From Marchantia polymorpha subsp. ruderalis (taxonomy: Eukaryota > Streptophyta > Marchantiopsida > Marchantiales > Marchantiaceae): 64,000 bases of DNA. The translations under genes and the position numbers were made by a program. Position 1 is the first letter of the stretch. Every line of letters starts with the position of its first letter. Shown here one piece after another: positions 1 to 64,000 of the stretch. The stretch covers positions 1,174,001 to 1,238,000 of the forward strand of contig AP031359.1 of assembly GCA_037833965.1 (NCBI GenBank). Reading direction: 5' to 3'. The notes beneath the pieces are model-generated. The model did not search any database. It saw only the letters and a program-made list of their open reading frames with translations, and had not been told where the DNA came from.

Positions 1-1256
1 CTCGCGCTGGAATGCGCGCAACCCAATTTGCGGTAGCTTTAGCCGAATCATCCGCAGCTGCGTAGCCTTCGACATCGCGTTCTTGAATTCGACCGCGCAC
101 GTTAGAAGTCCGCGAACTCTCCGTTCTCCGTCCCCAAGCTTCTTGCACGCGGACTCAATCACTCAAGGAGCTTCCCGCACTCTCTAGTAAGAACCCTCTG
201 GCTGCGCACTCAGTTGCTGCACGCTCTCCTGCAACAACCTGGTAGTCGCAACTCTCTCTAATTTTTCTCCGCCGATTTCCTGCTGCGTGGTCGACGCTCG
301 AGCGAAATTGAAATTGCAAGAATGAGACGTCTGCCTTCGGCGATCAAGATTTCACCGTTCGACACTTGGGAGTGGAGGTCGACCCACTTGATCGCAGCGC
401 CGGTTTGGAGGCGTAACGGCCTCCTTTGCACGCTCGGCTTCACGCTCCGCCGTTGCGCAAACTCCCACGCTTAAAAATTGAATTCGATTCTGCCGTTGTC
501 TGTTGACTTAGCCTTGCTCGCGCATCGCTGAAGGCGTATTGCCGAAGGCGTGACGGCGAAGGACTTCGTCCTTGGCCGGTTTCTGATTTACTCTCTCCGT
601 ATCGCCGGAGGCGTTCCGCGGAAGGCACATCGCCGAAGACGCTTCCGACGAAGGCGTTGACTGAAGTCAATGCGTCTTGTCGTTTCCGTTGTTCTTTCTT
701 GTTCCGCCGAAGGCGCTCTTGCCGTGGGTGCTCCGTTCCGCCGAAGCCGCACCTGCCGCCGAAGGCGTACGGCCAACGTCACACCGCCGAAAACGTTGAC
801 CTAATATCAATGCATTGGCGCCAAAGACGTTCAGGCGAAGGAGTAAACCGCCGAAGGCGTTCTTCCACCGAAGACGCATCATCTCAGTAACTTCCGACAC
901 TCACAACTCAGTGATCTGTCATCCGTTCTAAGATTTTTTTGGGCTTGTTAGAACGAGCACGTTGAGCTCTTTCCAACAAGACCCTAATCAAATCAAGGCG
1001 TTACAAATTGAGACAGTTATGAGGGATTCACTCTATCGCCAAAGGCGCTTCCCTTCAATAGGAACCGTCTGTTCGGGCCAGGACACATGTCCCCGACATT
1101 GCGCCCAACTTAATGATTCTTCAGTATTCTCCTGGACCCATGATCATCCATTTTTACTCTATTTTAGTGTACCAATTACTATTTACAGTTGCTGCTGCGG
1201 TATTGTTTTCCAAAAGTGTTTAAATTCCGCACAAAAACAAAAAGTGGGTTACCACA
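1..1256 (-). mobile_element. 5' end of an F-type gene-bearing LTR, minus strand, cut by window edge
   Basis: Read on the minus strand from 1256, this stretch starts TGTGGTAACCCAC and follows the start of LTR-F (21444 onward) closely: the same T-rich run, the GGAATTTAAAC stretch, the AGTACCGCAGCAGC region and then the block of GCCTTCGGC hairpins. The alignment runs to about the position where the F gene begins. The left part and any target duplication lie outside the window. It has inserted just upstream of gene A, inside LTR-A, in the opposite orientation. Short open frames here encode only translated hairpin repeats and I do not count them as genes. Confidence 0.75.
520..870. repeat. Cluster of GCCGAAGGC / GCCTTCGGC hairpin repeats
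   Basis: Many copies of the 9-mer GCCGAAGGC and its variants (GCCGAAGAC, GCGGAAGGC) are spaced irregularly. Each unit can fold into a 3-4 bp GC stem with a 3-base loop. The cluster is the inverted counterpart of the one at 21640-22300. Confidence 0.85.
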
Positions 1257-1369
1257 GGGCAGTACCAGGTGTCCTCGCGCCGACATTGCGATATCAAGCA
1301 AGAACAAGCAAGCAAAAGAAAGAGCAAAATTGACTGACCTTGCTAGCAGTAAAGACGCGAATCGAAGTC

Positions 1370-3847
1370 ATGGGGCCAAAGAAGAGTGACAAGGTGCAAA
1401 AATTGGTTCCCATGAAGGTGCCCTACAAAGAATTGCGATCCTTTAGACGCGAGCTAAGCGAGTTGCGACTTGAATTTCTCTTTAGGAATCGGAATTGCGT
1501 CTCGGCGAGTATCTACAAGGAGAAAATCGATAAGAACCAGACCGAGGGCGTGGAGCTTCGACGTAATCCCATGCTCTGGACAGTTGAGCATTGGACGAAG
1601 GTGATGGGACCATGCGCAGGTAGCGACGGGGACCTTTTGTTTGAGAAGAGAAGCGTGGGATTTACACGCACCAAAGAATTCTCTTATTAACCACTCTTCA
1701 GTTCCGGGAGACAAGGAACGAACGGGTGGAAGACAGCGGATTACATCGATCCAAAGAGAAGGGCGATAGCGTTGGAAATTATGCACATCTTGCGACCAGC
1801 GCATACGATGTATGTGACGGCCTGGCAGGTAGGGTTCTTTGAGCAAATCTTGAAGGGACAAGGAGTACACTTGGCAAAGATCTTTCACAATCTTGTCTGG
1901 GTGAATGCGTCCGATTGGTGGACATGACCATTAGTCAATCATCTCACTTCCTTCCTGGTGATTTTCTACCGAGGCATGGGGTTGCTTACAAGAGAGGAGG
2001 AGAAGCAATGTCCGAAGGAGCGAGAAATCTTGACGGTCGAGTCCAGCAAAGGGACCAAGGACAATACCCGTCGACCCTCCATTCCAGCACAGACGACAAC
2101 TCGAGGACAAGTTCAGGTGGAGGTTGTGCGGAGACGGGAAAAGCCGGAGAGACGAGTGCCAAGAGAAGGAGAGTAGTGAGCGATGACAAAGGGGAGTTGG
2201 CACTTGAAGTAAAAAGAACGGAAACAGAAGTAGATGTGATCAAGCCGTCGAGAACTCGCGCAAGATCAAATAAGAGGGTGAATCAGGCGTTACTGGCAGC
2301 AGAAGTGTCGGATAGCAGCGTAGAAAAGACAGTTGCCCTGATTGTGAGTACACCTGAAGTTGCAGCAGGCGAGTCAGCATAGCCTGTAGGAAGAGAAGGA
2401 TCTTCGGGGGTATTGATCAAAGTTCCAGCAGAAGCATTGGCGGAACCTTCGAAGAAGGGAATGGAGATAGTTAATCCAAATTCTCTGTCTTCGGAGCGGA
2501 CACAGATTGCGGGAAGTGAAGGAATGCCACATCCGAAGACGAGCGATGAATTGATAAAGGAGCTAACGTTAAGCGACGAAGCATTGAAACAAATTGTGGC
2601 ACAAGTTGGAGGATCGGTGGTAGATGCCCTAGACAATGCACTGCCGTCATCTCCTACAGAAAAAGTGAGACCTGCAGAAGAGACGAAGACTTCGCAAGAG
2701 GAATTGAAGGAGTTAGTCATTTCTTCTCCCGATTTCTTGCAGGATAGTGTGGTCCCATTACTGAAGTATCTGGATGGGAAGAGAGAGAAGTATGCTATAT
2801 TCAAGGAGGTAGGATTTTATGTGGAGATGATAAGAAATAACGCAGCTCAAGAGAGCACTGGCAGTAAAGAGGGAGTGGGATTCCGCGACTGAATTGGCAC
2901 AGGAGCGAGCGGCAAACTTGGCCACCAAGTGCGCGGCAGTGAAGGTGAAATTGTAGGAGCGAGAAGCCCAGCTTCGAGAGAAGAAAATTGAGTGCAAAGT
3001 ACTGCAATTGACTCTGGAGAAGGAATCCGGACGATGTGTAGAGTTGGAGGAGACCTGTGGTGGACTTCGCAAGTCTAACGAGAACGGGCAGAAGATGACA
3101 GTGGATTTGCTCGCGAGGTTGGAGAAATCCAGGAAAGCATATGATGAGGCAATTAAGAGATCGGAGCGACTGATCACCACTACGGAGAAGCGAGAGAAGA
3201 AACATATCGAGGAACTTGCTAAATTGGAGGCCCAAAGAGCCAAAAAAGTTCGCATTGCGAAAGAACTTCGGGGCAAAATAGTAGAGGCGAAGACGGCGGA
3301 AGAAGATCTTCGTCGCAAGGTTTCAGAGATTGAGAGTAAGTGCAAGGCGGAATTCCGACGTGCGGAGGAGCTATCAGCAAGTCTAACAAAGGGGGATCGG
3401 AAGCATGAAGATGAATTGGCAAATTGGGCCAAGAAATTGACAGATTGTGAATCAACCAGAACTTCAGAGGTAGAATGTAAATTGAAGGTTGAATTGGAAT
3501 GTCAACGGTTGCAGGAGCAGTTAGGTAAGGCGGACATGAGATCGCAGGAGTCGCACAAGAGAATGGGAAAGGCAGAGAAGGCCTACCGTCATCTGCGAGA
3601 CGAGACAACCGATGGATTGAAGTTGCGGTTGGAGAAGTGTCTGAACAGCTTTGCGATGTGGGGATTGCAAACATTGAAATGGTTGAAGTTAGATTCGCTC
3701 AAGCGGCGGTTGATGAGCGCCAAGACCAGCGGATCCGCCGGACACAAACAGATTGTAGAGTTAGTTAACACATTTTCAGAGGAATTGAATGAGGTGCGCC
3801 AGAATGTAGAAGTAGAGATTGTAAACGTGTTGCGTAGGATGGAATAG
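1370..3847 (+). pseudogene. Gene A: LTR-borne coiled-coil protein, decayed
   Basis: The start is taken at the ATG at 1370, because MGPKKSDKVQKLVP aligns with MAPKKSEKVKKLVP of copy B. The first ~230 residues form a globular domain with conserved landmarks (ELSELRLEFL, HWTKVMGPCAGSDGDLLFEK, TAWQVGFF, FYRGMGLLTREEEK). A basic then acidic middle follows, with KRRRVVSDD and the landmark FLQDSVVPLLKYLDGKREKY. A coiled coil of about 300 residues rich in E, K, R and L ends near VNVLRRME. The frame is broken by stop codons (for example TAA at 1688 and a stop at 2380) and by frameshifts near 2165 and 2850. I do not recognise a named family. The globular-plus-coiled-coil layout recalls plant transposon-associated proteins, but I cannot assign a function. 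Six related copies or pieces lie in the window. Confidence 0.75.
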
Positions 3848-3944
3848 ATGTAAGTTCAGATGACACCGTAACCGCTACATCGGACGGCACAGCCCCTAAG
3901 ACCGATTTGCCTTAGGCGGTTGATATCCTAGAGTTGCCATTGTG

Positions 3945-3974
3945 AATAAAGAAACCCAAGGCTCTTTCCTTGGG
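3945..3974 (+). terminator. AATAAA signal and CCCAAGG stem-loop after gene A
   Basis: AATAAA at 3945-3950 is followed by CCCAAGG, a six-base loop and CCTTGGG (3955-3974), then a T-run. The same stem-loop follows copies C (20795-20814) and E (32822-32841, minus), and a variant follows F. It probably marks the 3' end of the gene transcript. The role is inferred from position and conservation. Confidence 0.55.
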
Positions 3975-4478
3975 GAGCTTTTTTGTTAGTTGGCTTGTCT
4001 TGACTGTAAACCTGTATCCACTGTGTCCGTGTGTTGGTGTATGATCCAGACATTGAGCACGGTGCGCCCCTGTTTGTCAAAGTTACCGCATCAAGAGTTG
4101 TGTGTATTTGGCTTGAATGTCCTGAGTAGTTGAGGCTCCTTGGGATTTAAGCAAGTTCAAGTCTGAGTATTTGGGTCAATGTGTCAGGATGTATGCAATG
4201 CTGGGAAGTTTTCCCCCTGAAATATAAGTGTGGAATTGCAAGCAATTCCTACAGGCGTTGTTTGGAAAAGTTTCAGGCTGTGAGTGTGGTTATGCACTAC
4301 TCAGCGGGTCTTCGGCTCTCACTAGGTAGTGTCTTCTAGGAGTGGCATTGGCCTAAGAAGTGAAACTCTTTAATAGAATGTTATTCTGTGACAAATCTTG
4401 ACTTTTGTGGTTGTTTTTGTCCTCGTGGGATCGGATTTGTACCATTATGCTCCATTTTGATATTTGCCTGTCATTACA

Positions 4479-5101
4479 GAAAGACACAGCAAGTCGGTGA
4501 CGGTCTTCGTGAGGATGTGGAGAGGGCCAAGTGCACAAGCGTGGACCTCCTAAAAAGGCTAGAGGCATGTAGGATCGCATACAATGTTGAGTCATTGAAG
4601 GTGGATGAGTTGCAGGCTGCCGCGAAGAAGGAGCAGGAGTACCACTCTCAGTTGGGGGTGAGGGCGAAGAAGCTGACCGAGTATGAAGCCGCGCGGATCA
4701 CGGACTTAGAGTTGATCAAGAAGTTAGAAGCGCAGTAAGGCAAATTGAGGACGCAATGGTCGCAAGCTGAGGAGCAGTTATGTGAGGTGGAAGCAAAATT
4801 GACGGAGGCCGAGGGGAAGAATCGGCAGTTATCAGAGGAGACGCGTGAAGCCTTAACTACGAGAGTGGAGCCATGTTTGCGCGGATATGTGTTGTGGCAG
4901 ATCAAATCCCACAACGGACTTTGGTTACGCGAGATTGAGCACCGTGCAGCCGAATTGATAGCGAGAAGCGGACGGAGGCATTGTCGGTTATCCAAGAAGC
5001 TTGAGTCGTATCTTACTAGATCTCGGGACGTGGTAGCGAATCTGGAGGTAGAATTAGTAAACGTTTTGAGAAGATTAGGTTTAGAGCGAAGGTTAGACTA
5101 A
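4479..5101 (+). pseudogene. Gene H: C-terminal coiled-coil fragment, F-like subfamily
   Basis: One reading frame runs from the LTR-A junction to TAA at 5099, broken only by a TAA at 4736. It encodes about 205 residues of coiled coil. The C-terminus (LRGYVLWQIKSH, RRLSKKLESYL-like, VNVLRRLGL) matches the C-terminus of gene F (LRGYTHRKVAALEKL, VAKKLDSFLSKSRD, VLRRLGLRS) better than genes A or C. The N-terminal half should lie left of LTR-A, outside the window. It ends exactly where a retroelement fragment (5100-5311) begins. Confidence 0.65.
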
Positions 5102-5311
5102 GCTTGGATCCATGATCTCATCCACGTTTGGGAGGTGACATGGCGCGCAATTGCGCACATGATTCTTTCAAATCACACCATCGCGACCCTTCAACAGAAG
5201 AACTCCAAAAGATAACACCTCCCTCACTTGCAAGATAGTGCCTCCTCGTCACATCCAACGTTATTGGTGTAATTTGCTGTAGATAGATGTAGTCTCCCAC
5301 ATGGAACCTAC
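5100..5311 (-). mobile_element. Fragment of the methyltransferase retroelement (post-integrase region)
   Basis: Read on the minus strand, this 0.2-kb piece matches 19620-19822 of the complete element: VGDYVYLQQ-like followed by TLDV, then the VIFWSSSVEGS-like stretch and the cysteine-leading end before the PHD finger. It sits between the end of gene H and the start of gene B. No boundaries or target duplication are recognisable, so it is a recombination or repair remnant, not a complete insertion. Confidence 0.75.
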
Positions 5312-5350
5312 TCGATCCAACTTGCGAGTTGCAAAACGCAAATTGAAGAC

Positions 5351-6024
5351 ATGGCGCCCAAGAAGAGTGAGAAGGTGAAGAAATTGGTTCCCTTGAAGGT
5401 GCCTTACGAGGAATTGAGACCCTTCAGACGCGAGCTGAGTGAATTGTGGCTTGAATTGCTTTTGTGGAATTGGAATTGCGTCTCGGCGAGTATCTGCAAG
5501 GAGGTAATGGACAAGAGCACGACCAAAGGCAAGGAGCTCCGCGGTAACCCCATGCTGTGGACCATTGAGCATTGGACGAAGGTACTAGGACCCTGTGCGG
5601 GCAGCGAAGGAGATCTGCTATTTGAGAAGAATAGCGTAGGACTTACATGCGACGAGTAACTCTCTTACGGGCCTTTCTTCGAGTCTGGAAGACAGGGGAC
5701 AAATGGATGAAAGATTGTCGATTATAAAGATTCAAAGAGAAAGGCGATCTCGTTGGGAATCATGCACATCTTGCGGCCGGCGCGCACGACTTATGTGACG
5801 GCCGGGCAAGTAGGGTTCTTCAAACGCATCCTGAAGGGACAGCGAGTACATTGGGCAAGGATCTTTCACGATCTTGTTTGGGTGAATGCAGGCTCCAGGT
5901 GGACGGAACCTTTGACCAATCACATCACTCCCTTTTTGGTGAATTTCTATCGAGGGATGGAATTGCTTACAAGGGAGGAGAAGAAGCAATTTCCAAGAGA
6001 GCGGGAAATCCTGACAGCTGAGTC
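5351..6024 (+). pseudogene. Gene B, part 1 of 3 (N-terminal domain)
   Basis: ATG at 5351 opens MAPKKSEKVKKLVPLKV, the clearest N-terminus of the family. The N-terminal globular domain is nearly complete (HWTKVLGPCAGSEGDLLFEK, VGFFKRILKGQRVHWARIF, HITPFLVNFYRGMELLTREE), with a stop at 5657. The coding sequence stops at 6024 where LTR-C inserts. It resumes at 21328 and, after a second insertion, at 26817. The duplicated GAGTC (6020-6024) and GAATC (21323-21327) flank LTR-C and differ by one transition. Joined in silico, the three parts follow the order of gene C without a gap. Confidence 0.75.
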
Positions 6025-6222
6025 TATGGGGCCTATTTTTTTGTTTTTCTTTAAAAATTAACAAAAACATAAACATATGTGTGTAGAAGATAGTTATATA
6101 AGTTGGACAGAGTAGATTTATTGGAGTTATGATAGGATTAGTTAGAATTTGTCTACGTCCGAAGATCTTCGGATCTTTGCGTCTTCGGCGCAGTCTTTTT
6201 AGGACGCACGAAGAGCTGCGTC

Positions 6223-8641
6223 TTGGAATTGAAATTGGAATTAGAATTGCGTTTATGGAATTGGAATTGCGTCTCAACGAGTATTTGGAAGGAGGTTATG
6301 GACAAGAGCGCGACCGAGGGCGAGGAGCTTTGCGGTAATCCCATGTTGTGGACCATCGAGCATTGGACGAAAGTAATGGGACCGTGTGCGGGAAGCGACG
6401 GAGACCTTCTGTTTGACAAGAATAGCGTAGGACTTACGCTCGTCGAGGAATTCTCTTACGGGCCTCTCTTCGAGACGGGAAGACATGGAACGAATGGATG
6501 TAAGACTATCGATTATAAGGATCCGAAGAGAAGGGCGATCGCGTTAGGGATCATGCACATCTTACGATCGGCACGCACGACTTATGTGACGGCCTGGCAG
6601 GTGGGATTCTTCAAACGCATTTTGAAGGGACAGCGCGTACATTGGGCAAGGATCTTTTACGACCTTGTCTGGGTGAATGCGTCTGGTCGATGGACGGGAT
6701 CTATGACCAACCATCTCACCCCCTTTCTAGTGCATTTCTATCGAGGAATGGGATTGCTTACGAGGGAGGAGGAAAAGCGATTTCCGAGGAAGCGGGAGAG
6801 CTTTACAGTGGAGTCCAGTGAGGGGACCGAAGACAAGAACCGGTCTCCCGCAATTCCGACACACACTACCGCTCGAGGACCAGTGCAGGTGGACATGGTT
6901 CCAAGGCAAGAGCAGTCAGAGAGGCGAGTGGCAAAGAAAAGGAAGGTCGTAAGCGATGATGAGGAGGAATTGACCCACACGGTAAGAAGGATGGATATGG
7001 AAGTGAGTGGAGCCAGACAGCACAGAGCTCGCGCAAGACTAAATAAGAGGGCAAAACAGAGGATGGTGACAGTTGAGGTGTCAAATAGCAGTGTGGAGAA
7101 GACGGTGGCACCAATTGTGAACACATCCGACGTCGCAAATAGTGACGTAATGCGATCTGTGGAGTTAGGGGTACCTTCGGAGGTGTCAATCGAAGATCCG
7201 GCAGATATACCGGCAGAAACCTTTGAACGAGAGAACGGAATTGGTAAGTCCGATTTCTTTGTCTTCGGAGCGGACACTATCTGCGCAAGGCGAATGGACA
7301 CCCCAGTGAAGATGAACAAGGACCTGGAGAAGGAGTTTACTTTGAGCGAGGAGATTCTGGAACAGGTTGTCGCAGGGGTAGGAGACACGGTGGTGGAAGT
7401 CGAGGGCATTACACTGCCGACGTTTCCTGTGGAAGAGGTGAGACCCGAAGAAGGGAAGAAGGCTTCGGGTGAAGACGTGAAGACATTGGAAGTTACATTT
7501 CCTAAATTCTTGCAGGATAGTGTAGTTCCGTTGTTGAAGTATTTGGATGGGAAGAGAGGGAAGTATGCCGTATCGAAGGAGCCATGATTCTATGTACAGA
7601 TGATTAGAAACAGGATGAAGCTCAAAAGAGCAGTTGCAGTAAAGAGGGAGTGGGATTCCGCGACTGCATTGGCACGGGAGCGAGCTGCAACCTTGTCAAC
7701 CGAGTGCGCAGCAGTGAAGGCGACATTGCGGGAGCGAGAAGCCGAGCTTCGAGAGAAGGAAACTAAGTGTGAAGTGCTGCATCTGAATCTAGAGAAGGAA
7801 TCCGGGCGATGTGCAAAGTTAGAAGAGACATGTGGAGGACTTCGTATCTCTAATGAGAATGCACAGAAAGTAACAGTGGATTTGATGGCGAGATTGGAGA
7901 AATCCAGAGAAACTTACGATGCAACAGTCAAAAGGTCAGAGCGGTTGATCACCACAGCGGAGAAGCAAGAGAAGAATTACATCGAGGAACTTGCTAAGTT
8001 GGAGGGCCAAAGAGCCGAAGAAGCTCGCATCGCCGAAGAACTTCGGGGCAAGCTCGCAGGTACAAAGACGGCGGAGGAAGATCTTCGTAGACAAATCTCA
8101 TAGATTGACGCCAAGTACAAAACTGAATTCCGACGTGCGGAGAAGCTATCAACAAGTCTGTCGGCGGAAAATCAGAAGCATGAAGACGAGTTGAAGGATT
8201 GGGCCAGAAATTGGCAGAGTACGAGTCGGCCAAGTCTTCGGAGGTCAAATGTAGATTAAAGGTTGAATTTGACTGTCGACGGTTACGGGAACAGTTAGGG
8301 AAGTTGGAGATGAGATTTGAAGAGTCGCAGAGGAGAATGCAAAAGGCAGAGGATGCCTATCGTCAGCTGCGGGAGGATTCAACCGACGTGTTGAGATTGC
8401 GGTTAGAGAAGTGCCTGAACGGGTTTGCGATGTGGGGATTGGATTCGGTGAAGTGGTTGAAACTGGATCTGCTCGAGCGACGGCTGATGAGCGCGAAGTC
8501 CAGCAGATCCGCAAGACACAAACAGATTGTAGAGTTAGTTAATTCATTTTTAGAGGAATTGAATGAGGCGCGACAGAATGTAGAAGTTGAGATTGTTAAC
8601 GTGTTGCGTAGATTAGGAGTAGAGAGTAGTTCAAATGATGC
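6223..8641 (+). pseudogene. Gene C: LTR-borne coiled-coil protein, 5'-truncated
   Basis: The reading frame from 6223 lacks the usual first ~35 residues (KKLVPLKVPYEEL). In their place are slipped copies of TTGGAATTG. From WNWNCVSTSIWKEVMDK onward it is the best preserved member: a globular domain to about 6790, a middle with KKRKVVSDDEEELTH, FLQDSVVPLLKYLDGKRGKY near 7500, then a long coiled coil. Lesions are TGA at 7585 (GGA expected), TAG at 8101 (GAG expected) and a one-base loss near 8200. The end (VNVLRRLGVESSSNDAV) is cut at 8641 by the methyltransferase retroelement and the last bases of the gene reappear at 20707. Function unknown. Confidence 0.75.
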
Positions 8642-8925
8642 TGTCATGTAGTTACGAGTCGGCTCACACAGTTTGGGCACTTACTATATTTAGACGTGGA
8701 AATAGGGTTCGGATCACGAGGGGTATAGAGTCGGGGACGGCTCGAAGAACGTTAGTTCTTCGAGTCGAGCTTGGAAGCGTAGAGCGACTTTCTCCTTTGC
8801 GTCGACCTAGATTCTCCGAGTGTGGAGTGGGTTGGGTTTGACTCATGTTTGTGACGGTGACGGTTTGTTGCTAGTAGGGTAATTGACCGACGGGAATTTC
8901 AGTGGGGGATCTCCCGTTCATTTCA
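8642..8925 (+). repeat. 5' terminal repeat (Y5) of the methyltransferase retroelement
   Basis: This 284-bp sequence is repeated directly at 20292-20584 with roughly 5-6% differences plus a 9-bp insertion in the 3' copy. It starts TGTCATGTAG and ends CATTTCA. It contains CTATATTTAG (possible TATA-like box, near 8684) and a perfect 10-bp-arm hairpin at 8741-8764. The segment X that completes the 3' LTR is missing here. I see no clear primer binding site immediately after it. Confidence 0.75.
8741..8764. promoter_or_regulatory. Hairpin CTCGAAGAAC-GTTA-GTTCTTCGAG in the LTR
   Basis: Perfect inverted repeat with 10-bp arms and a 4-base loop. In the 3' copy (20391-20414) both arms carry the matching change (CTCAAAGAAC and GTTCTTTGAG), so pairing is kept. 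The alternating GAA and TTC units also resemble heat-shock-type elements. A regulatory role is inference. Confidence 0.5.
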
Positions 8926-11730
8926 CTCAAAGAACTCACGTAGGTTCTTAGTAGCGGAATTTTTCACAATTTGTTTTACAGGTTTCGCTATCGGTGTTAG
9001 TGTTGCCTTGGTTGTGGTTGCGGTGCATGAGATCCTTCGAGGAGTGGCAGGTCGATTGATTCTTTGTTTTTGGATCGAAGTTTGTTCGAGATTTGGTTCT
9101 TCAAATTGGTCGGGTTTGAGAGTTGTACTTTTTGGTTTGCATCGATCGTGGTTCAACAGTCGTTATTGCAAGAGAATAGAGTGTCGATTGTCTCGGGAGA
9201 CAGTTGCCCAGATCCTCTGCAGAGATCCTTAACTTATCGACCAAGCGCTGACAATGTTTTAGGTTTTAGGCGGTCGATGAGCTCGTTTGAAGGTGGTTCA
9301 AAGATTGCAGAGCGTGTCTGAGGAAAGTACAGATTGATACTTTGTGGCGGGAAGTTTCATAGTTATCTCGGGGTTCTCCAAGAGAAAAAAAAAGACAGGG
9401 ACAGAAGTTTCTAGTGGACGTCAATGCATGGTTAGAGCTCCGAAAGAGCGGCAGTTTCTACGATCTGAACGACTCTATCAACTACGCGGATCTTTTCAGT
9501 GCGTGCGGACTGTTCTACCATTGCTGATTGCATCGCAGAGGTCACAACTCGGTTTGCGGCCCTTGAGGTCCTACGGGAGAGTATAATCATTGCTCTGAAC
9601 TTCAACTACATTACGGTTCGTAGAAGTCAAGGACTGTGATGCATTAGCCATAATTTCTCAATCAGTGGTGAATAATTATTCCTCCTCTATTTACTTCACC
9701 TCCCTCGGTGCCTGTTGGCCGCTGCCGATGCACTAGTAAACCTGATTGGAGTTTCAGGTCCTGTTCTATATTCCGAGCTATGTGACACTGGATCCGCTTT
9801 ACAGTATGTTGCAAATCTGAAACTCCAGTGTACGTGTTGTGCTACACCTGCAGGGAGTCGAATCTCCATTTGTCATAAATCCCCCCGCTACCCACGGAAC
9901 GCAGTTTGCAGTCAGTGTTTGCACAACTTAGAGCGGAGGAAGAGAGTAATTACAGTGGCCAATGCTAGAGTGTTCTAGGTCTAGCATGTCGGCAAAGCTA
10001 TAGAGGTGATACGTCAGAAATTGAACTACTGCCACACCAAATTCGAGACAAGGCAGTGGGACTATATATACGATGTGAAGTGTAGCTCATGGGGTATAAT
10101 GTCCTAGTACGAAACAGTATAGTGTAAGTGGTGTGATAGGGCTTGCTCACGGGCGGATTCAACACAAGACACATGGTCATGATGAAAGGAACACAAGTAC
10201 TTGTGTAGGGCAGATTAGGGGCTTCCTTGTGACAAATGCACTTTAGTGGTGGTGTTTACGGTGGTCTGTGACAGAGGTAGCAGCAGAGAATACAGAAGGA
10301 GTGGTGGAGCTCGTGAATACGTCTACTGTACCTATTGGAGATTGACCATCCTCTGATTTCTGGGAGCCCGAATTCTTCAAGACGTACTGATTCAAAAGTC
10401 AGGTACTCGGTCCCACCACTTATCAACAGGGTGATCGTCTGCGAGGGCTTCACTTTCTCGAAGGTGCTCTCTTCAGTTCTTAAATGCTTGGATACTACTC
10501 TCAGGTTATGAGAGATCGTTGAATACGTCACCTGGAGATTCCATTCACAAGTTGTGGAAGGACATGGTTTTATACGGGGGAGGTCAGAGGTTTCTCAGGC
10601 TTTGTTACTTGTTGAAACCATGACACTTTACTGTAGAGTCGAAGTCTTGGTACGTGCAACTTACACTTGGCAATTTTGAGCGAGTCGAGTTTACTGTTTA
10701 CTCTAAACTTCCGACTCTGATCTCATTTGACCTAGTATCAGTACGTTTGGGAGTCCTTCGGGAAATCTATTTGTTGTTTTGAAAAGAAACGAGTACTGAA
10801 AATACAGTATTACATACATACAGTATTTTCAATACAACTCCTAGCATTTCTAGATCCGAACGTTTATATTTAATTGGTAGATTGCCACGAAAAGTAGCCA
10901 TCATTGGCTAGCTGTTGAGCCAAGGATAGTAAGTGAGAACACCTAGTTAAAATCTACGGTTACTCAAATCTACACTTCCATGACTATAAGATTGTTGCCT
11001 GCAGTAGAGCGTTGAAAATAAATATCCGTAATTTAGAATTCAGGAGTACTATATACACCTGGTTCGTTTAGCTTGAAGACACTACAGAGTTTTTCTGATC
11101 AAATTTCCGAAGAGTGGAAAGATTATCATTAAGTGGAGGCACAAAGAGGATGGGTCGAAGGTGAAGGTCACTACCACTCTCAGGGTGAAGAAGCGGATCA
11201 AGAGGTTGAAACCTGCTGTTATTTATAACAGCGTGTAGTTGATTTACATATTGTGGCTTTTGAGTCATTGGCAAGGTTACATTTTTGGAGGACTTCAAAA
11301 ACTGAATCGGTGGATGAGTCAAGATCAAGTTCTAGGATATAAATCAAAACCTTTAGATGGATCAAGAAAGGGTTTACAGTAAGAAAGGGCTTTGAATAAG
11401 GGCCACACTATCATATAGTAGGAGCCTGAACCTAGTCGTATCAGAGTGTGGCCAACTTGTTTGCAAGTGACTTTGTCTTTTCCTTCTTCCTAGCCCTTCT
11501 ATTTTATCGTATCAGTTTTTAGTGATAAAATACAGCAGTGCTAAGTTTGCAATAGAAAATTTTGATTTCACTAGTTAAAGTGAATTTGTTTATGCCAAGT
11601 TCTTTGAAACTATTAAACCCTTTTAATAGTTTTATAGTTAAACAGTTTTCAGTTTTCCCTTCAGATTTAGTTTATAAATACTCTGTAAGCAATCCTTGTA
11701 CACAGTGAAGTGTTGACGCGTGAATAAGAA

Positions 11731-12090
11731 ATGCCGCTTAGAGGAAAAGCGGACGATAGTGATATACAAGAAATCCAGACAGTGGAGGTCGTTAGCACCG
11801 AGGAACGTGATCAGGAGCAGGAGGTGACAATGCAGCCTCAAATAGAAGAGAATCTGGTAAACACTGTTGTGGTAGAAGAAAAAGATTCCGGGTTAGATTG
11901 GGACGAGGCACTAGCCGTGGAAAAACTTCTAGAAGAATCTGGCCTAGAGTACAGGGTATGTGAGGATGAGTTACTAGACCTTCCGCAGGATATTGCTGAC
12001 CATTTGAGAGATGTTCAGTATGTTCAAGATTGTCTTTCAGAAGAAATTCTTGTACTAGAGAAATTTCTTGATAGTCTTCCAAAGGATTGA
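11731..12090 (+). CDS. Short acidic open frame in the retroelement leader
   Basis: A 119-codon frame from ATG 11731 encodes a strongly acidic protein (many E and D, few aromatic residues) with leucine-rich stretches near its end (CLSEEILVLEKFLDSL). It lies upstream of gag in the same orientation and is intact, unlike its surroundings. I do not recognise a family. It could be an accessory protein of the element or a chance frame. Confidence 0.3.
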   Translation: MPLRGKADDSDIQEIQTVEVVSTEERDQEQEVTMQPQIEENLVNTVVVEEKDSGLDWDEALAVEKLLEESGLEYRVCEDELLDLPQDIADHLRDVQYVQDCLSEEILVLEKFLDSLPKD

Positions 12091-12264
12091 TAGCAACTAC
12101 TTGTAGACAGGATGTACTGAAGGGATCGGGAGTTTGCACCCGGTCTCACTACCTGTAAACTTGATGTTTTGAAAGCATTGTAAATATATATATGACGTAG
12201 TCAATATATTGAGCTTTCAGTGTGTAGTGTGTTTGTTGAGGGGCAGTGTGACCCCTGTGTGAAG

Positions 12265-12295
12265 GAGAGAGAGAGAGAGAGAGAGAAAAAAAAAA
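12265..12295 (+). repeat. (GA)n microsatellite followed by an A-run
   Basis: About ten GA units run directly into ten or so A residues. Its position just upstream of gag is shared with no other copy that I can see. Confidence 0.9.
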
Positions 12296-12967
12296 GTTTT
12301 CAAATAATTTTTGTTGCAATTTGGTGGAAGAGGGCATCATAGGCACTGGAGTCTCACGTAGATGGAGGGCAATGGAGATCGAATCGGGATCGCGAAGCGA
12401 TGCGATGTCCCGTGTGTGTTGTCTTGTTTTATGCTGTGTTTCCTTTAGACTGGAGAGTCGTTGCTAGCTGTTTGCGTGTGTTTGGATCCTCTCCAGTCTT
12501 GATTCCTAGTGCACGCCCGTGTAGGAGTGACGTTGATTTCCGGAGTAGTTTTACTCCTGTGCTGTCGATAGGGGGCTGGACTTGATCACCGGCCGGCCTA
12601 TCTATGTTTCTCTCACGGTGAGACTGGAGTGATTACCAGTCGACTGTGAGAGTCTTCTTGCTGTGATGACAGGTTAGGTTGCCCATACCCCTTAGCTAGT
12701 AGGGCTAGAGTAGCTCAGTGCGGCACGACGTCAGGTGCACATAGTGTTATTGGGTGGAGATCTGGCAGTGGTGCCAGTTGAGGTTTTGTCATCACGGAGC
12801 AGTCTAGTGGTCCTGTTGAGGACTGCGGTGGATTTACGCGGAGTGGGTTGAGGTATCGGCTACCTTCACCTATTTTGCCAGTTGTTGCGGAGCACGACCA
12901 GAGTGTTGCACACACAGAGTCTTTGGTGGTGATATCGCCTAGTGTTTCAACCCCATTGATTTGGGAC

Positions 12968-14930
12968 ATGGACGGGATGTACGGGGCCGTGAAGGGCCCT
13001 CGACGTTATTTTGGTGCAATGGGCACCATCGAGCTCGATGATTTTATTCAGGAGTTCGACACGTGGTGTGATATGCAGTTTCTGCGTAACCCCACGTTGT
13101 TTACACCCTTCTTTGCGTGGAAGGGGTTATTCCAGCATTTGGAGGGGCCTCCCATGGACGATTATCATGAGTTTGGGAGAGAGTATGCTGCAGAGATTGA
13201 TGCATGGAGACGGCATTGGTCTCCAAACTACTCATCCATTACCCAGGGTGGTGTGGGTACCAGTGGAGGTGCAAGTATCGGCATCAGTGGAGGTGCAAGT
13301 AGTAGCATCAGCGAGGGTACCAGTGGAGCAGTTGGCGCAACTGGTACCAGTACCAGCAGCGGTACTGTTAGCATTGCCGGTGGCAGCACGAGGGGACATG
13401 CTAGTGGCGTACCTTCGTTTAGCTCCATTCCCGAGTTCTTCCAGAGATTGAGGAAAAATTATCAGGGGGTGAAAACGGAGAAGTTGAGGAGCCTCCAGGA
13501 GTTTGAGCGGAAGACTGGTGAGAGTCTTCGTGAGGCATACACTCGTATGCGACGGCTTATCTCAGTTACTCACGGTGTGACTGAGGCACAGGCTGTCCAG
13601 TACTGATATCGGATCCTGGACAGAGAGTTGCGGAGGAGAGTGCGTGATGCTACTCTCATGAGCGACTCGTCACCCACAGTAGCCCATGTGTTTGCTCTTT
13701 CTGAGAAGATAGAGCTTAACATGGTGGAGGAGAGGGTGGTGACGTCTACATTTGCGAGGGACACGACCACCACTTCGCGTATCCCACATAGCCCAGCACA
13801 GTTTCGCCCCATAAGTGGGAGTCGTGGAGGTCATACACGACATCCTTCAGGTCATAGAGAGCCTAGTGCGCGGCCACCACTGCCTTCATTTTTGGGCCAG
13901 CCACAGGGACCGTCATGTTGGACATGCGGAGGTAGTCATATGAGGAAGGATTGTCCCCAGGAGCGAGAGGGACAAACTCCACATGCTAGGCCACAGCCGG
14001 CACAGGTGACCTGTGATCATTGTCATCGACCGGGTCACCCTCGAGAGCGTTGCTTTGACCTTCATCCTGAGTTGAAATCTGGAGGTAGAGGTCGTGGAGG
14101 TGATGCTCTGCGAGACCGAGGTGGTCGAGGTGGCAGAGGCGGTAGAGGTGGTAGAGGTATCGGTGCCATTGAGCATACCGCAGCGAGTGCTACTTCAGCC
14201 ACAGAGAGCGCTATGGGTGCTCGGATTGAGCAGTTGGAGCAGAGGCTTGCTGCTATGGTTGGTCTGGGGGCGAGCACTTCCACACCTTACGAGGGAGAGG
14301 ATTTCTCCTACTTGGCCAGTGCAGCACAGGTTGAGGCATCAGTTGCAGTGACCAGAGGTGGTGCTCGCACTTCAGAGCCAAGTAATGCGACTGTGGAGTT
14401 GGACCCTCATAGAGGTGAGGGTGGAAGTCAGTCTAGACTTCCCCAATCCTTTTTGTTGTCAGAGGTGGGTAGCAGTCCATCTATGAGACCTGCACCGCCT
14501 AGTGACACTAGAGTGAGAACTAAGGTTCTTACATCATCTGTTGTGGACGCAAACGTGCCATCTAGTGCAGTGATGCGGATGGCCACTTCAGTCTTGCGAT
14601 CTCCATTGTTTTCAACCACGGAGTTGATAGACTTTGGTATTGATTTGGCTCGAGTATTTTGGGTAGCAGCCACGTCGTGTGAGCGTGGGAGAGTCGCTGC
14701 TACGAGTGCCGAGATACGTGAGGATACAGTTGAGGACCCATCCTCAACGTCTACATTGTTCGAGGAGACGACTTGGCAGGCCGCAGCGGCGAGGATGGAG
14801 TCCTTACCAGCTCGCCCAGCCATTGATCGCGAGAGTATTGTTCCTGGTGTATGTATGGTGGACAACCGAGGTGGTCTATTTCGGTTAGTGAGTTCTACTG
14901 GACAGGTGTATGTCCCAGCCAGTTTTTGTT
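12968..14930 (+). pseudogene. gag: Gag of the methyltransferase retroelement
   Basis: The first ATG in the open frame is 12968 (MDGMYGAVKGPRRYFG); the frame is open upstream to about 12848. A capsid-like part includes SLQEFERKTGESLREAYTRM and YRILDRELRRRVRD. It is interrupted by one TGA at 13604 where tryptophan is expected. Two zinc knuckles follow: CWTCGGSHMRKDC (13916, one residue shorter than the standard spacing) and CDHCHRPGHPRERC (14012, standard CX2CX4HX4C). A glycine-arginine tract (14080-14160) may bind nucleic acid. The frame continues into the protease, where an indel near 14925 shifts it. A related gag segment occurs on the minus strand at 30400-30690. Confidence 0.8.
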
Positions 14931-15219
14931 GGATTCTGGTGCACAGCCCTTGATGTTGGGCAAGGCTGCATGCATTAGTTTGGGCATTCGGAGGTAAGAG
15001 TTGGAACCTTGCCCATTCCAGATCCAGACATCCCTTGGTGGCGCCAGCAATAGGTCTTACTTTATGACCAGGGAGAGCATAGCGGTGCAGTTGAGGCATG
15101 ATCACCCTCATGATAGCTCGCAGTTTGGAGTTCGTGCTGTGGTTACATCAGCAGAGTCATATGATGTGCTTGTTGGTGGAGTGGTGTTATACCCGATGGG
15201 CTTTCGGATGGACTATTAG
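14905..15219 (+). pseudogene. Retroviral-type aspartic protease
   Basis: The catalytic LLDSGAQPLMLG motif is read in frame 1 from 14929, just after the frameshift that ends the gag frame. The second half of the fold follows as YDVLVGGVVLYPMGF near 15160. Stops lie at 14996 and 15217. The minus-strand copy at 28652-29194 shows LLNIGAQPLMLG at the same place, so its catalytic aspartate and serine are lost. The domain would have cut the polyprotein. Confidence 0.75.
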
Positions 15220-15282
15220 ACGGAGACTGCCGCATATCGTCCTGGTTGGCAGTCCGGAGATGGACGTCTGAGTGAGCTGCCA

Positions 15283-16858
15283 GTGAGATTTATTTCTCGG
15301 GATCGACCTCTTGGATCTTCATCAGCGGTCTTGGCATCTGTTGCGAGTTTTAGCGGAGTGCTTACCTGGCCCGATGACTTGTTGGAGGGGAACATGTCTG
15401 CCGACGATACCTCAGTCTACGAGGATGTGGAGGAGGTTGTGAGTTTCACAGCGGCGATGACTTCACCCTTAGATGTTCCACTGTGGAGTTCGTGCCAAGC
15501 ACTACAGTTGGAGGCTGATAGGTTGGTAAAAAAGGCTTGGAGTGAAGCCTCTTTACCAGCAGAGCCAGAGAGGGCCTCAGCCGATCGGCTAGTTGGTGGT
15601 TCTAGCGCATTGTCTCCATTAGTTACTACACCTATTGCATGGGAGTATTCCTCAGAGGGCGTTTGTTTGCTAGATCTTTTTGGTGGGATCAGCACAGGTT
15701 TGGATGCGGTGTTGCAGTCAGGTATTCTCGTACGGAGATACTTGTATGTGGAGAAGAACGAGACTACACGTCGAGTCTCTTCACGACATGTTGCACAGTT
15801 GATGCGGCGTTTTCCTTTGTTATTGCCGCGATCAGTTGTCCGAGGATTCCAGAAGGCGTTGCCTTCAGACATTTCGTTGCTGGGGGCGCCAGACCTTGAC
15901 CGCGTTGGCCATATTGATATGGTGATTGCGGGCTGGCCATGTCAGGGACACACACGCGCTGGACATGGGACAGGATTGCATGATCCTAGATCTCGGATGT
16001 TTTGGGAGATGATGCGAGTGTTACGTGATCTCCAAGTGCAGCAGATGCGTTCTCCAGCATACATTCTGGAGAACGTACCATTGTTTGGTGACACTCGGAC
16101 CCAGTTGATGGCGAGTGTCCATCAAGTCCGAGCATGGATTGGATCAGCATTACTGTTGAATGCTGCGAGGGTTGGATCACGGGCTCATCGTGCCCGTTTA
16201 TGGTGGACCAACATTTTGCCACGTGAGATATTGCGTCATGCCTATGATTCTGTGCAGCGTGATCCTACACTCACCGTTGACAGTATCTTGGATGTTTTCC
16301 GACACTCTCAGGTAGTGAGAGTTGCTGACAGGTCACCTATGGCAAAGGTGAACCGCGTAGGTCAGCCTCGGATGGCTTTACCTACATTTGTCAGTTTTTC
16401 CGGCATCACATGCATATCGTGATGGTGGACCTTGACTACTGTGGGACAGTACAGTACATCAGTTGGTGGAGCCCAACGTTGATGAGAGAGAGCGTGCGAT
16501 GGGATTTATGACTGGTGTCACCGCAGCTGCTATAGTTTCAGAGGCTTCGCGTCGTCAGGTTTTGGGTCAAGCTATGAACTTGAACTGCTTGACGTGGATT
16601 GTGAGCTTGGGTTTGTCGGAGCAACGCCGTTTGCGCGCAGATTTGATGGTTGTTACACCACTTATTAGCTCAATGCCTACCGGGACGGTAGTGGCAATGG
16701 CTGGGGGCGACAGGCGAGATATTTGTCATCCTTGGAGTTTATGGGACGTGACGAAAGGACTTGCCAGAGTTGCAGCCCATGCAGTTGGAGAGGATTCTCA
16801 TGTGGAGGTGGCTACGAAGGAGGGTACGGAGAACCCTTCTTTGCAGTGTGTAGCGTAG
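15283..16858 (+). pseudogene. Retroelement-encoded cytosine-5 DNA methyltransferase
   Basis: Motifs of C5-cytosine methyltransferases appear in order: motif I CLLDLFGGISTGLDAV (about 15667, cofactor site), motif IV VIAGWPCQGHTRAG with the catalytic Pro-Cys (about 15925), motif VI YILENVPLFGD (about 16060), motif VIII SRAHRARLWWTN (about 16180), a target-recognition-like stretch, then ERERAMGFMTGVT and RRQVLGQAMNLNCLTWIV (motifs IX-X, 16485-16610). AHRARLWW and the short spacing resemble the DNMT3/DRM side of the family more than DNMT1. Motifs I-VIII lie in frame 1 and IX-X in frame 2, so an indel near 16405 broke the gene. All catalytic motifs are otherwise present. It lies between protease and reverse transcriptase, a rare position. 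Established knowledge: retroelements carrying such enzymes are reported from charophyte algae and dinoflagellates. Confidence 0.88.
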
Positions 16859-16864
16859 CAACCA

Positions 16865-17875
16865 TTGACAGTGTCGCCTCCCTCTAGTGTGCCTATGGAG
16901 GAGGAATGGGAGCCATTGATTGGTTCCCAGATCACAGGAGGAGAGAGGCGACGATTGACACAATTCCTACGAGACTATAGGAGTTGTTTTGCTTTCAGTA
17001 TGAAGGAGTTGGGTGCGTTGATTGGACCCGGTATACGGATAGAATTGGCTAGTGATACGCCAATCTTCCGTCGTCCTTATCGATACAGTGAGATGGAGAG
17101 AGATTTGATTCGGAGTAGGACGTTGGACCTACTGGAGGCTGGACTAGTGGAGTGATCGCATGGTGAGTATGCGTCAGCCACTGTCATGCCGGTGAAGAAG
17201 GATGTACATGGCAATTACACGGATAGGCGCATGTGTGGAGACTACCGTCCTATCAATCGGCCGACGAAGTCCGATAAGTATGCCATGCCTACACTTGAGG
17301 AGATCTTTGATGTGGTGGGACATGCGAGGATTTTTAGTACTTTGGATCTTCGGGCAGGATACCATCAGTTGCCAATTTGGGAGGAGGACAAAACCAAGAT
17401 AGCGTTTTGGGGCGTCAACTCCCACGGCAAGGATTGTTTGTATCAGTGGCGATTCTTACCCTTTGGGTTGAAGAATGCACCTGCCGAGTTTCAGAGGGTT
17501 ATGGACAGAATCCTGGCGGGGCTGGATTTTGTCAGATGTTACATTGATGATATCTTGGTGTTTAGTGACACTGTGGAGCAACACCAAATACACTTGCAGA
17601 TTGTGTTTGAGCGATTGAGGGCTCATGGTTTGAGGTTACATCCTGGGAAGTGTAAGTTCATCCAAGAGAAGGTTGAGTACTTGGGTCATGTGATATACCC
17701 AGGTGGTTTAGGAGTTCAGCAAGCAAAGGAGGCTATTGCACGCATGCCTCGTCCCACGGATGTGAGTAGAGTTCGTGCATTCATGGGTTTGGCAAACTAC
17801 TACCGGAGATATGTGAAGGGGTTCAGTGCTATAGCCAAGCCTTTGAACCAGTTGCTGAAGTCGGATCAGGAGTGA
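16865..17875 (+). pseudogene. pol: Ty3/gypsy reverse transcriptase
   Basis: Typical gypsy motifs run in order: RMCGDYRPINRPTKSDKYAMP, STLDLRAGYHQL, LPFGLKNAPAEFQRVMD, the catalytic CYIDDILVFSD (YIDD at 17540), and LGHVIYPGGLGV, then FMGLANYYRRYVKGFS at the connection. The catalytic residues are intact. TGA codons at 17153 and 17873 break the frame. It shares one frame with methyltransferase motifs IX-X upstream and RNase H downstream, consistent with a single polyprotein. Confidence 0.88.
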
Positions 17876-18424
17876 CAATGGGGAGATGAGCAGGAGAAAG
17901 CTTTTGTTGAGCTCAAGGCCAGGTTGGTGGCCGCTCCCATCTTGAGGAGACCTATCAGAGGTCGTCCATACCAGTTGCACACTGATTGGAGTATGTTGGG
18001 ACTTGGAGCGGTGTTGACGCAACGTGATGATGAGGGCAAGGAGTTTGTGGTTGCGTACGCTAGTCGTTCGAACAATGCAGCGGAGTCGCGGTATAGTTCG
18101 TACGAGGGAGAGTGCTTGGCAGCGGTGTGGGCTGTGGCAAACTTCAGGTGTTACTTGTTTGGTACGCAGTTCACCCTTGTTACTGATCATCAACCGCTCA
18201 AGTGGTTGATGGAATCCGACAAGTGGTCCGACAAGCTTACATGAAAGCTTGCACGGTGAGCTCTCATCTTACAGGAGTACGACTTTCAGGTAGTGCATAG
18301 ACCTGGAGTTGCGAACCTAGATGCCCATGGTTTGAGTCGGAACCCATGGGTTCCGACTAGCCAGGAGGATGACACTGGAGCTAGATGGCATGGTGATGTT
18401 GACGAGGAGATGGTGCCTAGTTAG
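17876..18424 (+). pseudogene. pol: RNase H domain of the gypsy polyprotein
   Basis: Follows the reverse transcriptase in the same frame: WGDEQEKAFVELK, LHTDWSMLGLGAVLTQ (the first catalytic aspartate in HTD), SRYSSYEGECLAAVWAV (catalytic glutamate) and LVTDHQPLKWL. Stops at 18242 (probably a glycine codon) and 18257 (tryptophan) lie before LQEYDFQVVHRPG. The linker beyond it has no recognised domain. Confidence 0.82.
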
Positions 18425-18689
18425 CATGCATCTGCCTTCATGTGTTGGTTACGTGGGAACTCCAGCAGAGAGGATCATCTGACATCTTACTCTAGTCAGA
18501 GAGTAGATGGTCGATCTTCAGATCCTGAGGTTGAGGATGGTGGTATGGATCAGTGTGATGTTCACGATGATGCATTGGTGTTGGAGTTCCTACGGACCAG
18601 CATGGTGCCAGGCACGGTGGGTGCCAAGGAGCGAGATCGTGTTCTCCAACGGGCGAAGAGATACCGATTGGAGGGATCACATGTTCTTT

Positions 18690-19840
18690 GAGTCTGGGAG
18701 GACGGTAGGGTACGAGTAGTACCACATCCAGCTCAAAGAGCACGCATTGTGAGGCATGCTCATGAGGAGTTGGGACATTTTGGAGTGAAGCATACATACA
18801 GCTTACTCCTTGGTCAGTATTGGTGGCGTGGTATGCATACTCAGGTACAGCAATTGGTATCACGTTGCATGGTTTGTGATCGAGTGAGGGCATCATTCAA
18901 TGCCCCGACACCAGTGTTACATCCATTACCCATCATGGGGTTGGGTTACCGTTGGAGTTTGGACTTTGCTTGACCACTACCTTTGACTGTACGACATCAT
19001 CGGTATGTGTTGGTGATGGTGGAGCATTTCTCCAAGTGGATTGAGTTGGTGGCATTACCTAACAAGGCAAGTGACGGAGTAGCGTATGCTTTTCTTGACA
19101 GAGTGCTTAGTCACTATGGTGCACCAGCTGAGGTGTTGACCGATCAGGGAACGGAGTTTCAGGGTGAGTTTCAGGTCTTGTGCGACAAGGCACTGATTGA
19201 TCATCGGACCACGTCGCGAGATCATCCAGAGGCGGATGGTTTAGCTGAACGTGTTGTACAGACGGTGAAGAGGGCGTTGTGCAAGTATGGCCTGCAGAAA
19301 GGTCATCTTGGGGACTGGGATATCCAATTACCGTGGTTGGCCATGGGATATCGGTTAAGTCGGCAGGCATCCTTGGCTTCCTTCTCACCGTATTTTCTAT
19401 TGTACGGCCAAGATCCAGACTTGCCAACATCGACTCGTCGTGACTCTAGCGAGGTGGTGAACCTTGATGACCCGAATATGTGGGTGAGAGTATGTTCTCA
19501 GCGTGCATAGCTCTTTCGGAGAGTTATGCCTGCAGCGTTTGAGAATCTTGCGATTGCTCAACATAGAGATACGTTGCGGTATGCAACCATTCGGGGAGAA
19601 GGTTATCGACCATCAATTCGTAGATTCCATGTGGGAGACTACGTCTATCTACAGCAGACTGCACCGACGACATTGGATGTGACGGCGGGACGCACAATCT
19701 TGCGGGTGCGGGAGGTGTTACCTTCTGGAGTTCTTCTGTTGGAGGGTCGTGACGGCGTTGTTTGGAAGGATCATGTGCGCAATTGTGAGCCATGCCACCT
19801 CCCAAACGTAGAAGGCACTATGGACCCAAGCTTAGCAATA
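18690..19840 (+). pseudogene. pol: Integrase and downstream GPY-like tail
   Basis: A zinc-binding HHCC head is readable (HAHEELGHFGVKHTY, then CMVCDRVRASF), followed by the catalytic core with D in WSLDFA (about 18957), D in LTDQGTEFQGEF (about 19137) and E in HPEADGLAERVVQTVKRAL (about 19225). The region after the core contains VGDYVYLQQTAP and HVRNCEPCHLP. Stops lie at 18689, 18972 and 19508. Domain order RT-RH-IN places the element in the Ty3/gypsy group. The tail copy at 5100-5311 matches the VGDYVYLQQ region. Confidence 0.85.
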
Positions 19841-19846
19841 GTACGT

Positions 19847-20002
19847 GCTGGCTTGAGGTGCATGCTGTGTGAGTCAGCTGGTTAGGCGGCCCGTATGTTG
19901 GTGTGTGATAGGTGCTTTAGGGGATGGCACATGTCGTGCCTAACTCCGCCTATCGATGTTATTCCGGCTGGACGATGGGTTTGTCCTCGATGTACTTCAT
20001 AG
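19847..20002 (+). pseudogene. C-terminal PHD finger of the retroelement polyprotein
   Basis: The spacing is a PHD-type Cys4-His-Cys3: CMLC, then CDRC, GWHMSC and VCPRC, ending at TAG 20000. A TAG at 19883 interrupts the loop after the first pair. The aromatic residue after the second pair and the W two residues before the final pair (GRWVCPRC) are the usual PHD landmarks. The frame is the same as for integrase. PHD fingers often read histone H3 tails. In gypsy elements a chromodomain commonly sits here to guide integration, so a PHD finger may take the same role. That role is inference. Confidence 0.8.
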
Positions 20003-20160
20003 GGGTAGATGATTTGATCTTCACATGTTATGAATTGCAGATAGGCGACTAACGATGGGGCGACATAGCACCTGGCCTACTGGTTCGCGCACCCACGAAG
20101 GTGTATAGCATGTAGTTGTAGATAGGGCTACCTGGGAGTCAGAGGGACCTGACCGCCAGC

Positions 20161-20172
20161 TAGGGGGGCGAG
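20161..20172 (+). other. Polypurine tract
   Basis: TAGGGGGGCGAG stands directly before TTGTGACATTTG, the first X copy, as expected for plus-strand priming next to a 3' LTR. Its contact with X rather than Y is part of the unusual arrangement of this end. Confidence 0.6.
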
Positions 20173-20289
20173 TTGTGACATTTGAGTGTGTACTCTCTCG
20201 CGCCTTATGTGTGTGTATGTGTGTTCGTATGTGTATGTGAGTAGCATGTCAGCGATGTAGAGTGTATGGCGATATGTATTCGCACGATA
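20172..20289 (+). repeat. First copy of segment X at the 3' end
   Basis: This 118-bp segment (TTGTGACATTTGAG to CGCACGATA) is repeated almost perfectly at 20585-20702. It contains GT-rich stretches. A reverse-oriented relative lies in gene F at 23666-23780. Confidence 0.85.
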
Positions 20290-20291
20290 GC

Positions 20292-20702
20292 TGTCATGTA
20301 GTTTCGAGTCGGCTCACGCAGTTTGGGCACTTACTATATTTAGACGTGGAAATCGGGTTCGGGTCACGAGGGGTATAGAGTCGGGGACGGCTCAAAGAAC
20401 GTTAGTTCTTTGAGTCGAGCCTGGAAGCGTTGGGAGCGTAGAGCGACTTTCCCCTTTGCGTCAACCTAGATTCTGTGAGTGTGGAGTGGGTTGGGCTTGA
20501 CTCATGTTTGTGACGGTGACGGTTTGTTGCCAGTAGGGTAATTGACCGACGGGAATTCCAGTGGGGAATCTCCCGTTCATTTCAGTTGTGACATTTGAGT
20601 GTGTACTCTCTTGCGCCTTATGTGTGTGTATGTGTGTTCGTATGTGTATGTGAGTAGCATGTCAGCGATGTAGAGTGTATGGCGATATGTATTCGCACGA
20701 CA
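20292..20702 (+). repeat. 3' LTR of the methyltransferase retroelement (Y3 + X2)
   Basis: TGTC at 20292 and GACA at 20702 form a short terminal inverted repeat, and ATGC duplications flank the whole insertion. Y3 (20292-20584) matches Y5, and X2 (20585-20702) matches X1. Because the 5' side carries only Y, the ends are not equal. Possible explanations are given in the findings. Confidence 0.65.
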
Positions 20703-20784
20703 ATGCTGTACCCGTTACATCGGACGGCACAGCCCTTGAGGCCGATTCGCCTGAGGCGGTTGATATCCCAGAGTTGCCATTGTG

Positions 20785-20814
20785 AATAAAGAGGCCCAAG
20801 GCTCTTTCCTTGGG
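20785..20814 (+). terminator. AATAAA and CCCAAGG stem-loop at the end of gene C
   Basis: AATAAA at 20785 and the CCCAAGG/CCTTGGG stem-loop (20795-20814) resume the 3' untranslated part of gene C behind the retroelement. The tail of LTR-C then continues to 21322. Confidence 0.55.
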
Positions 20815-21327
20815 AGGCTTTTGTGTCAATTGACTTGTCTCAACTGTCATTCTGTCTTTGCTGTGTGTCCTTGTACTGGTGTGTGATCCAGACATCGAGC
20901 ACGGCGCGCTCTTGTTTGTCGAAGCTAATGCGATAGGAGTTGTGAATATTCGGCCTAGATGTCTTGGGTAGCCTGGGGTTACCGCGGGATTTAAGCAAGT
21001 TCGGGTCTGTGTATTCGGGTCAGTGTGTTGAGATGTATGCAGTGTTGGGAAGTTTTCCCCCTGAAATATAAGTGTGAGATCGTTTGCGATTCTTGCAGGT
21101 TGTGTTTGGAAAAGTTTCAGGTTGTGAGTACGGTTTTGCACTACCTTCTGAGTCTTCGGCTCTAGCTGAGTAGTGTCTTCTGGGAGTATCATTGGCCTAA
21201 GAAGTAAAACTTCGTAATAGAATGCTATCTTGTGACAAATCGTGACTTTTGTGTTTGTTTCTGTCCTTGTGGGATCGGATCTATACCATTATGCTCCATT
21301 TTGGTATTTGTCTAACATTATAGAATC

Positions 21328-21443
21328 CAGTGAAGGGATCAAAGACGAGAACCGACCCCCCTCAATCCCAACACATACGACAGCTCAAGGACCAGTTCAG
21401 GTGGACGTGGTGCAGAGACAAGAAAAGCCAAAGAGACGATTGG
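21328..21443 (+). pseudogene. Gene B, part 2 of 3
   Basis: About 39 codons (SSEGIKDENR, HTTAQGPVQVDVVQRQEK) match the middle of gene C (SSEGTEDKNR, HTTARGPVQVDMVPRQEQ). The left end joins part 1 across LTR-C. The right end, ATTGG at 21439-21443, is duplicated at 26812-26816 around LTR-F. Confidence 0.75.
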
Positions 21444-21639
21444 TGTGGTAACCCACTTTTTGTTTTTGTGCGGAATTTAAAACAATTTTGGAAAACAGTA
21501 CCGCAGCAGCCGTGTAAATGGTGAACGGTACATTTAAATAGAGTGAAGATGGATAATCGCGGGTCTCGTATGATCTCGTAGTATCCAGAAGTTAGGCGCA
21601 ATGTCCGAAACAAGCGCCCCGACCTGAACGATCAATTCT

Positions 21640-22300
21640 GAAGGAGTTCTCCTTCGGCGCAAGGCGCATAATCCGCCTTCGGCGATACGCCTTTGGCGCT
21701 AGGAAATCCCTCAGAGCTTATGCAATTCACAACGCCTCGACTTGGTTAGGTTCTCATTGAAAAGAGGTCAACACGCTCGTTGAAAAGAGGTCAACACGCC
21801 AAGAACGCCTGGAACGGATGAGAACTCAGGGAGTTGTGACTATCGGAAGATACGAAGACGTCCGCCTTCGGCGGAAGGAGTTCGCCTTCGGCGGCAAGTC
21901 CGCCGGAAAATCCGCCTTCGGCCCTAGATGTTCGCCTTCGGGGGTGAATTTTTTCGTACGGCGACTTTGGCGCCAGCGTAGCAAGATTAAATAAGTACCT
22001 TCAGGGGTAGCAACTCTGTACGGTCCGCCTTCGGCTCAGCGCCTTCGGCGGGACGGACATGTGCGCCTTCGGTGGGACAGAATTCCGGCGGCGAGAGCGC
22101 CTCCGGAGGGACAAGAGGGATCAACATACAAGACAAGATCCGTTGACCACGGTCTACGCCTTCGGCGATGCACCTACGCCGACGGACGTCTTCAAGGAGT
22201 TCGCCTTCGGCGCTGGGAGTCAACGCCTTTGGCGGTGCGAGATGGATACAAGTAGCGAGTTGGCCAAGGGCGAAAGCCTTTGCCGTACGCCTTTGACGCT
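21640..22300. repeat. GCCTTCGGC hairpin-repeat array upstream of gene F
   Basis: More than a dozen copies of GCCTTCGGC and near variants (GCCTTTGGC, GCCTCCGGAGG) are spread through the LTR 5' part. A duplicated unit TCGTTGAAAAGAGGTCAACA also occurs near 21755-21800. The same hairpins continue inside the gene F coding region. Confidence 0.85.
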
Positions 22301-23665
22301 GCGCAAACATGGCCGCGGCGAGGTACGATGGCGGAAATCAAATTGAATTTTTGAGTGTGTGAGTCCGCGCGACGGCGGAGCGTGAAGCCGCGCGTGCGAG
22401 AGGAGGGCCGTTACGCCTCCAAGCCGGCGCAGCCATCAACTGAGTCGACACTCACGACCAAGTGTCGACAATGACAACCTGCGAGCCAAGGGCGGACAAC
22501 TCATTCTCGAATTTGCGATTTCAATTTCTGGTGAGAGCTGCGCGCGCACACATTCTGGTAGAGAGAAATTTGAGACGGCAACGCGCAGAGACTCGCAAGT
22601 TGACAGGGAGAGAATTGAGTGCGCGACTGCCGGAATCGAGCGAGATTAGAGTTTGCAGAGGAATCGTAGCCGCGGGCAAGAAGCCTTGGCATAGCGGAGG
22701 AGAGTTAACAAAATTCAATTTCAGGAACGCGATGTCGAAGCCCACTCAACTGCAGATGATTCCGCTGAAGATCAAGCAGATTGGGTTGCGCGCTTTCCGG
22801 GACCGGCTGTTTGCGGTGAAGCTCGATTTTCTCCTGTGGGGATGGATTTACGTGTGCAAGGACATGGTGCGCGAATGGCAAAGGGAGAGACACCAACCTA
22901 CGCGCGGATTTCAACCGCACGTAGAGTGTTGGACTGTTCAAGATTGGGAACAAGTGCTGGAAAGATGTGCATGCGAGGACGGGTTCCTCTTATTTGATAG
23001 TGAGAGCATCAAGGTGACGAAGGACGAAGAGATTTCCTTTGCGGCCTTGTTCAAGAGTGAGAAGTCCAACAAGAACGGGTACAGGACCCGGGACTACAAG
23101 GATCGCTACCGCAGAAATGTAGTGGTGGCACTTCTGCAACTCTTGCATCCACACCAAACAACATACATCACTTCTTGGCAAGTGTCTTTCGTGGAGATGG
23201 CGTTGGCCGGAGCTCCGATTCACTGGTCGCGTATCTTGCATAAGATAACCCGGCAGCATGCATTTGAGGAGAAGGGGGGATCGATCAATCATCTCTCCGC
23301 CTTCTTGATCAACTTTTATAGGTCGATGGGTTGTTTAACCACGACTGAACGTGTTCAGTATCCGCTGCTGTCACTCAGCAATCCCGGGAGGTATGTGAGG
23401 GATAACGAGGTCGACACCGACGCGGACGAAACTCCGGCCTCCACGCCACCAGTCCAACAGGGTGCGGGGAGGGATTCATTTGCAGCACGAGTGCCGCGGA
23501 AGCGGAGATGGAAGGGAGAACTAGAGAAGGGTCCACATCGAGACTCGATGGCTCTCAAACGGAAGCGGCCACTGGAGGAAATTTGCAGTCGGCCGAAGCA
23601 AAAAGCACGCAGGCTCGTATTGCCTGCAAGTAGCGCGGAGACAGTGCGTGCCGCCGGAGAGAAGG

Positions 23666-23843
23666 TGTCGTGCGACTCAGTATCGCCATACATCATACAT
23701 CGCTGACATGCTCTACTCACAACTCACACATACATACGCAAGTAACGAGAGTGTCCACACAAAGGTATCACAACTCGCCCTCGCGTGGCAAACTCGAAGA
23801 ACTGTCAGTTCTTTGAGTTTGCCACGAATATAAACCTGGAAGG
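23666..23843 (-). mobile_element. 178-bp insertion related to the retroelement segment X
   Basis: GAAGGTGTCG occurs at 23661-23670 and again at 23839-23848. Removing 178 bp between these repeats restores the coding frame (GAG AAG GTG TCG ACT). The inserted piece starts TGTCGTGCGA and, read on the minus strand, resembles X plus the preceding GGGCGAG tract of the methyltransferase element. It also holds a 43-bp near-perfect palindrome (23783-23826) and TATAAA at 23830-23835. Confidence 0.6.
23783..23826. promoter_or_regulatory. Long palindrome followed by TATAAA
   Basis: CGTGGCAAACTCGAAGAACTG pairs with CAGTTCTTTGAGTTTGCCACG with a single mismatch and almost no loop. TATAAA follows 4-10 bases later. 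The core GAAGAAC...GTTCTT is the same as the hairpin in the retroelement LTR (8741-8764). It looks like a compact promoter, but only position supports that. Confidence 0.45.
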
Positions 23844-24009
23844 TGTCGACTCCATCCAACGCTCCTCGCCCGTCTGCCGCGGCCCAACGTTAGCCAACTC
23901 CCAACGTTCCCCGACTTCAACTCGAACTCAACGTGCTCAACTCAAATCGACCCAACGTCTCGAGCCATGACAAAGGAGACGCCATCCTCGGAGGAAGATG
24001 GGAACGCGC

Positions 24010-24640
24010 GGACGGCAAAGGGGTCAGCGGACCTCCCTACGCCGAAGGCACGGACGCCTTCGGTGGAAGCAAGACGGCCTTCGGGTCAAGAGAGACAACA
24101 CGCGGCACGGATGAGGGTGCCGGCAGCGGATAGGAGAGCCACTCGAGCACCGTACGCGGACTCGCCTTCGGGGCTGGGGCCTTTGGCTCAAGCGCCTTCG
24201 GCGCAGTCGCCTCCGGTGCAGCGAAGGAAGGGAAAGGAGCCGGCGGAAGATCCGCCTTCGACTTCAGGGCCTTCGGGGCGAGGTCCTTCGGCGGTGAGAC
24301 CGTTGGAAAGTGCGCCTTCGGTGCAAGGGCCTTCGGGCCGAGGAGTTGCAAGTAGGGAGCTGGCGGGGAACGCGCCCTCGGCGGGAAGTCCGCCGGAAGG
24401 TGCGCCTTCGGCGGAAGGGCCTTCGGGCCAAGGGATATCAGGCGAGCCGCCTTCGGCGGAGGCGCCGCCGACAAATGTGCCTTCGGCGGTGGCACCTCCA
24501 ACGCAGGACCTATCGAAGGAGCAGGACCTAACGGAGGAGCGGGATGACAGTCGGAAGGAGGAAACACGTGTGTGCGATGCACAATTGCAATCCGCGTAGA
24601 CACCTTCTGCACGAACGCCTTCGGCGATGCGGAGTTAGCA
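24010..24640 (+). repeat. Hairpin repeats inside the gene F coding region
   Basis: GCCTTCGGCG and its variants occur about twenty times here. They are translated mostly as Pro-Ser-Ala or Pro-Ser-Gly triplets. The unit length is often a multiple of three, so most additions would not shift the frame. Confidence 0.85.
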
Positions 24641-25835
24641 GAAGCTGGACGGGCAAGCAGTGCGAATTTGGCACAACCCAACTCTCCCACCGCCTTAGAT
24701 ATTCTGGCCGGAAGCAGCGAGGCTGCAACGGCAACAGTGGTGGCAGACGACGCAGACACCACAAAGCCACACTCACGACAGTCGCCGGAGAATTCAGTGG
24801 CAACCGAAATCCTCAGTTCGGAGGATGACGAAGGAGGATCGACGGAATCGGCATCAGGATCGGGATCGAGTGAGGAGGAGAAACAATCAGTGGCAGGCAC
24901 GCCGACGGCGGCACTCTGCGAGCAGTTGGTACCTCTGTTGAGGTACCTTGATCGCAAAGTAGAGAAGTATGCAGACCCCCGCCAGCCTGGGTCCTACGTC
25001 GAATTAGTGCGTAGGCGGACTCGCACTAAAGTCCACACCAGCAAGTTGTTGGCCCGTCTGGATGGGGACCTTAAAGATCTGCGGGAGAAGTATGAGTGTC
25101 TATGGGGCCACCTTAATCTCACTCAGAAGATGCACAAGGCCATCGACAAGTCGAAGGACGAGAAGCTTGAAGAGGCGGCGAAGGAGTTCGCCAAGGAGAA
25201 GGCGAAGCTCGTAGAGGAGCTGGATTCTGAGCAGGCTCAGAATCGAATTTTGTCAGAGGAGCTCGTGCGACAGACACGGTTGTTGAAGCAGTGTCAGCTC
25301 GCACGTCAGGCGGATGAAGAATTAATCCGCAAACTGCAATCCGAGTGCGGGGAATTGAGAGCGCAGCGTACGGAGGCCGAATTGCAGTTGGTTGTAGTTG
25401 AAGACGATCGCGGGCGGGAGGCAGATCGCACGAAGGAAGAGTTGGCGAGGCGAGTCAGCCACTGTCTCAGAGGTTACACCCACAGGAAAGTGGCGGCGCT
25501 GGAGAAACTCACACTGCGTGAGTTAGAGCTTCGTGCGGCGGATTTGGTGTCAGGTGACAGTCGGAGCCGGCGGCGAGTGGCGAAGAAGTTAGATTCGTTT
25601 CTGTCGAAATCGCGGGACGCCATGGCCACCCTCGTGACAGAGGTTACTGCGGTGTTGCGGCGGCTGGGACTGCGCAGTCGAGCTGAAGACTGGCAGGATA
25701 GGAAGTTAGTGCGCGGCAATCCGTCGCGCAGGAGGCGAAGCACGGGTTCTGCAGAGTGTAGTGTAGCGTGGTTTCGTGCACGCGTGGTACATTGTAGTGT
25801 AGTGTTAGTTAGGACTTAGAAGGTATAAAGTAGTT

Positions 25836-25852
25836 CAAGGCGTCTTGCCTTG
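25836..25852 (+). terminator. Stem-loop after gene F
   Basis: CAAGGC, a five-base loop and GCCTTG followed by GGGATTTTT stand 17 bases after the gene F stop. This is the variant form of the CCCAAGG stem-loop that follows the other copies. Confidence 0.4.
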
Positions 25853-26578
25853 GGATTTTTCCAGTTTCGGAAGTGCAGATTAGGAACTCATTTTCTCTAC
25901 GTGTTTGTGTCCTTAGTTCTGTCACCACGCAGAGGAGCTACAACTTGGCGATCCGCATTTTGTAGCTGAAGGCCTTCGGCCGAATGTTCAAAGCTAGTAT
26001 ACTGGTTAGAGACTTGAGTAGTTCGGATCTACACCTGCGGGTGATTGCCGATGCTCATAGCTAGTAACTAGTTAGATACTTGAACAGTTCCCCCTTACAC
26101 TTTCGAGTGATTGTTCCTGATTGTACTCCTTCGGGATTTTTCCCCTGAATGCCAAAGTGAAGTTTTGTTACTTCGAGTAAGCCTTGGTTGTAATTCAGGT
26201 TACGCTGCAGCAGGTGCCTTCGGGGCAACCCCTGTAGTATTGCTGAGAATGACAAGTGCTTAAGAATTCAAACTCTTCAATAGACTGTTATGGTGTGCTA
26301 CTGGATCGTTTCTCAATTGAGTCTCTTAGTTCGGACCTCTATTCTCTGCGCGTTTTGTGAGTTGAGTGTGTTGTTCACCGCGTGTGAATGACTTTGATCC
26401 GAAGTAGGAAGTCCAATCCGGGTTCCCTTTGCTAGCAAAAACTAGTGGAAGGATTGTAAAAGCCGGAGTTGGGAGTCACTACCCGCAGATTCGCTGAGTG
26501 TATTCGTGAGAGACTTTCCCCCTGAAATCTTAAGTAGAGGTCCTAACCGACCTCTGAGTTGTGTTTCTATAGTTTCAG

Positions 26579-26604
26579 GTGTGTGTGTGTGTGTGTGTGT
26601 GTGT
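26579..26604 (+). repeat. (GT)n microsatellite in the LTR-F tail
   Basis: About thirteen uninterrupted GT units. Confidence 0.95.
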
Positions 26605-26816
26605 TGAATGAACTACGCTGCACTGTGCGACCTCCGAGGGATCTCCGAGTGAACACTTGCAGTATTTCTTGGAGTGACAATCGCCTGAGAATTCAAACTC
26701 CTCAATAGTCTGTTAAATGTGACACTTTGTACTATGTGTGCTGCCTCTGTCCCTGTGGGTTCGACCTTTCTACCACTATATTGCAGTTTTAGCCTTTGGT
26801 GGATTATTACAATTGG

Positions 26817-27885
26817 CGAAGAGAAGGAAGGTCGTGAGTGATGACGAGGAAGAATTGGCCCACGAGGTAAGAAGGGTGGATATGGAGGTAGATGGAGCGA
26901 GTGAGCACAGAGCACGCGCAAGATCAAAGAAGAGACCGAATCGGAGGATGGTGACAGCTGAGGTGTCGGACAGCAGCGTAGAGAAGACAGTGGCATCAAT
27001 TGTGAACACATCCAAAGTCGCAGCTAGCAAGGTAATGCGGGTTGTTGAGATAGGAGTACCTTCGGAGGTGTTAATTGAAGTTTCATCAGACATACCAGTT
27101 GAACCTTTGAAGGAGAGTATGGAGTTGGTAAGTCCGATTTCTCTGTCTTCGGAGCAGACACGGTCTGCGCGGGGCGAAGAGACACCACAACTGAAGATGA
27201 ACGAGGACCTGGAGAAGGAGTCCACTTTGAGCGAGGAGATTCTGGAGCAGGTTGTCGCACGGATTGGAGGGACGGTGGTAGAAGCCGAGGGCATTACACT
27301 GCCAACATCTCCGGTGGAAGAGGTGAGACCCGAAGAAGGGAAGAAGGCTTCAGATGAAGACGTGAAGACACTGGAAATTACATTTCCTGAATTCTTGCAG
27401 GATAGTGTAGTTCCATTGTTGAAGTATTTGGATGGGAAGAGAGGGAAGTATGATGTATCGGAGGAGCCAGGATTCTATGTACCGATGATTAGGAACACGA
27501 CGAAGCTCAAGAGAGCAGTTGCAGTAAAGAGGGAGTGAGATTCCGCAACTGCATTGGCACGGGAGCGAGTTGCAACCTTGTCATCCGAGTGCGCGGCAGT
27601 GAAGGCGATATTGCGGGAGTGAGAAGCCCAGCTTCGAGAGAAGGAAACTAAGTGTGAAGTGCTGCAGCTGAATCTAGAGAAGAAATCCGGGCGTTGTGCA
27701 GAGTTGGAAGAGACCAGTGGAGGACTTCGTATCTCTAATGAGAATGCTCAAAAAGTAATAGTGGATTTGATGGCGAGATTGGAGAAATCCACAAAAGCTT
27801 ACAGTGCAGCAGTCAAACGATCGGAGCGGTTGATCACTACTGCGGAGAAGCGAGAGAATATGCATATCGAGGAACTGGCTAAGGA
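26817..27885 (+). pseudogene. Gene B, part 3 of 3 (middle and coiled coil, truncated)
   Basis: The frame resumes after LTR-F with AKRRKVVSDDEEELAHEVRR, passes FLQDSVVPLLKYLDGKRGKY (about 27400) and enters the coiled coil. Stops lie at 27536 (tryptophan expected) and near 27619. The gene is cut at IEELAK (about 27882), where the minus-strand methyltransferase element begins. The last ~170 residues of the protein are therefore missing. Confidence 0.75.
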
Positions 27886-30695
27886 CATCGTAATCAGCTC
27901 GGACAGCTGATTGTGGCAACAAGAAAGGATAATGCTACATCAACGGTGTGACATGTTGTGTTGAAACTCAACGTGCAGTCTCATACTTCTCCACATACAA
28001 GTATTTGCATACGGGTATACCTGACTGCAACATTGCAGCCAAACCTATGCAGATCCCACCAAAAAAATCCAACTCACACACACACACACCCTCTAGGAAA
28101 TACTTCCATGCAATAGGTGTAGTGATCAATGGCGATAGCACACAAGTACCACAAAAAAACTGACCACCTATCTCCTCACGTAAAGAAGCCTCACTCCAAG
28201 CCTTCTTCATCAACCTATCAGCCTCTAGCTACAACTCATGGCAAGAACGCCAAAAGGGAACGTCTAAGCAAGAGGACACTTTTGCCGCAAGGCTCACAAT
28301 CTCCTCCATAGCCTCATAGACCAGGGTGTCGGCGGTCGACATGTTGCCCTCTAGCAGGTCGTTGGGCCACGCAAGCACTCCGCTAAACCCTGCAACGGAT
28401 GCCTATATCGTAGGAGAAGATCCAAACGGTCAAGCTTCAAAAACGAATCTCTCATGTAGGTCACTCATTCGTTTATCCCCTAACTGCCAACCAGGGCAAT
28501 AAGTTGTTTTCTCTGTTCAATGGTCCATTTGAAAACCCATCAGATACAAGACTTCTCCTCCAACCAGCACATCATATAATTCTGCTGACGTAATCACAGC
28601 GCAAACTCCAAGCTGTGAGCTATCACATGCGTTATCATGCCTCAATTGCACTCATACACTCTCCTTGGTCATGAAGTATGACCTATCATTTGCAACTCCA
28701 CGTGATGTCTGGTTCTTGAATGGACAAAGCTCCAACTCGGATCTCCAAACTCCCAAACTAATGCGGGCAGCCTTACCCAACATCAAGGGCTGTGCACCAA
28801 TGTTAAGCAAACCTTTGGCTTGAACATACGCCTGTCCTGTAGAACTCACCAAGCAAAACAAACCACTTTGGTTATCCACCATACACACATCAAGGACAAT
28901 CCTCTTGCGAACAATGGCTAGTCGGGCTGGTGATAACTCAATCCTTGCCGCTGCCTCCTGCCAAGTCGTTTCATCCTTTAGTGTAGACGTTGAAGGTTGC
29001 TCCCCAACAGTACCCTTGCGTATCTCGGCACTTGTAGTAGTGACACTCCCACGTTCACACAACATGGCTGCTACACAAAATAAATGAGCCACATCAACCC
29101 CGGAGGCCATTAGCTCCGTGGCTGAAAACAGTGGAGATCTCATCACCGAAGTAGCCATCCGCATTGCTACACTAGATGATGTCTCCGCACTCACAACATG
29201 TGATGTAGATGCCTAAGTGCGCACTACATGATCACTAGGTGGTGTAGGAATCATGGATGAAGTCTTGCCCACCTCTTACAACAAGAATGACTAGGGATGT
29301 CTAGCTTGTCTCCCACCCTCACTCCTTTAAGAGTCCAACTCCACGGTCGCACCACGTGGCTTTGAAGCACAAGCAGCACCTCTTGTCACTACAACTGATG
29401 CCTCAACCTGGGCTACACTTGCCAAATAAGAGAAGTACTCTCCTTTGTGATAAGTGGAAGCTCCAACTCCAAAACTAGCCATAGCAGCAAGTCTCTACTC
29501 CAACTCCTCAATCCGAGCAACCATAGCGGCCTCTGTGGTAGAAGTCGCACCCACTACATGCCGTCTGATGGCACCAGCACCAGCACCTCTACCACCTTGG
29601 CCTCGTGGAGCACCTCTGCCACAAGTTCTACATCTAGATCTCAACTCTGAATGAAGATCAAAACATCGCTCTGAAGGATGATCCGCCCGACCACAATGGT
29701 CACAGACAACTTGTGTCGGCTGATGTCTAACCTATGAACCTCGCCCTCTGCCCTCTTGGGGACAATACTTCCCCATGTGACTACCTCCACATGTTCAACA
29801 TGTTGGCCCTTGCTGCTGATCAGAAGATGAAGGCAATGATGTATGTGCACCCGTCCCTCTATGAGCTGATTGAGGTCGTGTCTGAACTCCACGACTCCCA
29901 CCACCAATGGGACGAGACTGTGTGTTGTTGTGTTGGACACAACAACGCACAGTGTAGTGGACGTAGTGGGCGTGTACTTACTAAACAAAGACGTCATCAT
30001 CCATCTATATTAAGACGTCACCATCCATCCACCTCTCATCCACTATATTAAGCTCAATCTTCTTAGACAAAGCAAACACATAACGTGGGTTACGCATCGC
30101 TCATGATGGTAGCATCACGTACCCTCCTCCGTAGATCTTTGTCCTGAATCCAGTACCAATACTAGAGAGCCTGTGTCTCAGTCACACCATGGATAACTGA
30201 GATCAAACGGCGCATACAAGTGTATGCCTCTCGAAGACTCTCACCAGTCTTTCGTTCAAACTCCTAAAGACTCTTCAACTTCTTAGTCTTCGCCCCTTGA
30301 TAGTTCTTTCTTAACCTCTTGTAGAACTCCGCAATTGGGCTGAAGGTAGGCACAACACTAGTAGCTACACCCAAGCTGCCAACGGCGGTGCTACTAGTAC
30401 CACTACTAGTGTCTTCATTAGTTGCATCATCGGTATGTCCGGTAGTACCGCTCCTTGTACCTCCACCACCTGCGGCACTAGGACCGCTCCTAGTACCTTC
30501 ATTAGTACCTCCACTAGTGCTGCTATCAAGAGCTCCACTAGCAACAATACCACTTACACCTCCATTAATATCAACACCATCCTAGGTAATGGACAGGTAG
30601 TTTGGGGACCAATGACGTCTCCATGAGTCAATCTCCACAACATAGTCTCTTCCAAACTCATGGAAGTCATCTATGCGTGGCCCACTCAGCCACAG
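27886..30695 (-). mobile_element. Second, truncated copy of the methyltransferase retroelement
   Basis: Read on the minus strand, this runs from gag (DDFHEFGRDYVVEIDSWRRHWSPN, near 30650) through the serine/glycine repeats, the gag C-terminal region, the protease region (LLNIGAQPLMLG, catalytic DS lost) and into methyltransferase motif I (LDFFGGICIGLAAML, near 28070). It breaks off about 40 codons later, around 27886. Reverse transcriptase, integrase and PHD are absent. Stops are frequent. The 30695 end is fused in frame to a different gag (KGKPLVHKLWLSG), and the other end abuts gene B. No LTR is attached. Confidence 0.8.
28011..28213 (-). pseudogene. Methyltransferase motif I region in the second copy
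   Basis: A KKAWSEASL stretch, VLSPLITTPIAWKYFLEGVC, LDFFGGICIGLAAMLQSG and YLYVEKYETAR match the complete copy at 15525-15770 with about 70-80% identity by eye. The motif IV Pro-Cys region is missing, so no enzyme could be made. Confidence 0.75.
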
Positions 30696-32215
30696 TTTGT
30701 GCACCAAAGGTTTGCCCTTAACCCTGTGGGAGATTTTCTTTTGTTCCCGACTTCTCACAACGTGAACCTTCAAATCCGTGAAGTCTTTGACCAATGCATC
30801 TACCTTGGATACAATAAACGTGAAATCTTTTTCGGGAATTGCCATACACCGACCCTTTTTCTTCCCGCTTACATTCTTCCGAGGTATTCTGTCTTCAGAG
30901 AAAGAAGAGTCTTCCGCCTCGCTTGACTCCAAGGAAGACGAAGACTCGTTGGACAAAGGCGTCGCCGCTCTTTGCTTTCGTCGGCTACTTTTGGGTTTTT
31001 GTTCTCGGTCGCCGGAACCACAAGAATTCTTCCTTTGCCGGTTTAACATGAAAGTCTCAAATGCTTTTGCAGAGGAAATTACTTCCTCAATGTTGTCACC
31101 CTTGATGCGCCGACAGAAGGTCTTCATTTCCAAGGGTAGCCCAGTAACGTACCAATCAATGGCCTGTTGCGTGGAGTAACTTACTCTTGCTCTTGTCTTC
31201 ATGATTTAGTCAAGAGTGTCCTGCAACCTCTTGGTATAATTCCGCAAATTTTCCTTTCTTCCTAGGGAGAGATTTTGCAGTTTAGTCAACACCCGGCTAT
31301 CATAACCAAGCTCGCAAAATTGACGTAGGAATTTCTCGCTCAACTTTTTCCCACGTATCGATGTCGGCAGAAGCGGTACTCTCATGATTAAACCAGCTTC
31401 GAGCTCGCTTTCGTAGGACGCTAGGGAAGATTCGCATTATGTTTCCCTCATTATCTTCCTTGTTGGTTATCGATACTTATTCAAATAGTTAGATGTATGA
31501 GTCAGCATCGTCATCGTTGCCTCTCCCTTTAAACTTTGGATACGAGTGTTTTGTAAAGAGTGGCGGATGGGGGATTCCCTTGTGGATTTGCCATTGGTCG
31601 ATTTGGCAAATCACCTCCTCCTCCTCCTCCTAGTGGGTTAGGTGGAAATGGTGGTCCTCCTCTCGGTGAACCTGGTGGGGATGGGGATCCTCCACCTCCG
31701 GAACCTCCAAAAGAGCCTCATGAAGATCTGATGAGATTCGAATCTCTGAACAGAACCTTGGGTTGAAGAGGTGATGTAAGGATGTCTGCAGTGCGTCCTT
31801 CAAAAGCTTGCACCACCGTTTGTACTCGTCCCAATGTATCAGTCCTCAAATCCACCACTCCGTGGAAAACATGATTGCTACCCGGTAGCCAGAAGTAAGG
31901 AGTGATGTAAATCCGAGGCGCGTTTGAATCGTCTGAAGCAGGCGCTTCCTCAAGAGGTTGGAGATACACGTTGATCGGAGTTGTAGCCAATTTCTCCCAA
32001 ACAAAAACCTCGTGTGACGATGGTGAGGCCGCTAGTTGAAGCGCCTGAGGAGATGCAATCACAGGGAGAAGTGGTTCTTGCTTCTTCCCTCTTCCCTTCG
32101 TTTTTCTTCGTTCTGATTGAGGTGTGGATTTAGGTTGAATCGCCTTCTTTTCTCGTCGATGGAAATACCTCGTAGTTTGTTTGCTTATTTTGTTAGGATT
32201 ATCTTCCATCGACAT
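30696..32215 (-). pseudogene. gag: Gag of a tRNA-Asp-primed Ty3/gypsy element
   Basis: On the minus strand MSMEDNPNKISKQTTRYFHR opens at 32215. A proline/glycine linker near 31600 follows, then a retrotransposon gag core (ATLYKTLVSKF, MRIFPSVLRKRARSWFNHE, WEKVERFLRQFCELGYDSR-like, LQNLSLGRKENLRNYTKRLQD) with stops, and a C-terminal basic part (DREQKPKSSRRKQRA). It starts 60 bp after the primer site and belongs to the element whose 5' LTR is LTR-E. Its pol is missing: the methyltransferase element fragment replaces everything beyond 30695. Confidence 0.75.
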
Positions 32216-32274
32216 TCATCATGCATCGCTGCACACGTAACCCTTGTGTTAACGCTGCAAACGTAACCCTTGTG

Positions 32275-32292
32275 TCCCCGGCAGCGGCACCA
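32275..32292 (-). other. Primer binding site for tRNA-Asp
   Basis: On the minus strand TGGTGCCGCTGCCGGGGA differs at two positions from TGGCGCCGTTGCCGGGGA, the complement of the 3' end of plant tRNA-Asp used by many Athila/Tat-type gypsy elements. It lies 25 bases inside the LTR-E end. Confidence 0.8.
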
Positions 32293-32821
32293 AAAGAAAA
32301 ATTTGCTCGTTTATTTATGTAATAATCAACAAATACCAAAATGGAGCATAATGGTATCGATTCGTTCTCATAGAGACAGATGCAACACCAAGAGTCACGA
32401 TTTGTCGCAAATTAACATTCTATTGAAGAGTTTTACTTCTTATGCAAATGTCACTCCCAAAAGACACTGCTCGATCTGGGTCGAAGGTCTGAAGAACAGA
32501 GTATAAACACAGACACACCCTGAAACTTTTCCAATCGACACCTGTGGGAATCACCTCGGATCCCACACTATGATTTCAGGGGGAAACTTCCCGGAATTGC
32601 ATATTCCCGACTCACTGACCCGAATACCCAGACCCAAATGTGCTTAAATTCCGAATAGCCCCCGGTTACTCAGAACATTTAGGATGGACATACACAGTTC
32701 CAGATGCGGTATCTTTGACAAATCTGAACGCACTATGCACGGTGGCAAGATCCACAAGCACACAAACACGCACTATGTATACAGATTGACAACCAAGACA
32801 AGCCAATTGACAGAAAAGCCC

Positions 32822-32841
32822 CCCAAGGAAAGAGCCTTGGG
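32822..32841 (-). terminator. CCCAAGG stem-loop after gene E
   Basis: CCCAAGG and CCTTGGG flank a six-base loop just after the gene E stop on the minus strand. AATAAA is not conserved here. Confidence 0.5.
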
Positions 32842-32850
32842 CCTGTTGAT

Positions 32851-35403
32851 TCACTCTGATCTCCTAGGCATCTCAACCGCCCGAGGCGAACTACTCTCAT
32901 GTGCGGTGCCATCCGACGCAGCGGTTATAATGTCCTCTGAGCTTCCGTCGGCTCCTAACCTACGCAATACGTTTACAATCTCTATGTTATCTTGTGCCTC
33001 TTCCAATCCCGAAGAGAAAGAATTAACTAACTCTACTAACCGTTTGTGCCACGCGGATCCGCTTGTCTTTGTACTCATCAACCGCCGCTCCAGCGAATCC
33101 AACTTCAGCCACTTAACCGTTTGCAATTCCCACATTGCAAATCCGCGCAAGCACTTCTCAACACGCAATCGCAATTTGTCGATTGTCTCGTCTCGCAACT
33201 GTTGGTGTGCCGTCTGCGCTTTTTCCACTCTCGCTCGCGACTCCTCTAGCTGCACAGCAACTACCTTCAATTGCTCATGTAACCGTACGCATTCTGATTT
33301 GAATCTTACTTTACATTTGACCTCTGAAAATTTGGTCGCTTCACCATCTGCCAATTTCTTGGCCCAATACGTCAATTCGCCTGCATGCTTCCGGAGTACA
33401 TCCGCCAGACTCGCCACCAGCTCCTCCGCACGTTTGAACTCCTTGTCACACTCATCCGTAAGTTCTACTTGCTCCGTCTTCGTTGTAGCAATCTGTCCCC
33501 AAAGATTTTAGGCTATCTATTCCTCTTCGACTCTTCGTTCTTCCACCTTAGCCAATTCCTTGGCGTGTAACTGATCGCGCTTTGCTGCAGCCACAACCAA
33601 TTCTTCCACACGTTGCACTTCCGCGACGTAGGCCCCCTTGGATGCCTCCAATCTCTCGCATAACTCCACTGTTACCTTCTGTACATTTTTGTTGGCAGTG
33701 TGAAGTTTGATACACTCTTGTTTCAATGTTGCACAAAGATCGGACTCCTTCGCTAAGTGCAGTCGAAGGACCTCGCACTCCATCTCCTTTGCCTAAAGAC
33801 GGTCTTCCTGCTCCTGCAATGTCGCCCTTGTAATCGCACACTCGGCTGTCAAGCTTGCAACTCGTTTCTTCGCCATCGCAGTTGCGGAACCCCACTCTCT
33901 CTTCACCGCCACTGCTCTCTTAAGCTTAGTTCTATTCCTCACTAACTATACATATGATCCTGATTCTTTCCTCACAATATACTTTTCTCTCTTCTTATCC
34001 AAGTACTTCAGTAAAGGTACTACACTATCCTGCACAAAATCAGGGAAGGCAACCTCTAACTCCTTTGATTCCTCCTCCAAAGTCTTCTTCTCTACTTTGG
34101 ATCTTACTTCTTTCTTAGGAGGTGGCGGCACTGGAATATCAGTTGCGTCTACCGCTGTCCCTCCAACTTGCGCAACAATTTGCTCAAGTATTTCTTCACT
34201 CAGTGTGAGCTCCTTCACTAGCTCTTCACTTGTTTTTGGTTGAGGTACGTCCTCACTCCCCATAGATCACGTCTGCTCCGAAGGTGGAAGACTTAGACTA
34301 GATGTCTCCGTTCACTCCTCATAAGGATCCACTACTACTTCCAGTACGACTTCAGTTGGTATCACCGAAGGTCCTTCTTCCAACGCTTGAAGAGTAGGCT
34401 CATCGTTCTTCTCTTCGTCTGTCGTCAAAGCCGCTACATCCGTCTTTGCCACACTGCTATCCAAAGAATCTGACACAACACTCCCACGATTTGCTTTCTT
34501 CTTCGGCATGGCTTCGAATCCTTGACTGCCTGATTCCTGTTATCTCAGTCTCTGCCTTCCGCGACTCTAGTATTTGGTCTTCCTCATCATCTGCAATTAT
34601 CTACCATCTCTTCGCCAGTCTTCCTTTTGGCCACTTTCATGTCAGAAGGACATCCACCTGCACTAGTCCGCGCGTTGTACTCTTAGGTGGCACTTCAGGT
34701 TGAACATTGTCTTCTTCCTCTGTCTTCTTGCTGGACTCGATTGCCAGAATCTCCCATTCCTTCGAGAATCGCTTCTCTTCCTCCTTCGTGAGTAATCTCA
34801 TCCCTCGGTAGAAGTTTACTATGTAAGGGGTTAGGTGATTAACTAATCCTTCCTTCCATCGAGTACTCGCATTGACCCAAATTAGATCATGTGAGATCCT
34901 CGCTCAATGAATTTGTGCTCCCTTCAAGGCATGCTCGAAGAAGCCGACTTGCCAAGCAGTGACATAAGTCGTGCGCTGCGGTCACTTAATGTGCATGATC
35001 CCCAATGCAATCGCACGCCTCTTCGAATCCTTGTAATCCGCGGTCTTCCATCCATTCGTCCCCAACATTGCGTTCTTAAAGAGTGGGGCGAATATTTGTC
35101 TACGCGGATTATCTTGACAATATCCTTCTCAAATATGTAATCCCCGTCTCCTCCTAAGCATGGCCCGAGAATTCTCGTCTAGTGCTCTATTGTCCACAAC
35201 ATTGAATTGCCGCGGAGATCCTCTCCCTCGTTCCGGTTCTTGTCCATAATCTCCTTACAGATGCTTGTCGACACTCAATTCCAATTCCATAGGAGGAAAT
35301 CTAGGTGTAACTCGATAAGCTTTCACTTATAAGGTCGTAACTCCTCGTAAGTCACCTTCAGCGGAACCAATTTCCGCACCTTGGGCGGCGTGCGTGACAC
35401 CAT
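32851..35403 (-). pseudogene. Gene E: LTR-borne coiled-coil protein, decayed
   Basis: Minus-strand ATG at 35403 opens MVSRTPPKVRKLVPLKVTYEEL. The N-terminal domain follows with many stops and frameshifts (LRGNSMLWTIEH, TRILGPCLGGDGDYIFEK). The middle has KKKANRGSVVSDSLDSSVAK and TSEELVKELTLSEEILEQIV, with FVQDSVVPLLKYLDKKREKY near 34000. The coiled coil ends in IVNVLRRLGADGSSED (about 32935). The clean C-terminal frame is 32851-33417. It is an independent lineage of the family, with different middle-region wording from A, B and C. Confidence 0.72.
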
Positions 35404-38400
35404 ATCTCTAATCGCGTCTTCGCAGCTATCAAGGTTGATCGATTTTGACTCCCCCTCTCTCTCTCAATATTGCAATGTTGGCGCGAATGTACTCGTTGTG
35501 CCCTTACCCTCGAAGCCATAACATTTCTCTCACGCGCGCGAATTGGTACCCTTGGCGTGTGCAAACCTTGACCGGCCATTCACGAATTCAAATTGAACTT
35601 TGTCGTCTTCGCCAAATCCCCGGCTATTGCATCCTCTAAAATGCGCCAATGGTCCGAAGATCCGAAGGTCGTCGGCCGAAGGCGACTCCTACTTTCCTTC
35701 TCTGACTAGCTAGATTCTCAATAATTCTCCTAACTCCTTTGACTTAGTACTTGTATGCATACTTTCTAACACGAATATGTTTAAGTTTTTGTTATTTATG
35801 CAAAAAACAAAAAAAACTAAGCACCACACTCTTCCGCGCGGGTCACCTTCACGCTCTCATTGTGAAAAGTGAAATTCTCATCTTCTCATGCGCACGGACC
35901 TAAAACCCTTGCCCAATCCTCAACAATCCAGATCGCCCGAGTGTCACAAAGTCCCTTAGCTCCGACGCGCGTCTGTCGTGCCACTCTTGCACCATTGCCG
36001 CGCAAATCCAATTTCATACCACAACACAAAATTGAGCTTGGCAACTACTAGCTCATTGCGATACGCTCTCGGTCCAAATTTTGGCACCTTCAATGCTGAT
36101 AATCAAAATCTCAAAGATTGCCCAAACGAGAACTCTCAATTTCTCACTTACGGACCTCACCGAGCTCTCAATGTGCGGATGCACTCTCGCGGAATGTCGG
36201 CACTAAACTCGCGTTCCTCCCCATGTAATTTGACACCCTAATGTCATCGTAAACTTGTGCAAATTGACTGTACAAGTGTTTGAATTTCTTTTCCATTTGG
36301 CGTTGTCTTTTACTTCGCCAAAGACTCCTCTTTTGTAACATCAAAGAAGCTATCGCCAAAGTCCGAAGACTCTTTGCCGAAGGCGGTACTATGCCTTCGT
36401 TGAAGCATGTTCTTCGCTCTATACCTTTGTAGCTCAAGAATTCCTTGCCCATTTCCAGCGTTCTTGGGCTCATTGGAACGAGCACGCCGAGCTCCACCTA
36501 CTGAGATCATGTTTATCCACTACTCCTACTCAGGATCTACTTCAGAATTCACTATATGCTCTTCTTCTAACTATTCCTACTCTAAAAGTTTGAAATAACT
36601 AGACCTTTACTTCCAATCTTCATCTTTTCAAAAAAAATGAAAAAACTACATTAGCACAATATACATCGTACATGCTTGAATGATGAGAACTACAAATATG
36701 TATTGTGCTTTAGATGCATCAAAGTATACACTATAAAAAATCATGTATATTATCATCATGAGTATTTATAAATGTTTGAATGTTGAAAGATCTAAGAGTA
36801 AGAAAATGAACAAATGTATCAATGACAAGCATCCTTGATCTTAAGACAAATAATTTTAAAAAAGTAACTTAGATTTGATTGTCATGGCTCATTTCATTGA
36901 TGGAAAGTTTGTTTTCTTTAATTAGACCATGCATGTAAAACGCGTTGATCATAAAAATCATATATTGATTATGATTTTGGACAAGTTTAAATATGCTTTA
37001 GAGATCTTTGATATCAAGAATTCAAGGTTCAATGAAATCATTACTCTGACAAATTGTGAATTGAACATCGTTATTATAAATAACATTTCAAACAAGTTTG
37101 ATTTGTTTGTATGCATTAGTCATAAAATTGCTAATTGTTTGAGTTACATACTCAGCAAGATTATGTAAGAGATCTATAATTAAAAAGCACGCATTATTAT
37201 GAATGATTTGATGAATTCAACATGTAGATTGTATATTTTTTTATTTGATACTGGTAAGAGTTTGATTTGACAGTTTTTAATAAAAAAATTCAATCAAAAT
37301 TGTCAAAGAATCTAAAAGAAGAGTTTGCAACGAGCTACAACTCGGTTTACTATTGACTAGTTAGTGTTTATGAAATGCTAAATATGATATTTAATCTACT
37401 TAAGAAAAAAAAGCATTCGTAAAAATTGCCACCATTTTGAAATTTGTTTTCAAACAATTTATTGATTTGTTAACACCATTTCGTATGACAACTTTGATTT
37501 CAAACATTTCAAAAACAAACATCAAATAAGATATTATTTTGATGATTTCAACTGTTGAAACATCATAAATTTGATATCAACAATTTGATTTATAACAATG
37601 TTCAAGACAAGTAAGAACCATTTGTTGATCATAGCTTGTAAGTGCTTCTTGCCATCACTAATGCAAGAAAAGATGAAGTTCCACTTGATCCATATTGTAA
37701 AAGCATGTTTGGATAACATATAAAAAAAGCATATGTGCAAGATGAAGATCTTCAATGCTTGATTTGCCAATGCAAAAGAAAAATTGATCATGATTAAGCT
37801 AGAAAAAAAGTTGACAAAGAAGATGATACGCTAGTATCTTCATTAAATGTGCATCATACTGATAATATGATGTCTATGTACAATTAATTTGAGAGAAAAA
37901 TTAGATTACATTCATGGCAATGAGGCTAAAATTCTAATGTTGAGCATTATATATGCATCAATTAAGCTTGAATTTAATATGTATGAGACATAAAAAATAA
38001 TCAATTTCAAAAAATGAGATTTTTGAAGCATTCATCTCAACATTGCCAACAAATTGAAAATTTTTGCTAAATTCAAAAATTGTTTGTATGAAAGCTGAAA
38101 GCATTCCCACATTTCTTATTGTGTTGCGTTTGATACGTTTGATTTTATGCATTTAGATTGGAATTTGAGTCAAAATTTGTAGTAGTAGTAAATATGCTAG
38201 CCAAAAATTGCATTTGATAGAAGCTAGTAACATTGAATGCACAAATTTTTGTAATCTTATCAAAATTTGGTGTAGACAGATTATACACATTGCACAATTT
38301 TTAGTCACATCAACGCAATTTGAATAGCATGGATGATCATAAATCATATTAGGATGGTCATGACTTTACATGTGTTGATGGTTACAAAAGAGCATTAAGA

Positions 38401-39006
38401 TTTAGTATTTTAGAAATAGATGCTAAATTTAAGAAAATTTTAATATACTTCTTTATTGGATCAGTCTTTTGTGAATTCAAAACTGTAATTGAGTATTGAA
38501 TCATTTTTGTGAGTATTTTTTAATAAAAATGCTTTTATTTTGGATTAAAGTACACATTTCATCACAAACATCTTATTTGATATGCGTTGATGATTACTTC
38601 AAACAACTAAAAAAAACTATTAAATAAGTGAAAAGTTTGTTTTGTGTAACACAAATGAAATACACAAATGAATGGATTTACACAAAAAAATAAATTTGAT
38701 TCATTTCTGTACATCATTTGTTATGTGTACAGGTAATGAACAATAAAAATTCAATAATGCAAAATGCAAGCAAACATAGCAAGTTAAGATTGACTTCGTT
38801 TCATTTTGTGATATAAACTATGGGCATCATAATCAATCTTAACACATTCCAATCTAGAAATATTGTTGTTAATTGTTGTTGAAAAAAATATAAAAAATTT
38901 TATCAATAATCATAAGCAATAAAAAGTGTCTCAATATAATATCATGGTATTTGTTTCACAATTTTTGCATCAATTATTGATGATATGATTGGCAAGTTAT
39001 TTGTTC

Positions 39007-39043
39007 ATTCATGTTCATCATTTTGAAGATGATGAACATGAAT
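39007..39043. repeat. Palindrome, 15-bp arms
   Basis: ATTCATGTTCATCAT and ATGATGAACATGAAT are separated by seven bases. Confidence 0.9.
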
Positions 39044-39592
39044 ACTTGAAATAAATTTTCAACACGTTCAAGTTGCAATAAATTCAAACTTATTCAATAA
39101 CAATAAAAATTTGACTATGCTTTGATATGGTAATTGAATATGTATCAATTGGTCTAATTATTTTGACAAATTGCAGTAACGATAGAATTGTATCACAATC
39201 ATATCAAAAAATTTAAACTAATTGGCTTGAATAAACAATATTTTTGGTCCATTTTTTGGTATTCTGATCAAAATCTATAGAAAAAATTTATTTGCTTCAA
39301 CTTATTTACTTTGTATCTTATGGAGTTGGTATAGCTAGTATATTATAGATATCATACATGTTTTTAATCAAAATTCCAATCCAAAAAGGCAAAAAATAAC
39401 TACAAGCCAATATGTGATTTTATAACAAGTTAATTTGAAATAACGTTTGATTAATATTTGCGTCAAAGATCAAATATAAAACATATGATCTCTAGGCTTA
39501 ATTTTCAAAAAATAAAGTTACTTGCTAAATAAAAAAATTGGTTTTTGTAAAAATAATAAGATACATAGTCATTTAATTTGCTTTAATTATTA

Positions 39593-39627
39593 TCGATTGT
39601 TGTACTAATAATTAGTACAACAATCGA
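39593..39627. repeat. Palindrome, 15-bp arms
   Basis: TCGATTGTTGTACTA and TAGTACAACAATCGA are separated by five bases. Confidence 0.9.
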
Positions 39628-40527
39628 CACTTCACAAATCTCAAATTGTGACCTCATTCATATCCTTTTTGGTATCAGCATTTTGAAACTTTTCAACTAA
39701 CTATGTTCAAGCTCGTTCCACTAACATATGTGAAAAGATCTTAAACACTTATAGTTATTTTTCAATGACAAGAATGGAGCTTAAAAACCAAAATCTCTCT
39801 ACAGCGGATGTAGTATATTCTTTTTGCATAGATCTTTTGACCATTGTGTCACCTCAAGGATATGAAACTAAAATTTTCAAGGTAGTTATAGACTTTATTA
39901 GTACTTATCAATTCTGCAAAATTTGACTAAGAAAAAAACTATCAAATTGTTGACTATTTACAAAGCATGATCCTTATATTCCACTGAATTCAAAAGCAAA
40001 AAAAACTTAAAATTTTTGCAATAATGCTTTCAGGCTTTGGATGACTTCTGCATTGAATGATTGCCAAACGGACATTATGTTAGAAAAAAAAAATCAGATT
40101 TTGACATTTAATAAATTGATACCTTCATTGAGAATGTAGATTGTAGTATTATCAAAAAATAGAATAATTTTGAGCTTTTAGAAAATATAACTCGTCTAGA
40201 TGTTTCACATAATCATTAACTGCTGGGTTATAATTATAGCTTTGATTTTTTGGTGTTCAGATCACAAAATCAACAAGTTTTTTTGACTTGTCAATGATCT
40301 AAGAAGGAAATATTTCACCAATTGCTTAACAAGTCAAAATCACTGTTACATTATGTTCTTTTTTTCCACTTTCTTACATTATTGAGTCACAAACCTTAAT
40401 GTTTAATATGATAAAACACTCAACAAAAATATGTTTTCTTTTATGTTAAACAAGTATTTCAAACTGTTGTTGCTTAAATCAACTTCCATTGTTTAGCACT
40501 ATCAAGATACATGTTTTTTTTCTCTCC

Positions 40528-40896
40528 ACAATTCTTGTAGGACTACACGTTATTCTTTTACTTCCATCTTCATAGCTAATCTTTTGATGCAAAAAAATGG
40601 CTGGCCTTCCAAGTTGATTGGCTAGTTAATTGATTGTAGTATAAGACCAACGATTGATTTTTTCGTGTGCATGTTGTTGCAAATAATCTCCACAAAATGA
40701 TTTTGAAATCACTCTGTTTCACAATTCTCGCTTTGAACAACAAATGATTGATGTTTTCCTCTTTCAACAACAATTTTATGTTTTGCATAGCGGATTGAAC
40801 TATATATTTTGACAAATTGAACTTTGTTACAATTGTGCAAATGATGTGATATTCATCAAGATGCTTGATAATGGCTAATTTGACCTTGAAATTCAC
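40528..40896 (-). pseudogene. Fossil CENP-B/pogo-type transposase DNA-binding domain
   Basis: The minus-strand frame begins FKVKLAIIKHLDEYHIICTIV and continues KFNLSKYIVQSAMQNIK, the pattern of the first helix-turn-helix of CENP-B/Tigger/pogo proteins. After about 45 residues come LVLYYNQLTSQSTWKASHFFASKD and RWK-KNNV, matching the second helix-turn-helix, where FKAS.GWL.RFK is usual. Stops replace the expected tryptophan and glutamine. No readable DDE catalytic domain follows. Family assignment is by pattern only. Confidence 0.5.
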
Positions 40897-41675
40897 AAGC
40901 TTGTGTTTTTTTTCCTAAGATTCTTAAAAAATTATGATCAAAATCCAAAGATAAAAAAGCAAATAAAAAGATAACTATCTAATGTAGTATTGAGTGGACA
41001 TTTTGTGGCTATTACATGATGTAACCATAGGTTTTAACAAAGGTGTAATTTTTATAGAAAGTTTTTTTATCATAAATATGGAAAATTTTGTTTTTTAAAT
41101 CTTTTGTTGCACTTTAAATGGAGATGTATCTTATGTAGTTGTGCTTCATACAAAATTATCACTATATTTTATAAGCCGATGATTTTGTGTGGATATTTTT
41201 TATATCTTGTGATGGTAACATTCATCATGAAGCATCTTTTTTGATATTCAAATTTAAATGTGCCATCATGAAATTCTTTCCAATTTATATTCGGTAGTGA
41301 AATCACTCTTTGTAAGGCACAAATATATCAATATAATCAAATTTAATGTGGATTCAATTAATACTCCTTAAGCAAAGTGGAGGAATAAGCTTCTATCAGT
41401 GGCTACTGATGAAAAAATATACAATGATCAAACGTCAAGGTGATGTTTAAACTTTGGTGCAGCTAAAAAACATCCATGCAATTTTTAGTATCGTGTATGA
41501 TTTGCATGTAGTTGATCTCGCAGTGAAAATAATTACCAAAAATACGGAGGATACGGTGGTTTTCAAATTCTCTCATGACTCATGTGCCAAGTACAATTTG
41601 TTTACTTATATAGATAAGAAATGTTCAAAAGACACAATTCAATGTATTGCAATTGACAATGTATTTGAATTTATA

Positions 41676-41708
41676 GGACAATCTCATCCTATTAGGATGA
41701 GATTGTCC
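41676..41708. repeat. Near-perfect 33-bp palindrome
   Basis: GGACAATCTCATCCTA and TAGGATGAGATTGTCC flank a single base. Confidence 0.9.
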
Positions 41709-41756
41709 AGTAGTTATTGTTAAGATGGAATTTCGACTTATTGATGAGAAAAACTC

Positions 41757-42605
41757 GTGCAAGAACTCATTTTTTTTTGGTGGATCACTGTTGCAACTGT
41801 TCAACCCTCTTATGTCCAAATCAGATTTAACTGTTATCATTGCTCCAAATTAAAACATGGTACTGTCGCAGTAGAAGGTGCTGCTTATCAACACTCTGAT
41901 TGTGGATTTGTGCAATATAATGGAAGTGAAAAATGTTGACATAGACTTTTCAATTTTGGCTAACTCTCTTGCTCTGCAAGCAAGAGAGTATTTTAAGATT
42001 TGAAATTGATGGCCGACAGATTTTTTTTTATATTGCATATTGACGATTAAGGTTCTCGGGCACGGTATATGCTGCATACGTTGGATGAAAATGATAAGAA
42101 ACGTGTTTCATTTTAGATTGCAGAGTCCAATATCAAATTAATTTCTGGTCTGAACAATGTTGAGGCTGAGAGGTAAAATGATAATTAGATTGCAAACACA
42201 AATAACATATCTCGTTTGATGATGCCGGAAAAGTTGGTGAAACTTTGTCCAAGTCGTTTCATTTCAAGCATCGTGAGCAAGCATCACAGTGAAGAATAGA
42301 TTGAAGATATTGAGAAGGAATATAGGAAGTTGTACAATCAGTGCAATGTCCATGGAGTATCTAACATCTCTACCAATGCTGATCAGAATGACCACATTAC
42401 CTCGTTCCATAGCTTGTTCGGACTTGGGGATCCTATTACACATTATTGTGATGTTTCCCAAGCAACGTAGCGACTGCAATCCAAACACAATGTGTGTGAA
42501 GAAGAATTCTGAATTATGAAGTGGTCAAAGAGTGCAAGTCTCTCGCCAACCTTTCTTCAAAAGTCATCGTTCAATCTAAGCTAGCGGAACTTTTGATGAA
42601 GTTGC
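41757..42605 (+). pseudogene. Decayed gene of unknown family
   Basis: One frame (modulo 3 = 0) stays protein-like over about 280 codons despite roughly ten stops. A cysteine/histidine stretch (NCYHCSKLKHG, YQHSDCGF, NGSEKC) suggests a former zinc-binding domain. Later parts read MLHTLDENDKKRVSF, IAESNIKLISGLNNVEAER, MMPEKLVKLCPSRFISSIV, IEDIEKEYRKLYNQCNVHG and SFHSLFGLGDPITHYC. I do not recognise the family. It could be a transposase remnant or a captured host gene. Confidence 0.4.
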
Positions 42606-42720
42606 AGGAAAATTAGCCATTCATATAGCTTTATAATTAATCATAACTAACATAGGCTTATCTGCAGTTTGTTTGGGGCCTTATGGTACTGCAAATTGAA
42701 GCGCCAATTTAATTTTAGTG

Positions 42721-43548
42721 GTGTCTCCAATTTACCTTATTTAGGTATATTCGGAAAATGCCGAATTTTAGGAGGCCAGGGTCATTTTGGTACGAATTCG
42801 TCAAACTGGTCAAATTTAGCTTGGTAATAATTCGATTTTGCACAAAATCAAAACCTCGTAAGTCAAGTGTACTAGAAGTTCAAAGAGCACGGGAAGAGAG
42901 GAACGGCGGATTCTGGGGTGGGAAGGTGTACGGAAATTTCAGAGCAACGTCTTCCGTCGCATACAAGCCTGGGAATCATGGGAATCAGAGAGTTGTGCAG
43001 CTTAAAGCTTTGTCAACTACCGAGATTACTCGAAATTTGGAATTCACTCATCGTAGCTTGATTATCACTATGTTACCTTTCTATAATACAGTACTTGATT
43101 CTTTATTCGAGACGGATACAATATATTTACCAGGATGATGAAGTCAGCAAGACTGTGATCACCAGGCACGACAGGTTTTTGTCGACGAAGTGTTAGACAG
43201 AAGAGAAGGATTGCCAGGAATTGCTTCCATGAGAATTCCAGCTGTTTCAGCTGTCGAGTCGTCTTTGTTTCAATTCTGACTTCACGGACTCTCTCCGAAC
43301 AAGATTCGCATCACGCACAGAATTGATTGGTCTGGAACTATCGAGCGTAAGCCCCGAGCGTTTGAGTGCTTTGGGAGCTTGGGTTATTGGGATTAGGTTG
43401 TACCATCGGGGCTAGCTTGTTGCGGAAAATCCTTATAGTTCGACACTCTTATTCTTGCAATGAATTGTTCGCAGGATCTCATCTATCAGCCTTGTGGACG
43501 TCGTTCTTCAAGAGGTAGCGACGCTTACTGGGGGTCTTTTTGCTGTCA
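42721..43548 (+). other. Upstream region of the CBP60 gene
   Basis: Composition returns to normal here. The stretch presumably holds promoter and 5' untranslated sequence of the CBP60 gene. I cannot place a TATA box or transcription start with confidence. A 127-codon open frame at 42758-43138 has no recognisable domain. Confidence 0.4.
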
Positions 43549-43637
43549 ATGGCAAGGGAGAAGCGTCCTCTGGAAAAAGATGCAGCAACTGAAGGAATGC
43601 CGGAGGGAAAGCGACAGCGTGTACCCGCGTTAGCCAG
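43549..43637 (+). CDS. CBP60: CBP60 exon 1
   Basis: ATG followed by a charged, basic N-terminus ([16 protein letters not shown]). It ends in phase 2 at CCAG before GTGCATG. The A-L-A-S junction with exon 2 matches the family pattern RPALAS. Confidence 0.85.
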
Positions 43638-46600
43638 GTGCATGTTGATCTACATTATTACAGAATTGCCTTTTCTTCCGTACTAGTGTGTAAAGCATCT
43701 GTAAGCAGTGATGAAATTTTCAGGTGACGTGAGTTTGTTCAAAAATATTTGTGCCGAGCAATATTGAGGTTGTGAATGGAGCCTCTGTCAGGTGCAAATT
43801 AGCCATGGAGCAAAGGTAGTCCATGGCCATTTGGCACCTGACAGTTCCTCTCTCAAAATTGCATTAAACATCCTCTCCGAAAAGTTCCTATCTAAGTTTT
43901 GTTTGTGCTCCCTATGTTCTGCACATGCTCTCTTTCTAAACAAAATTATACCGAACTCTTTTCGAAGCGAAGATTGGATGACTGACGGTAGAGAGCGTAA
44001 AAGTGCTGCTTATTGATATGCGTTGTTTTGTGTGCACAAGTGGTATCATTTTCAGCGTGATCGTGGAAGCGGTCAAAATGGATAGTCTTCAAAAGCTTTG
44101 CTCCACTCTCGAACCTTTACTTCGTCGGGTGGTAAGCCTCATGACGTGCTCTCTTGAAATTGGTTCCAAGAATTCAATTTAGCGTACGTCAAAATGATTT
44201 AAAGCTTTCATTTGTTCGGGTTGCGGTACATAGTCATTAAGCAGCTGCTTAATGTCAATGTATCGCAAGTCGTTGAATACCTGACGATGTGTTGAATTAT
44301 AAACTGAGGACACTGAGCTAGATAGCCCTACAGAAGCTCGTGCCCATGTGACATACGGTCCATCAAATTACCTTTCACTCTCGGATAGTTGCCAGACATC
44401 TTGGCTCGGAAGGTTACCTCCTTTGCGTCCTCTGCCAGTCAGCGAACTTAGCTTATACAACTGTCGATATGTTTATGGTGATCATTGCAATGGCCGTCAT
44501 ACCTATTTGATGCGTTGTGTCTAGCTCATCACGCAATGCGTATCTTGCTAGTGTCCGCGTGAATTGCTCAGTCTCTCCATTTGATGTTGCTTAAAGGAAC
44601 GTAAAACGTGACACACGTTTTCTGCAACATCCCCTCGCCCTTATTTAGGAGCTCACATACTTGCCGCACGCTCTGTAGATGATAAAGAGAGTGCTTTGGT
44701 TTAACCTTGCTGTAACATGCTGCCTTAACTAAGGCAGTAACACCAGCAAGTAGTACCAGTAATCGGAGTAACAGCAACACGCAGTCTCCATGAACGACCC
44801 CACAGAGTTGTTGAATCAACCACATCTGGCCTGGTCTGTTTTGCTTCCAAGGCTGAACTTAATGATCACGCTTCCGTGACGGACCACCACAACGACAGTT
44901 AGCTTGTAGTTCAAGTTCCGCACGTCTTTCTGACATTGGGTTGAGTATTTTCTTGTGCTTTCATCGCACTCTAGTCTACATTACTGGTACAAACCTTTGC
45001 ACCATGCCAGCCATGGGCATCTTCTAAACGGTTGGCAGTGAGCGCACTACAGGTAGTGAGTTTTCTTCTAAGGCCGCTGTCTAGGTCTCAGGTCCTTTTT
45101 GGCCTCCTCTGTTCTCTAACCGTTCGCTTTATGTTTATTCTCCTTCCCCTCATCGCTCAGGGTTCTCTCCAGGTCGTTCGAGGAATAGCTCCGTATAAGC
45201 TAATTTTGTGCCATACCGTATCTACAGTGGGCCTGCTATACAAAAAATTTGGATACTCTCCGTTGTCTGTCGGGCTTTTAGTGATCCTCAACCCCCGCAC
45301 GGTTGCCTGAAATCGCCTACTTCTTCCGGCTCCCCCTATGAAACAGCCGGATTATGTGACGACAGAGTTATGCCCGCCGGATAAATGTTGTGTATTGTCC
45401 TTGGTTCCCATTCTCGCATTGGATTCAACGAACTATATCGAACGTTGTTTCGACATGCGTTTGCAGTCGTGTTCCATGTCTGTCTCTTGTGTTTTTGCTA
45501 CTATGGATATTGATTGCGTCCTTCACTTCTCCGTAACTTGCATGCAGGGTTCTGTTTTGGTACCTTGTCATTTTCCGTATTATTAGTCCATTCTGTTAGC
45601 AGTATGCTATGCCATGCATCTGTTCTGTTCTTTAGTATTTGAAACTTAGAATGCGTCGATGTATGCCATAAGTAGAGCCCCTGTAGACTGCACTCTCCGG
45701 CCCTTTTGCGTGTTAAGCCCTTGTGTTTGGTGACGTCTTATTTCCATTGTCCTACTATTGGCGCCTGTTGTCATGAATGTAAAGCTTCGTTTGTTCGTGT
45801 GACTGTCGGTTGCTGAGACCGACTGTCATCCCTTTTAGTTATACGATGAACACCCTGGAACCTCTTCTTTAATTTTCTATGGATTCGAGATATAATTTTA
45901 CTTTCCTCGCTGCTATTTTGTTACTATCGTCATGATATTTCTTGGTCATATATGTGCCCTGATTTAACTTTATAGCCTGAATTGGGCTTCTATGCAATCT
46001 TACATGTAAACCTTGCATTGTATGTATATTTCTTTACCCTTTTGACTACAAGAACGGTAGTATCTCACCAGTCGCGTTGCGTCTCGTCAGTCAGGAGTCA
46101 TTTCTCACGTATCGCTTTTTTACCTCTCATTGTTAGATTCGTCCTGTAATCATGTGTTTCATGAATTTTCCTACGTATCTGCCGTTTCTACTTTCGCAAT
46201 TGTTTTAGCACCTGTCTTAGTACCTTGCGGGTTGATCCAGACTGATCGGTGGATTCCAAGCGTTGCGGTTGTCCATGCACAACTCAATATACTTCTTACT
46301 GTAATTGGAACATCTCTGTTTACCGGCTTTAACCTTGATATATTTAAAACACAGTCAATTTACGTACAATTTATGGTCCATTGACATTCGCAGTTTTATA
46401 AACTTGTAGAGTTGTCTGGTGGATACAAAAGTTTTTTTTAAAACTCTTAATTTGCATCCATCTTTTCTTGGTCAAGTTCTGATGTAGGCTGTCCACTCTG
46501 AAGCTTGCCATACATCTAATCGGAAAGCTCCGCGAGACTTGTTCCCTGCTGATAGAAAACTTGTGCTTCACTCCACATATAGCGACTTTCCAGCCATAGA

Positions 46601-49600
46601 CGTGGAATGTGTGTTCTGTTAGGCTGTGCTTGTCAACGCAGTGAATGTAGCTAAAGATGCGCCGGGAAGTGACGTGGAGCAGGTAGGAGAGGAAGTGGAG
46701 CGTGTCCTTGCTAAGTTGTCTCCTGCCAAAGTAGGTTTCAGGTAAGTCGTTTATTCTTTGCAGCTTTTTTGTTTTGAACTGACGAAGCTCTTCGAGGGTT
46801 GTGGGGATGGATGGTATGCTGGTGAAGATTATTATTTAACGCTGTTATCACCGTGGCCAGATCGTCCCCCAAAAGGATTCAGGGTCCAGATGCCAGAAGC
46901 CTGCGCCTTCAGTTCAGGAACAAATTGTCGCTCCCCCTTTTTACGGGAAGCAAGGTCGAAGGGGAACAAGGATCTGCTATTCATGTTGTATTGCAAGACG
47001 CAAGCTCAGGCGAGGTCGTGACTGGAGGTGCAGAAGCCTCTGCAAAGTTGGAAATTGTAGTTCTTGAAGGCGACTTTTCTCTTGACGATGACGAAGACTG
47101 GCCCCAAGAAGACTTCGAAAACCATGAAGTTCGAGAACGTGATGGTAAAAGGCCGCTCCTGACAGGAGATCTTTCCGTGACTTTGAAAGAAGGCGTTGGG
47201 ACTCTAGGGGAACTGACTTTTACGGATAACTCCAGCTGGATAAGAAGTCGAAAGTTTCGGTTGGGAGTGAAAATCTCGTCTGGCTATTGCGAGGGTCTCC
47301 GCATTCGCGAAGCAAAGACTGATGCGTTTACGGTTAAGGATCATCGTGGGGAATGTAAGTCTGTATCCTGCTCTCGAAGTTGATGTACCTAGTGCTGTAT
47401 CCTTGCGTTGTCACTAGCTCCCCTTGTCTTTGGTTTGGTTGCTAATCTTACAGCTTGTGCCTTTTGACGTTAAGTTTTTTAGTTTTCGTATAGACTTTTT
47501 TTTTCTCTTTTTCTAAAGCTGTCACTGGGGGGGCTGCTCGGTGCTGGAGGGCTGCTCGATGTATTGAGCGTATACGCTTAGTTCGTTTTTACGTGCTCAA
47601 AGTCCTCGCCTAGGTGTTTCGTGATTACGCTTTGACTCCTCTGCCTATCTTAGCACAGTCCTACCTGCTCTTTCCTTTCAGCTGTATTAGTCGTATTATT
47701 GTCGTAGACGTTGCGTATGTTTTATCAACTCGATTTGATACTTCACCATGTGCTGCACTTTCCATCTCTGGTGGAGAGATTGTAAAATCAATCTTGGTTC
47801 GATCCTTTTATTACACACATTGTTAATATTTGCATTCATCCGTTACATGCTGTTCAGTAATAACCAATTGGTTTCCAATTCACATTAGCTATCTGTCTTG
47901 GTAGTAACACGTATACTTCACCCGCGTTTTCATCATGACTTTCTGTCCATTTACAGACTCGACAATAGCCATAAGATGCACTTTAGGTCTCAGGCCATTT
48001 ATTGGCTTGTGTTAAGTATTTCCTCTCTTTGGACTCCTGTCTAAAGTCAGTCTCACACTCCCCTCCGCTCTCGATGCTTTCGCTCTGTCCGATATGAGCT
48101 TAGCTGGTGCTAAACACTTTCTAAGATTTGTCCGTTTAATAGTTATGAGAACTCCACATTTGTCAGTTTGGTTTCATATTATCCTCAACTTCGCTGCTGT
48201 CCAGTGTTGAAACCCCCATACTCTCTGATGAAGCAGTCGCGATCATATGACGATGGAGTGATGCCCGTTGGATACGTATTGTTGATGGTCCCTGGCTCCT
48301 TTTCTCGCATCGGTTTCGAGGTCCGTATTGCACATTGTTCTGTCAGTCCGAATGCCCTCGTTTTTTCTTCTAGCCGTGTTTCAATTAGGTGGTTATACCT
48401 GCACTCCATCTCATTGATATTTGCCGGCTGCTTCCCCTCTTTGCAACTCGCTTATTGCTTTTATTCTGGAAACTCGATGTATGCTTTCCTTGGTATCCCT
48501 GGACTTTTTAAGATTGAGTGGTATGCTACGCATTGTAACCCACGGGGATCTTGTTTCGGTGCATCAGGTTAAACCTTAGAGAGAGCCTGTAAGGTCTGTG
48601 CTCTTCGGTGTCCCTGCGTGTTAGGCCCTAGCGGTTGATCTCATGTCATTTCAACTGTGTTAGCTCCTCGACGTCTGTACGCATGATTAGTTTCGTCCTA
48701 GCGAGTTGCCATCAGATCCTCCGACTTGCATGTAGGAAGTAGTAGAGAGATGCTTGTTGAGATAGAGGTATACCATGAGTGGGATTACTCGTTTACTGTT
48801 TCCTGTGCATTCGGGCTGGCTTCTCTCGTTCAGTCTTTACCGCACTAGTGTTGCTGAAGTAAATTTTCATCTTTTGTTTTATCTAATAAATTGTCCGTGG
48901 TGACAGATCGTGTGCTGCAGTGTGCTGCAGTTGTCGTTCTGTACAATCCGTCTCTTTCTTTTCTTGTTTCAATCCGTAGCTGTATTTTGTTTGTTGCTCT
49001 GGTCGCTATGCTTTTCTGTTCTCTTTTCAAATTGCTGGTTTGTGCTGGTCCAATTAGCAACGTTGAGTTGGTTTAAGTTGACGTATTAGTCTTTGTTTTT
49101 TCTTGCCAAATGTCTATCACCGATCAGCGACAAATTTCTTCTTAAAGCGGGTTGAAGTCCTTTCTTCTGCTGTCTTTGTGTACACATCATCGTATGGTTC
49201 TTTCCACGACCTTATAAGTCAAGCAGAGACTTCTGGTTCAAGAAGAGCTTTGGCTGCTCCGCTCCCGTTGTACTCTTATATTCAGATACAGTAGCCTGTT
49301 GAAATTTTTTTTATTCCCAGTACATAAACAGAAATTAAAGGCCCGATATGTTCTTTCACTTTCTGCCCCCTTTCGGAGACGGTTGCGACAAAGTCGCGCC
49401 GGTCAGGCTTTAGGACATGCCGTTTGCACGGATGCTGTTGTTTTAAGAAAGGGAATGATGTACACCAGAGGGTACCGCTGTTCGTGCCGAACGCCGCTCA
49501 AGTTTGAAACACTATTCTACTATGGCACATCCTTTCCTGATACCATAAACCTGTATGGTACCTGTTGACATCCATTAGCTGACGACTCTTAACACTAGTA

Positions 49601-52600
49601 TTAATATGGTTGGGGTTAGTTAATGGGAACTCCTTCTACGGGCTTCGCTTCTGCAACAAATGGGTTTAAACACACTCTTCTCGTGGATCTCAGATAACTC
49701 TACTGGTTTTCCTAAGTGTTATTTATGGTTTTTACCGTAATTGCCCATATTTGGATCACTGCCCCCCACTTCTTTTCTCACGCTATGAACTTACTAGCCT
49801 GAACAATTTCTACCTGAAATTCTACCTGAGCTATAAGAGCGAATGGCCACCTTAGTCAAAGATCTCTTTCTTTACATAGATAGAGGGACCGACTTTAGGT
49901 CAACCATGACAAGTTTTCCACTTAATATCGCTGGATTCACCAGAGGCCTCCGACAGCCCATCATCTCAACCGCGTTGCCTGTCTCCAGATATATTCATTA
50001 CTTGGATGGATTTCGTTCTAGGTAAAGTATACTTCGCTTCCAAGGGAATCCTGTATCGTCAAACTATCGGTATACGTATGGGAACTAGCTGTGCTGCCTT
50101 CTTTGCTAACCTTCAATATTTTCAGTTATGATGTTGTACCGCAGCATTTGCTCTTCTTTCCAGAACATAATGGCGTCCTCACCAGACTTCTCAGCGTTCG
50201 ACGATACGTAGACGATTTGTTGGTCGCCAGAATTGGGGAGGTCACAGATCTCATGTATCTCTCCACATGCTACTGCAGGGTATATATTCTAGGGAATCCC
50301 ACGAGCTCAATTAATGTTTCTTAGCGACCTCGTGTTTTGAAATGTATGTGACCAATTCCCAAGCTGCTTAGAAACCACAGAACACAAACTCGAGAGCCAC
50401 ACCTTAACGGCTCCAGCTCATTTCTCTCCCACACTTGATATCATGGATCTCCTTTAAGACTAAATTAGGAGTCCTGGAGGGACAAGTACTTTTTGCCCCC
50501 GCATATGTACATCTCGACAGCATGTAGTTCAGTCCAAATTTAGCTTCACTTATCTAGCTTTAAAAACGACAACACTAACGACTACATTACGCTTTTGACA
50601 TATCGTACTCTGGCTTTTGTTTTACGTCGCGAAATGTTCATACTGAGCTATTCTGATATGCTAACTTTCCGATTATCACGAGAGGTTACCTACACAGAGA
50701 GGGGAGCTTGTTCACACGCCCGTCTTCTACTTTATTACTTCCTTCAGTATTTTTTGCTTACTCACGGTATCTTTCACAATTGGGTTTCTGGGTTTGAGTG
50801 ACAATAAGATCCCTCGCTTTTTATATAATCTGCATGCATTGATTCCGGTTTTCTGAGTGATGTTTACAGTGAGGTGTTCTTTTCTGGTTTTAATTCATGA
50901 TTGATATCACTTCAGTTTCATTCTTCTCCTTTCCCGATGGTTGCCACTTGAATGATCATCCTCTCAGTTATGTGGCGTCCCATTTTTACTTCTTGCTCCT
51001 CCGCTCTCCCTCATTGCAGGTTCTTCCTTGGCTATATTTGAGATAAGTGTGGGCAGCAACCATTTTCATCTGGACTTATTGTCTCCAGAGGTCTTCTCAG
51101 CCCCCACGTGGTCCAGTGCAGAACCTGTGCACTTATGCGTCGCGGTATTCACTGAGAAGTAGCTGAGTGTACGTGACGGGAATGTAACGCTTCCCGGTCA
51201 GAGGTTGTTTATGGTCACTCGGCATCGTCTATAGGGCACACTTAGTTCCACCAGTTTGAATGCTATAGCCGGTCTCCTCCCTGTATTCCACCGTTATGCT
51301 TCCTCCAGGTTCTTCGTAGTGATGCATCTGTTTGTCTTTCAATATTTTACAGCTCCAGACAAGTCACATTTTTGCTATCATTGCCTTCTTGCTACTTTCC
51401 ACCTGTTCTGTTTCGTCGGCACTAATGAGACGTAAATTCAAGGTTTTTGTTGCCTCGGTCTCTTGCATGCCAAGCCCTTGCGGCTGTTGTATCATGTACA
51501 ATCATTTCTATTCGCTGGTTAGTTCGTTCGCTGAGCGCTGCAAATCGAATTCTACACATTCGATTTGCGTTGGACTGGCCTGCCTGCATTGGATTGTTTA
51601 CTTCAGGATTTGTTTTAGTAGGTTACAGTTTCCGCGATCAAGTTGTGCAAACCTTCTAATCATATGTGTAATCTGCAGGTCACAAGATAGCTTCTGTGTA
51701 CTGGCACACCTATTGCTTTTAGGCATTTTTTTTTGCCGCTGGTATTGAGTACATGTACTAGATCTTGATGAATCTAAAAGTATGTTGATGCACTCTCATG
51801 TTTCTATCTAGCATCGATAAAAGCCATTTGCATTGTATTTTTCTGCACTCAGTGGGTCTAATCCTAAAGCGTGTTTTCTCTGATACCTAGGGACAATGGT
51901 TAGTATTTATTTTGGGCATTTATCACCTGAATTTCACTGTTATTGACCTAACTTGTTTAGGGTGAGTGGATTTATCTTTTATTTTTCCGCCTACCGCCGT
52001 TTGTGTTGGGTTTGTACTCACGTGTCTTGGGTCAAGTACACCGAGCTTGATAATTGCATCTAGTTTTGCGACTTTTGTTCCTTCGTGGATTGAATTTGTT
52101 CATTTAGTAAGAATTCGCTGATTGAGAATCTAGTTACATCTATGGTACATCGCCCCTTAGGCGTATACATCTATTGAGTGTTGCATTCTCATTCTTACGC
52201 GCTTTCCTTGTTGTTATCAACAGTGTACAAGAAACACTACCCACCAGCACTGCACGATGAGGTTTGGCGTCTCGACAAAATTGGAAAGGATGGAGCTTTC
52301 CACAAGCGACTGAATCAGTCTGCAATTCAGACCGTGGAAGATTTCTTGAGGCTTGTTGTAATGGACCCTCAGAAGCTTCGAAACGTAAGCTTCTGTCAAC
52401 TTTGTCCGTCTGGTACACCTTGCAGTGTCTACAAGTCAATTTTTTTGTATGATTGTTTTCTATCTGACGTTTACTGGCCTGCGTCTCTTTAGTTCTAATT
52501 TCAGTCATTCTTATTCTTCCTCCTCTATCCTCGTCCCTTTTCTCTTCTTCGTCCTTGTCCATGTCACCGCCAAACTAGGTCGTGGGCAGGGTAGTACATA

Positions 52601-55600
52601 TTGTTCACGATCTCCAATCTTAGTGACGGTTTTTAATCAGTCTTCTGTTTTTTCGTGCGACATTTGGACTCCATGCACTTTAGTCCTTGCTGCAATTAAA
52701 GCTATGAAGACTGTGTTCAATTGAATTTTCCTGAAAGATCTTCAAGATCATGGATCCAGGGCTGTGGGTGTGAGCAGTGGTACTGTAATATACTGGGTGG
52801 GAGAACGAGTAAGATGAGATCAAGAGGTAGGCGGAAGAGGGATAACTGATTGAGAGTGAGGAGGATTTTTCTTATAAACCCTAATATTTTCTCCGTGCGG
52901 GACTCGTGTAATCTCTCGTATCACTCAGTAGCTCGTTGGGTTCACCTGGTTGACATGTTGAGTCTATCACAAGAATTCACGATCCTGTGGTATACTTCAC
53001 CGATCTTTTGCTGATTGGGGCCCGTAAAGGCCCGTCGTGTCCCAAATCACATCCCGGGCCCTACACCATGATGCTCGTGGGTGGTTCTTTATGAAGTGTC
53101 CTCACGAATCTTACTTGCCTCGTAAATCCGTTGTCTTGCCATTTTTCGAGCCTCGTAAATGAGGTTCATTCGGAGCTTACAGATGTCAACCCAGACATCA
53201 TTCCGTAGCTCAATCATCTGTACAGTTTGTTTGTACAGCAGCGGCTTTGCCCTCTCGATCAAATCTCAAAAGTTTCGGTTTCTGGTGTCACCAACGAGAT
53301 TATGGAATAAGCTCGGGCTTTTTATGGTATCTGTCTTTCATGTAACCAGACTGTGGATAGTGTTTAGTTTCTGGACCACAGACTGTCCAAGAAGCTGGGT
53401 GGTCCCTCATTTGCTCCTTAACTAGAAGAGCAAGATCGCTCCTAATAGGGATGCCTTTCATCCAATTTATGAACTTTAGCCTTGTCTTAGCACTCCTTGA
53501 AGGTATTGCTAACTCAATACTCACGCGTCTTCCCTGCTCTTCTTCTTCGAATGCGATACAGATTTGTATCTTTGTCGAATCTATTAGCCTTGAAATGCTA
53601 ATTTTTTCGCATTTAAAGTTTCAAAGACTAATTCGCCTTCAGCGATGCAAAAAATTCAACAATGTTTTTTTGGTAATAAAGTTCACCTTCCTGCGCTTAC
53701 GTAACGATTCCATTCCCGCCGTTTTTCTTGTTTTTATCAGTTCATATCTGTTGGTTGCATTTAGTTCCCTGCTGTACGTTTGCTTCTTTCCACTGTTTTT
53801 TTGTTCATTGAGCCACAAAAGAAATACATGGACCTATTTTCATGGGAGACTGAGGAGTAAACTTATAGGCTGAAAGTTGCCCAGAACCTTTTGCCCAAGT
53901 TTGAGGACACTGAGGAGATCGTGCGGGTCAAGCCTTCTTGCGTTTCCAAAAGATGGCTTTGCAATGAACATTGTGGAGACTAATGTACATTATCAAACGT
54001 GGACATAGGTTTTATAAAGTAGTGATGTCTCTCTTGCACACTCTTTTACTTCAGATAACTGCGGGCATGGGATTCTAATGTTTCTCTAACCTTTTCCTTC
54101 AATTCTACAAGTGCTACAATTCAGCTGTTGCTGATTGTCAGTGGCCCCGACTCTATCTACCATGGCAGTCGTAATCGTTCTGAACTTTATTTTGTTATGG
54201 ATCTCGTTATTGCCTGTGTTCAATTTTCTGCCCTTCTGATTTCTCCCATGTTTTCAGAATTTTTAGGATGCTAGACCTTTTATTCCGGAACGTGTCATCC
54301 AGTTTAAACTGTGTTACATCTTCAGGATTTGTTCGGTGTGCTCCGCTCCGGGCAAGTTAAGCCGCGCTGTGCATGTCCATGTGCTGTTTCATTATGTAAT
54401 GACTGATTACTTCATCACAAGGCTGGAAGCATTACTCGTTCGTCGTCGAGTTGATGTTTCGACATGCGCCTCCGTTGACCCTGATTCTAACCTTATTCAG
54501 ATTAGGTTCTTACCCTGTTTTCTCTGGTCTGGCTTTACTTGTGACGAGGATTACTGGCTCTAACTCAGCCACTACGATACCATGATGGGCTTTGATTAAG
54601 TTTAATTTAGAAGTTTAGTCATGGTGTTTATGTGGAGCTTCTTTGCCTTGCTGTATCCAATCTGTTGTAGTAATTACTGGAAAATTGCAGTGTGATTCAT
54701 GGATTTATCGTATATACTTCGTGTCCATAAGTACTCAATTGTCGCCTTTCACAGTCCACTTGGGGTGTCTTCTTGCGCCATATTTTGTGTTCGGCATCTT
54801 CGCAATATCTTCAATTGTTACTCCCTCATCAGAATGACCGACGCCTTGCAGATACTCTTTTACCACAGTTGCTGTATAGTCGTTAAGTTAATGTTTGCTT
54901 TGGTTTCTTCTATCTGGTTGTGAGACAGTATTAGTTGATTATTCTATTTGTACTATACTTGGAGATTCGATGCAATACATTCTTCTGTTTCTCTTCTCTT
55001 TCCTATTCATAGGAGGTCAATGAATAGTAGCAAGTGAGGAAACTAGAGTATTTCGAGATCAACTAGCATTGTATGTGTGCAGGAATTAGAATCGAATGAA
55101 TGATCGGCCCAAAACTCGAGCGATTGTTAATAATTAGAAGTAGGCGAATCCGTAATGGCATCTAGTACCAACATGGAGAAAAGGTGTAAGGAGTTGATAC
55201 ATCACATTGATCAGCTCTGACAGCCTTGTTTCCATGCATTCCCGTCCCGAGATGGACCGAAGAGGTGCGAATTTGTTCCAATTTCTTCAACCCGAATTTT
55301 CACTGAAGTTCGTTCGTTCAGCTGAACTAATATGTGCTAATTGTCCACTAACAGGAACATGCGTTCTTATAGAGCTTCCGATGCAAAGAATGGATGAATG
55401 AGGAATAGGAGTAGGAAGAAGCTAACAGAGGTACCTAAGAGGTCGATCTGAGTTTATCCATCATTGGCCGGCTTTTTATTATCAATGTAGAAACTCGACA
55501 CCTGGGGTACTGGCTGTGTTAGAATGTAGATTACTCCCTACTTCTTCGGGACCTGTACACTATGTCCTAGTTATTAGGACTGAAGTTAGTAATAGTTAGG

Positions 55601-58600
55601 ATGGATATTAACTGGGGATGCGACCCTTGAATGGGTGCGTCCCATGACAGGGACGCACCCATTCACAGAAGGGACATGGGTGCGTCCCATGACCCTTCTT
55701 AGAGCTTCGATCCGTGTGCTCTCTCATGACCTTTGGTCCTATCCGGATTGGGTACTTAAACCCAATCCGGGTCGCCTGTTTTCATCCATCAATTAAACTT
55801 CAATCCTTCCTCAACAGTGACTGATCTTTTACTCTCTATTGCATCGAATGATCTAACATGGTATCAGAGCAGGTTCCACTCTGATTCAAGGACGCTTGAA
55901 TCTAGAAAGCCAGAAGGACGCTTCTCGCTGTGAGCCATCTCTGAGACACCTGCAAAAGCAATTACAAGAGATCCCTGATCCCAACCAGTCTCCGAAATTC
56001 GACTCCGAATTTGAGCAAATTCGACTGGCAGAACCTGTGAAATATCTTGACAGTGCTGATCTGAAGCACTGTGGAGCCGGAATTTCATAAATTCTTAAAA
56101 ATTTCGAGCGAAATTTTAAAGTTTCCTGCGATTCAAACGAGAAATTTCACGAAATCTCACGCAAGTGGGGTCAGTATCCTCCATCGCACCGTGAAGAAGG
56201 TGTACACAGTGAAGAAGGTGTACACATGCAGACGTTGCGAGGAAGACGACATCATCAGGACCTCTTCGATTCTAATCACGGGATCTTCCCAAATTCGATG
56301 GGAAGCACTTTCATGCCTGGAAATACCAGAACAGCTGGCTCTTTCAAATGGAAGTCCTGATGGAACTGATTGAAGGGACTGAGCTCCGGCCTACTACTCC
56401 CACCGGTTCTGCGACCTGAACACCTGAGTCCGGCGCAGGGAGCAAAAAGGCATGGGATAAAAGGAATTTCCTTTCCTTGGCAATGTCGAACAATGCCATG
56501 GAATGGGACATACAGCCTTTAATTGCACGCTATCGGATAGCTGCTGACGCTTGGCGCGAGCTCGCTAGAGTTTATCAATCGAAATCGAATCCACACCAAT
56601 TGCATTTGAGACAAGCGCTGCATTCCCTGAAAATGCAGCCAGGCGAGACAGTGTCAACCATCATCACAACGTTTCAACTCCTACTTGATCAGCTGGCTGC
56701 CATAAGACAGACAATTCCAGAAGGAGAAGCCTTGCTCTGCCTCCTACAAAGTCTTCCAAATGATTACGAAACCTTCGCTCGCTCCATGCGAGTGAGCGAG
56801 ACGCTGTCCACACAGACCGTGATCACCAATCTACTTTTTGAAGAAGAGCACCTCAAGAAGCAAGCGGCAACTAACGGCACGAGACCACTGTATATCTTGA
56901 AGAAGAAAGGGTGGAATCCCTCTAAGCAGCAGCCCAGAAGATCAGATGATGCCGGCACTTCCTCATCAGCACTACCAGAATCCACAGCCAAGCCATCTTT
57001 TCCCCGGCAGAAAATGAAGTGCTTCTCTTGCAAGAAGCGCGTGCATCTTGCAAGTGAGTGTCGTAATAAGAAGCAAGAAAGCTCTTCTTCACACTCGACT
57101 GCCAACGCTGAGCACTGGTTGTTTGTCACCGGACTCTCGTCAATCGGCGCGGATCCCACATGGTAAGTGGATTCGGGTGCTACACAACATATGGCGTATA
57201 GCCGAAATTCATTTGTGGATTACAAGGAACTCCCATCGGAGGAGTTCATTTACCTTGGCGACGACAGTCGCCAACCGATACTCGGTAAAAGAAATGTTCT
57301 AATTTCCTTGAACGATGGAACGGACAGGGTAATACCTGACGTGCTCCACGTTCCTGCTCTACGCAAAAACTTGTTCTCTGTAACTCAGCAAGTTCTGCAA
57401 GGAGGGGGTTTAGTGATCAAGCCTGATCACTGCATTATATAGGACATGATGGGCGAAACAATTGTTCGCAGCACCATGGAAAATAAACTCATTCGGCTGG
57501 GCATGACTTCTACGACACCCCGAGCAGCCTCTGCCAATTCAGCAGTCAACACTGAAGAACTGACTACTTGCCAGTGGCACCTCAAACTCGGGCATATGAG
57601 TCTGTCCAGAATGCAATAACTGAAGCATAAACACATGGGGCGAGGATTCGAAAACTGTTCCTTGAAAACTCTCCCTTTCTGCACTTCCTGTGCCATAGGG
57701 AAATCAACCAGAGTAAAATTCCCCAACAAAGAAGCCACGCGTGCAACAGACCTTCTAGGCTTAGTGCACTCAGACATCTGTGGACCTTTGAGAACTAGAA
57801 CGTTCTCTGGCTGTACTTATTTCATAATTTATCGATGATCTTTCCCGCTATACCCAAGTGTATCTCATTCACAAGAAGTCTGAAGCATTTGCTAAGTTTC
57901 AGATTACAAATTAATGATTGAGAATTTCCTGAGCAAGCGAATCAAGATTCTGAGATCAGATAATGGTCTGGAATATAAATCTCGAGCTTTTACTGACTTT
58001 TGTCTGCTTCACGGCATTCACCGACAGTTTACGATACCTGATACCTGATACTCCCGAACAGAATGGAGTAGCTGAAAGAAAGAATCGAACTTTGATCGAT
58101 TCGGTCATAGCTATGCTAACACATTCTGGTCTGACGCATGGCTATTGGGGTGAAGCAATCCATACAGCAGTTTACTTGCAAAACAGATCTCCATCGAAGG
58201 CTCTGCCCACGGCGAAAACCCCTTACGAACTTTGGCATGGACAGAAGCCCGATCTGAGTCACCTGCAAGTCTTTGGATGTACTGCATTTGCCCATATTGA
58301 GAGGAACCATCGGGGTAAGATTGACCCTAAGAGCGTAGAATGTATTTTCCTTGGTTACTCTCCTACAGCTAAAGGATATAGGCTGCAGCGAAAAGACTCT
58401 CGTAAAATTATCGAGAGCAGATCTGTAAGGTTTATGCCTCTTGCTGTTCGGGAATCCAACTTCCCTCATCAGCAGACATCAGCTGTTCCGCCTAATAGCC
58501 AAGACGGTTTTCTCTTTAGCCATTTACCTTCAAGCTCATCTACTGTTCCAGATTGCAGAGTTCCTCTTCCACCAGCAGTGGAACTGCCACAAGCAGTGGG

Positions 58601-61600
58601 AGTGCCACCAGCAGGAAGGCCACCCGCAGTGGGAGCCTTCGGTCCAGAAACACCATCACCTGGAGTGGGAGCTCCACCAGCTCCTTCCACTCCTTCTGTG
58701 AGTAATCCTACTACAGCTGAAGTTCCCGCGACTTATCCGGTCCATTTTGGTAAGACCTATCAGAGGCGCGCCTGGAAGTCTCGGGAGAAACTTGATGATA
58801 CGGTTCGCAACCTCGAGCAACTACTGGGCGAACTCAGACTTCACGATACTACATCTGAGGCCCCGGTTGCTCCACCCCCTGATCCTACAGCAAAGGGGGC
58901 AGCTTCATCCTCTTCCCAGACAATCGATCCTATCTTTCGAAGGGGGGAAAGAGTTAGGAAAAGAGTCGAAAAATATGACCAATTGTTGGAAAGGAGGAAG
59001 AAGAAGCATAGAGGTTTAGTTTCATATCAAGAGACTCGCAAAGAGCCGACCACCTATCAAGAAGCCTTACAGGGTGGAGATTCTGTCCAGTGGAAAGATG
59101 CAATGGAAAACGAAACTTCTTCCTTGAAGAAAAATCAGATATGGACGCTGACAGAATTACCTGCTGGCAAGAACGTCGTCGGTTGCAAATGGGTTTTCAA
59201 AATCAAATACAAGCCAGACGGTGCTGTGGATCGATATAAGGCGAGGTTAGTAGCGAAAGGATACTCACAGGTTTACGGTGTCGACTTTTCGGAGACATTT
59301 TCTCCTGTGGTAAAGATGACATCTATTCGGGTGTTATTGGCTCTAGCAGCTCAACACAACTTAGAGCTGCACCAAATGGATGTGAAGACTGCATTCTTAA
59401 ATGGACTGCTAGATGAAGAAGTCTACATGGCCCTTCCTGAAGGGTTGAATATCTCTTCTGAGAGAAACATAGTATGTAAACTGAACAAGTCCATTTATGG
59501 ACTGAAGCAATCCTCACGACAGTGGTATCAAAGGATTGACTCGTTCTTACTGCAGATTGCTTTCACCAGAGCAAATGAGATCAGAATGTTTATATATACT
59601 CTCAGGAGAAAGCATTTTTGTATTTAGCACTATATGTGGACAACTGTATATTGGCAAGTAATTCCTTGGATCTTCTCACAAAGATCAAGATGAAACTCAA
59701 AACGGAGTTCGATATGGTGGACTTAGAAGAGATCCATCAGTGTCTTGTTATGCAAGTAGACAGAAATCGAGAAGAAGGGTGGATTCGGATCTCCCAACCA
59801 CGATTTGGTTGAAAAGCTTGCGAAGTTCAACATGGCTGACTGTAAGCCTATTGACACACCAATGGAACCCGGTTTAAAGTTAAGTGTGCTTGACTCTCCT
59901 AATTCAGTGGGAGAAAGTCAAGAGATGAAAGATATACCGTATCAAGCTGCTGTTGGAAGCTTGATGTGGGCAATGGTCTGTACTAGACCTGACATATCTT
60001 ATGCTGTGAGCTCAGTTCATGTCAAATCCCGGATTGATGCACTGGAAGGCAGTCAAGAGAATTTTCAGATACCTGAAAGGGACTCTCGACTTTGGCCTTG
60101 TGTTTACAAGGGTTGATAAACCATCCGCTTTAGCTGGATATTCTGACGCGGACTGGGGAGGTTGCCTTGACACGAGACAATCTACTTCTGGGTATTGTTT
60201 CCAATTCAATGGTGGAACCATTAGTTGGACATCAAAGAAACAAAAATCGGTAGCACTTTCATCCACGCAAGCAGAATATATGGCTTTGTCCAAAGCTGGA
60301 GCTGAAGCTATATGGTTAAGAGAATTAATGAAGGATCTAGGTTTCCAGCTGGAGTCGACAACCATATTCTGCGACAATCAAAGTGCTACTGCACAAATTG
60401 TTAACCAGAAGAATCACGAGAGATCTAAACACATCGATATCAGATATCACTTCGTCAGGGACCTAGCCGCGAATAGCTTGGTCAAGCTGATTTATCTCTC
60501 CACCGAGGACATGATAGCTGACATCATGACAAAACCATTTGCTAGAGAAAGGCATTGGTGTCATTGTCAGAATCTGGGTTTATTAGATAAAAATGAGGAA
60601 GAGAGAAGTAAGTAGGTAGCAAGTGGGAGTGTTAGAATGCAGATTACTCCCTACTTCTTCGGGACCTGTACACTATGTCCTAGTTATTAGGACTGAGGTT
60701 ACTAATAGTTAGGATGGATACTAACTGGGGATGTGACCCTCGAATGGGTGCGTCCCATGACGGGCATGACCCTTCTTAGAGCTGCGATCCGTGTGCTCTC
60801 ATGACCTTTTGTCCTATCCGGATTGGGTACTTAAACCCAATCCGGGTCGCCTGTTTTCATCCATCAATTAAACTTCAATCCTTCCTCAACAGTGACTGAT
60901 CTCTTACTCTCTATTGCATCGTATTGCATCGTATTGCATCGTATGATCTAACAGGCTCTAACTCAGCTATATTGACACCGTGGTTTGACCTGTGATATTG
61001 TGTTTTATTGTTACTGGGTTGAAAGTGTTCTGTATTCCTTTCTGGGTGCACGTGGATTCTTGCACAGAAATTATCCACTTTCCGGGCCCAGGCATGCTGA
61101 AACCGTTGCCTTCTACATGCTACGGCGGATATTTGAGTTGCGTTGGAATTCCAGTTCTGGATTCATAGACGCTGTGGTCAGTAGGTATCTCTGGTAGATT
61201 TGATCTGTATTCACTTTGAGGCTGCTGATTTCGGTATTCCTTGAATACTTCTGTGCGAATTTGTCGAGCTGTGTAGACAATTCTGCAAAATTTTAACGGG
61301 CACTGTTCAATAGCTCTCTAGATCAACACCCCTGGGTAAGAGATTGAATCTAGAATCGTATCATTCTTTGACCCAATGTATATACGGTTTTATCCCCAGC
61401 TTTTGGTTCCGAATTGGTAGTGACAACTTCAATCGACTGTATCCTGTTGTTGAGAGTTATTGTCATAAATGCAACTCTATTCATTTTCTATTCATTCGTA
61501 AGCTTGCATACACTTTATACAATAGGAACAAAGTTTTAAGGAAGAATTGTCTATAGTATTGGAGCTCTAATATTTTATCAATGAAAAATCCCTCTGAACT

Positions 61601-64000
61601 GCGGAGAAAGTGTGTTAATAGATCTGTTGTTCTCTTTTTGCAGATATTGGGAAATGGGATGTCTAATAAAATGTGGGAAGGAACGGTGGAGCACGCCAAG
61701 ACTTGTCTTCTTAGTGGTAAACTGCATGTGTACTATGCAGATGACAAGCAAAACATTGGAGTAATATTCAACAACATTTTCCAGCTTATGGGCCTGATAG
61801 CTGATGGGCAGTACATGTCTTTTGACTCTCTCTTGGATAATGAGAAGGTATTTCTGAAGTCGACCTGTAGATACTGTGTTTTCATAGAAGATGATGACAT
61901 TGACTTGCTGTGAACTGATTTAAACTCATTTTCATCAGCTCAGATAACGGTAATAAACCTGTCGCAGACGTGATGTGGTAGAGATGGACTTTCTTTTCCT
62001 TGAGAATGCCCCTTTGAGTCCGTCGGACTTATATGGTGATACGCATTTTGGATATATATCATCAGTGTCTATACTGTTCAACCTTCACGCAACGTGATTT
62101 GACTTGATTTCCATACGATATTACCTTTCTTGGCAAGTTTGACATGTATCTAGCTCATCAACTAGCCCAATCTCACACCTAGGTTACTTTGTCAATGCAT
62201 AGCTCATCATCTAATTTCCGTCCTTGCATTTATGCAGCAAGTAGCGCTAAAAGATAGTAGTCATGTGGAAGTGGGTTTTTTTCCTGTGTTATTGATTTTA
62301 ACTGCATCACTCGGGCCTTCTGTCTTCTGTCTAGATTTGTTCCTTATATTTTGAAATCACCGGTACAATTCTAGGTTTGCTTGGTTGTGCTATCCAAGAA
62401 GCGATAGAAAGATGGATTCAGGATATCTATTACGCATATTCGATTGTGAGTAGGAGCATAAAACTTTGGTTTAGTGCCTGAGTACCCGAAACCCTAAACC
62501 CTAAACCCTTTACTGTCCTTCAGCTGTCAACCAAGCACAAGCTCAGGGCGCTCAAACATCATTATCGCTTCGTTCCTAAAAGATTCTTTACGCTCTTTGA
62601 CTGCATCCTTCATCTCATTGAGATCTCACTGACAGCCCTTTTCTGTTAGACTTTATATGATCGTCCTTGAACTCCGCTGTCAACCTCTCTAACCAATAGA
62701 CAGTACTCCCTTGAAGAGGGAGGCAAAAGGAATGCCATCGGATTTCTTCCTCTTATCAGTCTGATTTATCTTACTTGAATGACGTGAACTTCGCTTATCT
62801 TACTGGTATCATTCACCCTATCTCCTCTCGGGAAACATGATCCACTGATAGTTCACCAATTTCTTCGATTCCCGCTGCTCTTGATTGAATCTTCCACTTG
62901 AATGATAAACGAAGTTGCGTTTGCTTGAGGATCATCTTTTTATATGTAAAAGATCTTTACTTTCATCCGTATCCGCATGGCCACTGTGCGGTGTTGATAC
63001 GCATGACTACCTGTTAACAGTTCTTTGCAGTGAGTTATCTTCTTTATGGCTATTTCACAGAAAAGTCAGTATTCTCTTTTCAGTCTCCTAAGAAAACGTT
63101 AAATGTGGATGGCCTCAGAAGATGCATATGGTGCCTGGCCTTCCTATCTTCAATTTTGTATAGAAAGGAATTTCTATGGCTGGTGGAATCTATCTGTCTG
63201 ATAGTTGAACCTTACTTCCTCTGTTTGTACTTACTACATCTACGATCCATGTATCTCTCCGGCTTCCGTGTTGCCCGTTTTGGTAAGACATCTGAACCAG
63301 AGTTTTAACACTTTCTAACCGTTTGCATGGCATACGTGTCTTCTCTCATCGTGTAGTCGTGTCTTGGATCAGTATGATCGTTTCTGCAATTAGTACTGCT
63401 ATGTAGGCTTGTTCTGGACTTATTTGGTGTACTGCTACAATCAGTACATTAATATTGGCATCAAACGATAGGTCATATTTTTGGACATACATACCGTAGA
63501 TCAGAACCCTGATAATGTCCTTCCTTGGATCTCTTCCATTCTTCTAGTCAACATATGGAGGACCTTACTTAAGTGTTTTAAGATAACTTTATATTTGTGA
63601 AAACTATTGAGGAGCTTCTTGAGGTTAACTTGTGTTGTAGAGCATCTTTATTTCTCAAATCACATGCATTGACGTTTTGTATTGAATTCAATATTTCTTT
63701 GCATTCATCTCGCACCTCTTATCAGTCCATTGCTTATATTCTTTTGGTTATCTACCCCTCTCCTCCCTCAATTTCCATTTTACTCCTCCTTTAGTTCGCT
63801 TGTTGGATATGTAAACCATCCGGAGATTGCTTACCTATCTTTGTTGGACACTTCACTTGCTTCGGCCTTGTTTGTTGCTGCTAGATGTCTGGGCACTGAA
63901 AAAATCACTATCCCTGATCCACGAGCACGGGTTGCGGTTACTGGGTCTGTTTGTTGATGGCGACCTAGGGTACACTCTTTCTGGACTAACACTTTTTTGA
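43549..64000 (+). CDS. CBP60: CBP60 family (calmodulin-binding protein 60) gene, 3' end beyond window
   Basis: Six exons join with matching phases: 43549-43637, 44056-44131, 46623-46741, 46861-47354, 52224-52384 and 61644-61847. All splice sites are GT-AG and no in-frame stop occurs. The product begins [16 protein letters not shown] with a basic patch, then [15 protein letters not shown] and LEPLLRRV, then [10 protein letters not shown]. The conserved central domain follows, with [20 protein letters not shown], the [10 protein letters not shown] region and [20 protein letters not shown], and ends with [16 protein letters not shown] and [20 protein letters not shown]60 proteins are plant nuclear, calcium/calmodulin-linked transcription factors acting in immunity (SARD1 and CBP60g in Arabidopsis). 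The last part, including C-terminal residues, is missing. Introns reach 9.3 kb. This is the one intact host gene in the window. Confidence 0.9.
44056..44131 (+). CDS. CBP60: CBP60 exon 2
   Basis: Acceptor TTTTCAG, donor GTAAGC. It encodes [15 protein letters not shown] and LEPLLRRV, a strongly conserved N-terminal motif of the family. It ends in phase 0. Confidence 0.9.
44235..44254. repeat. Perfect 20-bp palindrome in intron 2-3 region
   Basis: CATTAAGCAGCTGCTTAATG is its own reverse complement. It lies in intron 2. Confidence 0.9.
45335..45760 (+). repeat. Diverged dispersed repeat in intron 3 (copy 1)
   Basis: It aligns loosely with 48210-48670 in intron 4: ATGAAACAGCC...GATTATGTGACGA...TGATGCCCG-like, then the TTGGTTCCC stretch and, later, CGTGTTAAGCCCTTG against CGTGTTAGGCCCTAG. 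No coding capacity is recognised. It is probably an old non-LTR or unclassified element. Confidence 0.5.
46623..46741 (+). CDS. CBP60: CBP60 exon 3
   Basis: Acceptor TGTTAG, donor GTAAGT. The first part ([20 protein letters not shown]) is not conserved in memory of other members; the second part, [12 protein letters not shown], is a family landmark. It ends in phase 2. Confidence 0.8.
46861..47354 (+). CDS. CBP60: CBP60 exon 4
   Basis: The largest exon, 494 bp, encodes the first half of the conserved CBP60 domain: [26 protein letters not shown], the acidic [31 protein letters not shown] and [20 protein letters not shown]. Acceptor GGCCAG, donor GTAAGT, phase 1 at the end. Confidence 0.92.
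48210..48670 (+). repeat. Diverged dispersed repeat in intron 4 (copy 2)
   Basis: Counterpart of 45335-45760 (ATGAAGCAGTCGCGATCATATGACG and following). A shorter related stretch, GCATGCCAAGCCCTTGCGG, occurs near 51466. Confidence 0.5.
50003..50260 (+). pseudogene. Penelope-like reverse transcriptase fossil in CBP60 intron 4
   Basis: One frame reads [34 protein letters not shown] over about 40 residues (palm motif with MGTSCA), then after a frameshift [10 protein letters not shown] and [14 protein letters not shown], with the catalytic YVDD. The spacing and the IGI.MGT.CA pattern fit Penelope-like elements better than LTR or LINE enzymes. Flanks are not recognisable and the copy is clearly dead. 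Confidence 0.55.
52224..52384 (+). CDS. CBP60: CBP60 exon 5
   Basis: Acceptor CAACAG, donor GTAAGC. It encodes [31 protein letters not shown] and [18 protein letters not shown], the most conserved part of the domain. It ends in phase 0. Confidence 0.92.
55517..55858 (+). repeat. 5' LTR of the copia element
   Basis: It contains two strong hairpins: ATGGGTGCGTCCC with its 13-bp complement (55631-55662) and CCGGATTGGGT with its complement (55743-55770), the second around ACTTAA. The 3' LTR has lost part of the first hairpin. Confidence 0.9.
55859..55870 (+). other. Primer binding site (initiator Met tRNA type)
   Basis: TGGTATCAGAGC directly follows the 5' LTR, the common copia site for the initiator methionine tRNA. 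Confidence 0.92.
56288..57165 (+). pseudogene. gag: Copia gag
   Basis: The frame reads [20 protein letters not shown], then [37 protein letters not shown] and one zinc knuckle, [14 protein letters not shown] (CX2CX4HX4C, with V where G is usual). A TGA near 56415 and TAA at 57164 interrupt it. No clear start codon is kept. Confidence 0.8.
57167..58420 (+). pseudogene. pol: Copia protease and integrase
   Basis: VDSGATQHM (57167) is the protease active site. The integrase zinc head follows ([21 protein letters not shown]), then the core with [11 protein letters not shown] (57762), [11 protein letters not shown] (57950) and [14 protein letters not shown] (58050), and the [17 protein letters not shown] stretch. 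Stops lie at 57440 and 57617, and the frame shifts between 57835 and 57930. A proline-rich linker follows to about 58720. Confidence 0.85.
59041..59812 (+). pseudogene. pol: Copia reverse transcriptase
   Basis: Motifs [51 protein letters not shown] and [14 protein letters not shown] are present. The catalytic YVDD reads YVDN (about 59632), so the enzyme would be inactive even without the frameshifts near 59575 and 59800. Confidence 0.87.
59813..60615 (+). pseudogene. pol: Copia RNase H
   Basis: After a frame change, [17 protein letters not shown] is followed by [30 protein letters not shown] and the catalytic IFCDNQSA, then [14 protein letters not shown] and [11 protein letters not shown], the usual copia end. 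Stop at 60613. Confidence 0.88.
60621..60953 (+). repeat. Polypurine tract and 3' LTR of the copia element
   Basis: AAGTGGGAG (60621-60629) precedes TGTTAG at 60630. The LTR lacks about 40 bp of the GGGTGCGTCCC hairpin region present in the 5' LTR and has GCATCGTATT expanded to three units near its end. Confidence 0.88.
61644..61847 (+). CDS. CBP60: CBP60 exon 6
   Basis: Acceptor TTTGCAG, donor GTATTT. It encodes [37 protein letters not shown] and [20 protein letters not shown], ending DNEK in phase 0. All are landmarks of the domain end. Confidence 0.92.
61848..64000 (+). other. CBP60 intron 6, running out of the window
   Basis: I searched for the expected continuation (a VDKLVKVAYENW-like stretch) and did not find it, so the next exon probably lies beyond 64000. 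The stretch contains a short telomere-like repeat (62489-62508) and no recognised gene. Confidence 0.6.
62489..62508 (-). repeat. Short interstitial telomere-type repeat
   Basis: AAACCCTAAACCCTAAACCC is 20 bases of the plant telomere unit (CCCTAAA). Such short runs also serve as telo-box elements near promoters. Here it is inside an intron. Confidence 0.85.

What the first reader, a model, noticed from the sequence alone, without database searches (positions are those of the whole stretch)
12968..20002. Ty3/gypsy polyprotein that carries its own cytosine-5 DNA methyltransferase
Seen: methyltransferase motifs I, IV, VI, VIII and IX-X, in the right order, lie between the protease and reverse transcriptase of one element. 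Known: retroelement-encoded cytosine methyltransferases have been reported from charophyte algae and dinoflagellates. Inference: a plant retroelement that writes DNA methylation could protect its own DNA, mimic host marks or avoid a different silencing pathway. The all-in-one polyprotein design would link the enzyme to the virus-like particle or to the integration complex.
Basis: partly seen in the sequence, partly recalled or inferred. Interest (0 to 1): 0.92.

Follow-up and report, generated by a model that had tools for sequence, protein, structure and literature searches.

The report
Liverwort retrotransposon carrying a DNA methyltransferase
A jumping gene present in more than a hundred copies in a liverwort genome carries its own DNA-methylating enzyme, fused to its particle-forming protein and kept by selection, so a mobile element seems able to write the very mark its host uses to silence such elements.

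Summary
The window holds a decayed 12.06-kb Ty3/Gypsy element (8642-20702, 4-bp target duplication) of a Marchantia-like liverwort. Its DNMT3-type cytosine-5 methyltransferase matches 107 further loci of the same genome (a lower bound), so it is no late insertion. Open copies show two same-frame ORFs: Gag-protease-DNMT, a UAG stop in the tobamovirus-type readthrough context (CAA CCA), then RT-RNase H-integrase-PHD finger. A diverged metagenomic relative (ORF2 65% identical) has the same layout with UAG CAA UCA. The DNMT therefore probably travels at Gag abundance. It is under purifying selection (dN/dS 0.12). Termini are split direct repeats (A1...B1-A2-B2) with TG...CA ends and 4-bp duplications. 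Named relatives occur in liverworts and Sphagnum; a large algal-type clade has the DNMT between RNase H and integrase, mostly with a changed motif IV. A Klebsormidium Gypsy-Dnmt3 element was published in 2018, so the kind is known; land-plant members, the readthrough layout and the PHD finger did not turn up in the papers I could search. Enzyme activity and purpose (self-methylating cDNA) are inferred.

The parts
8638..8641 (+). 5' copy of 4-bp target-site duplication (ATGC)
   Evidence: sequence
8642..8925 (+). A1, 5' terminal repeat, begins TGTCATG
   Evidence: 91.6% identical to A2; A1 also seen in the 6 other copies whose upstream DNA was fetched, in L012 only its 3' half because the fetched stretch ends there
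8926..12967 (+). 5' region, much of it not shared between the 5 extended copies compared
   Evidence: pairwise BLAST
12968..14650 (+). gag with CCHC-like knuckles (interrupted in this copy)
   Evidence: tblastn of L009 ORF1; PF03732 below cut-off
14860..15280 (+). retropepsin-type protease region (interrupted in this copy)
   Evidence: homology to the LLDSGAQ region of open copies
15658..16650 (+). DNMT3-type cytosine-5 methyltransferase (motifs I-VIII frame 1, IX-X frame 2 in this copy)
16856..16864 (+). UAG stop + CAA CCA: tobamovirus-type readthrough context between ORF1 and ORF2
   Evidence: 19 of 20 copies of the main subfamily, 2 of 3 of another; L038 UAG CAA UCA
16859..19999 (+). ORF2: RT-RNase H-integrase-PHD (1042 aa in open main-subfamily copies; interrupted here)
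17167..17850 (+). reverse transcriptase
   Evidence: PF00078 1e-32; best PDB match of L009 ORF2 is Ty3, 3.1e-100
17924..18350 (+). RNase H
   Evidence: PF17917 3.8e-31
18720..19830 (+). DDE integrase with C-terminal extension
   Evidence: PF00665 2e-12
19845..19999 (+). PHD finger at the integrase C terminus
   Evidence: PF00628 4.4e-9 in the homologue P0017; PDB PHD hits for P0017's finger and for L009 ORF2
20171..20289 (+). B1 repeat
   Evidence: 99% identical to B2
20292..20583 (+). A2 repeat; the B1|A2 junction is the palindrome GACAGCTGTC in the four extended open copies (one base differs here)
20584..20702 (+). B2, 3' terminal repeat ending GACA
20703..20706 (+). 3' copy of target-site duplication (ATGC)

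Best explanation
A Ty3/Gypsy retrotransposon lineage of bryophytes (and of one host not identified) carries a DNMT3-type DNA methyltransferase as a long-standing working part. SHOWN by sequence: open copies encode Gag-protease-DNMT (1278-1299 aa), a UAG in readthrough context, then RT-RNase H-integrase-PHD (1042-1045 aa); split direct repeats A1...B1-A2-B2; TG...CA termini with 4-bp target duplications; purifying selection on the DNMT. INFERRED: most translation stops at the UAG, making Gag-PR-DNMT at structural-protein abundance; occasional readthrough adds Pol. The DNMT is thus packaged in the virus-like particle and methylates the newly made DNA (most likely at CG) before integration; the B1-A2 block templates regeneration of the termini; the integrase's PHD finger steers insertion by reading histone H3. 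Arriving already methylated probably makes the new copy look like resident host DNA, at the price of silencing that host maintenance enzymes then keep.
For: 107 other DNMT loci, on all 9 contigs, with 26 of 109 matches in uninterrupted frames of 1348-1365 codons. Both ORFs fully open in 14 of 20 fetched copies (chosen for open frames) and 2 of 3 of a diverged subfamily, with DNMT motifs I, IV, VI, VIII and X in all 16. UAG CAA CCA at the ORF1/ORF2 border in 19 of 20, in the window and in 2 of 3; UAG CAA UCA in L038, whose ORF2 is 65% identical and has no Met before residue 117, so reinitiation there would lose the RT start. CAR YYA after UAG is reported essential for TMV readthrough (PMC2754532, passages). 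dN/dS between subfamilies: DNMT 0.12, RT 0.06, IN 0.06, gag 0.18. DNMT best PDB match DNMT3A 2.5e-20. Perfect 4-bp target duplications in 5 of 6 copies readable at both ends. DNMT distances correlate with RT and IN distances over 101 elements.
Against: No methylation, expression, readthrough or transposition was measured. The Klebsormidium Gypsy DNMT gave no methylation in yeast, which its authors call inconclusive (PMC5890265, section 10). Among 121 algal-type relatives motif IV reads ECQ in 61 and PCQ in only 17, with 17 other matches and 26 without a match to my pattern, so activity across the wider clade is not assured. One of 3 diverged copies has UAG CAA CAA. Near-identical copies make within-genome conservation of the UAG weak evidence; the weight rests on L038, one contig. 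Decay of the window copy shows C-to-T excess at CG and more at CHG, which speaks at least partly for host enzymes. Open copies were chosen as such, which can bias dN/dS down.
Confidence: 0.7

Rival explanations
1. The UAG is a true terminator and Pol is made another way (reinitiation, splicing or a separate transcript); the DNMT then has no fixed ratio to Pol.
For: Marchantia ORF2 has a Met at codon 13; some bryophyte gene models join DNMT and RT in one predicted protein (P0111, P0115), presumably by predicted introns.
Against: L038 ORF2 has no Met until residue 117, inside the conserved RT start; zero gap, same frame and UAG CAR YYA in two diverged lineages.
Confidence: 0.2
2. The DNMT's main substrate is not the element's own cDNA: it methylates host DNA, competing viral or element DNA, or RNA.
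For: Abundant DNMT at Gag level could act broadly; an anti-viral role was proposed for transposon methylases (PMC6338049, passages); an RNA substrate was considered for the LINE class (PMC5890265, section 11).
Against: Fusion to Gag-protease places it where the cDNA is made (inference); best match is DNMT3, not the RNA-acting DNMT2.
Confidence: 0.25
3. The methyltransferase is kept only as a structural or nucleic-acid-binding domain.
For: A related Klebsormidium domain showed no activity in yeast; motif IV is ECQ rather than PCQ in 61 of 121 algal-type relatives.
Against: The catalytic motifs stand in all 16 open Marchantia-type copies, and W-P-C-Q is invariant in an alignment of 16 relatives (P0124 and its kin were not in it).
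Confidence: 0.15
4. The bryophyte-type and algal-type DNMTs are independent captures of host DNMT3 genes by related elements, not one capture that changed place.
For: The position differs: before RT in 9 of 9 bryophyte-type proteins with both domains, between RNase H and integrase in the algal type; motif IV mostly differs.
Against: DNMTs of the two types are 32-41% identical, while RT-RH and IN-PHD blocks on either side of the algal DNMT are mostly 42-49% identical, at lowest 34%; DNMT distances track RT and IN distances. No plant or algal host DNMT3 was available for rooting, so this stays open.
Confidence: 0.4

Closest known systems
KnitGypsy-Dnmt3 of Klebsormidium nitens (de Mendoza et al. 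2018, PMC5890265; abstract, sections 9-11 and passages seen)
   Same: Gypsy element with a DNMT3-type enzyme, DIRS-like repeat arrangement, purifying selection on the DNMT (Ka/Ks below 0.2)
   Different: Reported with the DNMT inside the Pol ORF; no stop readthrough, PHD finger or target duplication is named in what I read; charophyte host. Its sequence was not at hand, so kinship is untested.
Algal-type RT-RNase H-DNMT-IN-PHD elements (Haematococcus, Monoraphidium, metagenomes)
   Same: Related RT, RNase H, integrase and PHD (34-49% identical) and DNMT (32-41%)
   Different: DNMT between RNase H and integrase in one long ORF, motif IV mostly ECQ; P0124 adds a G-patch, P0156 a Tudor-like match below cut-off. 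A 2019 opinion article already mentions DAM- and DCM-encoding Ty3/Gypsy and DIRS elements in green algae and charophytes, without detail in the passages I saw (PMC6338049).
SymbioDIRS-Dnmt3 / SymbioLINE-Dnmt of dinoflagellates (PMC5890265)
   Same: Retroelements encoding DNMTs; SymbioDIRS DNMTs methylate CG in yeast
   Different: DIRS or LINE elements with another backbone
DIRS/PAT/kangaroo elements
   Same: Split direct repeats A1...B1-A2-B2 (recalled)
   Different: Those use a tyrosine recombinase and make no target duplication (recalled); this has a DDE integrase and 4-bp duplications
Tobamovirus replicase UAG readthrough (PMC2754532, passages)
   Same: UAG followed by CAR YYA
   Different: Here between a Gag-protease-DNMT ORF and an RT-integrase ORF; readthrough itself not shown

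Membership tests
Ty3/Gypsy retrotransposons | RT-RNase H-integrase order with Gypsy-type RT | tested here: met
   (Ty3 3.1e-100)
Ty3/Gypsy retrotransposons | TG...CA termini and short target duplication | tested here: met
   TGTC...GACA; perfect 4-bp duplication in 5 of 6 copies readable at both ends
Ty3/Gypsy retrotransposons | complete LTR at both ends | tested here: not met
   A1 only at the 5' end, B1-A2-B2 at the 3' end
KnitGypsy-Dnmt3 | Gypsy backbone with DNMT3-type enzyme | tested here: met
KnitGypsy-Dnmt3 | DIRS-like repeat arrangement | tested here: met
   the published arrangement known to me from a figure legend only
KnitGypsy-Dnmt3 | DNMT within the Pol ORF | tested here: not met
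   DNMT lies in ORF1, upstream of the UAG
KnitGypsy-Dnmt3 | sequence kinship with the K. nitens element | not tested
   no identified K. nitens sequence among the hits shown (one search showed 120 of 240)
DNMT3 family | closest to DNMT3 with linear motif order I-IV-VI-VIII-IX-X (not the DRM permutation) | tested here: met
   DRM2 chains align only over motifs I-IV
DNMT3 family | de novo DNA methylation activity | not testable with these tools
   needs a bench assay
DIRS-like retrotransposons | tyrosine recombinase | tested here: not met
   DDE integrase PF00665 instead; no tyrosine-recombinase match in the ORFs given to Pfam
DIRS-like retrotransposons | no target-site duplication | tested here: not met
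TMV-type stop readthrough | UAG CAR YYA | tested here: met
   of 23 copies with the site in place, 1 departs (CAA CAA)
TMV-type stop readthrough | measured readthrough product | not testable with these tools
   needs a reporter or protein data

The most novel reading that the evidence does not exclude
A self-contained chromatin-writing retroelement clade spanning green algae and land plants: in the land-plant branch the DNMT3 writer is dosed by a programmed UAG readthrough so that every particle is loaded with methyltransferase at Gag level, the cDNA is delivered already CG-methylated, a DDE integrase acts on split-repeat (possibly circular) DNA, and a PHD reader on the integrase chooses the chromatin; the DNMT has stayed with the backbone since before the green lineages split, changing place once.
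Probability: 0.28. Interest if true: 0.85.

Novelty: new variant of a known kind. Interest (0 to 1): 0.65.

Why it matters
Cytosine methylation is a standard weapon against retrotransposons; elements that keep their own methyltransferase under selection ask why being methylated could pay. Here the puzzle sits in a Marchantia-like genome with many open copies, close to a tractable model plant, which makes the question testable. The host set published for M. polymorpha is one MET, two CMT and two DRM enzymes, with no DNMT3 (PMC5784723, passage), so this enzyme is no plain copy of a listed host gene. A 2019 opinion article says transposon-encoded DNA methylases are absent from land plants such as tracheophytes (PMC6338049, passages); bryophytes contradict that if read as all land plants. 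The readthrough layout predicts DNMT at Gag dosage, and the hits show the association wider than the two lineages characterised in 2018.

Tried and rejected
Late insertion in one copy: rejected, 107 other loci. Host DRM capture: not favoured, since motif order is linear and DRM2 chains match only motifs I-IV. TGA reassignment (many in-frame stops here are TGA): rejected, because 14 of 20 fetched copies need none. Complete LTRs: not found; repeats are split. Viral contigs: no relative. Rfam: nothing at gathering level. Structure prediction: not accepted, so no fold comparison. My first regular-expression domain ordering was too crude and was replaced by HMMs. Rooting the DNMT tree: only human DNMT3A was available, so one versus two captures stays open; in that tree of 133 sequences the bryophyte-type set with P0059 had support 0.81, without P0059 1.0. 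An exact-string search missed A1 upstream of L012; BLAST showed its 3' half at the edge of the fetched stretch, so its target duplication cannot be read. Dropped or unseen rows: one search gave no domain for 18 of 123 proteins numbered below P0124; one search used 101 elements with all three domains at 80% of the model or more; one search listed 120 of 240 hits; one search scored 108 of 656 candidates, so counts are lower bounds. Changes after my own check: motif IV counts lowered the mechanism slightly.
Full report
WHAT IS THERE. The window lies at 1174001-1238000 of contig C1 (5.59 Mb) of an unnamed 241-Mb genome in 9 contigs. The closest named proteins are from Marchantia polymorpha; contig lengths differ from those listed with the M. 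polymorpha hits, so I call it Marchantia or a near relative. ORFs in 12848-19885 hold a Gag match below the Pfam cut-off, a C5-methyltransferase (PF00145 6.6e-10), RT (1e-32), RNase H (3.8e-31) and integrase (2e-12). The frame ends in a C4HC3 motif that is a PHD finger in the homologue P0017 (PF00628 4.4e-9). The P0017 finger's best solved matches include CHD4, PHF12, DPF2/3, ATXR5, KDM5B and PHF21A; I recall several of these as readers of unmethylated H3K4, which is a lead, not a test. In 15 of 16 open copies the finger holds CDRC, in L022 CDMC.

THIS COPY IS BROKEN; OTHERS ARE NOT. The window copy is interrupted by in-frame stops and single-base frameshifts. A search of the own genome gave 109 matches to the DNMT (108 loci including the window, one locus in two pieces), with 108 of 656 candidates scored; 26 of 109 lie in an uninterrupted frame of 1348-1365 codons. 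I fetched 20 copies of the main subfamily, chosen for open frames, and 3 of a diverged one. Both ORFs are fully open in 14 of 20 and 2 of 3, and DNMT motifs I, IV, VI, VIII and X stand in all 16.

TWO ORFS AND A UAG. In the 16 open copies ORF1 (Gag-protease-DNMT, 1278-1299 aa) ends in UAG and ORF2 (RT-RNase H-integrase-PHD, 1042-1045 aa) follows in the same frame without a gap. UAG CAA CCA stands there in 19 of 20 main-subfamily copies (L019 has gag-like sequence at that place), in the window copy (16856-16864) and in 2 of 3 diverged copies; the third has UAG CAA CAA. CAR YYA directly after UAG is reported as essential for TMV readthrough (PMC2754532, passages). Under equal base use a stop meets UAG CAR YYA about once in 1500 (my arithmetic). 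The independent test is L038, a 9.3-kb contig filed under a cyanobacterial MAG whose ends overlap and which is clearly this kind of retroelement: DNMT 50% identical, ORF1 as a whole 32% and ORF2 65% identical to Marchantia, the same two-ORF layout and UAG CAA UCA at the border. Its ORF2 has no Met before residue 117, which argues against reinitiation. Its host is unknown; I suspect a soil-crust streptophyte alga or moss.

ENDS. The element begins TGTC at 8642 and ends GACA at 20702. The repeats are split: A1 at the 5' end, B1-A2-B2 at the 3' end. A1 and A2 of the same copy are 98.0-99.7% identical in four open copies and 91.6% in the window, so the window copy is older. The B1|A2 junction of those four reads GACAGCTGTC, a palindrome also present in L038. 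Four-base target duplications are perfect in 5 of 6 copies readable at both ends (L009 AAGA, L011 AAAG, L017 AGTG, L026 ATGT, window ATGC); L010 differs at one base (ACGC/ACTC); for L012 the fetched stretch ends inside A1. Of the 20 main-subfamily copies, 16 show a second exact B end after A2; the other 4 do not, being rearranged, diverged or cut there. A DDE integrase with target duplications on split repeats is an uncommon pairing as far as I recall; the 2018 paper notes a DIRS-like repeat structure for the Klebsormidium element too. The stretch between A1 and about 12300 is largely not shared among the 5 copies compared.

THE ENZYME. A profile of 10 relatives matches DNMT3A at 2.5e-20, weakly at motif I and well over motifs IV-X; two chains listed as 'DNA methyltransferase' (4onj, 4onq; recalled as a tobacco DRM) reach 6.8e-11 and DRM2 chains 6.3e-7, both over motifs I-IV only; HaeIII 2e-8, HhaI 9.8e-8, DNMT2-type 1.8e-7. 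dN/dS between the two subfamilies (14 against 2 open copies, Nei-Gojobori): DNMT 0.12, protease 0.14, linker 0.15, gag 0.18, PHD 0.17, RT 0.06, RNase H 0.04, IN 0.06; the stretch between DNMT and UAG is nearly free (0.70). Within the main subfamily pN/pS is 0.23 for DNMT, 0.30 for RT, 0.30 for IN and 0.46 for PHD. Copies were chosen as open, which can lower these values.

RELATIVES. Named hits in the short-length search are Marchantia, Riccia sorocarpa, Calypogeia fissa and Sphagnum species; no named hit is a vascular plant (107 hits, many without a name). The long-length search brought metagenomic proteins, and one of them, P0124, led to 240 hits (120 listed), including Haematococcus lacustris and Monoraphidium neglectum. 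Of 122 proteins numbered P0124 and above (one of them Marchantia), 102 show RT-RNase H-DNMT-IN-PHD; among the 123 numbered below, all 9 bryophyte-type proteins in which both DNMT and RT were found have DNMT before RT, while P0082 and P0094 are of the algal type. Bryophyte ORF2 aligns to algal elements in two blocks, mostly 42-49% identical (34-38% in the most distant), on either side of the algal DNMT. Motif IV of 121 algal-type DNMTs reads ECQ in 61, PCQ in 17, another triplet in 17, and 26 did not match my simple pattern; the catalytic Cys is kept in those matched, but this differs from the bryophyte PCQ. Over 101 elements DNMT distances correlate with RT (r 0.54) and IN (r 0.48), as RT with IN (0.46), each p 0.001; among the 98 algal-type alone 0.57, 0.58 and 0.47; L009, L029 and L038 stand apart together in all three unrooted trees (support 0.997-1.0). 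One capture with relocation, or two captures, cannot be decided without host DNMT3 genes.

MECHANISM. Shown: architecture, copy number (lower bound), selection, termini, target duplications. Inferred: readthrough doses Pol relative to Gag-DNMT; the DNMT is packaged and methylates nascent cDNA; PHD guides integration; the new copy arrives marked like resident DNA. Window-specific changes at sites invariant in 14 open copies: 78 C>T/G>A against 24 T>C/A>G of 155; rates where the context is known are 14 of 521 (CG), 21 of 531 (CHG) and 30 of 2068 (CHH). This fits past methylation at CG and CHG but, given CHG, speaks at least partly for the host's enzymes. The Klebsormidium domain was inactive in yeast (inconclusive by its authors) while SymbioDIRS domains were active (PMC5890265, section 10).

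KNOWN OR NEW. The kind (Gypsy with DNMT3) was published in 2018 for Klebsormidium (PMC5890265; abstract, sections 9, 10, 11 and passages seen). A 2025 DNMT survey (PMC12344493, passages) repeats streptophytes and dinoflagellates and speaks of LTR Copia and DIRS elements. PMC6338049 (passages) mentions DAM- and DCM-encoding Ty3/Gypsy and DIRS elements in green algae and charophytes, so I do not claim the algal association as such as new; it also says land plants such as tracheophytes lack transposon-encoded methylases. Passages of PMC5784723, PMC6453930 and PMC9998398 named no such element. In the listings of ten full-text searches I saw no paper on such elements in bryophytes, on a UAG readthrough in them, or on their PHD finger; the library holds open-licence papers only, and most listed papers I did not open. 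I therefore rate it a new variant of a known kind.

Noticed in passing
window 27896-30689 (-): Relic of a more diverged DNMT-Gypsy element (59-61% aa to ORF1 of L009), reaching about the first 60 residues of the DNMT.
   Followed up: partly
window 5098-5311 (-): Integrase-tail fragment of the same family.
   Followed up: no
window 57963-60615 (+): ORFs that look like a Copia-type RT and RNase H (read by eye).
   Followed up: no
window 3008-3847, 7600-8103, 24572-25819, 26738-27538 (+), 32851-33417 (-): Related-looking coiled-coil ORFs repeated around the element; perhaps another repeat family, function unknown (by eye).
   Followed up: no
window 36001-42000: AT-rich stretch (26-32% GC) without ORFs of 160 aa or more.
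   Followed up: no
G000 contig C1 (5.59 Mb): 8 of the 108 DNMT loci lie on this contig, 2.3% of the genome; its size would suit a sex chromosome. Only part of the candidates was scored.
   Followed up: no
P0124, P0156 (algal-type relatives): Extra G-patch (P0124) and PTM/DIR17-like Tudor (P0156, below cut-off) matches; a possible second methyltransferase-like stretch at the P0124 C terminus seen by eye only.
   Followed up: partly
P0124-P0245 DNMT domains: Motif IV is ECQ in 61 of 121 algal-type DNMTs and PCQ in 17, an unusual change next to the catalytic cysteine.
   Followed up: partly
L038 1-48 and 9159-9206: Contig ends overlap, so it was assembled as a circle: real circular DNA or collapsed repeats.
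   Followed up: no
window 8926-12300 and upstream parts of L009, L011, L017, L026: The 5' region between A1 and gag differs between copies of otherwise 95-98% identical elements, as if swapped or captured.
   Followed up: partly
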